A stretch of 64,000 bases of DNA from Prorocentrum cordatum (Eukaryota > Sar > Dinophyceae > Prorocentrales > Prorocentraceae): assembly GCA_963575745.1 (NCBI GenBank), contig CAUYUJ010020537.1:16001-80000 (forward strand), written 5' to 3'. This document shows positions 1-64,000 of the stretch, in pieces. Made by a program: the position numbers and the translations under genes. Position 1 is the stretch's first letter. Every line of letters begins with the position of its first letter. The notes below the pieces were generated by a model. That model did not search any database, had not been told where the DNA came from, and saw nothing but the letters and a program-made list of their open reading frames with translations.

Positions 1-200
1 ACGATTCGGAACGAGCCGGGCCCGAAAATGAGGCCGGCGCCTCAGCGAGAGCAGCATTTTGAAAAAAATGCAGGCGAAAACCCAACTCCAGGGAAACCTG
101 TGAAAAAAAAAGGACGCCGGGGGGGGTCGAGCACTTTCAAGCCGTCATCAGGGGAAGCAGGAGAGTAGTATTCATATTGAGCAATTGTAGAGGAGAGGAG
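1..200. repeat. Family A dispersed repeat, copy 1
   Basis: Starts with a block about an acgattcggaacgag motif, then a purine/A-rich stretch, a G-run, and a segment around gtcatcaggggaag that ends near ttcatattg. The same order of blocks recurs at about 57509-57735 and 58212-58380. It is cut by the window edge. No coding signal; a long frame across it is explained by the (GGA)n tract at about 195-232. Confidence 0.75.
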
Positions 201-426
201 GTGGAGGAGGAGGAGGAGGAGGAGGAGGAACGCGGGGACCGTCCCTTCAAAACGAGGGCCCAACAACACAGGTTGGTTGGGAACGACTCCTGGGATCAAA
301 TTACGATGTGGATCCGCCAGAATTCTGGGCCACTGTCTTGACCCCTTCCTGGCGACTAGAAGTTCATCCTGATGTCCCAAACAGTGCTTGTACTGAGGGG
401 TTCTTACTTCTCTTCTAAGGAGCTGG
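201..426. other. Noncoding stretch with a GGA-repeat tract
   Basis: Holds a (GGA)n purine tract at its left end, then unique-looking sequence. I see no gene or RNA feature in it. Confidence 0.5.
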
Positions 427-528
427 GCCTGATTGGGGTCTGGCGGCTATGTTGTCATCGTCGCCGCCCCGTCGCCGCCTCCTTGCCGCCCTTCGTCTGG
501 GCCTGATTGTCGGTCTGGCGGATATGTT
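427..528 (+). repeat. Tandem unit that served as the retrocopy target site
   Basis: Two related units start with ggcctgattg, at about 427 and 501. The first continues through GGTCTGGCGG-C-TATGTTGTC into a GTCGCCGCC run. The second stops at ATGTT (528), and its missing continuation (gtcgccgtcgccgcc) is found at 1774 onward, beyond the retroposed gene. This shows where the unit was interrupted. Confidence 0.8.
511..528 (+). repeat. Left target-site duplication of the retrocopy (18 bp)
   Basis: CGGTCTGGCGGATATGTT is identical to 1756-1773. The two copies bracket exactly the interval 529-1755, and the right copy starts at the base after the spliced-leader relic. Confidence 0.85.
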
Positions 529-1025
529 CTTGTTGGTTAATTGTGTTTTACTTTTTTGGCGAGCGCAGACACGTCGGTCTTTCAGGACAATATTGTAAAA
601 TCCATTGGCATTTGCAACGTCTCGCGCTCTACCGCAATCTGTTGGAAAACTCTGCAGCTGTGCTCCGGCTTTGGGTGACCAGCAAGCACCAGGAGCGCGC
701 ATCGAACGGAGGAGAGGACAGGAGGGCGATCGGGGAAGACTGGAGACGGTGCCAGAGAATTCCATGCGAAGCCGTGATCGAACGTGTGCAGGGGCTCCCT
801 GCAGCATGCCCAAAAACGCAACGAATTAGGCTGCGAGCGAGACGGAGCCGACCGGGCGTGATTCAAGACGGTTGGCTTCAGCGCCTTGGCTCGCTGGCAA
901 AGCCACGCTGGTCATTTCGGCGTCTTGGTGGCCGGGTATATGATCAGCACTCGCCTCCAAAAAGCCCACACCAGCCCGAGGTGCGTCGGCGAGGGGACAC
1001 TACCTCGCTGGACCGCGGGGAGAGC

Positions 1026-1652
1026 TCAGTAGAGCTTCTCGCAGCTCCAGCCTTTTGTGCCTGAAGCCGCAGGGTCACACTCCCGCATGCAGCTGCCCCA
1101 CTCCTTGTTCTTCAGGTAGCAATGGTCGTCCTGGCCCGCGCAGAACTTGTGGACCCTGCAATCCTGGCCGCGTAAGCCCCCCGTGGTCCAGTCGTAATCT
1201 TCGTCGACTGGCCCGGCCGGCCCCGGAGTGCGGGCGCCGAACTCCTCACAATCCCAGGGGTCCTTGTTGGCGTCGCCGGGCATTGACTTGTTCTTGGTGC
1301 AGTTCGCCAAGCAGCTGGCCCACGCAGAGTTCTTCTTGTAGCACTGGAGGCCGGCCTCGGCGCAGCACCGCAAGGCGGTGCAGTTCTCGCCGGCCGCCGG
1401 GCAGTAGTCGGCGCCGGGGCTGAGCGAGGTGATGGCCGTGGCCTCCTGCGAGGCCAGCCGCACCAGCGAGGGGCCCGCCCGCACCGGGCGGCCGCGCGAG
1501 AGGAGGAGCGCGGCGGTCCAGGCCGCGGCGAGAACCGCGAGGAGCGCGGCGGCGGCCACCGGCCGGCGGAGGCCCGCGGGCCCTAGCTGCTCGCGCAGCA
1601 GCTCCGTGGCCTCCTCCGCCTCGGCGCCGCGGTCGGGTCGGTCGCCTGACAT
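1026..1652 (-). CDS. Cysteine-rich single-pass membrane protein
   Basis: A 208-residue frame starting at the ATG at 1652 (MSGDRPDRGAE). A longer open frame upstream starts inside the spliced-leader relic with a non-ATG codon and is rejected. Residues about 28-50 form one hydrophobic segment rich in Ala, Val and Leu, fitting a signal anchor with the C-terminus outside or in the lumen. After it come two cysteine modules, each with a C-Y-x-K-N-x-x-W-x-x-C-x(3)-C core (CYKKNSAWASCLANC and CYLKNKEWGSCMREC), each ending in a W-x-C-E segment. This module is common in dinoflagellate proteins of unknown function. The frame is intact although the copy is retroposed, so it may be a working retrogene; introns are absent as expected. 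No enzymatic motif is visible. Confidence 0.75.
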   Translation of the reverse strand: MSGDRPDRGAEAEEATELLREQLGPAGLRRPVAAAALLAVLAAAWTAALLLSRGRPVRAGPSLVRLASQEATAITSLSPGADYCPAAGENCTALRCCAEAGLQCYKKNSAWASCLANCTKNKSMPGDANKDPWDCEEFGARTPGPAGPVDEDYDWTTGGLRGQDCRVHKFCAGQDDHCYLKNKEWGSCMRECDPAASGTKGWSCEKLY

Positions 1653-1717
1653 GGCCGGCCCCTGGCTGATGTGGGGGGACAAGCGGCGCCGGGTTGCTGC
1701 GCTGGGGGAAGGACGGG

Positions 1718-1755
1718 CTCGAGCCAAAACTGCTTGAGCCAAAGATGGCTACGGA
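1718..1755 (-). other. Tandem spliced-leader relics
   Basis: Reading the minus strand from 1755, bases 1755-1733 match the 22-nt dinoflagellate leader with one extra C inside the CCATTTTGG part. Bases 1732-1718 (CAGTTTTGGCTCGAG) match the last 15 nt of the leader with three differences. The first leader joins the second directly, as expected when a genomic leader relic is partly replaced by a new leader during a later trans-splicing event. Confidence 0.85.
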
Positions 1756-1773
1756 CGGTCTGGCGGATATGTT
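1756..1773 (+). repeat. Right target-site duplication of the retrocopy (18 bp)
   Basis: Identical to 511-528. The sequence that follows (gtcgccgtcgccgcc) resumes the tandem unit interrupted at 528. Confidence 0.85.
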
Positions 1774-1784
1774 GTCGCCGTCGC

Positions 1785-2076
1785 CGCCTCAATTGCACAT
1801 CGCAGATTGCACCACATTGATTGCACCATGTAGACTGCACCAAATAATTTGCACAATATAGATTGCACCACATAAATTGCAACACGTAGATTGCACAGTA
1901 TAGCTTGCACCCAGAGGCTGAGTGTACTGCACATGCTGCATCACAAAGGTTGCATTTGACATATTGCACCACTCAGATTGCACAGCATGGACTGCACCAC
2001 CTAGATTACACAACATGCGTTGCACAGCGTGGAGCGCACCGCACAGGTTGCACCGCGTGGAATGCACCATATATTT
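1785..2076 (+). repeat. Degenerate TTGCACCAC minisatellite, left block
   Basis: About 18 degenerate units of roughly 14-16 bp built on attgcaccacatag. The apparent cysteine-rich reading frames here are by-products of the repeat. The same family resumes at 4480-4725 on the other side of the 2077-4470 block. Confidence 0.8.
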
Positions 2077-2957
2077 ATTCTCATACGCACCTCTCCGAGG
2101 GAGTAGAGCTCAGAGGCGATTAATGCGCACGCATCCGCGATTTTTCTGGGCGTTTCGCTCGGGACATCCTCGAAATTCTGAAAATCGGTGGCACCCCACA
2201 CGCAGATCGTGACGTCAGGGTCCAAAAACACATGGGAATTTCAACATTTAAACATAAAACCTTCAAAAACACATGGTAATTTCAATAATTGTGACCCCGA
2301 TTCTCAGGGAATGGCGGTTTCGCTTGAAAAATCCTTCCAAAATCGAGCCCCAGACCCCGCCTCGGAGCCTCCTGGGGGCCTCCTGGAACCTCCTGGGGCC
2401 TCCTGGGGCGTTCTGAACCTTCTGGCACCCCAGACCCCGCCTCGGAGCCTCCTGGGGGTCTCCTGAAACCTCCTGGGGCCTCCTGGGGCCTCCTGCGGCC
2501 TCCTGGAGCCTCTTGGGGCCTCCTGAAGCCTCCTGGGGTCTCCTGGGGCCTCCTGAGGCCGCCTGGGGCTTCCTGGGGCCTCCTGGGGCTTCAGAACTAC
2601 ATGCACACAGAGACACAAATCACGCCCAACACATCACACGCTAGACAAACATAACACACACACACACACACACCTACAACACACAAAAAGCACGCACCAC
2701 ACAAAGCATACATCACACACACACACACACACACGCACAACACTCACAATCCTGGGGCCTCCTGGAGCCTCTTCTGGTATCCAAGTCGGGCCTCCTGAGG
2801 CTTCCTGGGGGGTCCTGGCACACACATCGCAAGGTGTGGCAACCCCACTTGCGCTCGAGTGCGACTTCGATGTTGCATTTCACTCCTGCTTCAAACGCCC
2901 CTTCAGTTTTTTGTATGAGCCTGGGCACACACGTGCCACTTGTAAGTATATACACAT
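2077..2957 (+). repeat. 0.85-kb repeat unit, copy 1
   Basis: Begins at attctcatacgcacc, then a unique segment of about 260 bp, a (CCTCCTGGGGC)n-like C-rich tandem block (about 2370-2590), a (CA)n tract with conserved spacer, and an end near gtatgagcctgggca. Copy 2 follows directly. No open frame is credible: the proline/glycine-rich frames are the tandem block read through. Confidence 0.85.
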
Positions 2958-3581
2958 ATTCTCATACGCACCTCTCCGAGGGAGTAGAGCTCAGAGGCGA
3001 TTAATGCGCACGCGTCCGCGATTTTCTGGGCGTTTCGCTCGGGACATCCTCGAAATTCTGAAAATCGGTGGCACCCCTCACGCAGATCGTGACGTCAGGG
3101 TCCAAAAACACATGGGAATTTCAACATTTAAACATAAAACCTTCAAAAACACATGGTAATTTCAATAATTGTGACCCCGATTCTCAGGGAATGGCGGTTT
3201 CGCTTGAAAAATCATTCCAAAATCGAGCCCCAGACCCCGCCTCGGGGGGGGCCTCCTGGAACCTCCTGGGGCCTCCTGGGGCGTTCTGAACCTTCTGGCA
3301 CCCCAGACCCCGCCTCGGAGCCTCCTGGGGGTCTCCTGAAACCTCCTGGGGCCTCCTGGGGCCTCCTGCGGCCTCCTGGAGCCTCTTGGGGCCTCCTGAA
3401 GCCTCCTGGGGTCTCCTGGGGCCTCCTGAGGCCGCCTGGGGCTTCCTGGGGCCTCCTGGGGCTTCAGAACTACATGCACACAGAGACACAAATCACGCCC
3501 AACACATCACACGCTAGACAAACATAACACACACACACACACCTACAACACACAAAAAGCACGCACCACACAAAGCATACA

Positions 3582-3628
<47 letters not shown>

Positions 3629-3822
3629 ACACTCACAATCCTGGGGCCTCCTGGAGCCTCTTCTGGTATCCAAGTCGGGCCTCCTGAGGCTTCCTGGGGG
3701 GTCCTGGTACACACATCGCAAGGTGTGGCAACCCCACTTGCGCTCGAGTGCGACTTCGATGTTGCATTTCACTCCTGCTTCAAACGCCCCTTCAGTTTTT
3801 TTGTATGAGCCTGGGCAGACGT
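2958..3822 (+). repeat. 0.85-kb repeat unit, copy 2
   Basis: Nearly identical to copy 1 in the same orientation, with a short deletion in the C-rich block near 3245 and a longer CA tract at about 3583-3622. It ends at gagcctgggcaga, where the inverted copy starts inside a TG tract. Confidence 0.85.
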
Positions 3823-4470
3823 GTGTGTGTGTGTGTGTGATGTATGCTTTGTGTGGTGCGTGCTTTTTGGTGTTGTGTGTGTGTGTGTGTGCTATGTTTG
3901 TCTAGCGTGTGATGTGTTGGGCGTGATTTGTGTCTCTGTGTGCATGTAGTTCTGAAGCCCCAGGAGGCCCCAAGAAGCCCCAGGCGGCCTCAGGAGGCCC
4001 CAGGAGACCCCAGGAGGCGTCAGGAGGCCCCAAGAGGCTCCAGGAGGCCGCAGGAGGCCCCAGGAGGCCCCAGGAGGTTTCAGGAGACCCCCAGGAGGCT
4101 CCGAGGCGGGGTCTGGGGTGCCAGACGGTTCAGAAAGCCCCAGGAGGCCCCATGAGGTTCCAGGAGGCCCCCAGGAGGCTCCGAGGCGGGGTCTGGGGCT
4201 AGATGTTGGAAGGATTTGTCAAGCGAAACCGCCATTCCCTGAGAATCGGGGTCACCATTATTGAAATTACCATGTGTGTTTGAAGGTTTTATGCTAAAAT
4301 GTTGAAATTCCCATGTGTTGGTGGACCCTGACGTCACGATCTGCGTGAGGGGTGCCACCGATTTTCAGAATTTCGAGGATGTCCCGAGCGAAACGCCCAG
4401 AAACATCGCGGACGCGTGCGCACTAATCGCCTCTGAGCTCTACTCCCTCGGAGAGGTGCGTATGAGAATA
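3823..4470 (-). repeat. 0.85-kb repeat unit, inverted partial copy
   Basis: This is the reverse complement of roughly 2958-3600: a TG tract, the C-rich block read as AGGAGGCCCC, then the unique segment ending in tatgagaata. With copy 2 it forms an inverted repeat with arms of about 640 bp and a spacer of about 220 bp. The junction lies in a CA/TG tract, which suggests a microsatellite-mediated rearrangement. Confidence 0.85.
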
Positions 4471-4479
4471 TATATACAT

Positions 4480-4725
4480 ATATTTGTAGTGTACCACATA
4501 GATGGCACAACACCGACTGCACCACTTGGATTGTACTACTTAGACTGCACTGCATGCATTGCGCGCCACAGGCATTGCACTACATAATCGGCACCATACT
4601 TACCGCACAACAAACAGTGCGCAAAACAGATGGTACAACGTCGATTGCACTGTCTACATTCCGTAACAGGCATTGCCCCACATAGATTGCACATCATGTG
4701 TTGCTAGAACCAAGCACACCAGTTG
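4480..4725 (+). repeat. Degenerate TTGCACCAC minisatellite, right block
   Basis: Same family and orientation as 1785-2076, more diverged. The pair brackets the 2077-4470 block, so that block probably arose inside one original minisatellite. Confidence 0.7.
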
Positions 4726-5240
4726 CGGTCCACGCTGGCTAACATTTGTATGCTGGGCGGCTCCAGAGCCCAAACCCCACTCCCACAAGCGGCACAGAAG
4801 ATTAGGAGCAACCCAGCCTTACCCTCCCCTCGTAGTGCGACCCCCGACATCTCAAGAGGCCGAGAATGGCATAAGCGCTCCCCAGGCGTCGAAGGTCCTC
4901 CCTCATCTAATCGACAACCGAGAATTTTTGGGCAACACACTCTGGCCAGAATCGCGAGGCGGACCAAGCCGCTGTGGCAAGAATAGAATAACCCAACACT
5001 GCATGAACATATCATATCCGCAGGCCTTCTTGCGGGGCCTGCGAGGGTGAGGGTTGCAGCTCCCTGTTCCAGTTGCAGCTTCCCGTTTCCACTGTTACAG
5101 TCCTGCTTTCTGCTTCCTTCCTGTTAATAGCTGCTGAACGCGCGAGGGGGGGGGAAGCCCCAAACCAGCTTTGTTTACCACGCCCAGATCGCGTTGTTTG
5201 AATTCCTGGGGGGGCGGGGGACACGTAAAGCCACAATCCC
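4726..5240. other. No recognisable feature
   Basis: Mixed-composition sequence with short open frames on both strands, none with a motif or codon structure I can support. Confidence 0.4.
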
Positions 5241-5620
5241 AAATACATTACTCCGTATTCGCGTCCCCGAGGCCATTAACCATTGTTAATTGTACCATAC
5301 TCGCGTCCCCGAAGCCATCATCCCTCACGATTGCGCAATGGCTCAACGCTCGCGCCCCCAAGAAAATAAACCCTCGTAAATCATATAATACTCGCGCACC
5401 CGAAACAACACCTGTGAAAATTAAGCAAGAGTCGCCTCCCCAACCCTCGTAACTTACACCGTACTTGCGTTCCAGAGGCAACAAACCCTCGAAAATTGAA
5501 GAATATTCGCGTCCCCGAGGCATCGACCTTTCAATTCTGTATTCAATGTTTGCGTCCCCGAGGCCATAAACCAGTGTAAATGACGCAATAGTTGCGTCCA
5601 CGGGGCCACACACCCTCGTA
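5241..5620 (+). repeat. TCGCGTCCCCGAGGCCATAAACC minisatellite, left block
   Basis: About eight degenerate units of roughly 40-55 bp, each with a cgcgtccccgag(g/a)cc core followed by ataaacc and an AT-rich spacer. Two further units lie at 14211-14310, on the far side of the 7.4-14.2 kb gene region. Confidence 0.8.
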
Positions 5621-6190
5621 AATCCCACCAGCCCTCTGGGCGTCGGTGGTTTAGGGCGTTTCCTCTTCCACCCCTCCCTCTTCCCCTTCGGTGAAGGGTT
5701 TACCCCTCCCCCTACCCCCTCCCCACTGACCTGGACAGGAGGGGCGGGGAGCGGTCAGAGCGTCCAAAACGGCCTCGGCGGGGAAGCCAAAATCATTGAT
5801 TTTACAATGGTTTGGGCCCCATTTGGGCCTTCAGAGGGGGCGACGCTAACTAACGCTCTCCTCTTCTTTGATCGATTTCCTCCACGATGGCCGCAAGAGG
5901 CCCCCAGGATGCCCCAAGAGGCCGCAGGATGGCCCCAAAATGGCCCCAAGAGGCCCCCCAAGAGGCCCCCAGGAGGCCCCCAAAAGACCCCCAAGGGGCC
6001 CCAAGAGACCCCCCAAGGCCCCAAGATGGCCCCAAGAGGCCCCGGGAGGCCCCCAGGAGGCCCCAAAGAGGATCCCGAACGGTCCACAGAGGCCCCCCCG
6101 AGGCACCCAAGACGCCGAAAAGCCCCTCAGGACGACCCTCTACTCGCCTGGGCGTCGTTTCTGGACGGGCTGGTGGGGATTTTTTTTACA
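5621..6190 (+). repeat. Family B dispersed repeat, copy 1
   Basis: Begins aatcccaccagccctctggg, has a C-rich T-poor stretch, then GTCAGAGCGTCCAAAACGGCC (about 5753), a run of CCCCAAGAGGCC-like 11-12-mers (about 5885-6090), and ends in tttctggacgggctggtgg near 6178. The same ordered blocks occur at 59795-60605. No terminal inverted repeats or coding capacity seen. Confidence 0.75.
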
Positions 6191-7413
6191 GCCGCAGGCG
6201 GAAGCGCCAGCGGCAGGCGGTCACGGTCGGGCTGCGGCCGCGACAAGGGGGGCGGGCGCGCGCGGGGCCGCGGCCAGGCGGCTGGCAGCAGCGACCCAGG
6301 GCGTCTGAGCCAAGCGCGCAATTCCACGGAGTCTGCAGGGCAGCCCCAGAAAGGAACATGCAACGGCGCACCCAGGGAGTCTGACAATCAGGCACCGAGG
6401 AAGCCGAGCGGAGCCAAAATGGCGCGTAAAGCGTTCCCAACAGATCGAGTACGAACGGGTTGGGAACGGTTCCGAGCGGGACGTCAATCCAGGGAGTCTG
6501 ACGGGTAGGCACAGACTGACTGGTGACACAGTCCAGCGGGAAGACCTGACGGCGGCAGCGGACCAACGCGACATCAGAACACGCATCCAGGGAGTGGAAA
6601 CAACGTCGCCAGCGAGAGAACCTTCCACAACTGAGATGCGCCTGAGCTCTTGGACCAGCGACTGGTTAGAGCACAGCAACGTGCACGAAGCCACACGGTA
6701 GAAACACGTGGTAGCTGGGAGTGCACCACCAAGTGACTCAGCGCCACACATACGCACGTAGGGTAGCACCCGAGGGGCGGGACCGTCGCATACCCAAAAC
6801 GCGTCCCTCAAAGTCACTTCGTTCCAGGGGCACGGCAGAAGGCCGTTGAGAGGTTGAAAAATCCAGGAAGTGACAATCTATGGGCAGGCGAAACCGCCAG
6901 AGTCCACAGTCGCGCGCCAGGCCGCGCCTGGAGGGTGAAAACAACTACAGTAAGGCCGGTGGCCACAGGTCCACCAGCGAAAGTGAATGCCGAGTGGGCG
7001 GTATTACCGACACGCACACCTGAATCCAAAGGCAGGAGGTGCGCGCGTCAGGGGGAAGGCGGCGGAACGCCGCAAGCGAGCGGGGCCCGCGGCGCGTCTC
7101 AAGGCTGCGCCAGGGGACGTCCAGGGTGTGAAACACAGCCAGAGTGGACAACGTGAACCCTACGGCTAGGAGAGTAAGTGCAGCGGGGCCAGGGGCCAGC
7201 TAGGGTCTGCGAGCTGCGCACTATCACGCAGTGGTGCAGATAGTATTACTGTGCGGCACACCATGGTCCAAAGGTAGGAAGAGTGCCGCCCAGGGGGGGG
7301 GGGGGCAGTCGGGCTGCCCCGCGGTTGGAGAGTAAGAAAGCGGCTGAAAGCCGCACGCAGTGTGTAGTGAGGTCGCCGTGGTGGCGCATAGGCGTTGGGA
7401 GTGGGGAGTGAGC
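6191..7413. other. Noncoding region with a recurring CCAGGGAGTCTGAC motif
   Basis: GC-rich start (about 6190-6310), then several spaced copies of a CCAGGGAGTCTGAC-like motif (about 6298, 6327, 6370, 6489, with a shorter form at 6586). A run of about 13 G lies at 7291-7303. Long frames on both strands carry no motif. Possibly untranslated or intronic sequence of the gene that follows. Confidence 0.4.
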
Positions 7414-9558
7414 TCAGTCCCTCCATCGGTGCCTCTTTTCGTCTCTATCGTCTCGATCGTCGGGGCGGCCTCCGCCGCGTTTGCCGCCCGTCTGCCAGCG
7501 ATCGTCGCGCCATCCATCACTCCGCTCGCCCTGCCAGCTGCCCCAGGTGTCCCAGGAGCTTGTCGCGCGGTCTCGCCAGCTGGTCTGCTGGCGGCTGCCT
7601 TTGCCCCTGCCGTCGGCACGGGAGCGTCGCAGGTAGTCGGCTCGTAGCCTGCCCCAGTCAATGCCGTGGCCAAGCCTCGTGTTCATCAGGTAGGCGTCGC
7701 ACCCGCAGCCCTTCCAATCATCGAGAAACTTATTGATGGATGTGGCCGCTTGCAATTTCGGGTCGGATTTGGGCGCCCTGGATCCAGGGAGCCAAGTTCG
7801 CTGCGTGTGCGCGGCCCACAGCGCGCAGAAGACTGCGCCCAACTCCGACTGGTGTCTGGCTATGCGTCTGGCGGGTGTCTCGTTGGGACGCTCCAGGCCC
7901 ACCGTGCCCAGCCAGACTTTGTACATGGGGCCACCCCCCTCCGGACAGGTCAACAGGTTGAGTGCATCCTGTTCCGACGCGCCTGTATGGCGAGGGTGAT
8001 AAGGCCTCTGCCCGGGGAGCTGCGGGGTGGGCGCGGGGGAAGTGTTCGGTCCGCGCGCCGCCTCGGTCGCGGGCGCTCTCGTCCACCGCGGGTCCCCAGG
8101 CTGGATCTCTAATGTGGTCGGCGTTGGGCGCGTCGTCCCCGGCCGAGGTCGGGACCTGCTCGCGGCTGGAGTCAGAGCTGTCCGCCGTTGGGCTTTGCTG
8201 AGGCGCCTTGTCGCCTGGGCAGTTACCATCGTCCTCCGAGGCCGAGTCCGAGCAGGCGAAAGGAAGAGGGGGCTCGCCTTCTCCGAAGTCGGGAGACTCC
8301 ACCTTTGTAGGGGGAATCCCGTCTTCCACGCTCTCGTCCTTGCCGGTGTGGTCGGGCGGGTCCTGGTGGCCCATACGGGAGTCGTTGTCCCTCGTGCCCT
8401 GGGACTTGTCTGTGGCGGCAGCCGCGGGAGTGTCTGGTCTGTCATCTTCATGATCAGCGCGCCTGGTGGGGGGGACTCAGCCAAGGAGGTGTTGGATGCG
8501 GAGGCGAGGGCATCGGCACTGAGGCTGAGTAGGAAACTCGTCAGCGTACTCATCTCATGTCGGATGGGAATGAGGCCGCTTGCCGGGGCTAGAGTCGCCG
8601 CATAATTCCTCCAGGACTCCTTATGTCTCTCGCCGTTGGTCAAGCGTGCTACGACTCGCGCCGCGGCCACGCGCTTACCTTCCCAGCGCTGGTTGGGTGG
8701 GAGGCAGTTGTCCGGGATGTAGTCGCCATATACCGCCCTGAGGAACTCTGAGAGAAACTCGTCGGGCAAGGAGGCTTCGTCGCACCTGGGCTCCGGGACG
8801 CTCCTGTCGCGATTGGCCAAACAAAACTGCCTCCAGGTGTAGTCCAACCCAGGATGGAAGTCGCGGAGGAAGGTTACCAGCGATCGCTGCGCGGACAATC
8901 CACCGATGCCAGGTCTGCTGGGGTCCTCAGCGCATAGGGTGGGATTATAAACGCTCCTGTTGCTCAGGAGCGGGCCCCGCGGTGCTGGCAAGTCAGGCAA
9001 GAGCTCCAAGAGCTGCGCGAGAGACCTAGGAGTTTGCTCTGACGCTGCACCGGCACTGCCCGCGGCGCTGGATCCAGGGAGATTGCTTGCTCCGGCCTTG
9101 GTGAATCGATCCTGAACCTTGGCGTCCACGCCTAGCCATGGGAGAGAATCAGAAATGTCCACAGACGCCTCGACTCCTATCTGGCTGCTGAGCAAAGGAA
9201 GGACTGGAGCCTTGGCTGGGTGCAGTGCTCTGAAGTCACGATCCAGGATGTGATCCAGGGTGGCCGGGCCTATGTTCCATATCGGGACCAGGCAGCGTCG
9301 GCAGCACCAGGTAGCGTTCCATTTGCGCCCCCACCAGGCCATGGCTCGCTTGTCGATGGGAGGCAGTCCAGCTTGCTCGGGAACACCTATGCCTTCCGCC
9401 GGCTTCCATATGAAGCATCCCAGGGGCTGGGAGCCTGTGCCCCAGACGAGGAGCGGGACCCCCTGGGGGCATGTGTCGCACCGCGCGGAGTAGATCTGGG
9501 TCTGTGCGGCTTTGAGGCCGAAGCGCTCGTCCCGGATCTTCATGCCCGTCGGCGTCAT
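7414..9558 (-). CDS. Large exon of a protein of unknown function
   Basis: A 714-codon frame opening at an ATG (9558). The N-terminal third is ordered and holds cysteine pairs (CDTC near residue 27, CCRRC near 86) and a Trp-rich stretch, so it may bind zinc. The middle (about residues 370-520) is low-complexity Thr/Pro/Arg-rich. A more ordered block follows (TCPEGGGPMYKVWLG near 560). The C-terminal 80 residues are Arg/Asp/Gly/Trp-rich, like an RNA-binding tail. Upstream frames on the same strand carry similar zinc-type cysteines, so this is probably the last large exon of a multi-exon gene rather than a complete gene. I do not recognise the family. Confidence 0.5.
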   Translation of the reverse strand: MTPTGMKIRDERFGLKAAQTQIYSARCDTCPQGVPLLVWGTGSQPLGCFIWKPAEGIGVPEQAGLPPIDKRAMAWWGRKWNATWCCRRCLVPIWNIGPATLDHILDRDFRALHPAKAPVLPLLSSQIGVEASVDISDSLPWLGVDAKVQDRFTKAGASNLPGSSAAGSAGAASEQTPRSLAQLLELLPDLPAPRGPLLSNRSVYNPTLCAEDPSRPGIGGLSAQRSLVTFLRDFHPGLDYTWRQFCLANRDRSVPEPRCDEASLPDEFLSEFLRAVYGDYIPDNCLPPNQRWEGKRVAAARVVARLTNGERHKESWRNYAATLAPASGLIPIRHEMSTLTSFLLSLSADALASASNTSLAESPPPGALIMKMTDQTLPRLPPQTSPRARGTTTPVWATRTRPTTPARTRAWKTGFPLQRWSLPTSEKASPLFLSPARTRPRRTMVTAQATRRLSKAQRRTALTPAASRSRPRPGTTRPTPTTLEIQPGDPRWTRAPATEAARGPNTSPAPTPQLPGQRPYHPRHTGASEQDALNLLTCPEGGGPMYKVWLGTVGLERPNETPARRIARHQSELGAVFCALWAAHTQRTWLPGSRAPKSDPKLQAATSINKFLDDWKGCGCDAYLMNTRLGHGIDWGRLRADYLRRSRADGRGKGSRQQTSWRDRATSSWDTWGSWQGERSDGWRDDRWQTGGKRGGGRPDDRDDRDEKRHRWRD

Positions 9559-9675
9559 GAGGAGGTCCGCTAACGTCCTCGTGTCCGCCTGGGGGCTGCA
9601 TCCAAAGCCAAGTGGGAGGTGGCCAAGGGAGGGGAGGGCGTTCGCCTTGTCGTTGTTGGCACCCGTCCTCTGTTG

Positions 9676-10101
9676 CTAATGCTCCTTGACTCTGTCGGCG
9701 AATGTCGCCCCTGTCGGCGTTGGGATGCCCTGTTCCTCCAGGTGGCGTAACCAGCAGATGTCGCAGTGCCACCCCATGTTGGCGCCGTTGAGGTAGGCCT
9801 GAGGCCTATTCTGAGCGACCATCTGGCGCGTGGTGTCGGAGATCCAAGTGCCATCGGCGGAGCGTAGATGGTCCCTTCCGCACCTGTCGCACCTGAACCT
9901 GCCGTTTTTCTGCTCGGGTGCGAGCCTCTCGTCGGGGATGCACGGAGGGCCCCGCCTGGCGCCTGGGGCGGGGGTCGGCGGCGGGGGGGCATTGAGGTCG
10001 GTATTGGACAAGGCAAGTCCGCCACCGATGTAGGAGACCCGCAAGCCGATCGCCCGGTCCCAGGGAGGCGTCGGTCCCCGCCAGCGCAACGTGCAGCGCA
10101 C
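9676..10101 (-). CDS. Exon encoding a putative zinc-binding module
   Basis: The frame contains RCDRC-GRDH and, about 35 residues later, HCDICWLRHLEE, which together suggest a four-cysteine zinc site. The first 50 residues are Pro-rich and may be intron or linker. The stop lies about 120 bp before the 9558 ATG of the next exon. A similar CDICW motif appears in the last extra ORF of element 2 (near 40400). Exon limits are not defined by the sequence alone. Confidence 0.4.
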   Translation of the reverse strand: MRCTLRWRGPTPPWDRAIGLRVSYIGGGLALSNTDLNAPPPPTPAPGARRGPPCIPDERLAPEQKNGRFRCDRCGRDHLRSADGTWISDTTRQMVAQNRPQAYLNGANMGWHCDICWLRHLEEQGIPTPTGATFADRVKEH

Positions 10102-11264
10102 ACACTGAGCAGCTGCGCGTATCCAGGGAGGTCAGAGTTGCGGCCGGGACGATCTTTTCGAGGACGAGCATTGGCGCTTTCAACTGAAAGTCCTGCCTGC
10201 CCATTTCACTCCAGGTCTGCGGGCAGCCGGCTGCCTGCGCAATCGGGTGGTGGTGCGCTACCGCCACGAGCTTGGAGATGTGGGGCAGGACTGCCTCGAT
10301 GCGTCCGTGTAGGTCGGCAAGGTCGTCCAGCGTGAGGCTCCAGGTTCGGGCGAATTGGTATCGGAAACTCTGGTGAACCTCTTGCCAGGGGACACAGAAA
10401 CCCAAGATGGCTTCGATGACGTCCCCAGCCTGCTCTGCGCGAGAGAAGGGCCACAGAAACACGCGCGGCTCGCGGAGCATGAGCATCATGACGACCAGGA
10501 GTGACCGGGCCTTGCAAGATTCCATGGGGAATCCGTCGGTGTCTATGATTCCCTTACGGAACTCGTCCCTCATAGAGCCGCCCAGCGCGCCTCGGAGGAT
10601 CTCTTCCAACCCTGCCATTCCAGGGTGCTTCCTGTGTCTGCAGCAGTCCTTGGTGGCGGTGCTCCACGCCTTGGAAGAGCCCCTTGGGGGTGCACTGGCG
10701 ACGCTTCCAGAGCGTTACTCGCCTGCCACTGGTGTGAGGCAACGGTGGAAGGGAATCGTCAGGGACTGCGTAGCTCGCGTCTTGCCAGGGGGTGCCCAGG
10801 CCGAGCGCCCACACCATTGCCGCCCACAGCATGTTGTAGACTAGACTGGTTGCGTCTAGTCCCAGAGACATGTCGAACAAGAAGCCCAAGTGCGACCGCG
10901 CCATGCGGTCGAGCTTTCCCGGCTGTCGCGGCGTCGTGGCCAGTGAGAACTCGCGCGGGTGCAATCCGGACATCAAGTAAATGAGCACGTGGAAGGCAGG
11001 CGTCGAGAGGATATCATGGAGCCCACCCGAGATTAGCTCACCCAGGGCTTCCCAGTCGAAGTGCTCGTCCAGGGGTGTGTTGTAGCGCTCGGCGAAACCG
11101 GTGGCCTGTGCGTCGCGCGCTTTCTTCTTGGCAACGTCCAGCTCGTTCTGCCCGCCCCCCCCCTTTGCGTCGCAGCTCCAGGCGATGGGCGAGGGCATCC
11201 ATGAGGCGAGGTCGCGCAGTGGGTCAAAGCTCTCGTCAATATCCAGGAAGCGCCGGTGGCCCAA
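9806..11264 (-). CDS. Exons of an unrecognised protein upstream of the zinc module
   Basis: Two overlapping open frames on the minus strand (11264-10554 and 10618-9806) read like ordered protein with many Trp, Phe and Leu. Examples are LDIDESFDPLRDLASWMPSP and the hydrophobic segment LVYNMLWAAMVWALGLGTPW. The frame changes near 10560-10620, probably at an intron. I recognise no family. Same-strand position between the helicase and the zinc exon suggests a single long gene or tightly packed genes. Confidence 0.4.
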
Positions 11265-11369
11265 GGAGGCGCTGCCACGAAAGCGGACCCGAAGGCGAGT
11301 CAGTTGCCCGCATTATGAGAGTACGCGTAGCTGGGACCAGGTGGCATTGGCAAACATACGCCCGTCTCC

Positions 11370-13335
11370 CTAGATCAGGATATTCCGCTTGGCCCGGGTG
11401 ATCGCCACGTTCAGGCGTTTGGCGTCGTCGAAACCCCAGTTGTGGTGCCCGTCGCTCCGCGTAGTTAGCACGATTCCGATGTCCGCCTCTCCTCCCTGGC
11501 TGGTGTCGATTGTGGTGAGTTTGAGCGCCCCGCTCTTCATGTGCTCTCCCGCGATCTGCCGTAGTCCAGGGAAAGAAGTGCCGATGGCTGTGTGGGCGTT
11601 ATGGTCTTCTCGGAAGACGTATTACCGACGCTGAGTGTCCACCCTGTGGCCTTGAGGGGGTTGTCCAGGGCCGGGGGTGTCTTGTCCGTCGCGCCCAGAG
11701 CCGCCTTTCCCCTTGCCGGTCTTCCCCTTCCTGCCTCCTTTAGCGTTACGCAGGGCGCCAGAAAGGTGGCGGGGACCCTGCGGCCAACCATCCATGAGGA
11801 TAGCCGTCTGGAGCTGGTATCCGACCACGATTCTGACAGAGGTGCCACTATCGAGCTCGGGCAGAAGTGCCGGCACGACGTCCACGGCCTGAGCGGCCTC
11901 CGGAAGGTTGGCATAGCCTGGTAGAAGGTATGAAGTGACTTCCCAGGAGGGTGCGTGAACCAGCAGGAAGCGATGCTTGTCTGCGCTTGGCGGCGGATCT
12001 AGCTGCTCGAGGGTTGCACGGAGATCACCCTCGTCGGACTCGGTGAGTTTCGCCAGCTCTGTCAGTCGCCCGGGTTCCCAAGTTCTAATGTCTCTCCATG
12101 GGATGCCTCCGACGATTGGCCTGTCTCTGAGCGGATCCCAGATACCTGACTTCATGCCTTTTCCTTAGTAGGCTGCGTTCGGAAAGGCGAGCAGCTGCGG
12201 ATGCATCCGATAAGATCGAAAGGTGAACCACGGCCGATTCTTGGCCGCGGAGCGCGTGAAATATCCTGTCGAAAATGCTGACACAAAGCCCTAGGTCGTT
12301 CGCAAGCTTGGAGAGCACCGTAGGGGGCAACTGATTCGGGTAACCCACGAGGACCAGGGCCCCGCCGCTGTTGACCAAATTTACCATGGACATGAGTGCG
12401 TGGAGCTCCGTGGCCTGTCCAGCCTCGTCGATTACCAGGAGGACGATGTGGGGGCTGTCTTTTTGTCCGAGGGCCTCGGCCGCCTCATGCGTAGACATGA
12501 TTACCCTGGTATTCCGTCGTAGGCTCGTCTTGTAGGGCCTGAAGTCCTGGCTCTTGTCCCCGTCCTGGAACGGGAATTCTCCGTGGGCGTTCTTGTAGTG
12601 GCCTTCAGGCGCCAGGTCAACGAGTGCCTCATTGACACGGTCCTTCTTCGCCAAGCGCACGAAATTTCCAGGGAACCCCGTGTCTGGGTCGAGCCGTTGC
12701 TGCCGATGTGCTTCAATCGTTGCCAGAGGTGGTTGGTCCACCGCTGCGTTGGAACCTGCGGCCAAAGCGACAGCCTGTCCAGGGCGTAGGCAGGAGCCCC
12801 ACATGTCCAAGCAGGCTACAGAGAAGGTGGTTTTGCCTGTCCCAAGGGGTCCGTGCACGAGTACGGCGTGATGACTCAAGGTGGCCTGCAGGGCCCTGGT
12901 CGCGTCGCTGTTCGGCTTATGCTTGTCCAAAATGCCGCGGAGGGTGCCCATGCTGGGAGTAGGGCGCACTCTCTGGAAGACAGAGCCTGTCGCCTCCGAG
13001 ATCTCCTCGTCGGAGAAAGCCCTCAAGCCCTGGGGGGGTGGCGGCGCCTGCTGTAGAAGGCCGCCTCGGACAGCCTGCGTGCGGTCGGCGTCGGGAACGT
13101 CCTGGCCCAGGGTGGCGGCCGCCCTGGCCCTAAGGCTCAGCCCCAGTGAACAAGTGTGCCCCAGGTCGTTGGCCACAAGTCGTTCGGTCCGTGGGGCGCG
13201 CACGAAGGCCAAGAGAAAGGTCAGAGGGGACAGCTGGTGGGCAAACAGATCCGCTGGGTTCTGCCGAAGGTAGTAGATCTGATCGAGCGCCCAGCACTGC
13301 CGCCAGAACTGTATGTCAGAAGGGGCTTCATCCAC
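11370..13335 (-). CDS. SF1 helicase domain, UPF1/DNA2-type
   Basis: ATP-dependent nucleic-acid helicase core. In order along the minus strand: motif I GPLGTGKT (near 12850), motif Ia-like AAGSNAAVDQ, motif II DEAGQ within LLVIDEAGQATE (near 12430), motif III GYPNQLPP (near 12330; the usual D is replaced by Y), and, after a frame change near 12150 and one TAA at 11622, motif V TIDTSQGGEADIG and motif VI RLNVAITRAKRN (about 11515-11385). The stop and frame changes fall in a Gly/Lys-rich stretch and may mark introns. Family-typical roles are RNA decay or RNA/DNA unwinding. The Walker and arginine-finger residues look intact. Confidence 0.7.
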
Positions 13336-14210
13336 GCGATACCAGGGAGCATCATCGCTTGGGGGCGCGTCGCCTTGGTCTCGTCTTCGTGGAACAGACC
13401 TCCCTTCCCACTATTGTAGACCACAATGCACCTGTTGGAAGGGTACCTGGCGGAAGGGCTGAAACCGAGCGCCTGGGCGTCTCTAGGGTGGATGGGGCCT
13501 CCCAGAGCACGGGGCCACCAAACTGTGACGTCTGCGATCTTGTCTACTGTGGGGCCCGTGACGGAGATATACAGTTCCCTGCTCTCTTTGTCACCTTCCA
13601 GGGATCTGGATGCAACCTTGTACATTGAGGGCCACTCCAACAAGAAGAGCTCTTTACCGTCAGGTAGATTCATTGCATTCCGTAGCCGGAAGGTATCCAG
13701 GTCCTCCAGCTCAGTGCTGGCATCGAACCTGGTGATGCGAACTCCGAGAGCACAGTTACCTTTCCTGGCCAGATCCTCTCGCGTGGAGCCTTTCCCGTCG
13801 TCCACCGTCTCGACAGAGGCCTGGCTTTCCACCCAGGCGATTATCCGTAGCGTCTGTCCTCGATCCTGGAGAGAGTAGGGCCATTGAGAGGGAAGACGAA
13901 CGGCACCAGTCAGCTCCCAGAGCGCCGCCTTGGGGTGGACCCTGGAATGCGGGGAGTCCAGTGGTACCGAGTAGAGACTGACGACCTCGGCGGCCGCCTG
14001 CATGGCCAACGACTCGTCCAGGGCAGCTGGGCTTGTCGGAGAGAACGCGTCATCCTCAGAGGGCATCGCACTGTCTTCGGCAAACAAAACTCTTCGCTGC
14101 TGAATGGGCGGGCTCCAGGCGGGCGGAGGGCGTGGCGGCGGGGGCGGAGGAGGGGGTACGACCGAGGCGCCGGTAGCCTGTCCAGGTACGGTGGGATGGG
14201 GATACGCGAA
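13221..14210 (-). CDS. N-terminal exon of the helicase gene
   Basis: A continuous frame that overlaps the start of the helicase exon in another phase, so a splice junction probably lies near 13220-13340. It begins with a run of prolines (about 14120-14160), continues with an acidic Ser/Pro linker, then an ordered beta-rich block (FLLEWPSMYKV, DKIADVTVWWPRALG) like the accessory domain that precedes UPF1-type cores. The far end runs into the 14211-14310 minisatellite, so the true start is not visible. Confidence 0.5.
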   Translation of the reverse strand, partial: FAYPHPTVPGQATGASVVPPPPPPPPRPPPAWSPPIQQRRVLFAEDSAMPSEDDAFSPTSPAALDESLAMQAAAEVVSLYSVPLDSPHSRVHPKAALWELTGAVRLPSQWPYSLQDRGQTLRIIAWVESQASVETVDDGKGSTREDLARKGNCALGVRITRFDASTELEDLDTFRLRNAMNLPDGKELFLLEWPSMYKVASRSLEGDKESRELYISVTGPTVDKIADVTVWWPRALGGPIHPRDAQALGFSPSARYPSNRCIVVYNSGKGGLFHEDETKATRPQAMMLPGIAWMKPLLTYSSGGSAGRSIRSTTFGRTQRICLPTSCPL

Positions 14211-14310
14211 GCGTCTAGAATTACACCATATTCGCGTCCCCGAAGCTATAAACCATTCTAAATTAGTTGATGTCCGCGCCACTGAAGCCATAAACCTTCC
14301 ATCCCAACAC
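14211..14310 (+). repeat. TCGCGTCCCCGAAGC minisatellite, right block
   Basis: Two units (attcgcgtccccgaagctataaacc and gatgtccgcgccactgaagc style) of the family at 5241-5620. The two blocks flank the 7.4-14.2 kb gene region. Confidence 0.7.
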
Positions 14311-14639
14311 AGCTCTGGCAAGTCCCATTCTCAGAGAGGGGGGCCGGCGGCACGGGGGCGAAGCCCTTACGGTATTCGCGCAGAATTCCGAGCAAGTCAC
14401 GCTTGTGCCGGTTTCTTTCTTCGACAAACGCCATGACCTTCGAGCCTCGATCCTCCTGTGATCAGCAGCAAACCAAAGCTGGTCAGCTTCGGCTAGCCAA
14501 GCCGTGATCAAAAAAGGAGTAGGGGGCTGAAGTCGTCCCGCCCGATTACATCACGGCTGGGGACCGCCGGAAATCTCAGGAGGTCCCCGAAGAATCCGTA
14601 GGAAGTTTTGCAAAGGTGGTCAAACAAATGCGCGATCAT
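14311..14639. other. No recognisable feature
   Basis: Spacer between the minisatellite and the foldback element. Only short frames without motifs. Confidence 0.4.
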
Positions 14640-14945
14640 ATCTGAGCAAGGGAAGGAGAGGTCGATCACGGCCGTCATTAGAGGCCTCCTAGATGGGGTC
14701 CAGGTAGATGGTGTCAGAGGATTGCGCCGCATCGGCGATGTATCGCCGATGCATCGGCGATATATCGCCGATGCATCGGCGACGTCGGCGGTGCATCGGC
14801 GACGCCAGCGCGGAGAAAATCGGGCTCCACATCGAGACGCGTCGGCGATGCATTGGCGATGCGGCGCCATCCTCTGATCCCATCCACTCGGACCCCGTTT
14901 GGGAGGCCTTCTGGAGTGATCGCCGGGACCTCCAAAAAGCAGTCT
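14640..14945. repeat. Foldback element with a 40-bp perfect palindrome
   Basis: Outer arms are imperfect inverted repeats: gatcacgg...agaggcctcc...ggggtcc...gatggtgtcagagga on the left pairs with the reverse complement of the matching blocks up to about 14930. Inside, CATCGGCGAT-type units alternate in orientation. Positions 14743-14782 are a perfect 40-bp palindrome centred at 14762/14763. This layout fits a nonautonomous foldback transposon or MITE. No coding capacity. Confidence 0.75.
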
Positions 14946-15497
14946 CTCTCTCTCTCTCCTTCTCTAGCGTTCCCTCCTTTCACGGGGCCCACAGAGGACG
15001 TATACGCGCCCAACCCGTCATCGTTCCACGCCGCCGTGGCCCGCCGCGGCATCGGCCGAAACCGCAGCAGGGGCGGCCCCCCGCGCGCGCGCAGCGCCTA
15101 CGACGTCGCCGCCAGGCGCCAGCGCGGCGGCGCGGCCCGGCCCCGTTGCCTCGGCCGGGCTGCGGGGCGGGGCGGCGGCAGGGAACCCCATGGAGCCGCC
15201 AGAAGCGTCGCGCCCCGCGCCCGCCAGGGGGCCGAGGGGGCTCACGAGCTCCGTCGCGCCCCCGGCGTGGAGGAGGGGGCGATGCGGGCGGGAAGCTGGA
15301 GCCACCGAGCTTGGGCGTTGCTCCATGGGAAAACGGTGAAATGGGAAGGGGGGGGGCAAACGTGTACGTTTCGAGCCCGTTTCGGGACCCAGGGGTCCCC
15401 TTGCAGGGCCCCTGAGGTGCACTAAAGGATATACCTTTTCACGCCTCCAAGTCATCGCCACCCCATCACGCAACGCCCCAAACTTGTGAATTCTGAT
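14946..15497. other. GC-rich noncoding region
   Basis: Contains a short (CT)n tract near 14945-14958 and very GC-rich sequence. Long frames on both strands are the expected consequence of few AT-rich stops; none has a motif. Confidence 0.4.
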
Positions 15498-15703
15498 GGT
15501 CCCCAAACCGTGTGGTGACAGACCGCGCGGTGACCTCGAAACCCGGAGAGGCCTCACTGCGCGGTCTGTCACCACATGGACTTGGGACCTCGGGAGGCCC
15601 TGGTCGATCGAGACGTCCTCGGAGAACGACCCCGACTCCCGAATCCCCAATGACTCACCGCGCGGCGTGGTCACCACACCGTCTGGTGGTCCCCGAGAAG
15701 CAC
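15498..15703. repeat. Foldback element with nested hairpin
   Basis: Positions 15511-15533 pair with 15554-15576 as a 23-bp stem with one mismatch around a 20-nt loop. A wider inverted repeat pairs ggtccccaaaccgtgtggtg on the left with the reverse complement of 15660-15703. This is typical of a small nonautonomous DNA element. Confidence 0.6.
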
Positions 15704-16052
15704 TGCACTGCGCGCTGCTGCTCCTGCCTGGCTCCACCGGGGCGAGACGACGCGCTTCCGGGCTCGAGCGCCGAGGCCGAGGCGCTGCAAGGCTGAGACG
15801 CTTCGACGTCGCTGCGTTGTCAAGGGGGGTAAGGGGCGCCCACAGCGTGGCCGATGATCCTGAGAACGTGTGTTAACACCAACGGGAGATTGCCCACCGA
15901 AGCCCTCCAGCACGTCGCAACCAGCGTAGAGAGAGGGCCAGCACGGGCTGCGTGCTGTGGAGGGAGCTCACTGGGTCAACAACCGCACGCACGCACGCAC
16001 TGGTCTACAGCCAGCCCGTATAATCAGGATGCGCGATAAAGATGCAAGGGCT
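15704..16052. other. No recognisable feature
   Basis: Includes a short (CGCA)n stretch near 15984-16000. No gene supported. Confidence 0.4.
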
Positions 16053-16317
16053 TTGAGTTTGAAGGGGCTGGAGAGCCCAGCCAACAGCTTCGCCTCAGGC
16101 GAAGCCAAGCTCCCACTCTGTTGTACCGTAGTAACGATAGGCCCAGTATGAGAGGAGATGCCATCTCAAGCAATAGGAAGATCCTTTTGGTATCGATAGC
16201 GATCGCGTGCCTCGCGGCGAGGCACAGTCAAATCTGGGCGGCCGGCCGCTCGAGCCAACGCGGCCGCGGGCGCGCGCTCGCTTCCACTCCTTGCGCCCCC
16301 CAGTTCGGTTTAGAGTC
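16053..16317 (-). repeat. Element 1 terminal repeat, 3' copy, with conserved hairpins
   Basis: Matches 33263-33522 with about 10 percent differences by eye. Three hairpins are conserved: 16087-16105, 16155-16167 and 16207-16225. In the second, stem GAGAT/ATCTC here is GGGAT/ATCCC in the other copy, a compensatory change. The minus-strand copy ends in TTCA or CTCA, compatible with an LTR end. A run of 17 G at 16318-16334 adjoins it, which is a C-tract in sense orientation and not a normal polypurine tract. Confidence 0.65.
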
Positions 16318-16462
16318 GGGGGGGGGGGGGGGGGCGAAGCGGGAGCCCGACGCCCCTATACAGCAGGCTCAGCAGCTGACCTACACAAGGACAGGAAAGG
16401 AAGCGGGCCCAAAGGAAGGTGGACCCGCCAGCAAGTTGCCTCGCATATGTTTGACATACTTA

Positions 16463-17120
16463 TCAGGCGGCGTCGGAACTTGATGTCTGGCCGGCACGAT
16501 ATGGAGTATGTCTCTGCAGGTCATGTTTGAAGGTCTGTATACCTCCCGGGACTTGTAGGAACATTTCTGTGCCGATGCCCCCCTTGGTGTGGCCATCCGC
16601 AGTCATATCGCGGGTATCGCACCGCTGAATGCTGTGCGCGATTCCACGCTCCATCATCTGTCGCATCCAACTGATGTGTCCTACAAGGGTGCGGCCAGTC
16701 GGCTTCTGCAAGGGTTTGCTTGCCAAGGACTTATACACAAACTCAGCATCGGTGATCAAAGTGACCTTGATGCTCAGGCCACCCAATTCAAGTATATCTT
16801 TCATCTGAGTGGGCGTGAGCGGCCCCGCGTGGAGCTCGCGCAGAGTCACAATCGTGGGATAACAGTCCTCCGATGCATGGGCCGTTGCTAGTGTCTCTGC
16901 TGGCTAGCTCGAGCGGACCTGCAAGCGGTGAGACTTGCAGTGCGCATCAATCAAGTGAACGACAGGCTTACCAGATGTGTTTCCACGTCGCAGTAGGCTT
17001 GCCCCGCGAGTACCATAGCCTTTGACGTCGTCGTCGGCGTCTCCACTCAGGCGTCGATCTCCTAAGTCGCTATGTAAGTCGACCTCGCTCGTGGGGTGCA
17101 TCGCCTGGTAGACGATTTTT
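16463..17120 (-). pseudogene. Element 1 RNase H
   Basis: RNase H of the reverse transcriptase, which removes RNA from the RNA-DNA hybrid. The sense reading shows EVDLHSDLGDRRLSG (first acidic residue), VVHLIDAHCKSHRLQVRSS, then one in-frame TAG at 16904-16906, then VTLITDAEFVYKSL and a tail with RDMTADGHTKGG, matching the copia-type C-terminal AD-TKG motif. The frame ends about 16463. Loss of function is likely from the stop codon. Confidence 0.75.
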
Positions 17121-18273
17121 TCGGGCGGGCTTGTAACTTTCTGGTGATCGCGTTCAATCGTCGCACTTGAATGTTGGTCGGTTCTTGGGCGCGCTGTAGA
17201 GATACAATATAAACCATTAACCACACCTGGGTAATCAGTGCGCATGCCAGCGTACACCTGAGACTGACGAACATGCCTGCCGCCATCTCGGTTGCTTGAA
17301 CGTCAGCGTCAGCGCCGGTTAGTTCGGGATGTTGTATAGGACAAAGCTGTTGAATAGATCCATCTTGATCCAAGGTAGCATTGCCGTCCTCGTCCTCAGT
17401 GTATCTCACAGCACAGTTAGTATATGTGTGCTTGTTGAGCCTACACTTACCGAAAATATCCTCAACGCAGCTGACATATTTTTCACTGGTGTCCTCAGTA
17501 CCAGCCATATGAATGTCATCAACATGCTTGGGAGTGAACAAGTGGCCGCTCGTCTCGAACTCCTCGTCGTAAGACGTGGGTCGGAGGCCAAATCCTCTAG
17601 TGGCTCTTCTGAGCTCAAGTGCGAAAGCCCGTGGAGCGCCCTTAGTTCCTGTGCCCGGTTTCAAGCACTGCAGGCAGTGCTTTGACTCGTCGTAGCTCTC
17701 GAGTCCTGGAAGAGCACGGAGCGTAGTGGCCGATCTAGGCGGCAAAGTAAAGCACACCACACGCTCCATGTCACCAGTAGCCTCAGCAAGTTCCTGATAG
17801 GTCAAACCCTTTCAGGAAGGCCATGTTGATGTCGAGGGAAGCAATGGTCTACTGCTTCTTGCACGCGGCCGTGCTAGCGAGTAACCTCTGGCTTGGCCTT
17901 CTTGCTGTTCCCGAACATGTTTCTACGCCGAAAGCTGCAAGGTCTATGAAGCCTCGGAGTACCAAGCGTAGTCGGATGGTACGTTCCATCTGGCCCTTTT
18001 CGTCCTTCACGAATTTCCATGTGCACACGTTTCTCGAAGTCATGATGTTCGACGCTGTGGCTATCTCCTGCATCTTAAAACATGCGTTGTCTCAGTGAAG
18101 AGGGCCTTCGACGCTTTAACGGGATTCGCCTGACTGCCAGCTCTAGCTAGGTGGTCGTCTTCCTTGACGACCACGGCTCGCTTTGCAACGGCGGTAACAT
18201 ATGCTCGCATAGTGGTTACCCAGTCGGCATCTAATATCATGTGTTGCTGCTCGGACAAGACTACCTTCGACAT
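17121..18273 (-). pseudogene. Element 1 reverse transcriptase
   Basis: RNA-dependent DNA polymerase. Sense order: KALFTETTHVL, then after a frameshift near 18065 SRNVCTWKFVKDEKGQ and IRLRLVLRGFIDL, a break near 17810-17850, TYQELAEATGDMERVVCFTLP, GTGTKGAPRAFALELRR (finger/palm motif), and the catalytic KHVDDIHMAG at about 17510, where VDD is the polymerase active site. The frame shifts again near 17115 into RNase H. At least three breaks make it nonfunctional as it stands. Confidence 0.8.
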
Positions 18274-18827
18274 TTCTGTCGTAAAGCATTATTCATCGCA
18301 TCGACCATTTTCGTCTGAGTCGAGTCCGTAGCTGTCGTCTTCGACCATGGTGCACAAGGGGGCGTAGTACGTCTCCTCGGCATCGGAGTCGTGAGTGCGT
18401 CCCCGCTTCGGCAGGTGCCCCCACTTCGGCAAGGGACCAGCGCGCTCTGATGCGGAACCATGCGTGTGGCTATGGTAAAGAGGTCCTCTCGTGGAGTTGC
18501 CTCCAACAGTTCTCTTTCCTCTTTCAGATCTGCGTACCACACCTCCATAACAAGCGACTCAATATCAGCTTCTGACGTAGAGGGCCGTCCGTCATCATGT
18601 GCTGGTTCGGCTTCTGGAGCTTCTCCTGCGGTTCCTTCCCGTGTCGGCGCATCAGCCAAGCCCGCAATTTTAAACGTGTCCTGATCGCAACCTGCTTGAG
18701 GTTTAGTGGACTTCAGGCATTGGTTGGTGCGTGAATGTGCCGATACAACTATATCATATATACATATATTCAGAGCAGTACCTTCTGCTTGATAAAATGG
18801 AATCCTGGATTCACGTCGTTGTCGCAA
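18274..18827 (-). CDS. Linker between element 1 integrase and RT
   Basis: Low-complexity acidic Ser/Thr/Ala-rich frame with no motif. It continues into the RT upstream helix (MSKVVLSEQQHMILD). Such linkers are normal between copia integrase and RT. Confidence 0.4.
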
Positions 18828-19124
18828 TTGACCAATGTGCAGCTGTCGGCATAAGTAACCGGACGTAGCTCATGGCTACTCTTGGCTAATCTGACTGAAA
18901 CTACATTCTCAATGCGAAAGAAGTTTATGTTAAGATATTGTCCGGCCAAATGTACCTTTGGGATAGACGACTTGCAGTCGTCATCTGAAGCGTATTTTTC
19001 TTGGTCGGCACATAGCTAAATTTCAAAGCAGGTCCCCGCTGATAGGCTGACATAGCCACATAGCCGCTGATAGGCTGGCTACGAATGTCAACGCTGTGCG
19101 TAGTGCAGTGTTGGCGGAGCCAAT
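18828..19124. other. No recognisable feature
   Basis: Interior of element 1 between the integrase C-terminus and the RT linker. AT-richer, no continuous frame. Probably decayed polyprotein linker. Confidence 0.4.
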
Positions 19125-20893
19125 CTATCGGGCTATGAGTGCTTCAATGTATAGCGAATGTCTTGCGTCGCCGTATTGTACTTGAGCATCTCGATTGCCT
19201 GATCGGATGATGACCTGACCCCTTTCGGGATCATTCCTTACGACTGGGAACGGGCCGTTCCAGCCTCCCCATTCATCCTTCGTGGTCGTAAGGCGACGGT
19301 AGTCGACCAAGTCCCCTACGTCATAATAGTGCTGACCGGTAATTCTCGTCTTAGTGCGTAATGCACGGCTGGTCTTAGCTACTGCCGTGGCCTGTGTGAT
19401 AGCTTCAATACATACCCTGCGTACCGTCTGTTCACGAGAATGATATGATGTTTCCGTCGGCTGCTCGTGGCCCAGAACAGGGAGGTCAGGGAGCATTGAT
19501 GGTTGCCGTCCAAATACAGCGCTGCATGGAGACACTCCGTTCTAAGAGAGTGAATGCGTTGGCGGCGAACAAGAAGAGGTATGTCTAACCTATTGAGTTC
19601 AGCCTCCATGGCGTGAAGTAAATGACGTAGGATGCCATTTCTGGCCTCATCGTTGTCGCGGGATGTCCACGCGCACGTATTCTAAGATCAGTGCCCTTTG
19701 CCTTGAGGACTGCTTTCGCGAAGTCGTTGTTAAGGGCACCTTCTCCATCGGAGTGAAATGCCTTGGCCAGTCCAAACTGCAACCGGCACTGCTGATATGC
19801 ATCCAAGATAGTGGTCATAGCTTTGTCTGGTACTTCAATCTTAATAGCATATCGTATACATCGACCGATCATGTGAAATATATTGCGTTCTTGATTGTAG
19901 AGCATCACGTTCCACTTCCTCACTGAAGTTACCGGGTAATGCAGTAGAGGGCATAACCGTGTGTCCAGGTTTGCTCCGAGCTCTACATTCTCGGCATGTG
20001 TCGCAGACACCCTCAATGAGGTTGAGTCTGACACTGTTCCGACCTACTTTGCTTAAGATGAGTCTCGTCTTAGGCTCCTTCGCGTGGAACCAGCGTAAGT
20101 GTAGCTTTCGCAACTCGCGTGTTACCACGCTGGGGGCAAGGCTTCGCAGGTTTTGTAAACTGATTTGTACATCGAACCGTGACCAGTCTGGTAGTCGTGG
20201 TCGTGCAGCAGGGTTCCCCGCTGGTGGTGGTGGAGGTGCGTCTCCACCTTGTTGTCGACCACGTCTTAGTCTAACCTTTGGTATTCGGAGATGGTCACCC
20301 GAACTACCAGCTCCACTCGAGGCAGGTTGCCCTGCAGAAGGCTCAGCAGCATGTCTTCCAACAGTAATGTCGCGACTGCTTGCGCCCGTGGTGGGCCCCG
20401 CTCTCGCGCCGGGCCTCGGTGCTCTCAGTCGCGTAAGTGATGGCGCTGCTGGCGCCTCGGGTGGTGGTGCTGCTGCTTCAGCAATATCTGGCAGTGCAGG
20501 TCCTGCTGCCGGCTCGGCGGGAACCGGCGGAATACGTCCATGGTTGTCGGGCAACTTCCAAAGCTTGGCAAATTTGCATTTGCCAGGTGTTAGTACATGT
20601 CCAGGTTTGTTCTTCCCGTAAATATTCTTGCAACTCGGGCGCTCCCAAAGGTAGTCCTCCTTATCGTACCATCTGCAGTGATTCGGATCTCTATCATGAG
20701 AGGGCGAATGCACGTTAACGTTATCCGCGCAAGCAGGACCACCAAGCCCCCCCAGGTTGTCGGGGGAGACCCGGGTCGTCCAAATCGTACCCCCTTGCGT
20801 TGGTGGCCAACGCGGTGGACGAATGCGGGTAGCCATGGAGAAAATCACGAGTAGTCTGAAAGAGATCGCGTGCGATCTGAACAGGTTCGACAA
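19125..20893 (-). pseudogene. Element 1 integrase
   Basis: DNA integrase of copia type. The N-terminal zinc-binding part reads LRKLHLRWFHAK and GVCDTCRECRARSK near 20100-19960. The core reads NIFHMIGRCIRYAIKI and FHSDGEGALNND (second catalytic Asp, near 19750). The segment expected to hold the catalytic Glu is disrupted by a frame change near 19640. The C-terminal domain is well kept: GDLVDYRRLTTTKDEWGGWN (about 19300-19240) and VQYGDARHSLYIEALI. Upstream is a Pro/Ala-rich linker with two hairpin motifs (20208, 20322). Broken by at least two frameshifts. Confidence 0.75.
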
Positions 20894-21528
20894 AGAGTGA
20901 CTTCATCTTTGATGTATATTGTGCAGCCATGGACAATGCCACATTGCATGCCCAAGCGTGATGGTGATGGCCACTGCATCGTTTCTGTTCAAAAAGGGTG
21001 AATAACAGACGATGGTTGGCCGTGATCTCGGTCGGTTTTCGCGTCAGTATCCAATGGGAATCACATAAGCCAGTAGTGTATTGGTCCATGTTCACCTTGC
21101 AAGTGCCCTTGCTTTTGACCGACGTAGTCCATGGTGGTACCTGACCCACCCAAGTCCCAACTGGTTGTTCTCTTGGGTAAAATCGTCGAATCTAATTCTG
21201 GCGTACAGCCGCTTTCCCGCATAACTTGATATGTGGTAGATCTTCTTCATGATGCCCATGCCAGGTGTCGTAGTTTACCTGTGCATCGAAGTAGGAAGGC
21301 AAGCCAGTTGTTCTGCAGCGTGGGCCATCTCATGACAACCTTGACGAAATAAACGTCTAAATAGTGCATCGCTGCATCTTGGGCCTCCCTGTTTCCAAGA
21401 TCAACAAAAGTACGTTTGTCGAGGTTTCCCCCTGAAGACAGACCTCGGCTGAATGCCAGCTGGGAGATGCCTCCAAGTCCCCCGCATAGTTCTAACACAT
21501 CTACCTTGTTGTGTCGACCGTAGCACAA
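20721..21528 (-). pseudogene. C5-DNA-methyltransferase-like domain in element 1
   Basis: Reads VDVLELCGGLGGISQLA (motif I, cofactor loop, near 21480), then KRTFVDLGNREAQ (motif II region). A frameshift near 21335 puts the next block, GPRCRTTGLPSYFD, in another phase; its Cys would correspond to the catalytic Cys of motif IV, with PRC in place of the usual PC. It is followed by DTWHGHHEEDLPHIK, a TAG at 21192-21194, and QPVGTWVGQVPPW plus a Cys/His-containing block to about 20900. Retroelement-encoded cytosine methyltransferases are known in dinoflagellates. Here the domain precedes integrase. The frameshift and stop make this copy inactive. An alternative is an unrelated Rossmann methyltransferase. 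Confidence 0.6.
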
Positions 21529-21762
21529 GGTGGGGATTATGGAGAATACATCTGCGTAAGATTCAGCAGGGTGCCCCGCAGGTAGGGCGATGAAGGCCTC
21601 CTCTCCGTCGTCGCTATCCGTGTCGGAGTCCAGGGGTACGTCTGTGTAGTGCGCACTACACCCGAGTCGTTTCAGGTCGTCTCCACAGTCGTCGTTGCCT
21701 TATTCGACTACTTTGGGTATATTGCGTGGTTTGATGCCAGCTTCTTTGTCTGCTTTATGTTT

Positions 21763-22420
21763 TTATGTTTGCTTAATTCTGGCATACGTTGGTAGTGCTG
21801 TCTGTTGTTCTGTCACAGGTGAGCTGAGTGTCGGAAATTCGGGAATAGAGGGTAGCACGCGGCCGCGCTCAATCGAAGGGGGAGGGGGGCGATCGTCATC
21901 GATGATCGCCACTCGCCTTGAGCGTGGTCGTGAACTGCCATTTCCCAAGACAGTCGGCTCCGGCTGCTCCCAGTACAGTCGAGTACGGATGTTGCTGACA
22001 CCATGGGGTAATGGTGCGTTGTAGTTGTGCCCGGTCGGCTTGTCCTGGATCTTGATGTCCTGGATGATCGTGTTGCCGTCCAGGTGCATCGTCACCCGTC
22101 TCACAACATGGCCCAGCACTTGTGTGATTTCTTTGTGCACTATGTCAATCCATGCGATCAATCAACATCGTGGTCATGATCGCTAGTGTCTTGTTCCGCC
22201 ATTCGGCCTTCTGAGCGCGTTGTCCACACCAGTCTAGAATATGCTCAGTAGGTTCTGCAGGTTCCCCTGCTATATTGCATGCGCATCGCCGTAGATTGGC
22301 GGGGATGCGCGCGCGCGTAGTCGCCACTTGCAGACATGATCCGCTGGGCAACGTGTTAGCGCGGTCGTACTTGAGGCCGAAGTGGCAGAAACGCATGCGC
22401 ATGACCTGTAAGTCAATATC
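21763..22420 (-). pseudogene. Element 1 polyprotein domain, C-terminal part
   Basis: Two overlapping frames. The first (22402-22145) reads MRFCHFGLKYDRANTLPSG and EHILDWCGQRAQKAEWRNK, an ordered domain that continues the interrupted domain at 24117-24500 across the 22421-24116 insertion. The second (22161-21763) is a linker with HLDGNTIIQDIKIQDK. The domain sits directly upstream of the methyltransferase-like block, and I know no function for it. A hairpin motif lies at 22257-22270. Confidence 0.55.
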
Positions 22421-24116
22421 CGCCGACCCCCTGGGTCATCGGCGTGCGAGATGCTTCCCCCTCCCCATGCCCTTCCCCGGGGAACCCGGTCCGGTCGATT
22501 TGGAGGGGGGGGGGGGGCGCCCACCACGAGCGACTCACGACGCTCTTCCGGGCCCACAAAGGCCAAAATACGGGCCCAAAAAGCCCCGAGAGGCCTCCCA
22601 GACGTTCCAAGAGGCCCCCAGACGCCCCAAGAGACCGCCTAGACGCCCTAAGAAGCGCCCAAGAGGCCCCAAGAGGCTTCCAAGACGCCCCACGAGGGCT
22701 CCAAGACGCCCGAAGAGACCTCCAAGACGCCCCAAGAGACCTCCAAGAGGCCCCCGAGGAGCGCCCCAAGAGGCCAAAATCGTTGATTTTCATTTGTATT
22801 TTTCTATGTTTTCGTCATTTTCGCCTTTTCTGCCTTCCGACGCTCCAAGACAGCCCAAGGAGCTCCCAAGACTGCTCCAAGACGGCACAAGAGGCCTCCT
22901 CGACGCCCCCAAGACGGCCCAAGAGAGCCCCCAGACGGCCCAAGAGCCGCCCACGGCGGCCCAAGAGAGCCCCCAGACGGCCCAAGAGCCGCCCAAGACG
23001 GCCCAAGAACCTCCCGGAGACGGGCCCAAGAGGGGCTCCAGAGAGAGACCACGCACCGGAAAACCCAGCGTTACGTCCCAAGAGGCCCCCAGGAGGCCCC
23101 TAGAAGCCCCAAAGAGGCCCCAAGAACCCCCCAAGAGGCCCCCAAGACGTTCCAAGAGGCGCCCAAGAAGCCACAAAGAGGTCCCACAACGGCCCCCAAG
23201 AGCCTTCGAAACTGCTCCAAGAGGCCCGCAAGAAGCCCCCCCGCAAGATCCCAACGGACATCCCTGAACACACCGGTTTTTCGAATCGCGCCCAGCCCCA
23301 TAACCCGGAGCCTCATCTCAGTGTCCCCGTCCTCCTCTTCCTCCTCCTCCTCCTGCACTTCCTCCTCGTTCCCCTCCTCCTCTTCCTGCCCCGCTTCAGC
23401 TCATCCTCACCGATGCTTCTCCCCCCCCATTTTCCGCCTCACCCCCCATCCTCCTCGTCCCGTCCTCCCTTTCTGCCCAGTACGCGCAAACGATTGGGCA
23501 TCATTTGCACGTGCACTTTAGGGTGCCCTCCTTTGCGTCGCGCGGGACATTGTGAGGGTCGGGGAACGCCGACTTTGGTAGTCCTCTCTTGCACGCGCCG
23601 CTGCACTGATAAGCCTGGCAACTGCGCGCTGTGAACCCGAGTTCCTCGCAGCTTCTGCACGCCAGTTTAGCTCCTTTCGCCGCTCGATGATGTTCCACTT
23701 GCTTCTGTTTCAAATGTGTCGTGTCCGAGAACGCGCCTTTGCGCGCCGCGCGCGTCAACTTCGCGTCCGCCTCTGCTTTCCGCTTGCGATTCTCTGCATC
23801 CGCCTTCTCGTTCCGCCCGCCCTTCTCGTTGCGGGCGCGCGCCCTGCAAAGCCTCTCCCCCGCATCTTTCGAGTCGCACTGGTTCGCCGCCACTTCCGCC
23901 TCCGTCTTCAAGAAATTCTTGCACTTCGCGCACCGAATCTGGACTTTCTCCTGAATCTGAGAGGCCTCTGAACCACAACTCAGGCACGGTGGCGGGATGG
24001 GCCGACTACTGGGAGGAGGAGCAAAGACGACGACGATAGGAATGCGGGGGATAAAGTCGGGCCATAACGCCCCCAAGACGTCCAAGATTGCCTCCAAAAA
24101 AAACAAGGGGTCGGCG
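22421..24116. mobile_element. 1.7-kb insertion with 10-bp inverted ends
   Basis: The left end CGCCGACCCC (22421-22430) and the right end GGGGTCGGCG (24107-24116) are perfect inverted repeats. The interval splits one polyprotein domain: readable protein runs up to the right border and resumes at the left border in sense order. It contains CCCCAAGAGGCC-type C-rich tandem repeats (about 22560-22770 and 22840-23260), a (TCC)n tract near 23320-23360, and a zinc-finger frame. I see no obvious target duplication. Confidence 0.6.
23501..24085 (-). CDS. Cysteine-rich zinc-finger protein carried by the insertion
   Basis: The frame is continuous with the interrupted polyprotein at its N-terminus, but the ordered part starts near 23990. 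It has CLSCGSEAS, an IRCAKCKNFLKTEAE pair, a Lys/Arg/Glu/Ala-rich helical middle (about 23870-23700), then CRSCEELGFTARS and CSGACKRGLPKSAFPDPH, ending with CTCK. The paired C-x2-C and KSAF segments resemble Stc1-type zinc ribbons, which in fungi link RNAi to chromatin, but this is weak. The start is undefined. The codon bias is very GC-rich compared with the surrounding element. Confidence 0.45.
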   Translation of the reverse strand: MDVLGALWPDFIPRIPIVVVFAPPPSSRPIPPPCLSCGSEASQIQEKVQIRCAKCKNFLKTEAEVAANQCDSKDAGERLCRARARNEKGGRNEKADAENRKRKAEADAKLTRAARKGAFSDTTHLKQKQVEHHRAAKGAKLACRSCEELGFTARSCQAYQCSGACKRGLPKSAFPDPHNVPRDAKEGTLKCTCK

Positions 24117-24625
24117 GTGTGGCGTAAGCCTAAAGAATCTTCAACAGCATTTCGTATGGGACCTTGTTTCCAGAAACAGCCTGGTGGCCCCACAAGTACA
24201 ATGGTCATGCGTAGAGCCCGAGCCTTGGACATCAGATTTTGGATACGCTGGTAGCGCGGCCCTGCCCCCTTGTTAGGCAGCCTCACATGCCAGTCAGCAG
24301 GTGTTGCTACCCACGACAGTTGATAATCGCCCGATAGTAAGGCACCCAAATACTGTGTACCAGTGGAGGTCATTACCTCCGTATGTGTAATACGATCGCA
24401 CATGTATCCACGAACTCGGAGTTCAGCGCAAGCTGTCCGTATATCCTCAATGACAAATGCACGAGAATGATAATGATGCGACAATCCTTCTTTTTCTGCA
24501 GCGGCCACACAGCCGGGTCCACTGCTGTTCGCGGTAGCCGCGCAGCCAGGCTTGCCGCGGCCCCTGGCACGAACAGCCGGCGCCTGGGAAAAGAATGCAG
24601 GTTCCCCCGCGTCTGCCGACAGCAC
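24117..24625 (-). pseudogene. Element 1 polyprotein domain, N-terminal part
   Basis: Reads FVIEDIRTACAELRVRGY, LLSGDYQLSWVATPADWHV, RIQNLMSKARALRMTIVLVG and PPGCFWKQGPIRNAVEDSL, an alpha/beta domain. It is cut at 24116 by the insertion and resumes at 22420. The first 60 codons (before about 24480) are low-complexity and may be linker; a hairpin motif is at 24597-24610. I do not know its biochemical role. Confidence 0.55.
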
Positions 24626-24682
24626 CTGAATGTTCGGCCTGTCTGAGCAAGCGCGAGTGGCCGTGGCACGCGCCTGCCCCCG

Positions 24683-26186
24683 TCACTCGCATGGCGATGG
24701 GGGCACCGAAATACCAGTGCCGCGTTGCGCTGCAGAGCCGCTGCTCGAAGTTAAAATATCAAACTTCTCAGCGGCACCATCCACTTCCGCAGGTGTCCCT
24801 GCCTGTGCATCGGGAGGCGTCCAGTTCGTATCCTCCTCGTGGATGGCCTGATATATCTCCGCCTGCAAACTGCGGAGGGCGAAGTCCTTGTCGGCCGAGG
24901 TAGGGGTAGTCCCATAGGCCATATTTCCATGAGGCCATGTCTTCAAGGCGTTATTCACCAAAGTCTGGATCGTGAAAGCGAACGTCTCGTCATTGATGGA
25001 GAAACGAATGCCCTTGTATCCTGTGACATCATGTATGCGTGGGCATCATGCACAGCAAGTGTCCCTGTGATTGGCTCCTGATCGGATACTTCCTTGACGA
25101 ATAATGAAGCTTCTTCGCGCTGAGGTATGACCGCGATAGTAAACGACATCGACCCTTGATCCTCAGTAGCCATCTCGTACTCGTCAGCTTTGAGCGCCAG
25201 ATTCCCGCAGGGCGTCTTCATCAGGCCGAGTACCCTGGCACCTTTTCCGAATAGAACCTTGTACATATCCGCGCCAGGGGTGATCATCTTGTCGCGCCCC
25301 TGCTCAAGGATCAGGATGGCCCCCGCGTTGGACATGCTCCTCAGACCCAAGATGGCAGGGAGGTTCTCCCCAGAGCCCTCAGCCACATTTGCTGCGTACG
25401 TATCAGGTCTCGGCGCAGCAGGTTGCCCTGCGGGATCTCCCCTTTCCTTGCGTGCAATCTTGCAGTGCGAGGATTTGTCGCACATCGCGGCGCCATGTCC
25501 CACTCCTGACACGTATAAATAGCGTGTCCGTGGGGGCGTGATACCTGCTGAAAGGTCTGTGCCGTCTTTAATCTAATAACATTGATATTACTGCCAATAT
25601 ACAGAAGAATAATCAAAATACCATTGACCATCGTTCCACTGTTAGCTGCCGAGGCTGGCTCATGGCAATCACCAAATAATCCAGGAACTTCAGACACGGT
25701 CGTACCACGCAAGCTTTCGAGGCGCCTCCGCTCCAACGCCCACTCATTTCTCGACAAAGATGTGAACGCATTCATATACCCACGAAGCTCTTCTTCTGTA
25801 AAAGGGACTCGTTTCAAACATCCAGGCTGTATGACCTTCGTCATGCTTCTGTGATTGTGGAAAAAATTCAGAAATAGTGCCCCCTTTTCCGCGCGCATGC
25901 TCGTCCGACCATCAGTATGTATCGTAAGTACCGTGTGCAGCATGTCGCGTTCGGATATCCCACTATTGCCACTGCGCGTGCTTACTGGGCTCTCCGCCCT
26001 GCGCTGACTGCGTCGACGGAGATCTCGCCCATATGGCATATATGAGTTCGAAGACTGAGGCCATTGAGCGCCCCTGTCGGTCGCCCCTTCCATGCGCCTC
26101 AACCACGCGTCGTTCACAGGTACCGACGGTGGAGCCGCTCTAGCAAGTGTCCCTGCGTTGTTGCTGGTTTCGGCCACCGATGGCAT
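24683..26186 (-). pseudogene. Element 1 extra ORF of unknown function
   Basis: Three overlapping frames form one decayed gene. 26186-25341 holds an N-terminal Ser/Arg-rich part, HTVLTIHTDGRTSMRAEKG, an ordered helical part, and one hydrophobic segment GTMVNGILIILLYIGSNINV near 25590 that could be a membrane helix. 25512-24955 reads MYKVLFGKGARVLGLMKTP and SMSFTIAVIPQREEASLFV. After a frameshift near 25020, 24961-24683 continues with ALRSLQAEIYQAIHEED. No motif is recognised. Hairpin motifs lie at 24789, 25055, 25418 and 26143. Confidence 0.45.
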
Positions 26187-26307
26187 AGGCGAGCCTATAG
26201 CAGGTGCCCCTGCGAGCGTGGTCGTCTCCGTTACTAGCCCCGCGTTGGCTAGCGATGCAGCTGGCCCCGCTGGTGCCGTCGTCGAGACACGGCCGCGGTG
26301 CCCGTCA

Positions 26308-27759
26308 TCATGGCCGCAATGCGGTTGAGCTCTTCACAGAGATCCCTAAGCTCGTTCGCCCCTCGGAGATGTCTTCATGACGATTGAGCGACTCTTGATC
26401 TCCAGCAAGGGCGCAGTGGAACTCGGCAGTAATGAGGCCAACGCCCCTGCATATAGCGCAGGGGGCCTCATTTGCGGAACCTTCCCTGTTCCCAGCCAAC
26501 TGTCTATTCACATGGGCGTGCACCACTCGATCACAACATTGTGCGTGCAATATTTGGCAGCACTGGAGGCGCCAGACCTTGTCGCGATTCATGAACAGGT
26601 CCAAGCATATGGCACACTTACTGAAGCCACCGTCACTGATGATGGGCGGTGTTGCCGATGGCCTGATACGCGTCTGACGCTCCAGGGTGGATTCACCAGC
26701 CTCGAACCGAATAGGTGATACCGTCGGTAGCTGCGTCGATGCAACCATGGCTGGACTGCTCGCAGGTGCCACTGCTACATTGTGCTTAGCAGGTTGCCCC
26801 GCGCGGCTCAGCATTCTGTTGGCCTGACGATTCTGATTTCGGCGCTGGCGTGTAGCCTGCAAAGCCAAATTGGCTTGCTGCGCCTCGTGTATGGCTAGGA
26901 TCTCAGGGCGCAACTCTCCCATGGTCGGCGACAGCACCAGGCCAGGAGCCTGTTGCTGCACATCTTGATCCATGGGGGGAGCCGGATACCCATAGTGTGG
27001 TATCTGCCCTGGCACGCCTGATGCATGCCCTGAGCCGCGTGTCAACCGCGACTGGTAGAAGTCGTCGGCCGTCGCCCGAACATGTGGATTTTCGGGCTGT
27101 GTTCCCACCCGAGGAATGCCACTCACCTGGGCATGATCGTCAGGATAAAGCGGATGATCCATTGGCGCTGCTGTAGGACGATCAACAAACGTTGGATCGT
27201 AAGTCGGATGACTGAAGAATGCTGGCACATAGCCGAACCGAGTGGGATTGTCCGACGAAGGATTTGGATCCATAACATACTCCCACGGCGGCGTCCAGTT
27301 GGCATTAGGGAGGTCAATACCATCCCTCCGCATGCTCTGAGCGGCCTCGCGCAACTGCCGATACATCCACTCTTGCTGACCAACTGAACTTCTCTGTATG
27401 GCGTATTGGTCAGGAATAGCAGGTTGCCCCGCATGTGGACGTGGCGATGCAAATGGCGATGTCGCCTGTAAAGCCTGATAGAGCTGCGGATCTATCCGAA
27501 TGCTTTGGGGCCTCGCCTGCAGGCTGTTGTTGCTTCCAGCACTCTGTGGAGTACCAAATGGTGCAATAGCTCTGCTCATATGAACAAATGAGGCAGGTTG
27601 CCCTGCAGGTACTGGCAGTTGGTGTACATGAGCACGCCACGGATCGTTGACGTACAAAGTACCAGAGGGCGTAATACCACTTGGTGTAATACCTGTCACA
27701 TCGGCGCTCTGAGCCTGTATCCATGATCCATCAGATCCCCCCTGCAGGTGCCCCCGCAT
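26308..27759 (-). CDS. RING-finger protein encoded within element 1
   Basis: A 483-codon uninterrupted frame. The first 330 residues are Pro/Gln/Ala-rich and probably disordered, with a short ordered part (QEWMYRQLREAAQSMRRDG) and a Gln/Arg-rich helix (EILAIHEAQQANLALQATRQ). The C-terminal part has KCAICLDLF, LQCCQILHAQCC and APCAICR, a C-x2-C ... C-x-H/H-x2-C ... C-x2-C arrangement of a RING finger, with an unusually long loop before the last pair. RING proteins are mainly E3 ubiquitin ligases. Four AGQPA-type hairpins fall inside the frame. A RING cargo in a copia element is unusual. The frame is intact, unlike its neighbours. Confidence 0.65.
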   Translation of the reverse strand: MRGHLQGGSDGSWIQAQSADVTGITPSGITPSGTLYVNDPWRAHVHQLPVPAGQPASFVHMSRAIAPFGTPQSAGSNNSLQARPQSIRIDPQLYQALQATSPFASPRPHAGQPAIPDQYAIQRSSVGQQEWMYRQLREAAQSMRRDGIDLPNANWTPPWEYVMDPNPSSDNPTRFGYVPAFFSHPTYDPTFVDRPTAAPMDHPLYPDDHAQVSGIPRVGTQPENPHVRATADDFYQSRLTRGSGHASGVPGQIPHYGYPAPPMDQDVQQQAPGLVLSPTMGELRPEILAIHEAQQANLALQATRQRRNQNRQANRMLSRAGQPAKHNVAVAPASSPAMVASTQLPTVSPIRFEAGESTLERQTRIRPSATPPIISDGGFSKCAICLDLFMNRDKVWRLQCCQILHAQCCDRVVHAHVNRQLAGNREGSANEAPCAICRGVGLITAEFHCALAGDQESLNRHEDISEGRTSLGISVKSSTALRP

Positions 27760-28273
27760 GATACGCGTCCATCATGAGCACACGTGAGAACGCGCCCTCC
27801 TGAACAGGAGGCGGATCGGGACACTTCAGGTTGTAGGGGGCATCTGGAAACAATTTTCAAAGAAGATGCATCAATGCGGATCTCGTGCATATCATCAATT
27901 TTACAACTCGGGAACGCCTGATTGTCGCCCCGCAAAAATTAAGGATTTCTCCATACCTGTCCAACACGATTATACTGACAAGAATGGCTGGGCAGGATCC
28001 CGATCAACTGGACGACGAGCGCCAGATCGGAATGTTGTCCCGAGCCGAGATCTTCAGGCTGGCCATGATCAAGACCTGCGAATCGACACGTAGGCCGGAC
28101 TGAATCCAGTGGTCACCAGGAAGGTATGGGAAACCATGTGCAAACTGTCTGCCCCTCTTCTTGGTTTGTGCGCGGCATGAAAATCCAATACTAAGAATAC
28201 TCGGTATATTCTCCATTGAGTTCCATGAATAAAATAACAGGGTGCCCCGGGAGCCGACGGGGCCGTAATTCTT
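27760..28273. other. No recognisable feature
   Basis: Interior of element 1 between two ORFs. Short frames only. A weak hairpin-like motif lies near 28238. Confidence 0.4.
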
Positions 28274-29584
28274 TCATATATATAGTGACTCAGGGCACTG
28301 AATACCAGGGCTGCCGTGTCCGTTAGTTGGACGGATGAAGTATATGTCGTAAGTCATGCCGGAGTACTTCATCTTCTTGATATGCAGCCTATTCTTTTTC
28401 ATTCCATATGTAAATATCACACCAATAAGTTCCAAGGCAGCATCTGCCTGGTACGCCCAGTGCTGGTCCTTGAGCACGTGGCGTACCGTGCCCAAGTGCT
28501 TAGGGTGATGTATATCGTACCCTTCTGCAGGCCATGCGTTGAGTAGCTGTAATAAATCCCCCCGCCCGCCGTACTCATCATGCGTCGTCATTTCACGAAT
28601 GAATCTGTCCAACAAATGGCCATTACGAAACGGCTTGTGACGGAAGGCAATTGTCAACCACTCAGAAACCTGACGTTGATCGTCGTACTTGAACTTTGGC
28701 CTGCGAACATTCTCCGACCTGAGGATGTCCTCCAAATAGACCCACCTTTCAGAGTCAAACGTGAGTGCTGGGCGTTTCCGCAGGATGTTGCGCACTGTTT
28801 GGTGCGCATGCGCACCTTGATCAGCAAGGACAGCAGCCCCCATGACATTGCACTGCACCACTATGCATTGTTCAGATCCATCGCCAATCCGCGAATGATA
28901 CGCTGGATTGATCTTCGCGCGGTTGGAAGTGCGCATCCTACCCCAGAACTCTTTGCATTCCGGTGGCACCTCCAGCGCAGGGGCAGGTTGCGCCGCTGAG
29001 CTGCGAGCAGGTTGCCCCGCTGAACTCCGAGCAGGCTGCCGCGCAGAACGTGGGGCAGCCTTTGGCGCTGCAGTCGCTGCTGCGATCGCTGCCGATGCAG
29101 CGGCGCCAACAACTCCTCTGGGCGTCCTTGGAGTTCCTTGCGGGGTGCTGAAATCGAAGTCCTGGTGCTTCTTCTCCTTGGTGTTGTAGGACTCGGCAGC
29201 CTCATCCCTGGGCGCTGCTCCTGGCACCGCTGGCGCGGTAGCAAGGAGCTACCCAGCGCGTTGCGCGGAGGAAGCACCCCCTGTCCTTCCTGCCAAATTA
29301 GGCACCCATCCTGCCCTGTGCGTCCGACCTGGTGCAGGGCCGCGACGTGGCACAAGCTCTTTTGGAGTAGGCGCACTGGTACCCTGAAATGTGGCTGCTG
29401 CGGCGGCCACTGCTGATCCTCTGGAAAGTAGTCGATCAGTCGGTTGCCCCGCATGTCGCTGCTGCATACTGCCCCCAGGGTTAGGATCACCTGGGCTCTT
29501 CCTCTTCTTCTTCTTCTTGAGCATAGGAAGATCAGGGCCAAGAGATTGGCTTGATGATTCAGAAGACCAAAGAAGATCGACCAT
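28274..29584 (-). pseudogene. Element 1 extra ORF with weak Tpt1/KptA N-lobe likeness
   Basis: One frame (29584-28274) interrupted by a single TAG at 29249-29251. The N-terminal half is Lys-, Ala- and Pro-rich and holds hairpin-derived A-x-Q-P-A repeats (28983, 29007, 29031). The C-terminal 200 residues are ordered: TVRNILRKRPALTFDSERWV-YLEDIL resembles the winged-helix start of Tpt1/KptA proteins (LRHxPxxxxLxxDxxGWVxVxDLL). The HGT motif of the catalytic lobe is not present, so the resemblance is suggestive only. It could also be an unrelated helical domain. Confidence 0.4.
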
Positions 29585-29667
29585 CTCTGGCTACGGTTTG
29601 GGAGCTGCCTTTGCCGTAGCTCCTGCCGGCGTCCCAGATACATATCGAATAGGACTTCGGTCAGGAC

Positions 29668-30079
29668 TCAGATCGATACCACCTGGCTTCCTGAGGGCCA
29701 TGTTCTCAATGGGTACCTTGTGTCCATGTGTACATGTGCAGCTAAGTACTTATCGGTGCTTCGTCTGTCGACGATGCGTGTCCTTCTCCAGCCAATAGAC
29801 TGACCGCGATTAACAATCTGCCTCCCAGTAGATAGATCCATATATATATATATTGTGACAACGTCCTCGGGATCAATCGGAGTATCCGTATCACACGTAA
29901 TGTCTGCGATGCCCGAGTCGCTTGGCCCACCGCCGTCGGGGGCAGCGTCCGCGGGGCCAACTTCCTCAGCCATCTCGCCATCTTCATCTTCACCAGCTTC
30001 CTGCTGGCTTTCTTCTTCTGGCTTATGATCAGCAGGTTGCCCCGCGTGCCACTCGCGATTGAACCGCGCCAGATAAAAT

Positions 30080-30173
<94 letters not shown>

Positions 30174-30300
30174 CTGAGCCATCTCTTCGCGGGCGGCGGG
30201 GTCGCAATCCTTTCCCGTCAGCCGCTCGCGATATGGCGTTTTGCTGGGGCCAGCGCAGCGACCCCGACCATCTCCACGAGACCAAGCGCACAGAGTTCAT
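29668..30300 (-). pseudogene. Open frame across a poly-lysine tract
   Basis: The frame is open because a 92-T run reads as about 31 lysines. After it come an acidic segment (HAGQPADHKPEEESQQE, EDEDGEMAEEVGPADAAPD) and a short ordered tail. It belongs to the element 1 region between gag and the extra ORFs. Whether it was ever one protein is doubtful. Confidence 0.3.
30082..30173 (+). repeat. 92-nt T run (poly-A in element 1 sense)
   Basis: Uninterrupted T from 30082 to 30173. On the sense strand it is poly(A) and could be the tail of an inserted retroposed sequence. Confidence 0.85.
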
Positions 30301-30634
30301 TGGAAATCGGGGCTTCTTGACGGGCGCCTCATGGGGCAGCCGAGCCTGTGATCAGCATAACTGGGGCATGTACAGCAAACGCCTCTGTGGTGCTCTCGAT
30401 CCTCGGTGATGGCCCTTTTGAGATCGCGCTTGACCATCTTGTCCTGCGATACGGTCTGCCCCCCCCCCCCCATTTAGGCGAATGGCATTGCCTTCATCAT
30501 CTCGTTTGCACTGACGAAGGGAATACCAGTGCCGGATATGATGCTCGCTCGCACCCATTCCCAACCAGCATTCCACCTGTCGGCGGGCATCTGCTGACGA
30601 GTCGACCCAGCTTCAGTGTGGCCTTTCAAACGCG

Positions 30635-32992
30635 TTACTTCACCTTCTGAATATTCCCCTCCCCGATGTCGGTCATCTCGAGGCGGGTTTCCCCGCGGGC
30701 GGTCCTTCCGCGGGAGAGAGCTGGCGCCCTTGTCGCCCGCCGCGGCGGGCCCCTCGCGGCGCCCGCATCAGGGGGATGAGGGCGCTGACCGCCAATCGAA
30801 CGAGCACCGCTAGAGCGGGCTCGCGCACGATCCGGCGAGGGATTGGGAGCTCGACCGCGACGCATCTCGCGGCCATCGTCTCCCGTTTCGTCCTCCTCGC
30901 CAATTGGGGAGAGACTTGGGTCGTCATGATATCCCTGCCTCATCAAGGGTGGGCGGCTCGGCGATCGCCTCGGGCTGCTGGCGGGCCGACCTGGCGCAAC
31001 AGAAGTGCACTGAAATTCTTCATTGTGCCCGAGCTCATATTGAATACGATCAGATAAATCACCAGCGTCGCGCGGGTTTCCCCGCAGTGGATCACCATCG
31101 ATGAATTCCGCGTTTGTCGGATTTCCAATCGCCCGATGATAGAGCATTGCATGGATTTCCTCCTCTGTTGCAGGGGTGGTAGAATCTGAGTCCGCAGGTG
31201 CCCCCGCCGCGCCGAAGTCACCTTCGACGGGCACGCGGAAGGTCTCGACAAACTCAATATCAGCAGGTTGCCCCGCGATGGGTGCACCCAGCCACTCTGC
31301 CAAGTCGACGTCGTCGCGGCAAGTGAACACCTCCTCGAACAGCTCGTCGGCGCAACTCTCGTGGGCCACGATGGCACTTAGATACCCGGCAGCCATGAAA
31401 TGAACAATCGTGGCTGAGCCGCCGGCAGGGTCGGCAAGCAGCGACCCCCAATCAACATGCTGTATGTCGGAGTCCGTTTGAGTCAGATGTATTGACGGAC
31501 CCTTGCCTCTTCTATCACCTTGGGGACACTCGCGTCGGAAATGCTGTGTGCTGTGACATATGTCGCACTCCATGGTCTTGCCGTTGGCATCATGTGGGTT
31601 TCCTCGTCGTCATTTACCTTTACCTGATGTATGCCTGCCGTTTCTGCCAGTACCTAAAGACATTTCCTCATGCTGCGGTCCAGTGAGAGACGCTAGGAAT
31701 GCTAGTATGCCTCTACCATGTAGTCGCAGACGCATACCTTTGCCTTTACTTCGGCCCTTGCCTTTTCCATTAATTGACCGTCGTGCAAGGCGTATGGCCC
31801 TTCGGACTGGTATCTTCATGAACCTCCGCCAACGACGCTTGTGTTTTTGATAACACAGAAAAAACATTGAGCTCGGTGCTCCCCCGCATGGTATGTCGGC
31901 ACATCAGAGTAATCCAAGGAAATAGTTTCATCATCGGGAGACGTATCCGCATCGGTACCGGAGTCGAAGTCGGACTCGGCGGGTTGCCCCGCTGAGCCCA
32001 TTAGGGCCATAGCTTGCGCGAGGGAAGCCGCGTCGGGCGGCCCCCCAGATCAGGGCCCGGGGCCTTGCGACCCCGAAGCCGCTCCACCATTCTGAGCCAG
32101 CGGTGTAGTGGTCTCACTTGGCGGTGTATCGTCGTTCCAGAAGTTGTTAGCAGGTTGCGGTGCGTTGGCCTCTGCGTGGGAAGTCTCGCATCGATGACCG
32201 TGGCTAAAGATCCCACCAATATTGCCAGGGCCCCCCTCAGCTATGTGAGCATATGACCTCACACGTTCAAGTAGAACGTCAAATTGTGGTTGGTCCCTCG
32301 GCATGTGGTGGCTCAGAGGCTGCAAGAGTTGTTGCGCACGCGACGCCCCCATTCCAAGAGCTCTGAATATAATTACTGCTTATATTTGGAAGTTGGGGAT
32401 TTTGGACCCGGCGGTTTCAGTTTCGTAGCGGGCTACTTCGAACTGTGCTAACGTCTGGACGATACGTTTACCCGCATGAACTCGAAAGTCAATGGGAGCC
32501 GTGCCAGAGTTGAGTTGGCGCTCCTCTTCCAGGTTCTCGAACTTCGTACTTAAGAGGAACATAATGTAGGTGACGCCGTCAGTGTGGCGACCGCCTATAT
32601 TGACGCCAAAATTGATGACTACTGGGGGGACTCTCATGGTTATGGTCCGCGCGAGCCCTCCCAAACCGCGCTGCAGTGCGGCGGCCTGCTGGGAGGGCGT
32701 CCGTCTTGCCTGTGGTCACAGTGATCCAGGCATGTACTTCGCGGACGAACTCGCGAAATGGTACTTGACCGGCAAGATCCCAATGGAGGCCAGTCGTTCT
32801 AGTGTCGTCTCCGCACCGCATATGTCCTACCGCACAACCAAGAGCGACCCATACGAGCCCAAAGATAGTAACCCCAATCCAATGGCCTCGTAGGTCGTAG
32901 TCGGATGTAGTCGGTGGGGACTTATGCTTTGTCGTCGTATGTTTGCGCGGGGTCGGAAGCGGCAGTAAATCGTACCGCATGTTTCCATGCAT
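30635..32992 (-). pseudogene. Element 1 gag polyprotein
   Basis: Structural capsid/nucleocapsid precursor in several frames. N-terminal: PFREFVREVHAWITVTTG (about 32740), GLARTITMRVPPVVINFGVN, FENLEEERQLNSG, IVQTLAQFEVARYETE, then QFDVLLERVRSYAHIAEGG. Central: YQKHKRRWRRFMKIPVRRA and a GKGKGRSKGKG basic linker (31850-31610). A TGA right after a second GKGK is in frame with the CCHC zinc knuckle CDICHSTQHFRREC (C-x2-C-x4-H-x4-C) near 31560. The downstream acidic and Arg/Pro-rich part ends at 30635. This layout is typical of dinoflagellate copia gag. Decayed by frameshifts and the TGA. Confidence 0.75.
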
Positions 32993-33262
32993 TATGTATT
33001 CGAAGAAATTTCCACTTGGAGTAGGTGGGTGGACGTCAGGAGTGTAATAGCGCAGGGATGTAGGACGTGGGTACTAAGAGGCCTCCGCTTGAACAGAGGT
33101 ATCGCTGCAAGTTTCCTTGCGGTACTGCGTAGTTATATACACTCCTCCGCGCAATCCCACTGCACCCTGATGTTCCACCATGTCCGTCGTCTACCAGATA
33201 GTGCCGTGGATGGTGAGGAGTAGAGCCTGAACTGACCACCATAGGCCAGCTCCGCTACCACT

Positions 33263-33522
33263 TTTGAGGGGGGTGGAAGGCCCAACCAACAGCTTCGCTT
33301 CAGGCGAAGCCAAGCTCCCACTCTGTTGTACCGTAGCAACGATAGTCCCAGTATGAGAAGGGATGCCATCCCAAGCAATAGGGAGATCTTTTTGGTCTCG
33401 ATAGCGATTGTGTGCCTCGCGGTGAGGCACAGTCACAACTGGGCGGCCGGCCGCTTGAGCCAACGCGGCCGCGGGCGCACGCTCGTTTCCACTCCTTACG
33501 TCCCCCAGCTCGCTTTAGAGTC
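33263..33522 (-). repeat. Element 1 terminal repeat, 5' copy, with conserved hairpins
   Basis: Counterpart of 16053-16317, with hairpins at 33292-33310, 33360-33372 and 33412-33430. On the minus strand the repeat is followed after a few bases by TGGTAGCGGAGC, which resembles the copia primer-binding site TGGTATCAGAGC. This supports a 5' LTR reading. Borders are uncertain. Confidence 0.6.
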
Positions 33523-35067
33523 CTTGGACGCCCGTGTCGAAGCTTTTCGAGCGGGGCGCGGGCCACGCAAGATGCGAAGGACGGAGCGAGGAGGCAAGGA
33601 CGCAAGGGCACCGTGGCGATGGAGCTCACCAGTCAACACACACACACACATATACTGGGCTAACGCGCGCCCTGAGGATCACCGGCACCGAGCGGCAAGC
33701 CGCTCGTCGCCACGGCTGGGTCCGCCTCAGAGCGTGCTTGTGGTCGCAGCTCCCCCCAGGAATGATCCAGGGGTCGACTCTTCGAGGCCCGAGCCCCAGA
33801 CATCCAACGCTTTGAGTCCATTGAGGCCGTATGTTGGTCCCCACCTCCGCTGCCTGGAGCCCCTTTGATTGGCACCAGGGCTATCACATAGCGAATTTGG
33901 ACGACGAGCTGGCCCCCAAGATGGGGGGGACGCGTCCTGGCCTCTAGCTGCGAGCTCATCCGCGACCTCAACGCCCGCCCTGCATCCATTGTCGCCGCTG
34001 TCGAAAGATCGAGGACCAGATTGCTGGGTACATACTCATTGTGCCTCCACGTGTGGCCCCATAGCAACGGCTGAAATCCTCTGAAAGCTGTGGTCAGGAC
34101 AGTCCAAGATGTCCAGCTGGCTGCGGCACGTCATGCCACCGTGCCAGCCCAACTCTCTGGGCGGCGGCTGCTAGAGGAGCGCACAAGAAGCCGTAATGTG
34201 CGACACCTCGTGCCCGAGGCCTGGGGGAGTAGGAAAATGTCACACACACACACACATTTCTCCTTCGTGTCGGTGTGTCTCTCCACGGTTACGTCGTCGT
34301 CTTCCTCCCTTCCTCCTCTTCCGTCCTGTTTTCTCGAGGCATTGGGGGCGTCTTGCCTCGCTGGGCCATCTTGGGACCCCTTTGCGGCCGTCTTGGGCTG
34401 TCTTGCGGGTCTTTTGGCCCCCCCCCCGTCTTGGAGGCCTCCTGGGCCAGCTTGGGGCCCATTGGAACCATCTGAATCGTGAAAGCGTCTTGGGGCGTCC
34501 AGAGCTGACGGAAGCCCGAACAGGTGTCAGAGTGCAAATCTTCTAAACACAGCGGTGCAATCAACGATATCGCGTTACTCGGGCCCCACTCGTGGTCCTC
34601 GTGGAGCCCACGTGCGCTGTCTCGGGGCCTCTTGCGCCATATTGGGGCCATCTCGGGTTGTGTTGGGGCCATCCTGGCACGGGCCGCGCTGGACTCATCT
34701 CAGACCATGTTGGCGGCCCTGGGCCGTCCAGGAAGCCACCATATTTGGAATCCAGGATGCTTCGGAAAGCCCCAGAGAGGCGCAGGCAGGTGTGAAGAGA
34801 GGGTGGCCAAGAAAGAAGATTGCAGAAGCCCTACCAGACAGCACTGGGCACTCTGCCATGCCTCAGCGTGCCAGGGGCCACCGTGGCGCATCTCCGGAGG
34901 CACTTCTTCACGTGCTGCTCGCGTCCGCCTGCGTGCGCAAAGCCCCCGCAGCCAGAGATCATTCGGAACTAGCTCGGCCGCGGACCCGTGAGCCAGCGGC
35001 CAGGGGGGAAACTGGCCCCGGCAAGGCGGGGGTCGAATCACCCAGGGCCCGCAGACCGAGAGACCAG
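33523..35067. other. Noncoding region with CTTGGGGGCC-type repeats
   Basis: Holds short (CA)n tracts (about 33638, 34243) and, at about 34340-34480 and 34600-34760, the reverse-complement form of the CCCCAAGAGGCC 11-12-mer family. No gene supported. Confidence 0.5.
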
Positions 35068-35205
35068 GGCTGAACCTAAACGGTGTTGTTCGTTTTCGTT
35101 TTGTTTTCGTTTTCTCTCGTTTTGTCTTCAATCCGCCTTTACCGCAAAACGAAGTCGAACCGAAAACGGCCCACGAAAACGCCAAAACACTGTTTAGGTA
35201 CAGCC
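35068..35205. mobile_element. Intact MITE, 138 bp
   Basis: Left end GGCTGAACCTAAACGGTGTT and right end AACACTGTTTAGGTACAGCC are inverted repeats with two mismatches. The interior is rich in CGTTTT/AAAACG. It represents the uninterrupted form of the MITE that is split at 38278-38346 and 56384-56466 by element 2: its sequence runs ttcaatccgc straight through the point where element 2 is inserted in the other copy. Confidence 0.85.
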
Positions 35206-38200
35206 CCGCGAGAAACAATCCGCAGGGCACCCCAGGCGCCAGAGGCCCAAAATGTTGGCGAGCAGGGCCCTCCAGACCCCGAACTCGAGGGGGGTGGGGG
35301 GGAGGCGTGGCAGGTTGCCGCCCGCACTGCGCTGGGGAAGCACGGTGGGTCTCGCGGCGCGCCTCCGGCGCCGCGCGCCTGGAGGGCCCCGCGCGCCAAG
35401 GAGGCGCGCTCAGCGCCGATCCATGAGCTTGGCGCGGAGCTCCAAAAACTCGTGCTCATGCCGCATGCCTATGCCGCCGCTGCTCCTCTGGGCAGCGGGG
35501 TTCTGGGGATGCTGCGGGCCCCGGGGCAGTCACCAGAACCATGAAAACGGGTCCCTGGGCAAGCCTCACTGCACCGACCTTGCAGACGTGCTGAAGCGGA
35601 TTTTTGCAAGGATTTCTGCCGATGCAAAACCCCGCAACGGCGTTCACGTGGATTTTCAGTCTTCATTCCCGGGCAAACGCAATCCACACGAAATTCTCTT
35701 CGAAGTCCAGAAGGAAACTCTCCAAGACAATCCGGGCCCATCCCATTGTGCTCCGAACGACATCCGCTTTGTGGGCATATCCACCCGCAGGGGGATTTTG
35801 GGGGAAAACTCAAACATAGTCAAAACACATTCCAAACATTGCCAAAAATAAAAGAAACATCGTCCCCACATTATTTTTGGACTCTTTTGGGATATCCCTC
35901 ATGTAGAGGGACATGCCCGACCTAAGACAAGACCCAGGGGGGGTGCGCAGCACCTCGCGCAGCTTCCCGAGGTGCCCGACCAGGGGGCGCCTCGGGCGGG
36001 CGATGGCGCCCGCGCCCTGCGCCCGCTCCCTGCGCGCGCTAACACGGGCGGGCAGCCATCGGGCGCTGAGCCCGCGGCAGAGCTCGCGGCGGTGCTCGCA
36101 GAGCCGGCCGCGGTGCTGGCGGCGGAGTCCGCGGCCGCGTGGGCGGAGAGCGGCGCCAGCGGCAGCGGCAGCGGCGCGCTCTCGCCTCGCACGCGCGCGG
36201 CGACGGCCCGCTGCCCGCCGTCGCGCCGCTACGCCGCCGCCGCTGCCGCAGCGCCGCCGCTGCCGCAGCGCCGCGGCAGCGCAGCGCCGCGGCCCCGCGC
36301 GCGCGCGCGCGCCGTCGACCCCCCACTGCCTCGGGCCATCGAGGACCGCTCGAGGACCGAGGGCCGAAGCCCCAACGGTGCCCCGCTTGGCTTGCCATCG
36401 CTCGGACGTCCAGTCCCCGTGCATTATTCGGATTCGTGCGTGCTTCTGCTACCAGGTGATCTGGGATGCTCCTCGATGGTCCCCGCCAGTGTAAAAAGGC
36501 ACACACCCGAGCGATGCCAAGTTGGCCCTCGAAGCAGAACTCGGCTCCCCGGCGGCCGTTCGGGACGATCCCGGCACCCCCGAACGCCCTCGACGAGGCG
36601 CAGCTGATGTAGACCACCCCTAACCCCCCGAATCCTCGCGAACTCCAAGAAACATAGATACATTAGGGGCCCGACCACACGGAACCTTCCACAAGAAAAC
36701 CACCCCTAAGACCCCAGGACGTCCATCGGTTTTTGGTGTGGGAACGTCACGCTTTCCATCGCAAAGAGATCGAAGCCTTCCCTCTCTGTGGGTCCGCGGG
36801 ACGGGAGAGGCGTCTGCAAGCACGCGCGGCCCCAGCAGACCGCCGCCCAACTGCATCAGCGCCTGCCGCCGCCGATGACAGCCGCCGGCGCTGACCTCCA
36901 TGATCGTGATTAGCTAGGGTAGAGGCCCTGACCTCCAGGATGCCCTGCTCGTTGGGCTTGTTTTTGATGTTTTATTTTCCCACCCACCCCCCTGCGGGCC
37001 CCTGGGGGCCCTTTCGGAGGCCCCATGGGGGGCCTGGGGGATTCGCAGGAAGCCCTGGGAGGGCCGCCGGGGCCCCCATGGCGAAATTGCTTGGAATTCA
37101 CGAGCGGGGGCCCATGCAAGGGGGGCCCTTTCGGGCGAGGGGGGCCCCGGCAGACCTTCTATACTGCACCTGCGTCGCAAGGTGCCCGCGCGCCTAGTGC
37201 CCGCCCAGTGCCAGCCCTCTCCCCGCTCGAGATTCGCTTGTCGTCGTCGTCGTAGCCGTTCGTCAGTCTTCGTAGTCCACCGACGTCGTGGCCCATCGTA
37301 TCGTCGGCGTCGCCGCCGATGTCAATCGTCGTCATTTCGTCGTCGTCGTCGCGCTCGCCGTCAGCTGGGTTGTCGACCTATCTCCTTCTCAATCCCTCGC
37401 ATATGCCTCCCCTTTCGAAATCCTTCCGATCGTCGTTGCCGTCTCCTCCGCCGTCGTCCACACTGGCCGAAGAATATCTAGGCTTCCCAGGGCGCTCAAA
37501 GGAGATCGAGGCATGTTGACGGGCCGTCGTCGCAATCGCAGTCGCAGTCGTCGTCGTCGCCGCCGTCGTCATGGTCCCCTCCGCCGCCGCTCCCGCCGTC
37601 GTCGCCGTCGTCTTCGCCTCCGCCGCCATCGTCGCACCGTCGTTGCCGCCGCCGACCCTCGCCGGCGACAGGTACCGTTTGAAGTGCGGCGCGCTGATAG
37701 GCGGGGCCCGGGCGCGGCGACTGGCCATCGGCTGAGCCTGGCGAGAGATATAACTATGTGTAAATGGCGCCGTTCTGATAATGTCTGCCTCTCGACCACG
37801 CGGCCCGATTGCCAACCACCACCCGGCGGCCCCGAATGCGATTTCGCGATTTACGCGCGTGCGCCCCATAGAGCCCCAACGCGGACCAAAAATCCATCGC
37901 GAAAAACCGGCACGACAAATGATACCCACGTCGCGTGATTCCGTGAATCGCTTTCCACGATTTCGACGGAGGTCCTACAGAGGGCCCCCGAAACGGCCCA
38001 GGGCGAGCCAAAATGGCCCGAGGGCATTTCGAGGACGACTACAATGGCTTCATCGATTGGGAGGACCCCCTGGTCCAACACAACGGCCTGAAATAACCCC
38101 CAACATCCCAGGGGGGGCCACGCGGCCCAGGAGGTTCTCCAAAACACCGCGAAAACGAGCTCCATAAAAAGCTTCATGGGTTTCCCGAAACGACCGAGAA

Positions 38201-38277
38201 ATGCTTCCTCAAGCCACTCGAAGAAGCTGGCTGGAAGGAGGAACGGTCCGCTGGAGGCAGGGGGAGGAGGAAGAGGA
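35206..38277. other. GC-rich noncoding region
   Basis: Includes very GC-rich CGCCGC/GCGGCG sequence (about 36040-36320) and CGT/GTC-rich trinucleotide sequence (about 37230-37640). Long frames exist on both strands, but their Ala/Arg/Ser composition follows the base composition. A CCCGAAACGGCCCAGG-type short repeat run is near 37980-38020. No gene supported. Confidence 0.4.
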
Positions 38278-38346
38278 CAAGGCTGAACCTAAACGGTGTT
38301 TGTCTGTTTCGTTGTGCCTTCGTGTTCCATCGTTTTGTCTTCAATC
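38278..38346 (+). mobile_element. Left half of the MITE split by element 2
   Basis: Starts CAAGGCTGAACCTAAAC and ends with CAATC (38342-38346), the target duplication of element 2. It is preceded by GAGGA (38273-38277), which recurs at 56467-56471 after the right half and is the target duplication of the MITE itself. Confidence 0.9.
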
Positions 38347-38544
38347 TGTGAATGGGGTTGAAGTGCAAGGGTGCAGAACCCCTGATCCGTTGGTAGAGGG
38401 AAGGAGGGATAGATGGATGTCTCCCCCTCCTGCACGATCGAAGGTCCGATCGATCTGTCCCAATACCTGAGCCCAAACGGCCAGGCGCAGGAGAGGTGAG
38501 GATAAGGAGTACTATATGAGGGTACTACACGGGTTCTATTCACA
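38347..38544 (-). repeat. Element 2 3' LTR (198 bp)
   Basis: Same length as the 5' LTR. In sense orientation it runs TGTGAATAGAACC ... CCCATTCACA, with a 7-bp terminal inverted repeat and a TATA-like CATATAGTA near its start. The sequence just upstream in sense (CGGGACGGGG) is purine-rich and may be the polypurine tract. Confidence 0.9.
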
Positions 38545-39236
38545 CACCCCGTCCCGAATCCCGCCCGTGAGGGTGGGACTCGGGAACAGAGGAAAATAAT
38601 CCGTCACCCTTTTACTCCTTCAATCCTCAAGTCTGCAGGCAGCTGAGCGCAAGATCAGTATAGCCTCAGCTGCAGGGCAAGGTAAGAAGGAACACCCAGG
38701 GTCCCTATTTCTTCGCCAAGCACGTTTTGGTGCCCCTTCGGCGCGCCCCCCAAAACGCTTCGGCATTCGAAAGCGGAGAAGAATGAGACACGGGTGGGCG
38801 GAGAAAGAGGATCTGAGCAAGTTAAAGCAACATCAGAATCTGCCTCGCCTAAGCGAGGCAGGTGTTGCCACCGGCTGTCTGTAGAGAGCTGGCCGTCAGA
38901 TCATTATCAACGCAATGTAAGCAGAGTCGAAAGAGGAAGCCGAACAAATACAGTCTGAGATCGTGTTGATGAACGCGATCGCGCCACGAAACACATCTAA
39001 ATATCAAAGCAAATGTCTGGCCAGACGCAAAGTCGTGTTGATGAACACGAAAAGTTGCATATGTATAAATTCTGAATTTGGCGATTCTCGTTGGCGTTGC
39101 CCCTTAGGAGGCTGCCTTGGCTATCGCAAAATATGTGCGCATGTGTGGCCACTTGTCCTAGATAGTGAAGTCAAGGCGAACTTCTATTATGATGAAGTTC
39201 AAGCCTTTCGAGCGGTGGGCCTGGCGGCCGACTCTA
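38545..39236 (-). other. Element 2 3' untranslated region
   Basis: Sits between the last extra ORF and the 3' LTR. No continuous frame. Probably the 3' untranslated part of the genomic RNA. Confidence 0.5.
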
Positions 39237-40424
39237 CTACGCGTCGCCCCTCTCGTAGAACCTGCGGCCCCACATCCTGTGGCCATCGTGCGACACGTAG
39301 CTCGTCTTGAAGGTCCCCCAAGGAGTCCTCGGGATCCAGTGGCGGAACCACTCATTGTACTGGATGTCGCGGACGTAGACGAACTCGTCGTCGTTGTCCG
39401 CGATGTATATCCAGCATGTGATGTAGGAGCTCCAGTATCTGGGGCCCCACTGGCTGTCCTCCAGCTCGTCGCGCCACCATGTAGCGTAGTCCTCCGCCAT
39501 GCGCGCCCTCTTGGCGCGGGGAGGTGTCGTAGGCCTGCGGCTGTCGTCGCTGCCCTGCCGCTGCGCTGCAGTGCCGCGCGGCCCCGCGGGCATGTAGTCC
39601 TGCGCGCCAGAGGCGCTGGACCCTGCAGCGTCGCCAGGAGCGGGGCGCGGCGGCGGCGGCGGGTGCCGCGGCATGCGTGGCTCCATGGCATCATCAGAGT
39701 ACTGGGAGTGTGTATCAGGTTCGATCGGATCGGTTCTCATCCCTAAATCAACCCCCCTCTGGTCAGTGGAACCCAAAGCGGGCTCAACATAAACAAGCGC
39801 GGCAAGCTTGCGCTGCGTGACTCCCTCACGGGTGCCATCCCCTCTGGGAAGGGCAATCGTGACAAGTCCGCGCGCCTGCCGCGTGCTTCGGTCGAGTCTG
39901 CCTGCGTTCAACCACCACTTCTTCCGACCAGCCTGGCCAGTCCTGACGCTGGTCTCGAGGATTTCACAGGCGCCGCGCATATCCTCAATGGTATAGGCGT
40001 TCTTGCCTTTATTGACACGAGCGCCTGTCATTTGGTGGTGGAACTTCAAATCATTGAGAAAGCGCTGAATGAGATTGGCAAATGGATGGTATAGAGGTCT
40101 GTCGTCTTCACGCTCGCCCATCAATCTGCACATGTGTGCAGGAGGGGAGCCAGAAGCGACCCACTTATCATGCCTCTTCCTAGCGGAATTGGCCAGTCTC
40201 CTCAGCACGTCTCTCTCATTGCCTGGAATAGAGCGCTTGCCCGTCATGATGACCTGCGCTCCGTCTCTCATGTACCTCGTAATGTCGTCCTGGGAGAGCG
40301 TCGTCTTGATCCAGTGGGTCAGCTTCCGGAGGTATGCCAGGTCGCTCTCGACAGCGGTACTTTTACCCGTAGCACCTACGGCAACAGTGTACTGCCAGCA
40401 GATGTCACAAGGGTACCTTCATCT
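39237..40424 (-). CDS. Element 2 extra ORF 6 (last before 3' LTR)
   Basis: An open frame of about 395 codons counting the part without ATG; the first ATG-led portion starts at 40271 (MRDGAQVIMTG). It begins after a TGA near 40430 with a CDICWQYTVAVGATGKST segment, whose C-x2-C recalls the zinc exon at 9676-10101, then an ordered helical part (HPFANLIQRFLNDLKFHHQM, IEDMRGACEILETSVRTGQ). After an Ala/Pro-rich linker (about 39700-39540) comes a Trp/Tyr-rich C-terminal domain (WWRDELEDSQWGPRYWSSYI). I do not recognise it. Confidence 0.5.
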
Positions 40425-40489
40425 GTAACGATCCCTTGGGATAAGATGCGATCGCAATTCCGACGTCGCGCGATATCATGCTGAATATC

Positions 40490-42220
40490 TTATGTGGCTC
40501 CGTCAATCGTGAGGTACTCACGAGATCCCCAGCGAGCTTCCCGACCACGAGCAAGACTGCGGCCGATCTGATCCATGGCATCGCGGTTGATCTCGGCGTT
40601 CGGTCGGGAAGCGATCGATCTGCTCATTCCCCCGATCTCGATCCTAGACAATCTTTCCCCTGGCAGTCCTACGCGCTCGGTCGTGTCGTTGTCCGCGTCA
40701 TCAGTATCACCATGGCATACGCTGTCTGTACGGATACGGCTAGCCTCTTCCTGCAAGGCGGGCTCGTTGTCACCCTCCTCGCGGTTGATTCCCTTCTGTT
40801 CGGCTATGATCCGTACCGTGGTTTCCTGATCTGGAGCTGCGGATGCAATGCTGCCTGGATCCTGGGGAATGTCCTGCCCCGCGCCTGGGCCACGTGGCGC
40901 GGCAGGTGTTTCCACCAGCTCCGCCCATACGGGGAAGCCTGGATTGCCGAATGTCTGGATGCAATGTGCAAATAGATCACGCAACGTCTGGAGTGCAGGA
41001 TGGTTCTGATGAATAGCATCTTTTGTGAAATCACGGAGCTCCCCACTACTGTCCAGCAATATGATTTGATACACTTTAGAGATCCATTGGAAGACGCCTG
41101 TAGTCGACTCCTCGATGACCTCTGGGCCCAGGTAGTGTACCAACTTTTTGAAGAAGCTATCTGCACTGCAAATTGGTAAGTCGCGTGCCCATTTGTGGGT
41201 ATGATTGTAATCCAAATAGTATGTCTCCACGTTCCATGTTTTGGATCCGAATTGAATTTCAAATCGTAAGTACGACTGTGCTTTATCTACCACAAATCTG
41301 TCCGCGCCAGTGTGCACCTCAATGATTTGTTTCACCTTCGCCATAGGTGAGTCCAACAACGACTGCGATGTCCAGCGGTATATGCGGTGGTCATATGATT
41401 GTTTGATCCACTTCGAGTCCTCCTCTGGGTCGTAGTCGGGGTGGTTGAGGAAGTCTTCTGGCGGGTCAATAATATTGTCGAGGATGCTCGCGTCGACATG
41501 CTCATCTGCTTGGATCTCTGCTGATAGATCTGCTCTCATATTGTCATTTGCCGCTTTCTCCTCGGCAGTGAGTGGTATGGTTGATATATCCACAATGACG
41601 GCAACCAGAGGTTCAGCAGATTGGCCTGCCTTTTGTCGGGGTCCATCGTCCGCGGGAGCAGTATCCTCGGCAGGTGTGGCCACCAGCTCTTCGGGATCGG
41701 GTGTCCGAGGAGCGGGCCGTCTGGTCGGTGTACGTGAAATACGTGGCTTATAGATGCTCGGCATTCCGAGATATGGTAGATCACCATCTGTTTTATGCGG
41801 ATGTATTTTGTCACGGCATGAGGATGGTCCTTCCAGCGCAGTATTCATATCTCTCGGGCCAATGTCGGCACGAACTGGTAAAGCAAAGACAACGCCCTTG
41901 AGAGGCATGATTTTGTCGTTGTACCATATGTTTGCCCATCGTAAACCGTAGGTGAGGATAGGTAGTTGTACCGCAAAGAACTTGTCAAATACTCCGACAT
42001 GATTGATTGGGCCGTATATGTGGCCCTTGTTCATGAGGGCCTTGGTGTTGTGATTGCCCTTGGGGTAGCGATAGTCATAATGATGACGATTGGTAGATCC
42101 CCAATTCTTCGTGACAATGAAGTCCCCCATGCGAACATCATTAAATATAGGCCGACGACTCCAATCTTTCTGCGTAATATTTGATGTGATGGGTCGAAGG
42201 GCCTCTCGGCAGCATGACAT
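40490..42220 (-). CDS. Element 2 extra ORF 5
   Basis: An uninterrupted 576-codon frame from an ATG (42220) six bases after the stop of the Tpt1-like ORF. The N-terminal 150 residues are ordered and aromatic-rich (HYDYRYPKGNHNTKALMNKG, LTYGLRWANIWYNDKIMPL). A Pro/Thr linker holds one GNRA hairpin (41669). A second ordered block follows (AKVKQIIEVHTGADRFVVDK, SYLRFEIQFGSKTWNVETYY, FFKKLVHYLGPEVIEE), then a linker with another hairpin (40901) and an acidic, charged tail. Intact over 1.7 kb. No family recognised. Confidence 0.6.
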   Translation of the reverse strand: MSCCREALRPITSNITQKDWSRRPIFNDVRMGDFIVTKNWGSTNRHHYDYRYPKGNHNTKALMNKGHIYGPINHVGVFDKFFAVQLPILTYGLRWANIWYNDKIMPLKGVVFALPVRADIGPRDMNTALEGPSSCRDKIHPHKTDGDLPYLGMPSIYKPRISRTPTRRPAPRTPDPEELVATPAEDTAPADDGPRQKAGQSAEPLVAVIVDISTIPLTAEEKAANDNMRADLSAEIQADEHVDASILDNIIDPPEDFLNHPDYDPEEDSKWIKQSYDHRIYRWTSQSLLDSPMAKVKQIIEVHTGADRFVVDKAQSYLRFEIQFGSKTWNVETYYLDYNHTHKWARDLPICSADSFFKKLVHYLGPEVIEESTTGVFQWISKVYQIILLDSSGELRDFTKDAIHQNHPALQTLRDLFAHCIQTFGNPGFPVWAELVETPAAPRGPGAGQDIPQDPGSIASAAPDQETTVRIIAEQKGINREEGDNEPALQEEASRIRTDSVCHGDTDDADNDTTERVGLPGERLSRIEIGGMSRSIASRPNAEINRDAMDQIGRSLARGREARWGSREYLTIDGAT

Positions 42221-43807
42221 AGCGATTAACCGTTTTTTTTATCTTCTGTTTTGCGCTCGCATTCGGCGATCATAGCGCGGACCATTTGTTCGTCCAAGGC
42301 GTCGGCGCCAGATATGCGGCCAGCAGGGGTTGCCCCCAGCTGAGGGGCAATCGGTCGCTGAGCCGAAGATGCTGATGCTGATAGCGTCCTTGGCTGCTCA
42401 TCCATGTCGTGATCCGTGTCAGCTGGTGTAATCCCAGGAGGGTTATCGATGAACTCCTGCCCAGGAAGAACGGCACAAATTTCGCATTTGCTCAATGGTT
42501 GTCTTGCGGCCAATGGCGGATAGTCCCAGGACGGGCCCTCCGGCCATATCTGCTGGCCGTGCGCGTGGCGTGGCTGGAGACGGCGAATTGCAATGACTGC
42601 CGCTGCTGGAACCACGTCCTCTGTCATAATAGCGCCTTGAGCGCCCAACCAAAATATGCAGCTAGCTTTTGTGGCAATCTCCATGTTGATCACCAGCTCG
42701 ACCTCGTTCTCGTAGTGATTGACCTTGTATGACTGTACCGAGGTGTGGGGATTCTTCAGGACATTGTCTATATATGTGCTGGAACTGAAGAATGCCTCCG
42801 TGCGTGGTGATGGTTTATAATGCTTGTCCCTCTGAGAAGATGGATCGACGTAGCCGGGAATGATCCCTGTCTTGAGAATGTTGCGCCAAGCACGGAATGT
42901 CGTGCCATGGTGGAGGTATTTCACGTCTGTCCAGTGTAGGCTCCCCCAGCCCATGTTCCAGGGTTTGGAAAGTGGATTGACGCAACTGTGGCCTCCGACA
43001 CATCGAATGGCAATAACGCTGTTCCAATCGAAACAGCTGGGGTCGCCTCCTTCGGGGATTGGTTTGGCGTATATCTCGATCCGATTCTTCTGCGGGTCAA
43101 TATGTTTCTGGAACGCACGAATGATGAAGATCGGGTAGTAATCGTTCCAATCGGGATACCCATCTTTCTCACCATCCTTCTTGAAGTGCGTCATGGCCGC
43201 ATCCATGGATGGTCCGTTGTGGTTTTTACGATCACTGAATTTCCATCGGACCATATCCTGAAAGGATCCTAATTACTTGGGATCTTCCACTCACGATCTG
43301 TTGTCTTCGGCCATATGTTGATACGTCGATCGTGAAATTGATTGATGTGGAACTTCATGTAGTGGATCTCGTGGCGTAACATCGTCGTGATGTCTTTGCT
43401 CATGTATTTGGGTTCTCCGAGCCACTCATCAAGTAATTCAGGACCATAACGTATATCGCCGTAATGTGGTAACGATATCCACTTCCATTCTGGAAAACAA
43501 CCAGATTGTGCAATATCGGGAGCATGAGCAATCACACAATCGTCGCGTTGCAATTGTTCGAACCATTCCTCATCTTGCAGGCAAGCAAATCCATTGATTG
43601 CGGGTGTACCCCGCAATACTGGAGAAACATACGGATGGTCATCCACGATGCCTACTTGCAGCTTGTACTCTCGAATAGTGCATGCGTTATCGAACATCCC
43701 TACCTGGCTGATGTCCTCGTACATAGGACGCTCGCAGCTGTCCTGCCACGACAATAAATTCACCGTGTGTGGAGAAGGGTCGTCGTCGGCAGGAGTTGCC
43801 TCCAGCT
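40901..43807 (-). other. Four GNRA stem-loops with a covarying pair in element 2
   Basis: At 40901-40920, 41669-41688, 42322-42341 and 43788-43807. Sense RNA reads GCTGGNG-loop-CN'CCTGC, loops GAAA, GCCA, GCAA and GCAA. The N/N' pair is T-A, T-A, G-C and A-T, so it covaries in every copy. All four are in frame, reading L-x-(A/E)-T-P-A. Confidence 0.75.
42226..43254 (-). CDS. Element 2 extra ORF 4: Tpt1/KptA-like domain
   Basis: An uninterrupted 342-codon frame from ATG 43254. Residues about 115-135 read KYLHHGTTFRAWRNILKTG, matching the HGT...I...G start of Tpt1/KptA 2'-phosphotransferases (ADP-ribosyltransferase-like fold), which remove the splice-junction 2'-phosphate using NAD. About 90 residues later come ELVINMEIATKASCIFWLG and QGAIMTEDVVPAAAVIAI, in the order and spacing of the family's C-lobe. 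The family's R-x-H-x-H segment is not recognisable (RTEAFFSSS occurs at that place), so catalysis may be lost or changed. A GNRA hairpin lies in the tail (42322). It could be another ART-fold protein. Confidence 0.55.
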   Translation of the reverse strand: MVRWKFSDRKNHNGPSMDAAMTHFKKDGEKDGYPDWNDYYPIFIIRAFQKHIDPQKNRIEIYAKPIPEGGDPSCFDWNSVIAIRCVGGHSCVNPLSKPWNMGWGSLHWTDVKYLHHGTTFRAWRNILKTGIIPGYVDPSSQRDKHYKPSPRTEAFFSSSTYIDNVLKNPHTSVQSYKVNHYENEVELVINMEIATKASCIFWLGAQGAIMTEDVVPAAAVIAIRRLQPRHAHGQQIWPEGPSWDYPPLAARQPLSKCEICAVLPGQEFIDNPPGITPADTDHDMDEQPRTLSASASSAQRPIAPQLGATPAGRISGADALDEQMVRAMIAECERKTEDKKNG

Positions 43808-44516
43808 CCATCGCATCTAGGTCAGTGCCGTCGTCGGGGATCGGGACTGCCTCGGCTTTCGGGAGCTGATCTGCTGGCGGTTGGTCTGCTGGCGTGCGGT
43901 TTGGGAGCGGGCCAGGCGTTGATGGCTTTGGCACGGCTATCGGTTGCGGGCCAGGCTGTAGTGGCTCAGGCAATGGGCCTGGTGGTGCTGGCTGGTCCGC
44001 CTCGACCGCCGCGCGCCATATGGCAGTCGGAACGTCAGGATCGTGTCCCAATGCGACTCGATCCAATGCATTCTGTGTGAAGAATGTCTTGCGTGCTTCG
44101 ATGGTCTGTTGGTTCTCGGCAGCAGGGCCTATACGGTGGGCGTTCAACCTGTTGCCTTCTGCAAAGAGTCGTGATTTGGTCGCCTCATCGTCTTCGTCCA
44201 AATCGGTAATCTGCTGTATAAACTGCTCAAACACAACCCAAGTAACAGCATGTGCATCTTCAACTGTTTTGATGATCTTGGGGTGGAGGAGCTCTTGTTT
44301 CTCGACTGAATCCCAGGATGCCCATGCTCCAGGGTAGTCGTTGATCAACAGTAAGAGTGAATTAAATAACTCATCATATGCAGGACCAAATGGATCGTTC
44401 TGAGGAATAGCCTTGTTCGGCTCGCGAGGATCAAGTGCTGGTGGCTGTCGGGATTCCAGGAATAGGTACGCTTGGGTCACCTGCGGTAGCAGGCAGTGAT
44501 GCCGGCAGCGTACCAT
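43269..44516 (-). CDS. Element 2 extra ORF 3
   Basis: About 415 codons from ATG 44516, ending 14 bp before the next ATG. The N-terminal 150 residues are helical (YDELFNSLLLLINDYPGAW, FEQFIQQITDLDEDDEATK). A Pro-rich linker contains a GNRA hairpin (43788). The C-terminal half is ordered (EWFEQLQRDDCVIAHAPDIA, EWKWISLPHYGDIRYGPELL, MLRHEIHYMKFHINQFHDRR). No family recognised. The tight, same-strand packing with ORFs 4 and 5 resembles a cistron series. Confidence 0.55.
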   Translation of the reverse strand: MVRCRHHCLLPQVTQAYLFLESRQPPALDPREPNKAIPQNDPFGPAYDELFNSLLLLINDYPGAWASWDSVEKQELLHPKIIKTVEDAHAVTWVVFEQFIQQITDLDEDDEATKSRLFAEGNRLNAHRIGPAAENQQTIEARKTFFTQNALDRVALGHDPDVPTAIWRAAVEADQPAPPGPLPEPLQPGPQPIAVPKPSTPGPLPNRTPADQPPADQLPKAEAVPIPDDGTDLDAMELEATPADDDPSPHTVNLLSWQDSCERPMYEDISQVGMFDNACTIREYKLQVGIVDDHPYVSPVLRGTPAINGFACLQDEEWFEQLQRDDCVIAHAPDIAQSGCFPEWKWISLPHYGDIRYGPELLDEWLGEPKYMSKDITTMLRHEIHYMKFHINQFHDRRINIWPKTTDREWKIPSN

Positions 44517-46358
44517 CGGCACATGATGCCATCCAAGCACAATGAGCCATCTCGCCTGCTGTCTGTGTCATCAGCGTCGTGAGGCTGAGATCTCTCTTCC
44601 ATTCGTTTGTGATCCTCTCTCTGAAGTCAAGAGCCTCCATGATTTCCTTGGCCTGTCTGTAGGCCTGCTCGTCCGTGACGGGAGTCACGATGGGAGGCCT
44701 GAATGGATACGGCTGAGAAGGCAGCGACTGAATCAAAGCGCAGAAGTTACGATAGCATACTGCGTCGCAGAACTGTGTCGTAAACATCGCCATGTTGTGG
44801 TTGTTCTGTTTTGCATGCCAAGCCTGAGGCGTAATTCTATCGTATGCTTCTATCCAGTGGTCTGATGGAAGAACTGTAATACCACGATTTTGTATCGTCC
44901 TGATCAAATCGTCCGTGTGGTAATCAAAGTTCGGGTGCACGCCCCACTGTGCTGCTTTGCCAGGCCCCATAACCGTGGGGCAACGGAAGTACTGCATCAC
45001 GTCGACGAATCGTGATACATCCACTTGTACGTGTACTGGCATGAGCGTCGGGACGCCGCCCTCACATTCCATCTTCTGGAGCTCGCGCACAGCAGTGGGT
45101 GCTCGATCCTCGTGACGACGCATGTCCACGGTGGTCTGTCCGTGGCTGGCACATGCGATGTCGTTCGCGCTCCATACCACCATAGCATTGAGGCCTCTGC
45201 AATAGTGGCTTTGTTTCACATATGCAGGAAAATCATTGGCCCAATGATTCCAGATGACCTCGTTTAATTCGCGCCACTTTTTGATAGAGGCGTTGTCGCT
45301 GTATAACATCAGGCCTCTGGCCTCGCGGATTATCTTGATCATGTTACGCTGCTCGAGGGTGGACTCGAACTGGTTGTTGAGAATAGCTGTGGTACGGCTC
45401 TCCTGTGTCTGCGTACGCTGTTCACGGAGTTCTGCCATATCACAGCGGGTGTCTCCACCAACCTCTGGCAATTGACTGCAATATTGGCCAATCGGCGTGT
45501 CGTTCTGTTTGAACCATTCTCTTTGTAATTGCCAAAGGAGAATGCCCGCAGCATGATGTCGTCGCGGATGATGGTCGACAAATGCTCGAGGGTAGCGCCG
45601 CCCATGCATTCCGCGCGATTGAGGCACGGCATAAATAGCGGTACTAGACCAACGTTTGATACTTTGGCGACATGGTCTCGCTTCCGTGGACTGTTGGGCT
45701 CGTCAATGCCGTGACTTGGGTACTTCTTGTGCTTGGCGCCCTTGGGCCCTTTCTTGGGCTGCATAATCCATGTTGAATCGGTGTGCAAGTTGGTCCATTT
45801 GTATGCGCGCCCTGATGGACCGAAGGCATGATGCAAGAGAAGTCCCAGATCATCTTGCACGAGTGAGTACCACCCGTTATCTGAAAGAAGAGTAGAAACC
45901 AACCGACCACCACAAAACGCGCTGTACGTTGCTTGTTCAAGCTCGAGTGGGTCAATATCAGGACCAGGAGTGAGACCAGGGTCGACCTCAGTAGGGGCCT
46001 CGCCAATGAAGACAGAGCCCTCGTCGTATGGTTGCCAAAGATAAGTACTCGTCATAGTCTCGTCGTGCTCTGGTATTGCCTGCCAGCCGTCTGGATGATC
46101 GGATGGTGTTGCCACCGTCTTGGAGTATGATCCGATACCTCCGGAGCCTCCGCGTGCAGTCAACCATGTGCTGAGCTTGCGGCGGAATTTGCTTGTCTGG
46201 CTAATGTCGGAAAGTGCCCTCATTTCGGTGACAAGATTATCTTCAACAACGTGGCCGATGTGTCCCGCAGTATCTGATGTCCTGGCTAAGCCAGGCGGGC
46301 GCGAGGGTAACTTGTTCGTTGCACGATCAAGTTTAGGAGCATAGCTTGGAGTTGTCAA
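44431..46358 (-). pseudogene. Element 2 extra ORF 2, frameshifted
   Basis: Two overlapping frames. The upstream one (46358-45339) reads WLTARGGSGGIGSYSKTVAT, LVQDDLGLLLHHAFGPSGRA and PLFMPCLNRAECMGGATLEH. The downstream one (45627-44431) continues with LEQRNMIKIIREARGLMLYS, YCRGLNAMVVWSANDIACAS and FTTQFCDAVCYRNFCALIQS. The switch is near 45550. Protein of unknown function. Its neighbours on both sides are other extra ORFs. Confidence 0.5.
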
Positions 46359-46645
46359 TCAATTTCTGTATACATCAGAAGGTGCACAAAGACCATTTCC
46401 ATACTAGTATTTTGTATCCTGAACGCTGTCCTCGGCATATTGTCCCAGTACTGCACTGCCAATTTTGGACCAACCGTTGCGAATCATAATCCACTCCGTC
46501 TTCAATATCACCGTCGTGAGGTCCATTGGCGGGCACTTGCGGTGCGCTCCTGGGATCACTGCGTTCAAATGATCATGTAAACCACGAACACTTTCTTGTA
46601 CAGACGAGTTACGAGTGAAGAGGCTGGAAATCATGCACATGGCCC

Positions 46646-47365
46646 TCACGAAAGACAGCCATGTTGCAGCCGTAATCGTGCTGTACTCGTAGTTGGCGTC
46701 GCCGCCGACTGATCCACCAGTTTCGCTGATCCAACTCTTGACGTCGGCGGACGCAGAGCGGGCAACTTCTCGAATAGTGGATTCGTCGGGTACGCGGAGA
46801 TCAAAATCTGCACTGCGATCAGCGCGCCGTTGATGTATATATATATATATATATATCCATCATCGGGATCACGAGGGCGACCAATTTGAGCGTGGCACGT
46901 GAAGCCCACGCGGTCGTCGTCCTTGGCGTTCGGGTCGTACTCGGCGTCGCAGCCGATGGGCCAGCCGATGAGGCGGAGCGGCTGTGCCTGATCCATCTCG
47001 TGGATGGGGGTATCGGGAATAGAACCGATCTCACTTATTTGCGCCTCGCACGCGGCGAACAGGATGCTTGTAAGCTTTGTAGCTCGAGTCGTAAAATTGC
47101 TGCGGCATGAGCGCATAAGGAGTGTCCTAGACCTCTCTGTATCCTGGGGAAGTGAGGGTGGATGGCGGGGCTGTCTACCGTGCGGGGAACGTGCTCTGAA
47201 CGAGGTGCGCGCGAACTGGTAGCTGCGGCGAGTACACCAATGTGGTACATACATGCGCATATGCCCTCGTGATTGGTTCGTCCAACGCACTGCATTCCAT
47301 ATTATGATCCTACCCCGCCCCATCTTTCTTTCTCTGCAAATAGGATTTTGCATACTTCCGGACAT
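46646..47365 (-). CDS. Element 2 extra ORF 1 (weak)
   Basis: A 239-codon frame from ATG 47365 that overlaps the RNase H tail. The credible part is downstream (HEMDQAQPLRLIGWPIGCDA, DDDRVGFTCHAQIGRPRD). A (TA)n tract near 46836-46857 adds Tyr-Ile repeats. It may be a decayed gene. Confidence 0.35.
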   Translation of the reverse strand: MSGSMQNPICRERKMGRGRIIIWNAVRWTNQSRGHMRMYVPHWCTRRSYQFARTSFRARSPHGRQPRHPPSLPQDTERSRTLLMRSCRSNFTTRATKLTSILFAACEAQISEIGSIPDTPIHEMDQAQPLRLIGWPIGCDAEYDPNAKDDDRVGFTCHAQIGRPRDPDDGYIYIYIYINGALIAVQILISAYPTNPLFEKLPALRPPTSRVGSAKLVDQSAATPTTSTARLRLQHGCLS

Positions 47366-48932
47366 CCATCCAGTTTTGGAGGTTCAGCAATCTGAGGTAA
47401 ACCGTCGGGCCTCCGAGGCCCTTTCAGTGGTTTCCATGGTGGTTTCTTTGGAGGACATTGTACCGGAATAACGGGAAAGATGAGCGAGTGTGCCAAGAGG
47501 TCCCTCCAGAGGTCTGCTTTCTTTGGCTCAAAAAATTTGGTCATCATATCTGCAATCTACTCTTTTGTACCTACATACTTGAGCTCAATATGTTCGCGTT
47601 GGCATGTCTCGCATATCCAATCCAGGTTGATACGATGAGTACGATGCAGATGACGAAATGCTGGTGTACGTCCCCTTTGGACAATTTTGATCACGGCCTG
47701 GTTATCCTCGAGGACGATAAGACGCACTTTGGGAGAGCTGATCTCCTGAGCAGGTTCTGGATCCACGTGCAATACGGTACCCTCATGGGATATCGCACGC
47801 CTCTTTGGAGGCGTAGGTAACTCCGTCTTTAGCGGTAGTTGCCTACGGCTAGGAGAAAATCCCCTTGTGGGGGGGGCGCCTTGCGAGGCGATGGCTTGCG
47901 CCTCTTCTTTTTGGCGGCCAACGTCGGACACGTCGCCGTGTCGGCGTGTCCCTGGCAGCCCAGGCAAGTATTCTTCTCTTTGCATGTGTTGGCAACTCCC
48001 ACCACGGCTTCCCAGAATAAGAGTAGTGGCAGTCCTTCCAGTCGTAGTGCTGAGTCAAGAGCAACGATCTCGGATTCTGTAGATGAGTGCGATGCAACCG
48101 TTTGTTTCTTACACACAGCGTTGACCGGGAAGAACGTATTAGGTCCAACAAGCGCGGCGAAGACGCCGGTAGTGGACTTGGATGATGTAATGCAATCGGC
48201 GAACGAGGCGTCAGTGAAAAGCATGATGGATAACTTGTCTGACGAATCGCCTATCCATCCGTGTAAACAATGTGTACGCGTCGTTTTGATGTAGCATATC
48301 AATCGATGTAGACGCGTAGCACACGTGGTATTCCATTTGGTAATTTCTCTGGCTAGCATACATACTGGATGTAAAAGATCGGAACGACAGCAACGTGCCA
48401 GGTAGGGAATCTTCATCAGTACACTTGCCGCGTCCTGGCCAAGGATGCCCTCATCGGAGTAATCGGAGTCGGTGAAGGAGGTGTCCTCGATGCCAGGGGT
48501 TTCGGCGTCAGGTAGGTCATCGTATGTGACTGGTATGGATTCTGTTGTAGTAGATGGTGTATCGACCGATCTTGCTGGGCTGGATGATCGCGGCCGTGCG
48601 TTGAGAACGCTAGTAGGTCTTGCGACCGACCCGGAGGATGCAGGCGATTTGGATCGCGAAGTCCTCGGCGAGTCGGACCGTTGCCGACGCGACCCGGGTT
48701 CCTGGGCGCGCTTAGAAGCGCATTCCAGGTACCGCTCAATGCACTGACCAGTAAAACCAAGCATGTCATGTCGAATTCCACGAACTTGTTTGCCTGTGTT
48801 GTAATTTTTCTCATTGTGTACGGGCAACATAGGTCGTATGGTAGACACTATTTTGTCGAAGATGTTCTGCGGTACATCGTATGCCTGTTGTCCACAGCCA
48901 AGATATTGCGAGTATGGAGTAGGTGGGTCCAA
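47302..48932 (-). pseudogene. Element 2 RNase H and pol C-terminus
   Basis: After a Ser/Arg-rich linker with LDPPTPYSQYLGCG-type copia RT thumb sequence near 48900, the frame reads IMLFTDASFADCITSSKST (first catalytic Asp), KKQTVASHSSTESEIVALDS (catalytic Glu region). After a frameshift near 47880 comes VLEDNQAVIKIVQRG (catalytic Asp). Then comes INLDWICETCQREHIELKYV-GTKE, a TAG at 47557-47559 where the family normally has Gln, and IADMMTKFFEPKKADLWRD. The RNase H active residues are all identifiable, but the gene is interrupted. Confidence 0.8.
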
Positions 48933-48952
48933 ATCAATCCGCTCTTGCGGAT

Positions 48953-49897
48953 CTAATCCCAGCCAGCTTGTAGATTGTTAGCTGGTCCGGCTAACTTGAA
49001 GTCGTCCACATATACTGAAAGTATCAGTCCCAGTTTGTTGTGTCTCCATACGCATTCCCATCCTGGAATAGGCTCGAAACCAACACTTTCCAAGCATGTA
49101 CGACACTTTCGTTCCCAAAAGACACCTGCAAGAAGGTGTCCGTAGAGTGCCAATCGTAATCGGCACACTGGATTCTTGTATTTTGACCAGGGTGCCGGTT
49201 GTCGCCATTTGGGTATGGTAATCCAAGTATCAACTGGATCGATTCGTCCGTCGTCGTATAATAATGCCTGCGTGTAGGCTCCAGGTGCATCACTTTGTTC
49301 GCCCGCATAGTGTGGCAATAATGCAGTAGCATCGCAAAGTTTGGAAGCCTCAATATGCGAAGCACTGGAAGCGGCGTCGGCGAATATGGCGGCTAAACCA
49401 GTTTCATATTTGCCTGTATTGCCCTGAACCACCACTCGGCCCTTGAATTTACGTAGATCAGGCGGAAGTTCCTCGTGTTTGACTGAAGATAGCTCCAAGA
49501 TATTGAAGAAATGAACTTTCGTCCCAGTGCGAATAGCTTGTGACTCAAAATCAGCTTTTTCTGCAACAGTCTCCAACATCCACGTTTGTTTCTTCTCAAG
49601 TCGATCGCATTCTTTTCGCAGGGCTTCCTGTGCACGTGGTTCTGCGGCAACTTGTTTCTCACTCAGGCTTCTGGTAACTAGGGCCGGGCGCGCCCGCGAA
49701 GAATCGGGAATTTTGTCTCTGTGTGCCGGTGTATATGTCGTCTCACGTGGCATAGTGGGCATTGCTACCGACTGGGTGAACTGGCGCATGAGCGGGCTCA
49801 TGGTCCCAAAGTCGGTTCCCTCACTATCCACAAGCACCAAAGCACGTTCGTCTCCAGCTGTTGTGGGGTTTGGCGGTAGTACAGTACCGTAGTAATG
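48953..49897 (-). pseudogene. Element 2 reverse transcriptase
   Basis: Copia-type RT: RKFKGRVVVQGNTGKYETG, ASHIEASKLCDATALLPHY, DAPGAYTQALLYDD, NPVCRLRLALYGHLLAGVFW and the catalytic LSVYVDDFKLAG at about 49015. The frame is continuous with the integrase frame except for a TGA at 49898-49900. It ends at a TAG (48953), after which the thumb continues in another frame. Confidence 0.85.
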
Positions 49898-51825
49898 TCA
49901 CGTGGCCCACCAGGTAATTTTGGCATACAGCATCTCTTTGTTCGTCACGCCCGTGACGTTTTCGTCACGGATGACCGCGCCGTTGTCAGTGTCGTACGTA
50001 ATCCTTCGTTCCACAGCATTCCATGTGGGTCCGCCGGCTGCAATGGCACGGAAATTGTTGGCCTGTTTGTCCTGTCTTGTCCACACTCGAAGTGCAGCTC
50101 GGTCACGAATCTCACGAGCTCGTTTAACGTCTTCGGCGTACTCGATTTCTTTCTTCTGTTGTCCACGAGATCAGGTTTTCCAATGCTCGGGAAGAATGTG
50201 ATCAGGACGCGTAGTAGTCTGTACACGTGTCTCGCGGCCGCGGACCACCATTTTGCCATCTGGCGTTATTTTTGGAAGCTCATAGAATCGAACCAGGCCG
50301 GTGCATGGCTCGCTCAACTCCCTGTGGTCGTTGGCGCTGACACCGTCCCAAACATCGCGAAAATCACTTTCTCCTTCAAAAGTAGAAGTCGTCTTGAAAT
50401 CTCGTGTCGCGTCGAGTTGATCAACAGGTACAGGTATGTTCATGACGTCGTCCGTCGGTATGAACAATTTCTTGCGTGGAGTACGTATATGTCTGATGAC
50501 GCAATATCCGCGCTGTTCCCAGTAGTCGGGCTCCGGCGCTGGTGCAGCAACTTCAGAGGCCGATGCGTGGATATCAGCGGTGTTGACTTCCGTTGTCATC
50601 ATAGACGGGTCATCCCATTCTTTAGGGTAGGAAAGTAAAGGATCGGGCATTGGTTTGTCGCCCAAGGGGCGAGAGGTAGATGCCTTGACCTCGTCGTGTG
50701 CCTCAGGGTTGTGGTGTCGCAGAGTACCTTTGTTCACTGGGTAGGTGAACTTGCCATCAGGGATGATCATGTCTTTGACTCTGTGCACGTGACACAGTTC
50801 CCCATCGGGGTTCTTGGCGTATGTAGCCGTATCCAAGACAAGATAGTCACCTGACCATCGTCCACCAGAGTGTAAATGGTAACCCATGAATAACCCTTCC
50901 CGAGCATTTTCTTTGAACTTTGCAGTCTCGATATTAATCTCGGGGTTGAAGCATTTCCAGAAGATCCGAGCACCGAATGGAATGCAGTGCCCGGGAAAAC
51001 TTTCACCAAAACGTATTTCATGAGCTGTCTTATCGACATGCTCCTCGCTGAGGGCAGCAACGCCCGTGGACGCATGCGCAAAATTATGTCCACAGCAAAA
51101 GGCTTGCATGGCCTCTTTACACCAATCATGTCCCAGACCAGACATATGCAACACAGCTCTCGTACCGAGAATGACAATATTGACAATGCGCTCGATCAAT
51201 CCATTCGTTTGCGGACGATGCGGCGTACTGGTGTCATGTCTCCATCCCAGTTGGCGGCAAGCCTTCTAAAGCTATCCAGAATTGTCTGTGTAGATATATG
51301 CTTCACCTCATCGTTTGCGGCGATGAACTGTTGGAAGGATGCCTTTGTGGTAGCTGCGTCTTTGTGTAGTGCTGGGTAAGCCATGAAGACGCCAGTGCAT
51401 CTATCCAGGACAACAAGTGCATACTTGTCGCCGTGCTTGTCGGCGGCGTCGTCTTTGGCCAAGACGATATGGTCGGCAGTTAAAGCTTCCCCAAACTTCT
51501 TCGGGATAAAAGCTTCGTGGGCTGTATCCTCGTCGGCGGGGCCTGCCTGTGGATGTGGTTTGCGCTGTCGTCGACACGGAGCATGCTGCGCCATCGTGCG
51601 AGAACAAATCTCACAGTCAGGGTGTTTTGGACTGTGGGTCATGTAATGCATCGGGTCAATCGGTTTCTTCTGTCTGTTTGGAAGAACGTGATCAGTGTCG
51701 TGGTGCACTATTGCAAGCGTCTCCGTCGGTATGTCCTTATCTGCTTGAACTGTATCTGTTAGCCCCCCGCATGTTGGAGGATGACACTGCGTCTGAGACA
51801 TAGGCGAGTCGGTGGGTGTGTCCAC
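49898..51825 (-). pseudogene. Element 2 integrase
   Basis: N-terminal zinc site HYMTHSPKHPDCEICSRTM (HHCC type). Core: LTADHIVLAKDD (first Asp), ALVVLDRCTGVFMAYPALH. Near 51300 a 2-bp insertion (or 1-bp loss) shifts the frame, and the second catalytic Asp (YTDNSG) is followed by two in-frame TAGs. The reading resumes as KACRQLGWRHDTSTPHRPQT with the catalytic Glu in NGLIERIV (about 51200). The C-terminal part (FWKCFNPEINIETAKFKENA, GGRWSGDYLVLD) is intact apart from a TGA at 50171-50173. Order D, D, E is recognisable but the gene is inactive. Confidence 0.85.
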
Positions 51826-51937
51826 GTTAGGCTCGGCGTTATTTATGTCGGGAGGTTCTTCGACCGTGGCGGTCCGTGCTCCTCCTCCCTCGCCGACATG
51901 TAGTCTCTTGGGGCAGGTCCCTATGTGGGGCCGTAGT

Positions 51938-54313
51938 TCATCTGCAGCTATTGACTGTTCTGTAGTTTTGCAGCACCAACATATGTCGTTGCAGCGGGCG
52001 GATGAACGCTTGCGCTGACGAAGTGCATAGACGTGGCGGTGGTATCAGTGTCAGGTCGTCGAGTCGTAATTCTGGAACTCTATTGTTGACTGGAATCTTA
52101 TACCATTGGCCCCCCGGGTCCTGTAGCAAGTAGCCCAGCTCAGGATCCCAAAGCTGCCGAAAGCCATCAACCTCAATCAATTTCCCAACTGATAGTAATG
52201 ATGGACAGTCTGGCAAGGCAAGGGCTGAACTATGCAAGCCGACCTCGGGTAGCCGTATGTCGTAGTGCTCGTTGACAGTACGATCACCATTGGCAGTTTC
52301 CAGAATATGCTCTTCGCGAACAGATATGCGATCCGATTCGGTCTGCGTCAGTTCATGTTTACCCTGAATATGATGCGCAGAACCACTGTCGAGAACCCAA
52401 GATCGTGTCAATGCAGCGGTCGATCGTGGTGGGTCGACTGGCATCGTCGTTGTCTTCGTCTGGGCTGTCTTTGATGACTGCTTGACAGCGTCATCGTATC
52501 CTCGGGTCGCGGTTGGTGTGACCACCGGCTCCTTGTTGTGTCGGTAGTCGTATAGATCTTTGTACCACAGCTGTGCCTCTTTTTGACATTCTCGTAGAGC
52601 GTCTGCACTTTGATCCCACCATCGTTGTGGTAGCGGGTCTTGTACATTGACAATGTCACCCTCGTTTGGCATCTCCTTCCACTTGTCCAATCTGGCCCTG
52701 CCAGATACTGTGTGTAGGTAGTATTGCACGTTACGTGTGTCGAAGCGTATCCGACGACGTGGTTTGGTAGATGTCGTAGTGGCCTTAGTGTTGGCCATGA
52801 GGGTCTTATCACGAATGACGCAACTGCGGTCGGAACGGCGTGAACGTCGATAGTTGGCAGGAGAACGTGCTCTGGCGTGGGGAGAACCACGGGACGAACC
52901 ACGGCTCGGGGGACGTCTGCCACGTCCTTTGTCACTACCATATGGTCTATCACGGCCGCGTGGGCTGCCACGTCCGCCGCCGCGGTTGTCTCGTCCTCGG
53001 GAGGTAGATCTCGAAGATCTGTCGTAATGACTTCTCGACTGACTGCGAGAGTCTGGAGACCTCCTGGAAGATGAACGAGATCGGTCGTAGTGGCGTCGGT
53101 CGTCACGTCCATGGCGTGAGTCGCTTGCGTAGCGGAACCCCCCGCGTTGTGAAGAACGTTGGCTTCCTGATCCGCGGGATGGTGGTCGTCCACGACTATC
53201 CTGACTGGAGGTCCGTGGTCGGCTCGGGCTTCGCTCGGGAGTCTTCGCACCAGGTGTAAGATGAGCGTATTTGCATGTGTCGCCCGTGGGGCACTTGTTC
53301 TGTGCGAAGTCTTTACACTGTGCAACGTGTGGGAAGTTGCACTTGTCGCCTCTGTTGCATGTGTTGCGCTTGGCGAAATCGAAGCAAAAGGGCTTCGATG
53401 TTGGCTTCTTGTGATTCGCAGGGGTTGACGCGCTGCGGCGGGAGTTGCCACCAGCGGTCGATGAGTTGGAAGATCTGTTGTTCTTCCAATCCCTGGAATA
53501 GGTATGCAAAGCCTTGCATCGTTCACCATTGCGGCAGTTGCCTTTCTTCCTTGCAGCGCACACATTGACTTGAGAACGTGTCACATGTTCGTACCGTAAC
53601 TTATTTTGGTTTTTCTCCAACTGTTTGAGATCCAATACGTCCAGGACGCGCTGTCGGAGCCAATCATATGTACGATTCGGGTCGCTGATCTTCATGCGCT
53701 GGTACTCGTACATGTCTTGTTTCATCCAGGCATGTCTCCGAATCTGTGTACGAAACAGAGATTCCAAGATCTGTGGACCGGGTGCTTCTCGGCACTCCAA
53801 TAGTAAAGCGTCCCAGTCAGTAATAAAACGTTGCAGATCTTCATCTCTCATCCTCAGTTCTTTAAGGCGCTCAAAGTCATGCAGGTCGTCATCAACCTCT
53901 GTCACTTTGTAGGACTGTAGGGTGTGCCAGTATATCTGGCGCCCTTTGAGCATACGTCCTGCTGTGTGCTCTCTGGTTTCGATGAGCCTGATTTGGTAGC
54001 GCAAGTCTGAGGATAAGATGTCGCTCAGAGCGGTAGCGAGTCTGCAATCGATGCTCTCAAAATCTCCACTGTCTTGTAAGTCCTCGAAGGTACACTCGGG
54101 CTGTTCAGCCACGCATAGGAAGGCATATGCTTTGGATGGTCGCCCTGAGGCAGCGCCAAAGTTCTTCCGTACCTTTTGCTGCCACTCGAGCAGCTGTGTA
54201 ATCTTAGGCAAGACAGGGACTCGGACGGTGTCTGACTCCTTGATAGGAGTAATATGATTGACCGAAACCGCAGACAATGGTTGTGAGGGTATCGGTACAC
54301 CGTCAGTAGTCGG
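51938..54313 (-). pseudogene. Element 2 gag C-terminal half and protease: CCCH fingers and RS tract
   Basis: Same frame as the upstream gag, separated only by the TAA at 54314-54316; there is no ATG for about the first 120 codons. A helical capsid-like part (LPKITQLLEWQQKVRKNFGA, QRFITDWDALLLECREAPG) is followed by three CCCH zinc fingers (C-x7/8-C-x5-C-x3-H: CAARKKGNCRNGERCKALH and two more, 53540-53260). An Arg/Ser-rich domain of about 160 residues comes next (53220-52800), then the protease signature SWVLDSGSAHHI near 52400. CCCH fingers and an RS domain replace the usual CCHC knuckle, suggesting an unusual RNA-binding mode. Confidence 0.75.
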
Positions 54314-56038
54314 TTATGTGCGCACAGGAGACACATGGCGTGTCTGTGCAGAAGCTGCCGCGGAGGCTGCTCCTGGTGACGTACGTCGTTGTTGTCCTGC
54401 AGAAGCTTGTGGTGCTTCGGCGGACGCTGCCGTCGGCCTGTGCAGGTCGGTTGCAGGTCGAAGGTGGAGACTGGTGTCGTTGGTGTGGTCGATCAGCTGA
54501 TTCGTCCAGCTCGTCATGTCTTCGTGTGTTTGGGCCACCTTCTGGCGTGTGTACCCATCAATATCCCGAGAACGTTGTGAGTACCGATCAAGTCGTTGCT
54601 CGTAGGCTCGGAGACGGGCGCCTTGTGCCTCCAGCTCGCTTTCCAGACGTGCGAGGTGCCCCTCAACACGTACCTTCTCAGTATCTCTCTCACGAATAAC
54701 CTGGGAGAGCTCCAACTGCGCGTGGTCCGCCGCCTTCTCAACCTCCTGCAACCTGTCAGTGAGGCGGGCGAAATCGTAAACCGTGGGAGGAGAATCGAGT
54801 CTGGGCTCGTCCGTGGGACACGCAACACGCAACTCTGCCAGGGCGTCCTGTACACCAGGAAAACGCTGCTCGATTTCAGAGATCCGGTTAGCGAGTGGCT
54901 GCACGACAGCGTTGGTCGCATCAAGCTTTTGAGTGATGACTCTCTCAGTACGCTGCAACATGTCGATCAGGTTCGACGAGTTGGTGTGTGCTTCGTTGCG
55001 AAGCGTCGCCGTAGTGTGGTCTATGTGGGATCGAAGATCATTGATCTGAGACTGAACGTCGCCAAGGTCGGTGGCCTCGGCTGGTGTTGGTCGGTTGCGG
55101 AGCTGGTCGTGGATCTCATCGTGTAGGATCCTGACTGCTGAAACGCCTGTGTCGCGTACGAGCACAAGCTGTTGCTCCATCTGCGCAAGGTAGTTGCGCA
55201 GGTTCTCGACCATCGCCGTTCGTTCACCTGAGTGTGACACCTCACGATCAACCTGGTACTGCAGTTCACCTATGATGCGTCGATCTTCGGCGATCCTGGA
55301 ATCAATGATCCCTAAGGCGCCGTCAAGATCGTGGCGTATGGCTGCAGTATCGGCGGCGTTCGTCTGAACGCTCTGCAGTAGTCCAGAGTATTGCCTGGAC
55401 ACGAAGGTTTCAACCTGGTCTCTGAGCTCAGCTATTTCACCTGCGGCGGACGTTTCCGCCAGCTGGTCGTCTGAGATGGAGAGGTGGGGAGCGTCAGCTT
55501 CCCTGTGCCCCCTGTCGCGGGGAGTGCATGGCCTCTGAGAGGCAGTACGCGGGCTCGACCTACTCTCGCCGCATGGGCCTGGGGCCCCACGACGGTTGCG
55601 CGCGGACGAGCTGCGACTAGGACCGTGTGTGTGTGGTGTCTCATCCGATGATACCTTGGGGTACTGCGTCTGCGGCTGTGCCGCCACTGGTCTACTGAGT
55701 TCCTCGAAGGTGGCTACGTGCTCCGCAACAGGAACGGTCGCAGGGCTGGGGGTACCAGCACCTGAGGTCCATCGGCGGTTAGCGCGAAAGCGCCCTGGAG
55801 TATCAGGACCAGTGAGGCTTTCGCCTGACGCAGTTGGGATTGCTCCCGACTGAGGAGGAGATGGAGGATCGAAGGTAGGCGTGTGGAACTCCTTCCTACC
55901 TGTTCCTACTCCTTCTCCTGCCCCCCCGCGGGCGGCGCTGCGGTGAAGTTCAGCAGCTAGACGCGCCTCGGGTCCGTCGGAGCTGGGGGGGGGTACCTGG
56001 GACACCAACACAGTCCGCACTAAGGCTCTCCAACTCAT
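54314..56038 (-). CDS. Element 2 gag N-terminal half, coiled-coil
   Basis: 574 codons including stop, from ATG 56038 (MSWRALVRTVLVSQVP), about 150 bp inside the 5' LTR. A longer frame reaches into the LTR and is not used. The first 200 residues are Ser/Pro/Arg-rich. Residues about 200-540 are predicted coiled coil by eye: ELRDQVETFVSRQYSGLLQS, LQYQVDREVSHSGERTAMVE, RDTEKVRVEGHLARLESELE. It ends in TRHVSPVRT-stop, then the same frame continues. Long coiled coils are expected for particle assembly. Confidence 0.7.
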   Translation of the reverse strand: MSWRALVRTVLVSQVPPPSSDGPEARLAAELHRSAARGGAGEGVGTGRKEFHTPTFDPPSPPQSGAIPTASGESLTGPDTPGRFRANRRWTSGAGTPSPATVPVAEHVATFEELSRPVAAQPQTQYPKVSSDETPHTHGPSRSSSARNRRGAPGPCGESRSSPRTASQRPCTPRDRGHREADAPHLSISDDQLAETSAAGEIAELRDQVETFVSRQYSGLLQSVQTNAADTAAIRHDLDGALGIIDSRIAEDRRIIGELQYQVDREVSHSGERTAMVENLRNYLAQMEQQLVLVRDTGVSAVRILHDEIHDQLRNRPTPAEATDLGDVQSQINDLRSHIDHTTATLRNEAHTNSSNLIDMLQRTERVITQKLDATNAVVQPLANRISEIEQRFPGVQDALAELRVACPTDEPRLDSPPTVYDFARLTDRLQEVEKAADHAQLELSQVIRERDTEKVRVEGHLARLESELEAQGARLRAYEQRLDRYSQRSRDIDGYTRQKVAQTHEDMTSWTNQLIDHTNDTSLHLRPATDLHRPTAASAEAPQASAGQQRRTSPGAASAAASAQTRHVSPVRT

Positions 56039-56185
56039 CACCGAGCCGTCGCGCCGTCGGAGAGCTCGGACGCGAGGCCCCGATGGACCCCTTACGGCGC
56101 ATGCGCCGCTTGGGTTCCATCGAGGCCGCGTGCGAGATCGCGACGCGGGGTTCGATGAACGGTGAGCTTTCAAGGGCTGATAACC

Positions 56186-56383
56186 TGTGAATGGGGTTGA
56201 AGTACAAGGGTGCAGAACCCCTGATCCGTTGGTAGAGGGAAGGAAGGATAAATGGATGTATTTCCCTCCTGCACGATCAAAGGTCTGATCGATCTGCCCC
56301 AATACCTGAGCCCAAACGGCCGGGCGCAGGAAAGGTGAGGATAAGGAGTATTATATGAAGGTATTACACGGGTTCTATTCACA
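56186..56383 (-). repeat. Element 2 5' LTR (198 bp)
   Basis: Matches 38347-38544 over its whole length with about 14 substitutions. In sense direction it is followed directly by GGTTATCAGCCC, which resembles the TGGTATCAG primer-binding sequence of copia elements with an extra T. Confidence 0.9.
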
Positions 56384-56466
56384 CAATCCGCTTTTCTTAC
56401 CGCAAAACGAATTCGAACCGAAAACGGCCCGCGAAAACGCAAAAACACAGTTTAGGTCCAGCCTTG
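56384..56466 (+). mobile_element. Right half of the MITE split by element 2
   Basis: Starts with the CAATC duplication (56384-56388), continues with the AAAACG-rich half matching 35125-35205, and ends GGTCCAGCCTTG. GAGGA at 56467-56471 matches 38273-38277. Together the halves give a MITE of about 147 bp. Confidence 0.9.
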
Positions 56467-56866
56467 GAGGAGGACACGCGGGGGGCGCGAGGAAGGAGGA
56501 GCAACGCAATCTATAGGAGGAGCATAAGGGATAGATGTGGAGCAGGAGGAGGCCCCTCGCCTCAAAAGTGTCCATGGTGACCGATGATATCGCCGAACGG
56601 CTGTGCCGTGGCGAAGCTCAGTCGCCGCCCGGGCAGCGCGAGCTGCTTCAATATGATCGTCGGGCGTGTCACGGCGCGCTTGCCACGCGCGGCAAACGCA
56701 CTTAGGAATTCAAGCGCGCCGTCTGCGAAGAAGATGCGCGCGAGAGGGTCGAATAGAGAGGGCTCTTCTGTCCCATGTGCCCGCCGCATCTGCCGATCCG
56801 GCGTGCGAGTGGAAGAACTCTAAGCTGAAGCTCTGCTGCAGCATGACATTTAGCTCTGCTTGAAAA
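56467..56866. other. No recognisable feature
   Basis: GC-rich spacer between the MITE half and the G-tract. No supported frame. Confidence 0.4.
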
Positions 56867-56906
<40 letters not shown>

Positions 56907-57165
56907 AGGGGGGGGGGGGCGTAATCCACTGACGAATTCAGTGCTCGGCACCTCCCCCCCGCTGCTCCAGCCCCAGGAGACAGGGGGGGGACAGGAGAGA
57001 GGGGGGAAGGGGGATGGGGGGAGGGGTGGGCAGGAAAGAGGGGGGGGGGACAGGAGAGAGGGGGAGGGGGGGGGGGAGAGATGGGGGGGGAGGGGGCAGG
57101 AAAGAGAGTGGGGGGGGACAGGAGAAAGGGGAGGGGGGGAATGGAGAGAGGGGGGGGGGGGCAAG
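56867..57165 (+). repeat. G-run tract
   Basis: Runs of 8-40 G separated by short A-containing spacers, with agagag motifs. Strong quadruplex potential. Open frames here are artefacts of the tract. Confidence 0.8.
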
Positions 57166-57393
57166 CCAGGTGCGCTCGCGTCATATCTGACATCCTACCC
57201 CTCCCTCCCATCCCTTACCATGGCGAAGATCCCCTCTCTTCTCGCACAGTCGGATGTCGAGCAGGGCAATGATCCCGGAAGGGTACGCGATGCATCGTAC
57301 AGCACGGCATGGCATGGCGTAGAAGAGCACCGCGAAGCGTAGTATCAACCTAGCATTGCATTCCATGCCGTGGCATGGCACGGGAAATGGCGC

Positions 57394-57735
57394 CAGCGCT
57401 GTAGCGGGAGCACAAGTCGAAACAAGCGGAAACGCGGAAATAAGGCCAGCGCTGCAGCGGGAGCACGATTCGGAACGAGCGGAAGCGCGGAAATGAAGCC
57501 AACGCTGCAGCGGGAGCACGATTCGGAACGAGCGGGGCCCGAAAATGAGGCCGACGCCTCAGCGAGAGCAGCATTTTGATTAAAAAGAAAATGCAAGCGA
57601 AAACCCAACTCCCGGGAAACCTGCGCGTACAAAAAAAACAAAAAAAAACAAAAAAAACAAGACGCGGGGGGGGGCGAACACTCCCAGCGCGTCATCAGGG
57701 GAAGAAGGAGAGTAGCATTCATATTGGGTAATTGT
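57394..57735 (+). repeat. 53-bp tandem repeat running into family A copy 2
   Basis: Units of 53, 53 and 52 bp start at 57394, 57447 and 57500, each with a cagcgctgcagcgggagcac core; a fourth starts near 57552 and passes into the family A body (A-rich tract, G-run, gtcatcaggggaag). The same entry order appears at 58205-58380. Confidence 0.75.
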
Positions 57736-57899
57736 GAAGAGGGGGGGGGGGGGGCAGGAGAGAGGGGGAAGGCAAGCTAGGCGTGCTCGCGTCATATCTG
57801 ACGTCCTACCCCTCCCTCCCATCCCTTACCATGGCGTTGATTTTCTCTATCCGCGGACGCGTGTCGTAGCGGACTTGTGGCTCCGCGCGCGCGTGCGTA

Positions 57900-57913
57900 G
57901 TGGGTGGTTGTGC

Positions 57914-57948
<35 letters not shown>

Positions 57949-58023
57949 TGTGTGGTTGTGGTTGTGGTGGTGGTGGTGGTGGTGGTGGTGGTGGTGGTGG
58001 TGGTGGTGCGGTGGTGGTGGTGG

Positions 58024-58054
<31 letters not shown>

Positions 58055-58110
58055 GGTGGTTGTGGTGGTGGTGGTGGTGGTGGTGGTGGTGGTGGTGCGG
58101 CGCGGTGGTG
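57900..58110 (+). repeat. GTGC and GTG microsatellites
   Basis: (GTGC)n near 57912-57945 followed by (GTG)n to about 58100. Confidence 0.9.
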
Positions 58111-58204
58111 GCGGGCGGATGGGCGCGCGAGAAAGAGGCCCGCGCTGGGGCGAGAACGCCATCCTGAACGACGGAGGCCAAACACCGATCCGAAAATGAG
58201 GCCC

Positions 58205-58475
58205 ACGCTGCAGCGGGAGCACGATTCGGAACGATTCGGGAGCAGAAATGAGGCCGGCACCCGGAAGCCCGTTTCCCAGGAATCCTTCTGTAAAAAAAAC
58301 AATACGCGGGGGGGTGTCGGATGTCTTCGGGACGCCATCAGGGGAAGTGGGAGAGTATTTTCATATTGCGTAATTGTGGAAGGGGGGGGGCAGGAGAGAG
58401 GAGGGGGGGGGGGGCAGGAGAGAGACGGGGGGGGAGGGGGGGGGGCAGGACAGGGGGGGGGGAAACAGGAGCGAG
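58205..58475 (+). repeat. Family A copy 3 and G-runs
   Basis: Contains gctgcagcgggagcacgatt, then the family A body to about 58380, then G-runs. Confidence 0.65.
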
Positions 58476-58479
58476 GAGC

Positions 58480-59330
58480 AGAGGACGCGCTCCACGCATG
58501 CACTGCCACGCCCAAGAGCATACTGGTCCATGTACTTCACGGACGTGCGCGAAACGCACCTCCCCGAAAGCAAAAAGTCCTTCTCGGTCGCATCCCAATC
58601 GCAAAGATCCCCCGGCAACAATTGCACGGGCCCCTTCCGCTCGTTCTGGGCGCGCGGCGCGCGAACAAAGGGCCGGGGCATCAACGTGTCTTCGCGCCGG
58701 CGCATTCGTGCAAGGGCAACGTTACTCGACAACGGCAAGGCACCTCGTCCAATTCTGAGTTCGACGATGACCCCCTGCTTGATAGTCTGGCCGTGTGCGG
58801 AATGGGCCGTCACTCCAAACGTTTGCGCCGGGGGGAATGCCGCCGTTTCTACTTCAAACGCGGATACGGACGACCCTTGTCGACGAGGCAATCCTTCTTC
58901 TGCGGCGTCGCTGGGTGCAGCCCGGGCTTCTGCGGGCCCGGGATCGTCCGCGTGCGCGGGATTCGGGACCCTGCCTCATCAAGACCCTCATCGAAAAGAA
59001 CGAATACAACCTTCGGCGTATTCTGCAATATGGTCTCACCGCCGCGCGAGACGCGACCGGCTCCTTCCTCGCCACCAAACACCCACGAGTGCACGGTCCC
59101 CACGCGTCCACGGAACAAGTACTTGTCCTCGCTGCGGTCGGTGTGGTCTTTTAGGGCCACAGGCATGTCTTCCGCGATGGGCAAAAAGCCATACAAGTCC
59201 CCGCATTCCGTGCCGCGTCGCTGTAGCCAGGCTATCTTCTGGAGTGTATATGTGGCCATTCTCGGAGCGCGTCCGGCCTCGGCGTGTCTCGCGCGGGCAC
59301 GTGAACCATGGGCTTCTCGTGCACTCGGGC
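58480..59330 (-). pseudogene. PIF1-like SF1 helicase, C-terminal fragment
   Basis: DNA helicase fragment. One frame reads MATYTLQKIAWLQRRGTECG, ALKDHTDRSEDKYLFRGRVG and CLVDKGRPYPRLK. The next frame (overlap near 58849-58891) continues VTAHSAHGQTIKQGVIVELR and SSNVALARMRRREDTLMPRP, matching motifs V and VI of PIF1/RecD-like helicases (TAHxxQGQT...VALxR). The ATPase motifs I-III are not in the window. Interrupted by the frame change, hence a remnant; an intron cannot be excluded. Confidence 0.6.
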
Positions 59331-59378
59331 ATACTGCAACGCTCGGAGCTTGTTCCCCTCGTAGTACGACGCCAAGTA

Positions 59379-59732
59379 CTACTTGACATCGCTGTTCGGG
59401 AATACTTCTTCCAGGCGCCTGGCAATCTGCGCGACAACCGAGGCCCCCCACCGCGATCGCCCAGTCAAAACGAAGGCAACGGCTGCCGCGATACACGCGA
59501 TGGCCAAAAAACACAAAGCAAACAAACCTGCATAGCCTATTTTTCTGGAGTCGGCGGCAGAGGCGGTAGCCTTTAAGATCGTGAGGCTCAAACAAAGAAC
59601 CTTGGCGCAGCGCGTGGTCACGCTGGTGTTGGTGTTGTCGTGGTCGTCGTGCTTGTGGGCTGACCGGGCCGTCCGCTTGAAGCGATTGTGGGCTGACGTG
59701 GCCGTCAGCTTTCGGATCGGTATATGGTTCAT
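59379..59732 (-). CDS. Short frame with one membrane helix
   Basis: 117 codons with IGYAGLFALCFLAIACIAAA as a clear hydrophobic segment near 59500. It lies upstream of the helicase remnant in sense order. Function unknown; it may be unrelated. Confidence 0.3.
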   Translation of the reverse strand: MNHIPIRKLTATSAHNRFKRTARSAHKHDDHDNTNTSVTTRCAKVLCLSLTILKATASAADSRKIGYAGLFALCFLAIACIAAAVAFVLTGRSRWGASVVAQIARRLEEVFPNSDVK

Positions 59733-59794
59733 GTTGACGCGTTGTGCCTGGCCACGATGTGGCAGGCTGCCGCTCGAGGAGATGGACTATAGGG

Positions 59795-60605
59795 AATCCC
59801 GCCAGCCCTCTGGGCGTACATGGTTTCACGGATCGTGTCGTCCATGTGCCAAAAATCCTCCTTCCTGTGTTCGGGGGAGGGGTTTGCCCGCTCTTTCCCC
59901 TCCCCCGGGCCTGGGGGAGGGGGGGGCGAAGGGGTTAGAGCGTTCAAGATGGCCCAAGGCGGCTCCAAGAGGGTCTCAGAAAGCCCACGATGGCCTCCAA
60001 TATTGGTCAAGGTATTCGAGATAGCTCAATATTGCCTCCGACGAACATCCAGAAGGCCTCCAGACGGCCCACTGAGTGCCCTTCCAGCCCCCCCAAGGAC
60101 CTCCCCAAGACGCCAGCATGACTCCCAAGCCGGATGAAAAATAATGTGTTTAACCTTCCCACCTTTTCGTTTCCGATAAGCTTTGGAGGTCTTACGATGG
60201 CCCCGGGACGTCCCAAGAGAGCCCCAACAGAAGCAGGCGCCAAAGAGCGCCCCAAGAGGGCTCGAAAATATCATTTTGAGCCCCCAAAGGGGGGGTCCTG
60301 AATTTCCCGCCCCTCTTTGTTTAACCATGGGGCCCCAGGAGGCCCCCCAGGCACCCCCAAAGAACCCCAAGAGAGCCCCTTGACCCCCAAAAAGAACCCC
60401 AAGGGAGACCCCAAAGTGCCGCAAACGTCACACCGAGGACCCCAAGAGAGACCCAAGACGGCTCCAAGAAAACTCCGAGAACATACTTCCGAGGCGGTTA
60501 TTACAATTCATTACTTGTATACTTCATACTTCATTCATGCTTCTATACATTCTAATCACAGCACCTCGACTGGCGATCTGTTTCTGGATGGGTTGGTGGG
60601 GATAC
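59795..60605 (+). repeat. Family B dispersed repeat, copy 2
   Basis: Begins aatcccgccagccctctggg, has GTTAGAGCGTTCAAGATGGCC (about 59934), CCCAAGAG-type runs (60205-60480) and ends tttctggatgggttggtgg. Longer than copy 1 because of extra sequence in the middle. Confidence 0.75.
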
Positions 60606-60792
60606 TTGTTTTGGTCGCGGCCGCGAGACAAGGGTCAGGCGGCGAAGGCAACGTCCGGGCCACGGGCGAGGCTGATTAGCCAGGACAGGAGCGCCGGCCG
60701 GCCCCCTCAGAGACTGCTGGTGGGGATACGCAACGCGTCAAGAATTACCAGTTGCTTCTTGGTGGGATGGAGCGTAGTGGCTAACAGCCGTG

Positions 60793-60855
<63 letters not shown>
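60793..60855 (+). repeat. (CA)n-(TA)n microsatellite
   Basis: About 17 CA units followed by about 14 TA units. Confidence 0.95.
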
Positions 60856-60860
<5 letters not shown>

Positions 60861-61279
60861 GTGTAGGCCCACGTGGCCGCGGGTCGTTGCGATGTCACTT
60901 GTAGGCCAATTTCCTGGCTCTGATCCCAGAGGGATGCCGGCGCAACTGACTGCATCACCATAGAGGAACTACACCACCCTGTGCCGCGGAATATCGGCAT
61001 TCGAGTCAGAGCCAACCACATGAAGATGAGGCCAACTCCGCTGCAAAGGCCAAATTGGCATGTACGCTTTAGGCGTAATATGTCCCACAGCTGATCCATA
61101 GCAGGTAGTGGAGGGATGCAGGATGGGATCGGAGGGTGCACCGTCGAAGGATCTGGAACACTCCCTTTCCGTTGCACGAGGTGGTCATATTCTAGTGGCG
61201 CGCCGCTTGAGATACAAGCGGCCGCGGACGCGGGCGCGACGCGGTGGCAACGGCTAGGTCCTGCAACCGCTGCGGGCGC
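60856..61279. other. No recognisable feature
   Basis: Mixed-composition spacer; no supported frame. Confidence 0.4.
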
Positions 61280-61610
61280 TCAACGCAAAAGCGCCCACCA
61301 GGCGCCCACGGGCGAGCGGGTCGCTCGGCGCATGTGGCGCCCAGGAGGCGCTTACGAGACGCCCACGTGCGGGCACCACTCGAACCCTCGTCGCACCGCA
61401 CCCACCCAGCGCACGAGGCGCCCACCGGGCGCCCGCGGGCGAGCACGAGGCGCCCGTGGGCGGGCACAAGGCGCATCCTCGGCACGCACGCCCAGGGCAC
61501 AAGGCGCTTACAAGCGCCCACGGGCGGGCACGAGGCAAAACCTCGGCATACCCACCCAGCGCACGAGACGCCTGGCGAAACCTCGGCACACCAACCCAGG
61601 ACGAGGACCC
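61280..61610 (+). repeat. GCGCCCACGGGCG minisatellite
   Basis: Degenerate array of gcgcccacgggcgggcac(a/g)aggc-type units of variable length. The frames across it are repeat-derived. Confidence 0.7.
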
Positions 61611-62130
61611 CACGAGGTGCCCACCCGAAAACCAGGCACCCCCATCCAATCATCTTAAGGAGCAAAAGTAAAAACCCCGAAGTGCAAGCACCGCTTGGGG
61701 AATTTAGCAAGATGTTACCGCTCTTATCTTTCTAGGTTCCAACGCCCCAACAAAAAGGCCGAAAAGGCGCCAGAGATCGCTCCGGGACGGCCCAAGAGGC
61801 AAACAAGGCGACCCAGAAGGGCAGTACGACTGCCCAGGAGTCGCCTAAGAGGGCCCAGGAGGGCCCCGAGAAAGGGCCCAGCAGGGAAAACCCGAGCTAA
61901 CGGCCCGGGCCGTTCCCCCCAACATTGCCCCCAACATCGCCAGGAGGCTCCCTATAAGGCCTTTTAGTGGACACCATTGGCCATAGGACCCCAAGCTGCA
62001 CTCACGATCCCACGAGGCCCCATTGGATGCCCACGGAGGCATCAAACAACCGTCCAAGTTGCCAACGAACACCTTCCCAAACTCGCTCAAAATCCAAGCA
62101 CGAGGTGGCGGGAATGGCCCGAAGGTTACT
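61611..62130. other. Noncoding region with CCCAAGAGGC-type repeats
   Basis: Around 61780-61870 it has the gcccaagaggc family also seen at 5.9, 22.6-23.2, 34.4 and 60.3 kb. No gene. Confidence 0.5.
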
Positions 62131-62274
62131 ACTACCACTGCTACTCGCACGAAAATTACGACTACTACGACTGCTGCTACTACTACTGCGACGACGACTA
62201 CTACTGCGACGACGACTACTACTGCTACGACTACTACGACTACTACGACTACTACGACTACTACGACTACTACG

Positions 62275-62344
<70 letters not shown>

Positions 62345-62573
62345 ACTGCTGCTACTCTCCTGCTCCTGCTACAGCAGCTACTATCACGATTACGACGGCG
62401 ACGACATTACTACAACTACAACTACAACATCTACACTACGACACTACTCAATACTTGCACACTACTACTATACTACTACTACTTACTACTATACTACTAC
62501 TACTACTCCTGCTACACTACTCTACTACTACTACTACTACTACTTACTACCACTACTACTTACTACTACTACT

Positions 62574-62636
<63 letters not shown>

Positions 62637-62711
62637 GACCCCACCACCACCACCACCACCACCACACCACCACCACACACCAACTACTACTACTACTACT
62701 ACTATACTATA

Positions 62712-62746
<35 letters not shown>

Positions 62747-62977
62747 ACTACGACTACTATACTACTACTACTACTACTTACTACTACTACTACTACTACC
62801 TACTACCACTACTACTATACTACTACTACTACTACTACTACTACTACGACTACTACTACTACGGCGACGACGACGACAAATATTACGACTACGACGACGA
62901 CGACGCCGATACTCTACTACTACTACTACTACTACTACTACCACTACTACTACTACTGCTACTACTACGGGACTACT

Positions 62978-63008
<31 letters not shown>

Positions 63009-63621
63009 GCTGCTGCTGTGCTGCTGCCGCTACTCCTACTAGTGTTACGACGACGGCTAGTACTACACATTCTACAAGTACTACTATCACTACTACAACG
63101 ACTACGATACTCTACTACTACTAGTACTACGTATTAGTACTAGTATAGTTACTAGTTACTAGTACTAGTACTACTACTAGTAGTACTAGTACTAGTACTA
63201 GTACTACTACTAGTACTAGTACGAGTACTACTACTACTACTACTACTTCTACTACTTCTACTACTACTACTAGTACTACTACTGCTGCTACTACTACTAC
63301 TACTACTACCACTTCTGACCTACGAAGACTTCGACTACTACAACCATTACCTACTACGACCATGGGTACGACTACGACTACGACGACGCCGACTACAACT
63401 ACTACGACGACGACTACTACTACTACTATTATTACTACTACTACTACGAGTACTACTGCGACTACGACTGGGACTACTACAACAACACCTACTACGACTA
63501 CGACTACGACTGCGACTTCGACTACGACTACGACTACAACTACGACTGCGACAACTACTACTACAACTACTACTACGACTACTACTACTACTACGACTAC
63601 GACTACTACTACTGCTACTAT

Positions 63622-63671
<50 letters not shown>

Positions 63672-63673
63672 GG

Positions 63674-63705
<32 letters not shown>

Positions 63706-64000
63706 TACCAATACTACTACCAATCATACGGCTACTACCACCACTACCACTACCACCACTACTACTACTACTACTGCTACTACCACCACCCGTACTACTA
63801 CTACGACTACGACTGCGACTGCGACTGAGACTACAACCACTACGACTGCGACCGCGACTACTACTACTACCACTACTACTACTACTACTATACTACTACT
63901 ACTACTACTACTGCTACTACTATTACTAGTATTACTACTACTACTACTACTACTACTACGACTACTACTACTACTACTACTACTCCTACTACTACTACTG
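62131..64000 (+). repeat. TAC/ACT trinucleotide array, cut by window end
   Basis: About 1.87 kb of TAC/ACT/CTA repeats with interspersed GAC, CAC, CTG and TAGT variants, including a (CTG)n run at about 62312-62344. The apparent Tyr-, Thr- or Val-rich proteins are the array read in different frames. Confidence 0.95.

Follow-up and report, generated by a model that had tools for sequence, protein, structure and literature searches.

This locus raises the question of what a 14-nt palindromic unit, present in many copies in a single retroelement, does there, and whether it acts as peptide, DNA or RNA. In the window, i.e. the whole 64-kb stretch of Prorocentrum cordatum DNA that was analyzed, the pattern GC[AG]GG-N4-CC[CT]GC was found 19 times against 0.8 expected (100 shuffles of the window averaged 0.82 matches, with at most 3 in any one). 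All exact matches fall inside 20208-31992, within element 1, and none was found elsewhere in the window, element 2 included. A preliminary description of this DNA had counted about 24 copies, which holds if near-copies are included but not for the exact pattern; the density that it took to be unusual does exceed that of shuffled sequence. Element 1 is a 17.5-kb LTR retrotransposon on the minus strand, with the following parts:

33263..33522, minus strand: 5' LTR, partner of the 3' LTR
30638..31609, minus strand: gag-like ORF with a CCHC zinc knuckle (CDICHSTQHFRREC) and hairpins in three phases; relatives P0002 and P0003
26308..27759, minus strand: ORF with a RING-like finger (below the Pfam cut-off) and several hairpins; relative P0001
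19128..20902, minus strand: decayed integrase region in three frames, with a weak Pfam rve match (E=0.21) to 19588-20043
16466..18091, minus strand: open segments of decayed reverse transcriptase/RNase H pieces, copia-like by eye
16058..16317, minus strand: 3' LTR, 260 bp, 90% identical to 33263-33522

As in LTR retrotransposons, the LTR pair flanks gag, integrase and reverse transcriptase in one orientation, the order on the minus strand being gag, integrase and reverse transcriptase/RNase H, with the latter two assigned by eye. We take RLVLRGF, HVDDIHM and DTRDMTADGHTKG to be the reverse transcriptase/RNase H motifs of 16466..18091, for which no Pfam match was obtained. The ORF at 30638..31609 is gag-like, as suggested by one CCHC motif recognized by eye and a weak Pfam zf-CCHC_2 match (E=0.21). 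These rve and zf-CCHC_2 matches are the only Pfam hits on element 1, which is in pieces; the copy in the window is dead and decaying.

When the pattern was relaxed to GC-RN-G-GNNA-C-NY-GC and a few diverged members were admitted, the family comprised about 27 copies running from 33107 to 16431, that is, end to end of element 1 and on its sense strand only. The extent proposed earlier (20208..32163) was thus too narrow, since members that are shifted in sequence yet still paired occur at 33107, 32977, 18411 and 16431. A model built from 27 copies gives each of them a score of at least 18.7 bits, the next match in the window reaching 13.8 bits, and no Rfam family matched the window at gathering score. 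Two of the 27 lie at the 3' end (16318-20000), an unevenness that is not significant (KS p=0.24). The copies are:

33107..33120, minus strand: GCAAG-GAAA-CTTGC, pair 4 compensated; leader, just inside the 5' LTR
32977..32990, minus strand: GCATG-GAAA-CATGC, pair 4 compensated
31979..31992, minus strand: GCGGG-GCAA-CCCGC, exact
31263..31276, minus strand: GCGGG-GCAA-CCTGC, AGQPA (P0002 AGQPA, P0003 AGQRA); its 45-nt context favors another fold
31194..31207, minus strand: GCGGG-GGCA-CCTGC, AGAPA (P0002 AGAPA, P0003 AGTPA)
31072..31085, minus strand: GCGGG-GAAA-CCCGC, off-phase RGNPR (P0002 RGSPR, P0003 RGNPR)
30683..30696, minus strand: GCGGG-GAAA-CCCGC, off-phase RGETR; outside the part covered by P0002/P0003
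30032..30045, minus strand: GCGGG-GCAA-CCTGC, exact
29007..29020, minus strand: GCGGG-GCAA-CCTGC, within a 24-nt tandem triplicate
28983..28996, minus strand: GCGGC-GCAA-CCTGC, decayed neighbor
27744..27757, minus strand: GCGGG-GGCA-CCTGC, off-phase
27593..27606, minus strand: GCAGG-GCAA-CCTGC, site common to P0001
27419..27432, minus strand: GCGGG-GCAA-CCTGC; AGHPA of P0001 lies some residues off, possibly not the same site
26789..26802, minus strand: GCGGG-GCAA-CCTGC; at this position P0001 has MRGNLP (other phase, if its DNA carries the motif)
26200..26213, minus strand: GCAGG-GGCA-CCTGC, exact
26143..26156, minus strand: GCAGG-GACA-CTTGC, pair 4 G.U
25418..25431, minus strand: GCAGG-GCAA-CCTGC, site common to P0001 (AGQPAAP...AEGSGENLP)
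24789..24802, minus strand: GCAGG-GACA-CCTGC, exact
24597..24610, minus strand: GCGGG-GGAA-CCTGC, exact
22257..22270, minus strand: GCAGG-GGAA-CCTGC, differs from 16S helix 45 by one base
21566..21579, minus strand: GCGGG-GCAC-CCTGC, AGHPA
21099..21112, minus strand: GCAAG-GGCA-CTTGC, pair 4 compensated
20322..20335, minus strand: GCAGG-GCAA-CCTGC, exact
20208..20221, minus strand: GCGGG-GAAC-CCTGC, exact
20117..20130, minus strand: GCGTG-GTAA-CACGC, pair 4 compensated; within the integrase region
18411..18424, minus strand: GTGGG-GGCA-CCTGC, pair 2 U.G
16431..16444, minus strand: GCGAG-GCAA-CTTGC, pair 4 compensated; just upstream of the 3' LTR

Two early observations proved right when tested on the 19 exact copies: most loops are GNRA in the sense RNA (13; GCAA 9, GAAA 2, GGAA 2), and the middle pair, pair 3, is A-U (6), G.U (10) or G-C (3). 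Of the remaining six loops, four are GNNA (GGCA 3, GACA 1), and the last two, GCAC and GAAC, fall outside this class. Across the family, pairs 1, 2 and 5 and the first and last loop base are nearly fixed (26 of 27 copies have C-G as pair 2), whereas pairs 3 and 4 change but stay paired. Element 1 has 40 GNNA-loop 5-bp hairpins on its sense strand (8.4 expected) and 4 on its antisense strand (8.0 expected); the two strands of element 2 hold 7 and 9 (6.5 and 9.9 expected).

What is repeated is a sense-RNA hairpin rather than a peptide or a palindrome in the DNA, a conclusion that we draw with high confidence. The pattern GC..GG..AC..GC, whose inner positions are free, matched element 1 23 times on the sense strand and never on the other, and both inner positions were paired in 23/23 sense matches. 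Among these 23 are six matches departing from the consensus, all of them paired, compared with 21 of 122 matches in a control of 120 viral stretches (Fisher 5e-5). Double stem mismatches on the sense strand of element 1 were opposite and paired, i.e. compensated, in five of nine cases and broken in four, whereas 1 of 20 was opposite and paired on its other strand and in the rest of the window (Fisher 0.005); the predicted excess of compensatory changes was therefore found, as seen within one element copy rather than across the DNA of relatives. Three of five single-mismatch copies were broken too, and we read the broken stems of both classes as decay of a dead copy. An alignment (A3) was 99.3% paired, a percentage that is biased because seven near-copies with broken pairs were left out; the alignment contained five double-sided cells, and its covariation score was reached in 0/500 shuffles. 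The GC..GG..AC..GC matches and the double-mismatch count are less biased tests of pairing. At pair 3 of the exact copies, G.U is common and its mirror, A.C, is absent, which points to the sense RNA. Thirteen of the 14 copies tested adopt this hairpin in a 45-nt context; the folding is mostly no better than that of shuffles (z -1.9 to 0.7).

The nearly fixed pairs 1, 2 and 5 and loop ends, together with the variable but paired positions 3 and 4, suggest a hairpin recognized by protein. We infer that the 14-mers are one RNA hairpin kept by selection and read in multiple copies by an RNA-binding protein, likeliest Gag, for packaging or assembly, a reading that we regard as evenly balanced. Among the three options raised in the preliminary description, a repeated packaging signal fits best; that the hairpins serve packaging is plausible, if somewhat short of probable. 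The GC-RN-G-[GNNA]-C-NY-GC hairpin, spread over the transcript of a copia-like element, its coding region included, would be under selection, maintained against codon drift and re-made by compensatory change even inside an enzyme gene. Its likeliest reader would be the element's own Gag, which through its CCHC zinc knuckle may engage many hairpins simultaneously and thereby allow the RNA of about 17 kb to be selected, condensed and packaged into particles, in the manner of dispersed packaging signals of small RNA viruses. We suggest, tentatively, that dispersed packaging as in viruses operates in a family of LTR retrotransposons from a marine eukaryote, by means of more than 20 sequence-specific GNNA hairpins distributed through the genes, the unusually long RNA being recognized along the whole length and not by one 5' psi signal.

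Dispersed RNA packaging signals occur in ssRNA viruses such as MS2 and picornaviruses and in the HBV pregenome (PMC6281560), and are reported for STNV. Such signals resemble the present ones in being many short stem-loops along genomic RNA with a common recognition motif; here, however, the carrier is an LTR retrotransposon, in which any capsid contact is putative. In our judgment, the copies of element 1 look more uniform than viral packaging signals; for small RNA viruses, in our view, the case has been made with degenerate motifs that are not easily separated from noise. The hairpin of element 1 hardly varies, keeps to one strand and shows compensation, and the case for its existence therefore does not depend on a weak consensus. 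In Ty1, a copia-type LTR retrotransposon likewise needing Gag to package its own RNA, Gag binds RNA with low specificity, and its main target in vitro is a pseudoknot in the 5' region (PMC8396678), unlike the dispersed repeated hairpins of element 1. Among the top matches listed from open-access PMC, none described hairpins of this kind in a retrotransposon. If the hairpin binds Gag, dispersed genome selection would extend to LTR retrotransposons, with element 1 as a clean test system.

All the structural evidence would hold equally if the reader of the hairpin were a protein or enzyme of the cell (in RNA decay, export, translation or modification) and not Gag, which we consider rather unlikely. 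A lead comes from rRNA: the copy at 22257 matches E. coli 16S rRNA in 13/14 bases, at what we take to be helix 45, which has a 5-bp stem and a GGAA loop. Helix 45 of small-subunit rRNA is the substrate of the KsgA/Dim1 methylases. However, this resemblance was noticed after the fact, only one copy comes so close, the commonest loop is GCAA and not GGAA, helix 45 lacks the C-G at pair 2 and the other loop types of the family, and no rRNA family matched the window. A cellular reader would also be expected to mark other RNAs, whereas element 2 and the remaining window, which is the scope of this comparison, lack an exact copy.

It is improbable that the 14-mer is a functionless mobile palindromic mini-element, copied around the retrotransposon by, e.g., template switching in reverse transcription. 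In its favor, many copies have the same or almost the same sequence, the motif-bearing sites of P0001 are not all those of the window, and there is one local tandem triplicate (28983-29044). Against this, the 12 flanking bases on each side share only a weak one- to two-base bias, no exact copy occurs in element 2 or the remaining window, and neutral copies should not show compensatory changes. The relatives P0001, P0002 and P0003 are known as proteins only. The Gag relatives P0002 and P0003 (labeled Pyramimonas sp.; 70% and 59% identity) retain three gag sites, intact or almost so, one of them off-phase; two of the six readings there, AGQRA and RGSPR, imply an altered stem or loop. P0001 has some hairpin sites in common with the window and others of its own; it contains six AG.PA, where shuffles give 0.07, and one additional reading that is off-phase. 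Its private sites at 183 and 431 align gap-free, in poorly conserved stretches. Old, selected sites would fit these proteins better than a recently mobile mini-element. Since the flanks are barely shared and the three gag sites are kept, mobility, as once suggested, is unsupported as current behavior; as an origin it may hold. Bacterial REP/RPE repeats are likewise reported as short palindromes in many copies, RPE also inside genes, but the unit here is 14 nt, sense-oriented, with a GNNA loop, and confined within the window to one retroelement.

A peptide signal AGxPA, such as a linker or polyprotein cleavage site, with the DNA uniformity coincidental, is very improbable. At the 28 copies examined, the longest open frame reads the AGxPA phase in 17, in line with the dozen or more first reported, phase 2 in seven and phase 1 in four; the longest frame is not necessarily coding, and at 25418 P0001 supports a shorter AGQPA frame. 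AGxPA is often followed by an acidic residue (by eye). However, all 11 AG.PA in seven long ORFs stand on hairpin codons (chance 1e-13 at element codon use), none on other synonymous codons, and a six-frame reading of the whole window likewise gave no AG.PA outside hairpin codons. Furthermore, the off-phase copies at 27744, 30683 and 31072 are real, as first described, one being kept in relatives, and none of the five compensated copies reads as AGxPA. The codon restriction, the compensatory changes and the wobble-only asymmetry uphold the initial view of a nucleic-acid signal. We propose that the AGxPA phase dominates because linkers tolerate this peptide.

In Drosophila gypsy, Su(Hw) sites form insulator-like clusters, and a comparable repeated site for a dimeric DNA-binding protein would suit a nearly palindromic 14-mer, whose palindrome compensatory changes would also preserve, but this reading is strongly disfavored, since a palindrome with R at position 3 should yield G.U and A.C types equally (10 and 0 were seen; 0.5^10=0.001 if copies are independent) and the GC..GG..AC..GC matches in element 1 all lie on one strand.

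Docking to tetraloop receptors, the third early suggestion, found no support. The halves of the 11-nt receptor are CCUAAG and UAUGG, and no exact pair, in either order within 60 nt, was found on the sense strand of element 1; GAAA forms only 2/19 loops.

Outside element 1, the minus strand of 33523-38342 holds eight GNNA hairpins, none a member of the family, against 2.9 in shuffles (maximum 7). One paired GC..GG..AC..GC match lies on the plus strand of element 2.

Self-comparison of the window revealed two LTR-type elements, both on the minus strand. Element 1, the roughly 17.5-kb retrotransposon that carries the 14-nt hairpins, begins with gag, which has a CCHC knuckle, and continues with other ORFs and then with pieces of integrase and, last, of RT/RNase H; its integrase and RT we take to be copia-like from motifs recognised by eye, and a Pfam search of the decayed pieces returned rve (E=0.21) and zf-CCHC_2 (E=0.21) and nothing else. 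Element 2 (38343-56385, minus strand) has long open ORFs. The window has a eukaryotic character: in addition to retroelement ORFs, it contains a run of 92 A and low-complexity repeats, and no tRNA was found in it. The features referred to here are as follows:

16058-16317 and 33263-33522, minus strand: LTRs of element 1, 90% identical by self-comparison
38343-38546 and 56182-56385, minus strand: LTRs of element 2, 92.6% identical by self-comparison
51938-54277, minus strand: CCCH finger ORF of element 2
42226-43254, minus strand: RNA 2'-phosphotransferase match in element 2 (E=4e-4, below the cut-off)
31213, 20569, 18492, and 18268, minus strand: four sense hairpins of element 1 that have GNRA loops and perfect 5-bp stems unlike the family in sequence

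The exact pattern GC[AG]GG-N4-CC[CT]GC had 19 matches in the window, all within 20208-31992, versus 0.82 in shuffled sequence. It was absent from the 46.5 kb outside element 1, element 2 included, and on these zero copies a feature of the host genome at large was rejected, as far as the window goes. Hairpins with 5-bp stems and GNNA loops (G.U allowed) numbered 40 versus 8.4 expected on the sense strand of element 1 and 4 versus 8.0 on the antisense strand, and in element 2 they were found 7 versus 6.5 and 9 versus 9.9 times. The minus strand of 33523-38342 contained eight versus 2.9 expected, with sequences unrelated to the hairpin family; two of these eight are tandem GCTGCGGCAGCGGC. When a covariance model was trained on 27 copies, these members, all on the element 1 sense strand, scored at least 18.7 bits, which is high by construction, and everything else in the window at most 13.8 bits. 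There was no match to a known RNA family of the Rfam type at gathering score. In viral_contigs the 14-mer occurred in at least 120 stretches, with one GCRGGGNNACCYGC copy in 118 and two copies in 2 among the matches listed, which is background. With the family masked, perfect 5-bp stems with GNRA loops were found 4 versus 0.7 times on the element 1 sense strand and 1 versus 0.6 on the other; two or three of the four lie in the hairpin-poor 3' part of the element. Since 4-bp GNRA-loop stems were in excess on both strands (7 versus 2.5 and 7 versus 1.6), these other stems are not clearly part of the system.

Pairing was assessed with the pattern GC..GG..AC..GC, in which the outer two pairs, the closing pair, and the loop ends are fixed and the two inner pairs may vary. 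In element 1 sense, each of the 23 matches paired at both inner positions, including the six non-consensus ones (0.14 per site from letter frequencies alone), compared with one of four elsewhere in the window (element 2, plus strand) and, as a control, 21 of 122 among the matches listed in 1.1 Mb of viral DNA. When up to two stem mismatches were allowed regardless of pairing, element 1 sense yielded 17 copies without mismatch, five with a single mismatch (two paired, three broken), and nine with two, five of them opposite and paired and four broken. On the other strand of element 1 and the remainder of the window together, one of 20 double mismatches was paired (one of 17 when only sequence outside element 1 is counted), and the simulated neutral rate was 0.063. 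All five compensations fell at pair 4, counted from the outside (A-U in three, U-A in two; copies 33107, 32977, 21099, 20117, and 16431). Of the checks proposed in the preliminary description, a density above shuffled sequence was found within the window and an excess of stem-restoring changes within one element copy.

In A3, an alignment of copies picked by hand that omits the broken near-copies 32150, 29439, 26762, 26257, 25055, and 20825, as well as 29031 (broken by reading) and weaker matches, and includes one broken copy, 28983, 99.3% of cells were paired and the covariation score was matched in 0 of 500 shuffles. Of its 15 wobble cells, 13 lie at pair 3, one at pair 2, and one at pair 4. 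Its single unpaired cell is the C-C of 28983, a copy without which the flank comparison was made (26 copies). In a 45-nt context, 13 of 14 copies examined folded as the hairpin and 31263 preferred another fold, and most stretches folded no better than their own shuffles. The near-invariance of pairs 1, 2, and 5, together with the covariation of pairs 3 and 4, suggests recognition of the hairpin and not mere stability.

Since copies span element 1 from leader to 3' LTR and exact ones are lacking in element 2, the reader would seem to be tied to element 1, whose own Gag is the obvious candidate. The main rival is that a cellular protein, and not Gag, reads the hairpin. Copy 22257 equals 13 of 14 bases of an SSU rRNA segment that is presumably helix 45, a resemblance that was noticed after the fact and may serve as a lead. 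Docking with a tetraloop receptor, also proposed initially, did not hold up, as no exact match to the 11-nt receptor was present. Ty1 is the best-studied copia-type element. As far as the accessible text of PMC8396678 goes, it works differently from what we propose for element 1. Dispersed packaging signals (PMC6281560) would be the best working analogy, and no published account of such hairpins in a retrotransposon was found in open-access PMC text.

Two other readings of the motif were rejected. In the commonest phase the hairpin is read as the peptide AGxPA (AG.PA), and all 11 AG.PA in the seven long ORFs (as distinct from the 19 exact copies readable so in any frame) used GC[AG] GGG NNN CC[CT] GC, and other synonymous codons were used 0 times. 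At element 1 codon use, the chance of this is 0.066 per peptide and 1e-13 for 11. By this codon use the peptide was rejected as the signal and is a by-product of the stem. Among 28 copies examined in their longest open frame, 17 were in the AGxPA phase, seven in phase 2, and four in phase 1, and the initial view of a nucleic-acid rather than a peptide signal was supported by the codon restriction, the compensatory changes, and the wobble-only asymmetry. The middle pair of the 19 exact copies was G.U in 10, A-U in six, G-C in three, and A.C in none. At a palindromic site in DNA, G.U and A.C would be equally admissible, and on this asymmetry (10 versus 0) a DNA palindrome was rejected; the hairpin is one of sense-strand RNA. 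Probabilities computed as if the copies were independent are too favourable, since the copies may have a common ancestry.

Searches with element 1 proteins retrieved P0001, a relative of its ORFs (42% identity to the window), and two gag relatives, P0002 (70%) and P0003 (59%), both from the EukProt data that bear the label Pyramimonas sp., a green algal genus. In the order window, P0002, P0003, gag site 1 reads IAGQPA, IAGQPA, IAGQRA; site 2 AGAPA, AGAPA, AGTPA; and the off-phase site 3 LRGNPR, LRGSPR, LRGNPR. The hairpin family is compatible with four of the six readings in the relatives; of the other two, AGQRA would entail a broken stem, and RGSPR a change in either loop or stem. Neither protein reaches a fourth gag site (30683). 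In P0001, AG.PA occurs six times, versus 0.07 in shuffles, and MRGNLP once, off-phase. P0001 shares sites 27593 and 25418 with the window, and 26789 has the motif in both, in different phases, if P0001 DNA holds the motif; P0001 94 (AGHPA) lies near window 27419, the homology being undecided. Sites 183, 431, and 543 of P0001 are not shared with the window, nor are window sites 26200 and 26143 shared with P0001; P0001 183 and 431 align to the window without a gap and do not look like simple insertion. This mixture of sharing and difference suggests that some sites are old and others turn over. No relative with DNA was found in viral_contigs scanned with the query alignments A1 and A2 and five single ORFs (four from element 1, one from element 2), or in genome_contigs scanned with A2, so nucleotide-level conservation across relatives is read from proteins.

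Several further features were observed. The 92-A run (30082-30173, sense strand, mid-element 1) adjoins a hairpin, and at 28983-29044 (minus strand) a 24-nt unit is tandemly triplicated with an intact hairpin only in its middle unit. Similar low-complexity Pro/Arg-type repeat tracts occupy 22405-23267, within element 1, and 5850-6381. The stretch 2070-4480 contains a nearly identical unit of 660-870 bp three times (95-96%), twice in direct and once in inverted orientation. An ORF at 12085-13335 (minus strand) clearly matches the helicase-type family AAA_11 (E=3e-22), and the end of the window (62127-64000) is densely filled with a tandem repeat and strongly GC-skewed (-0.54).
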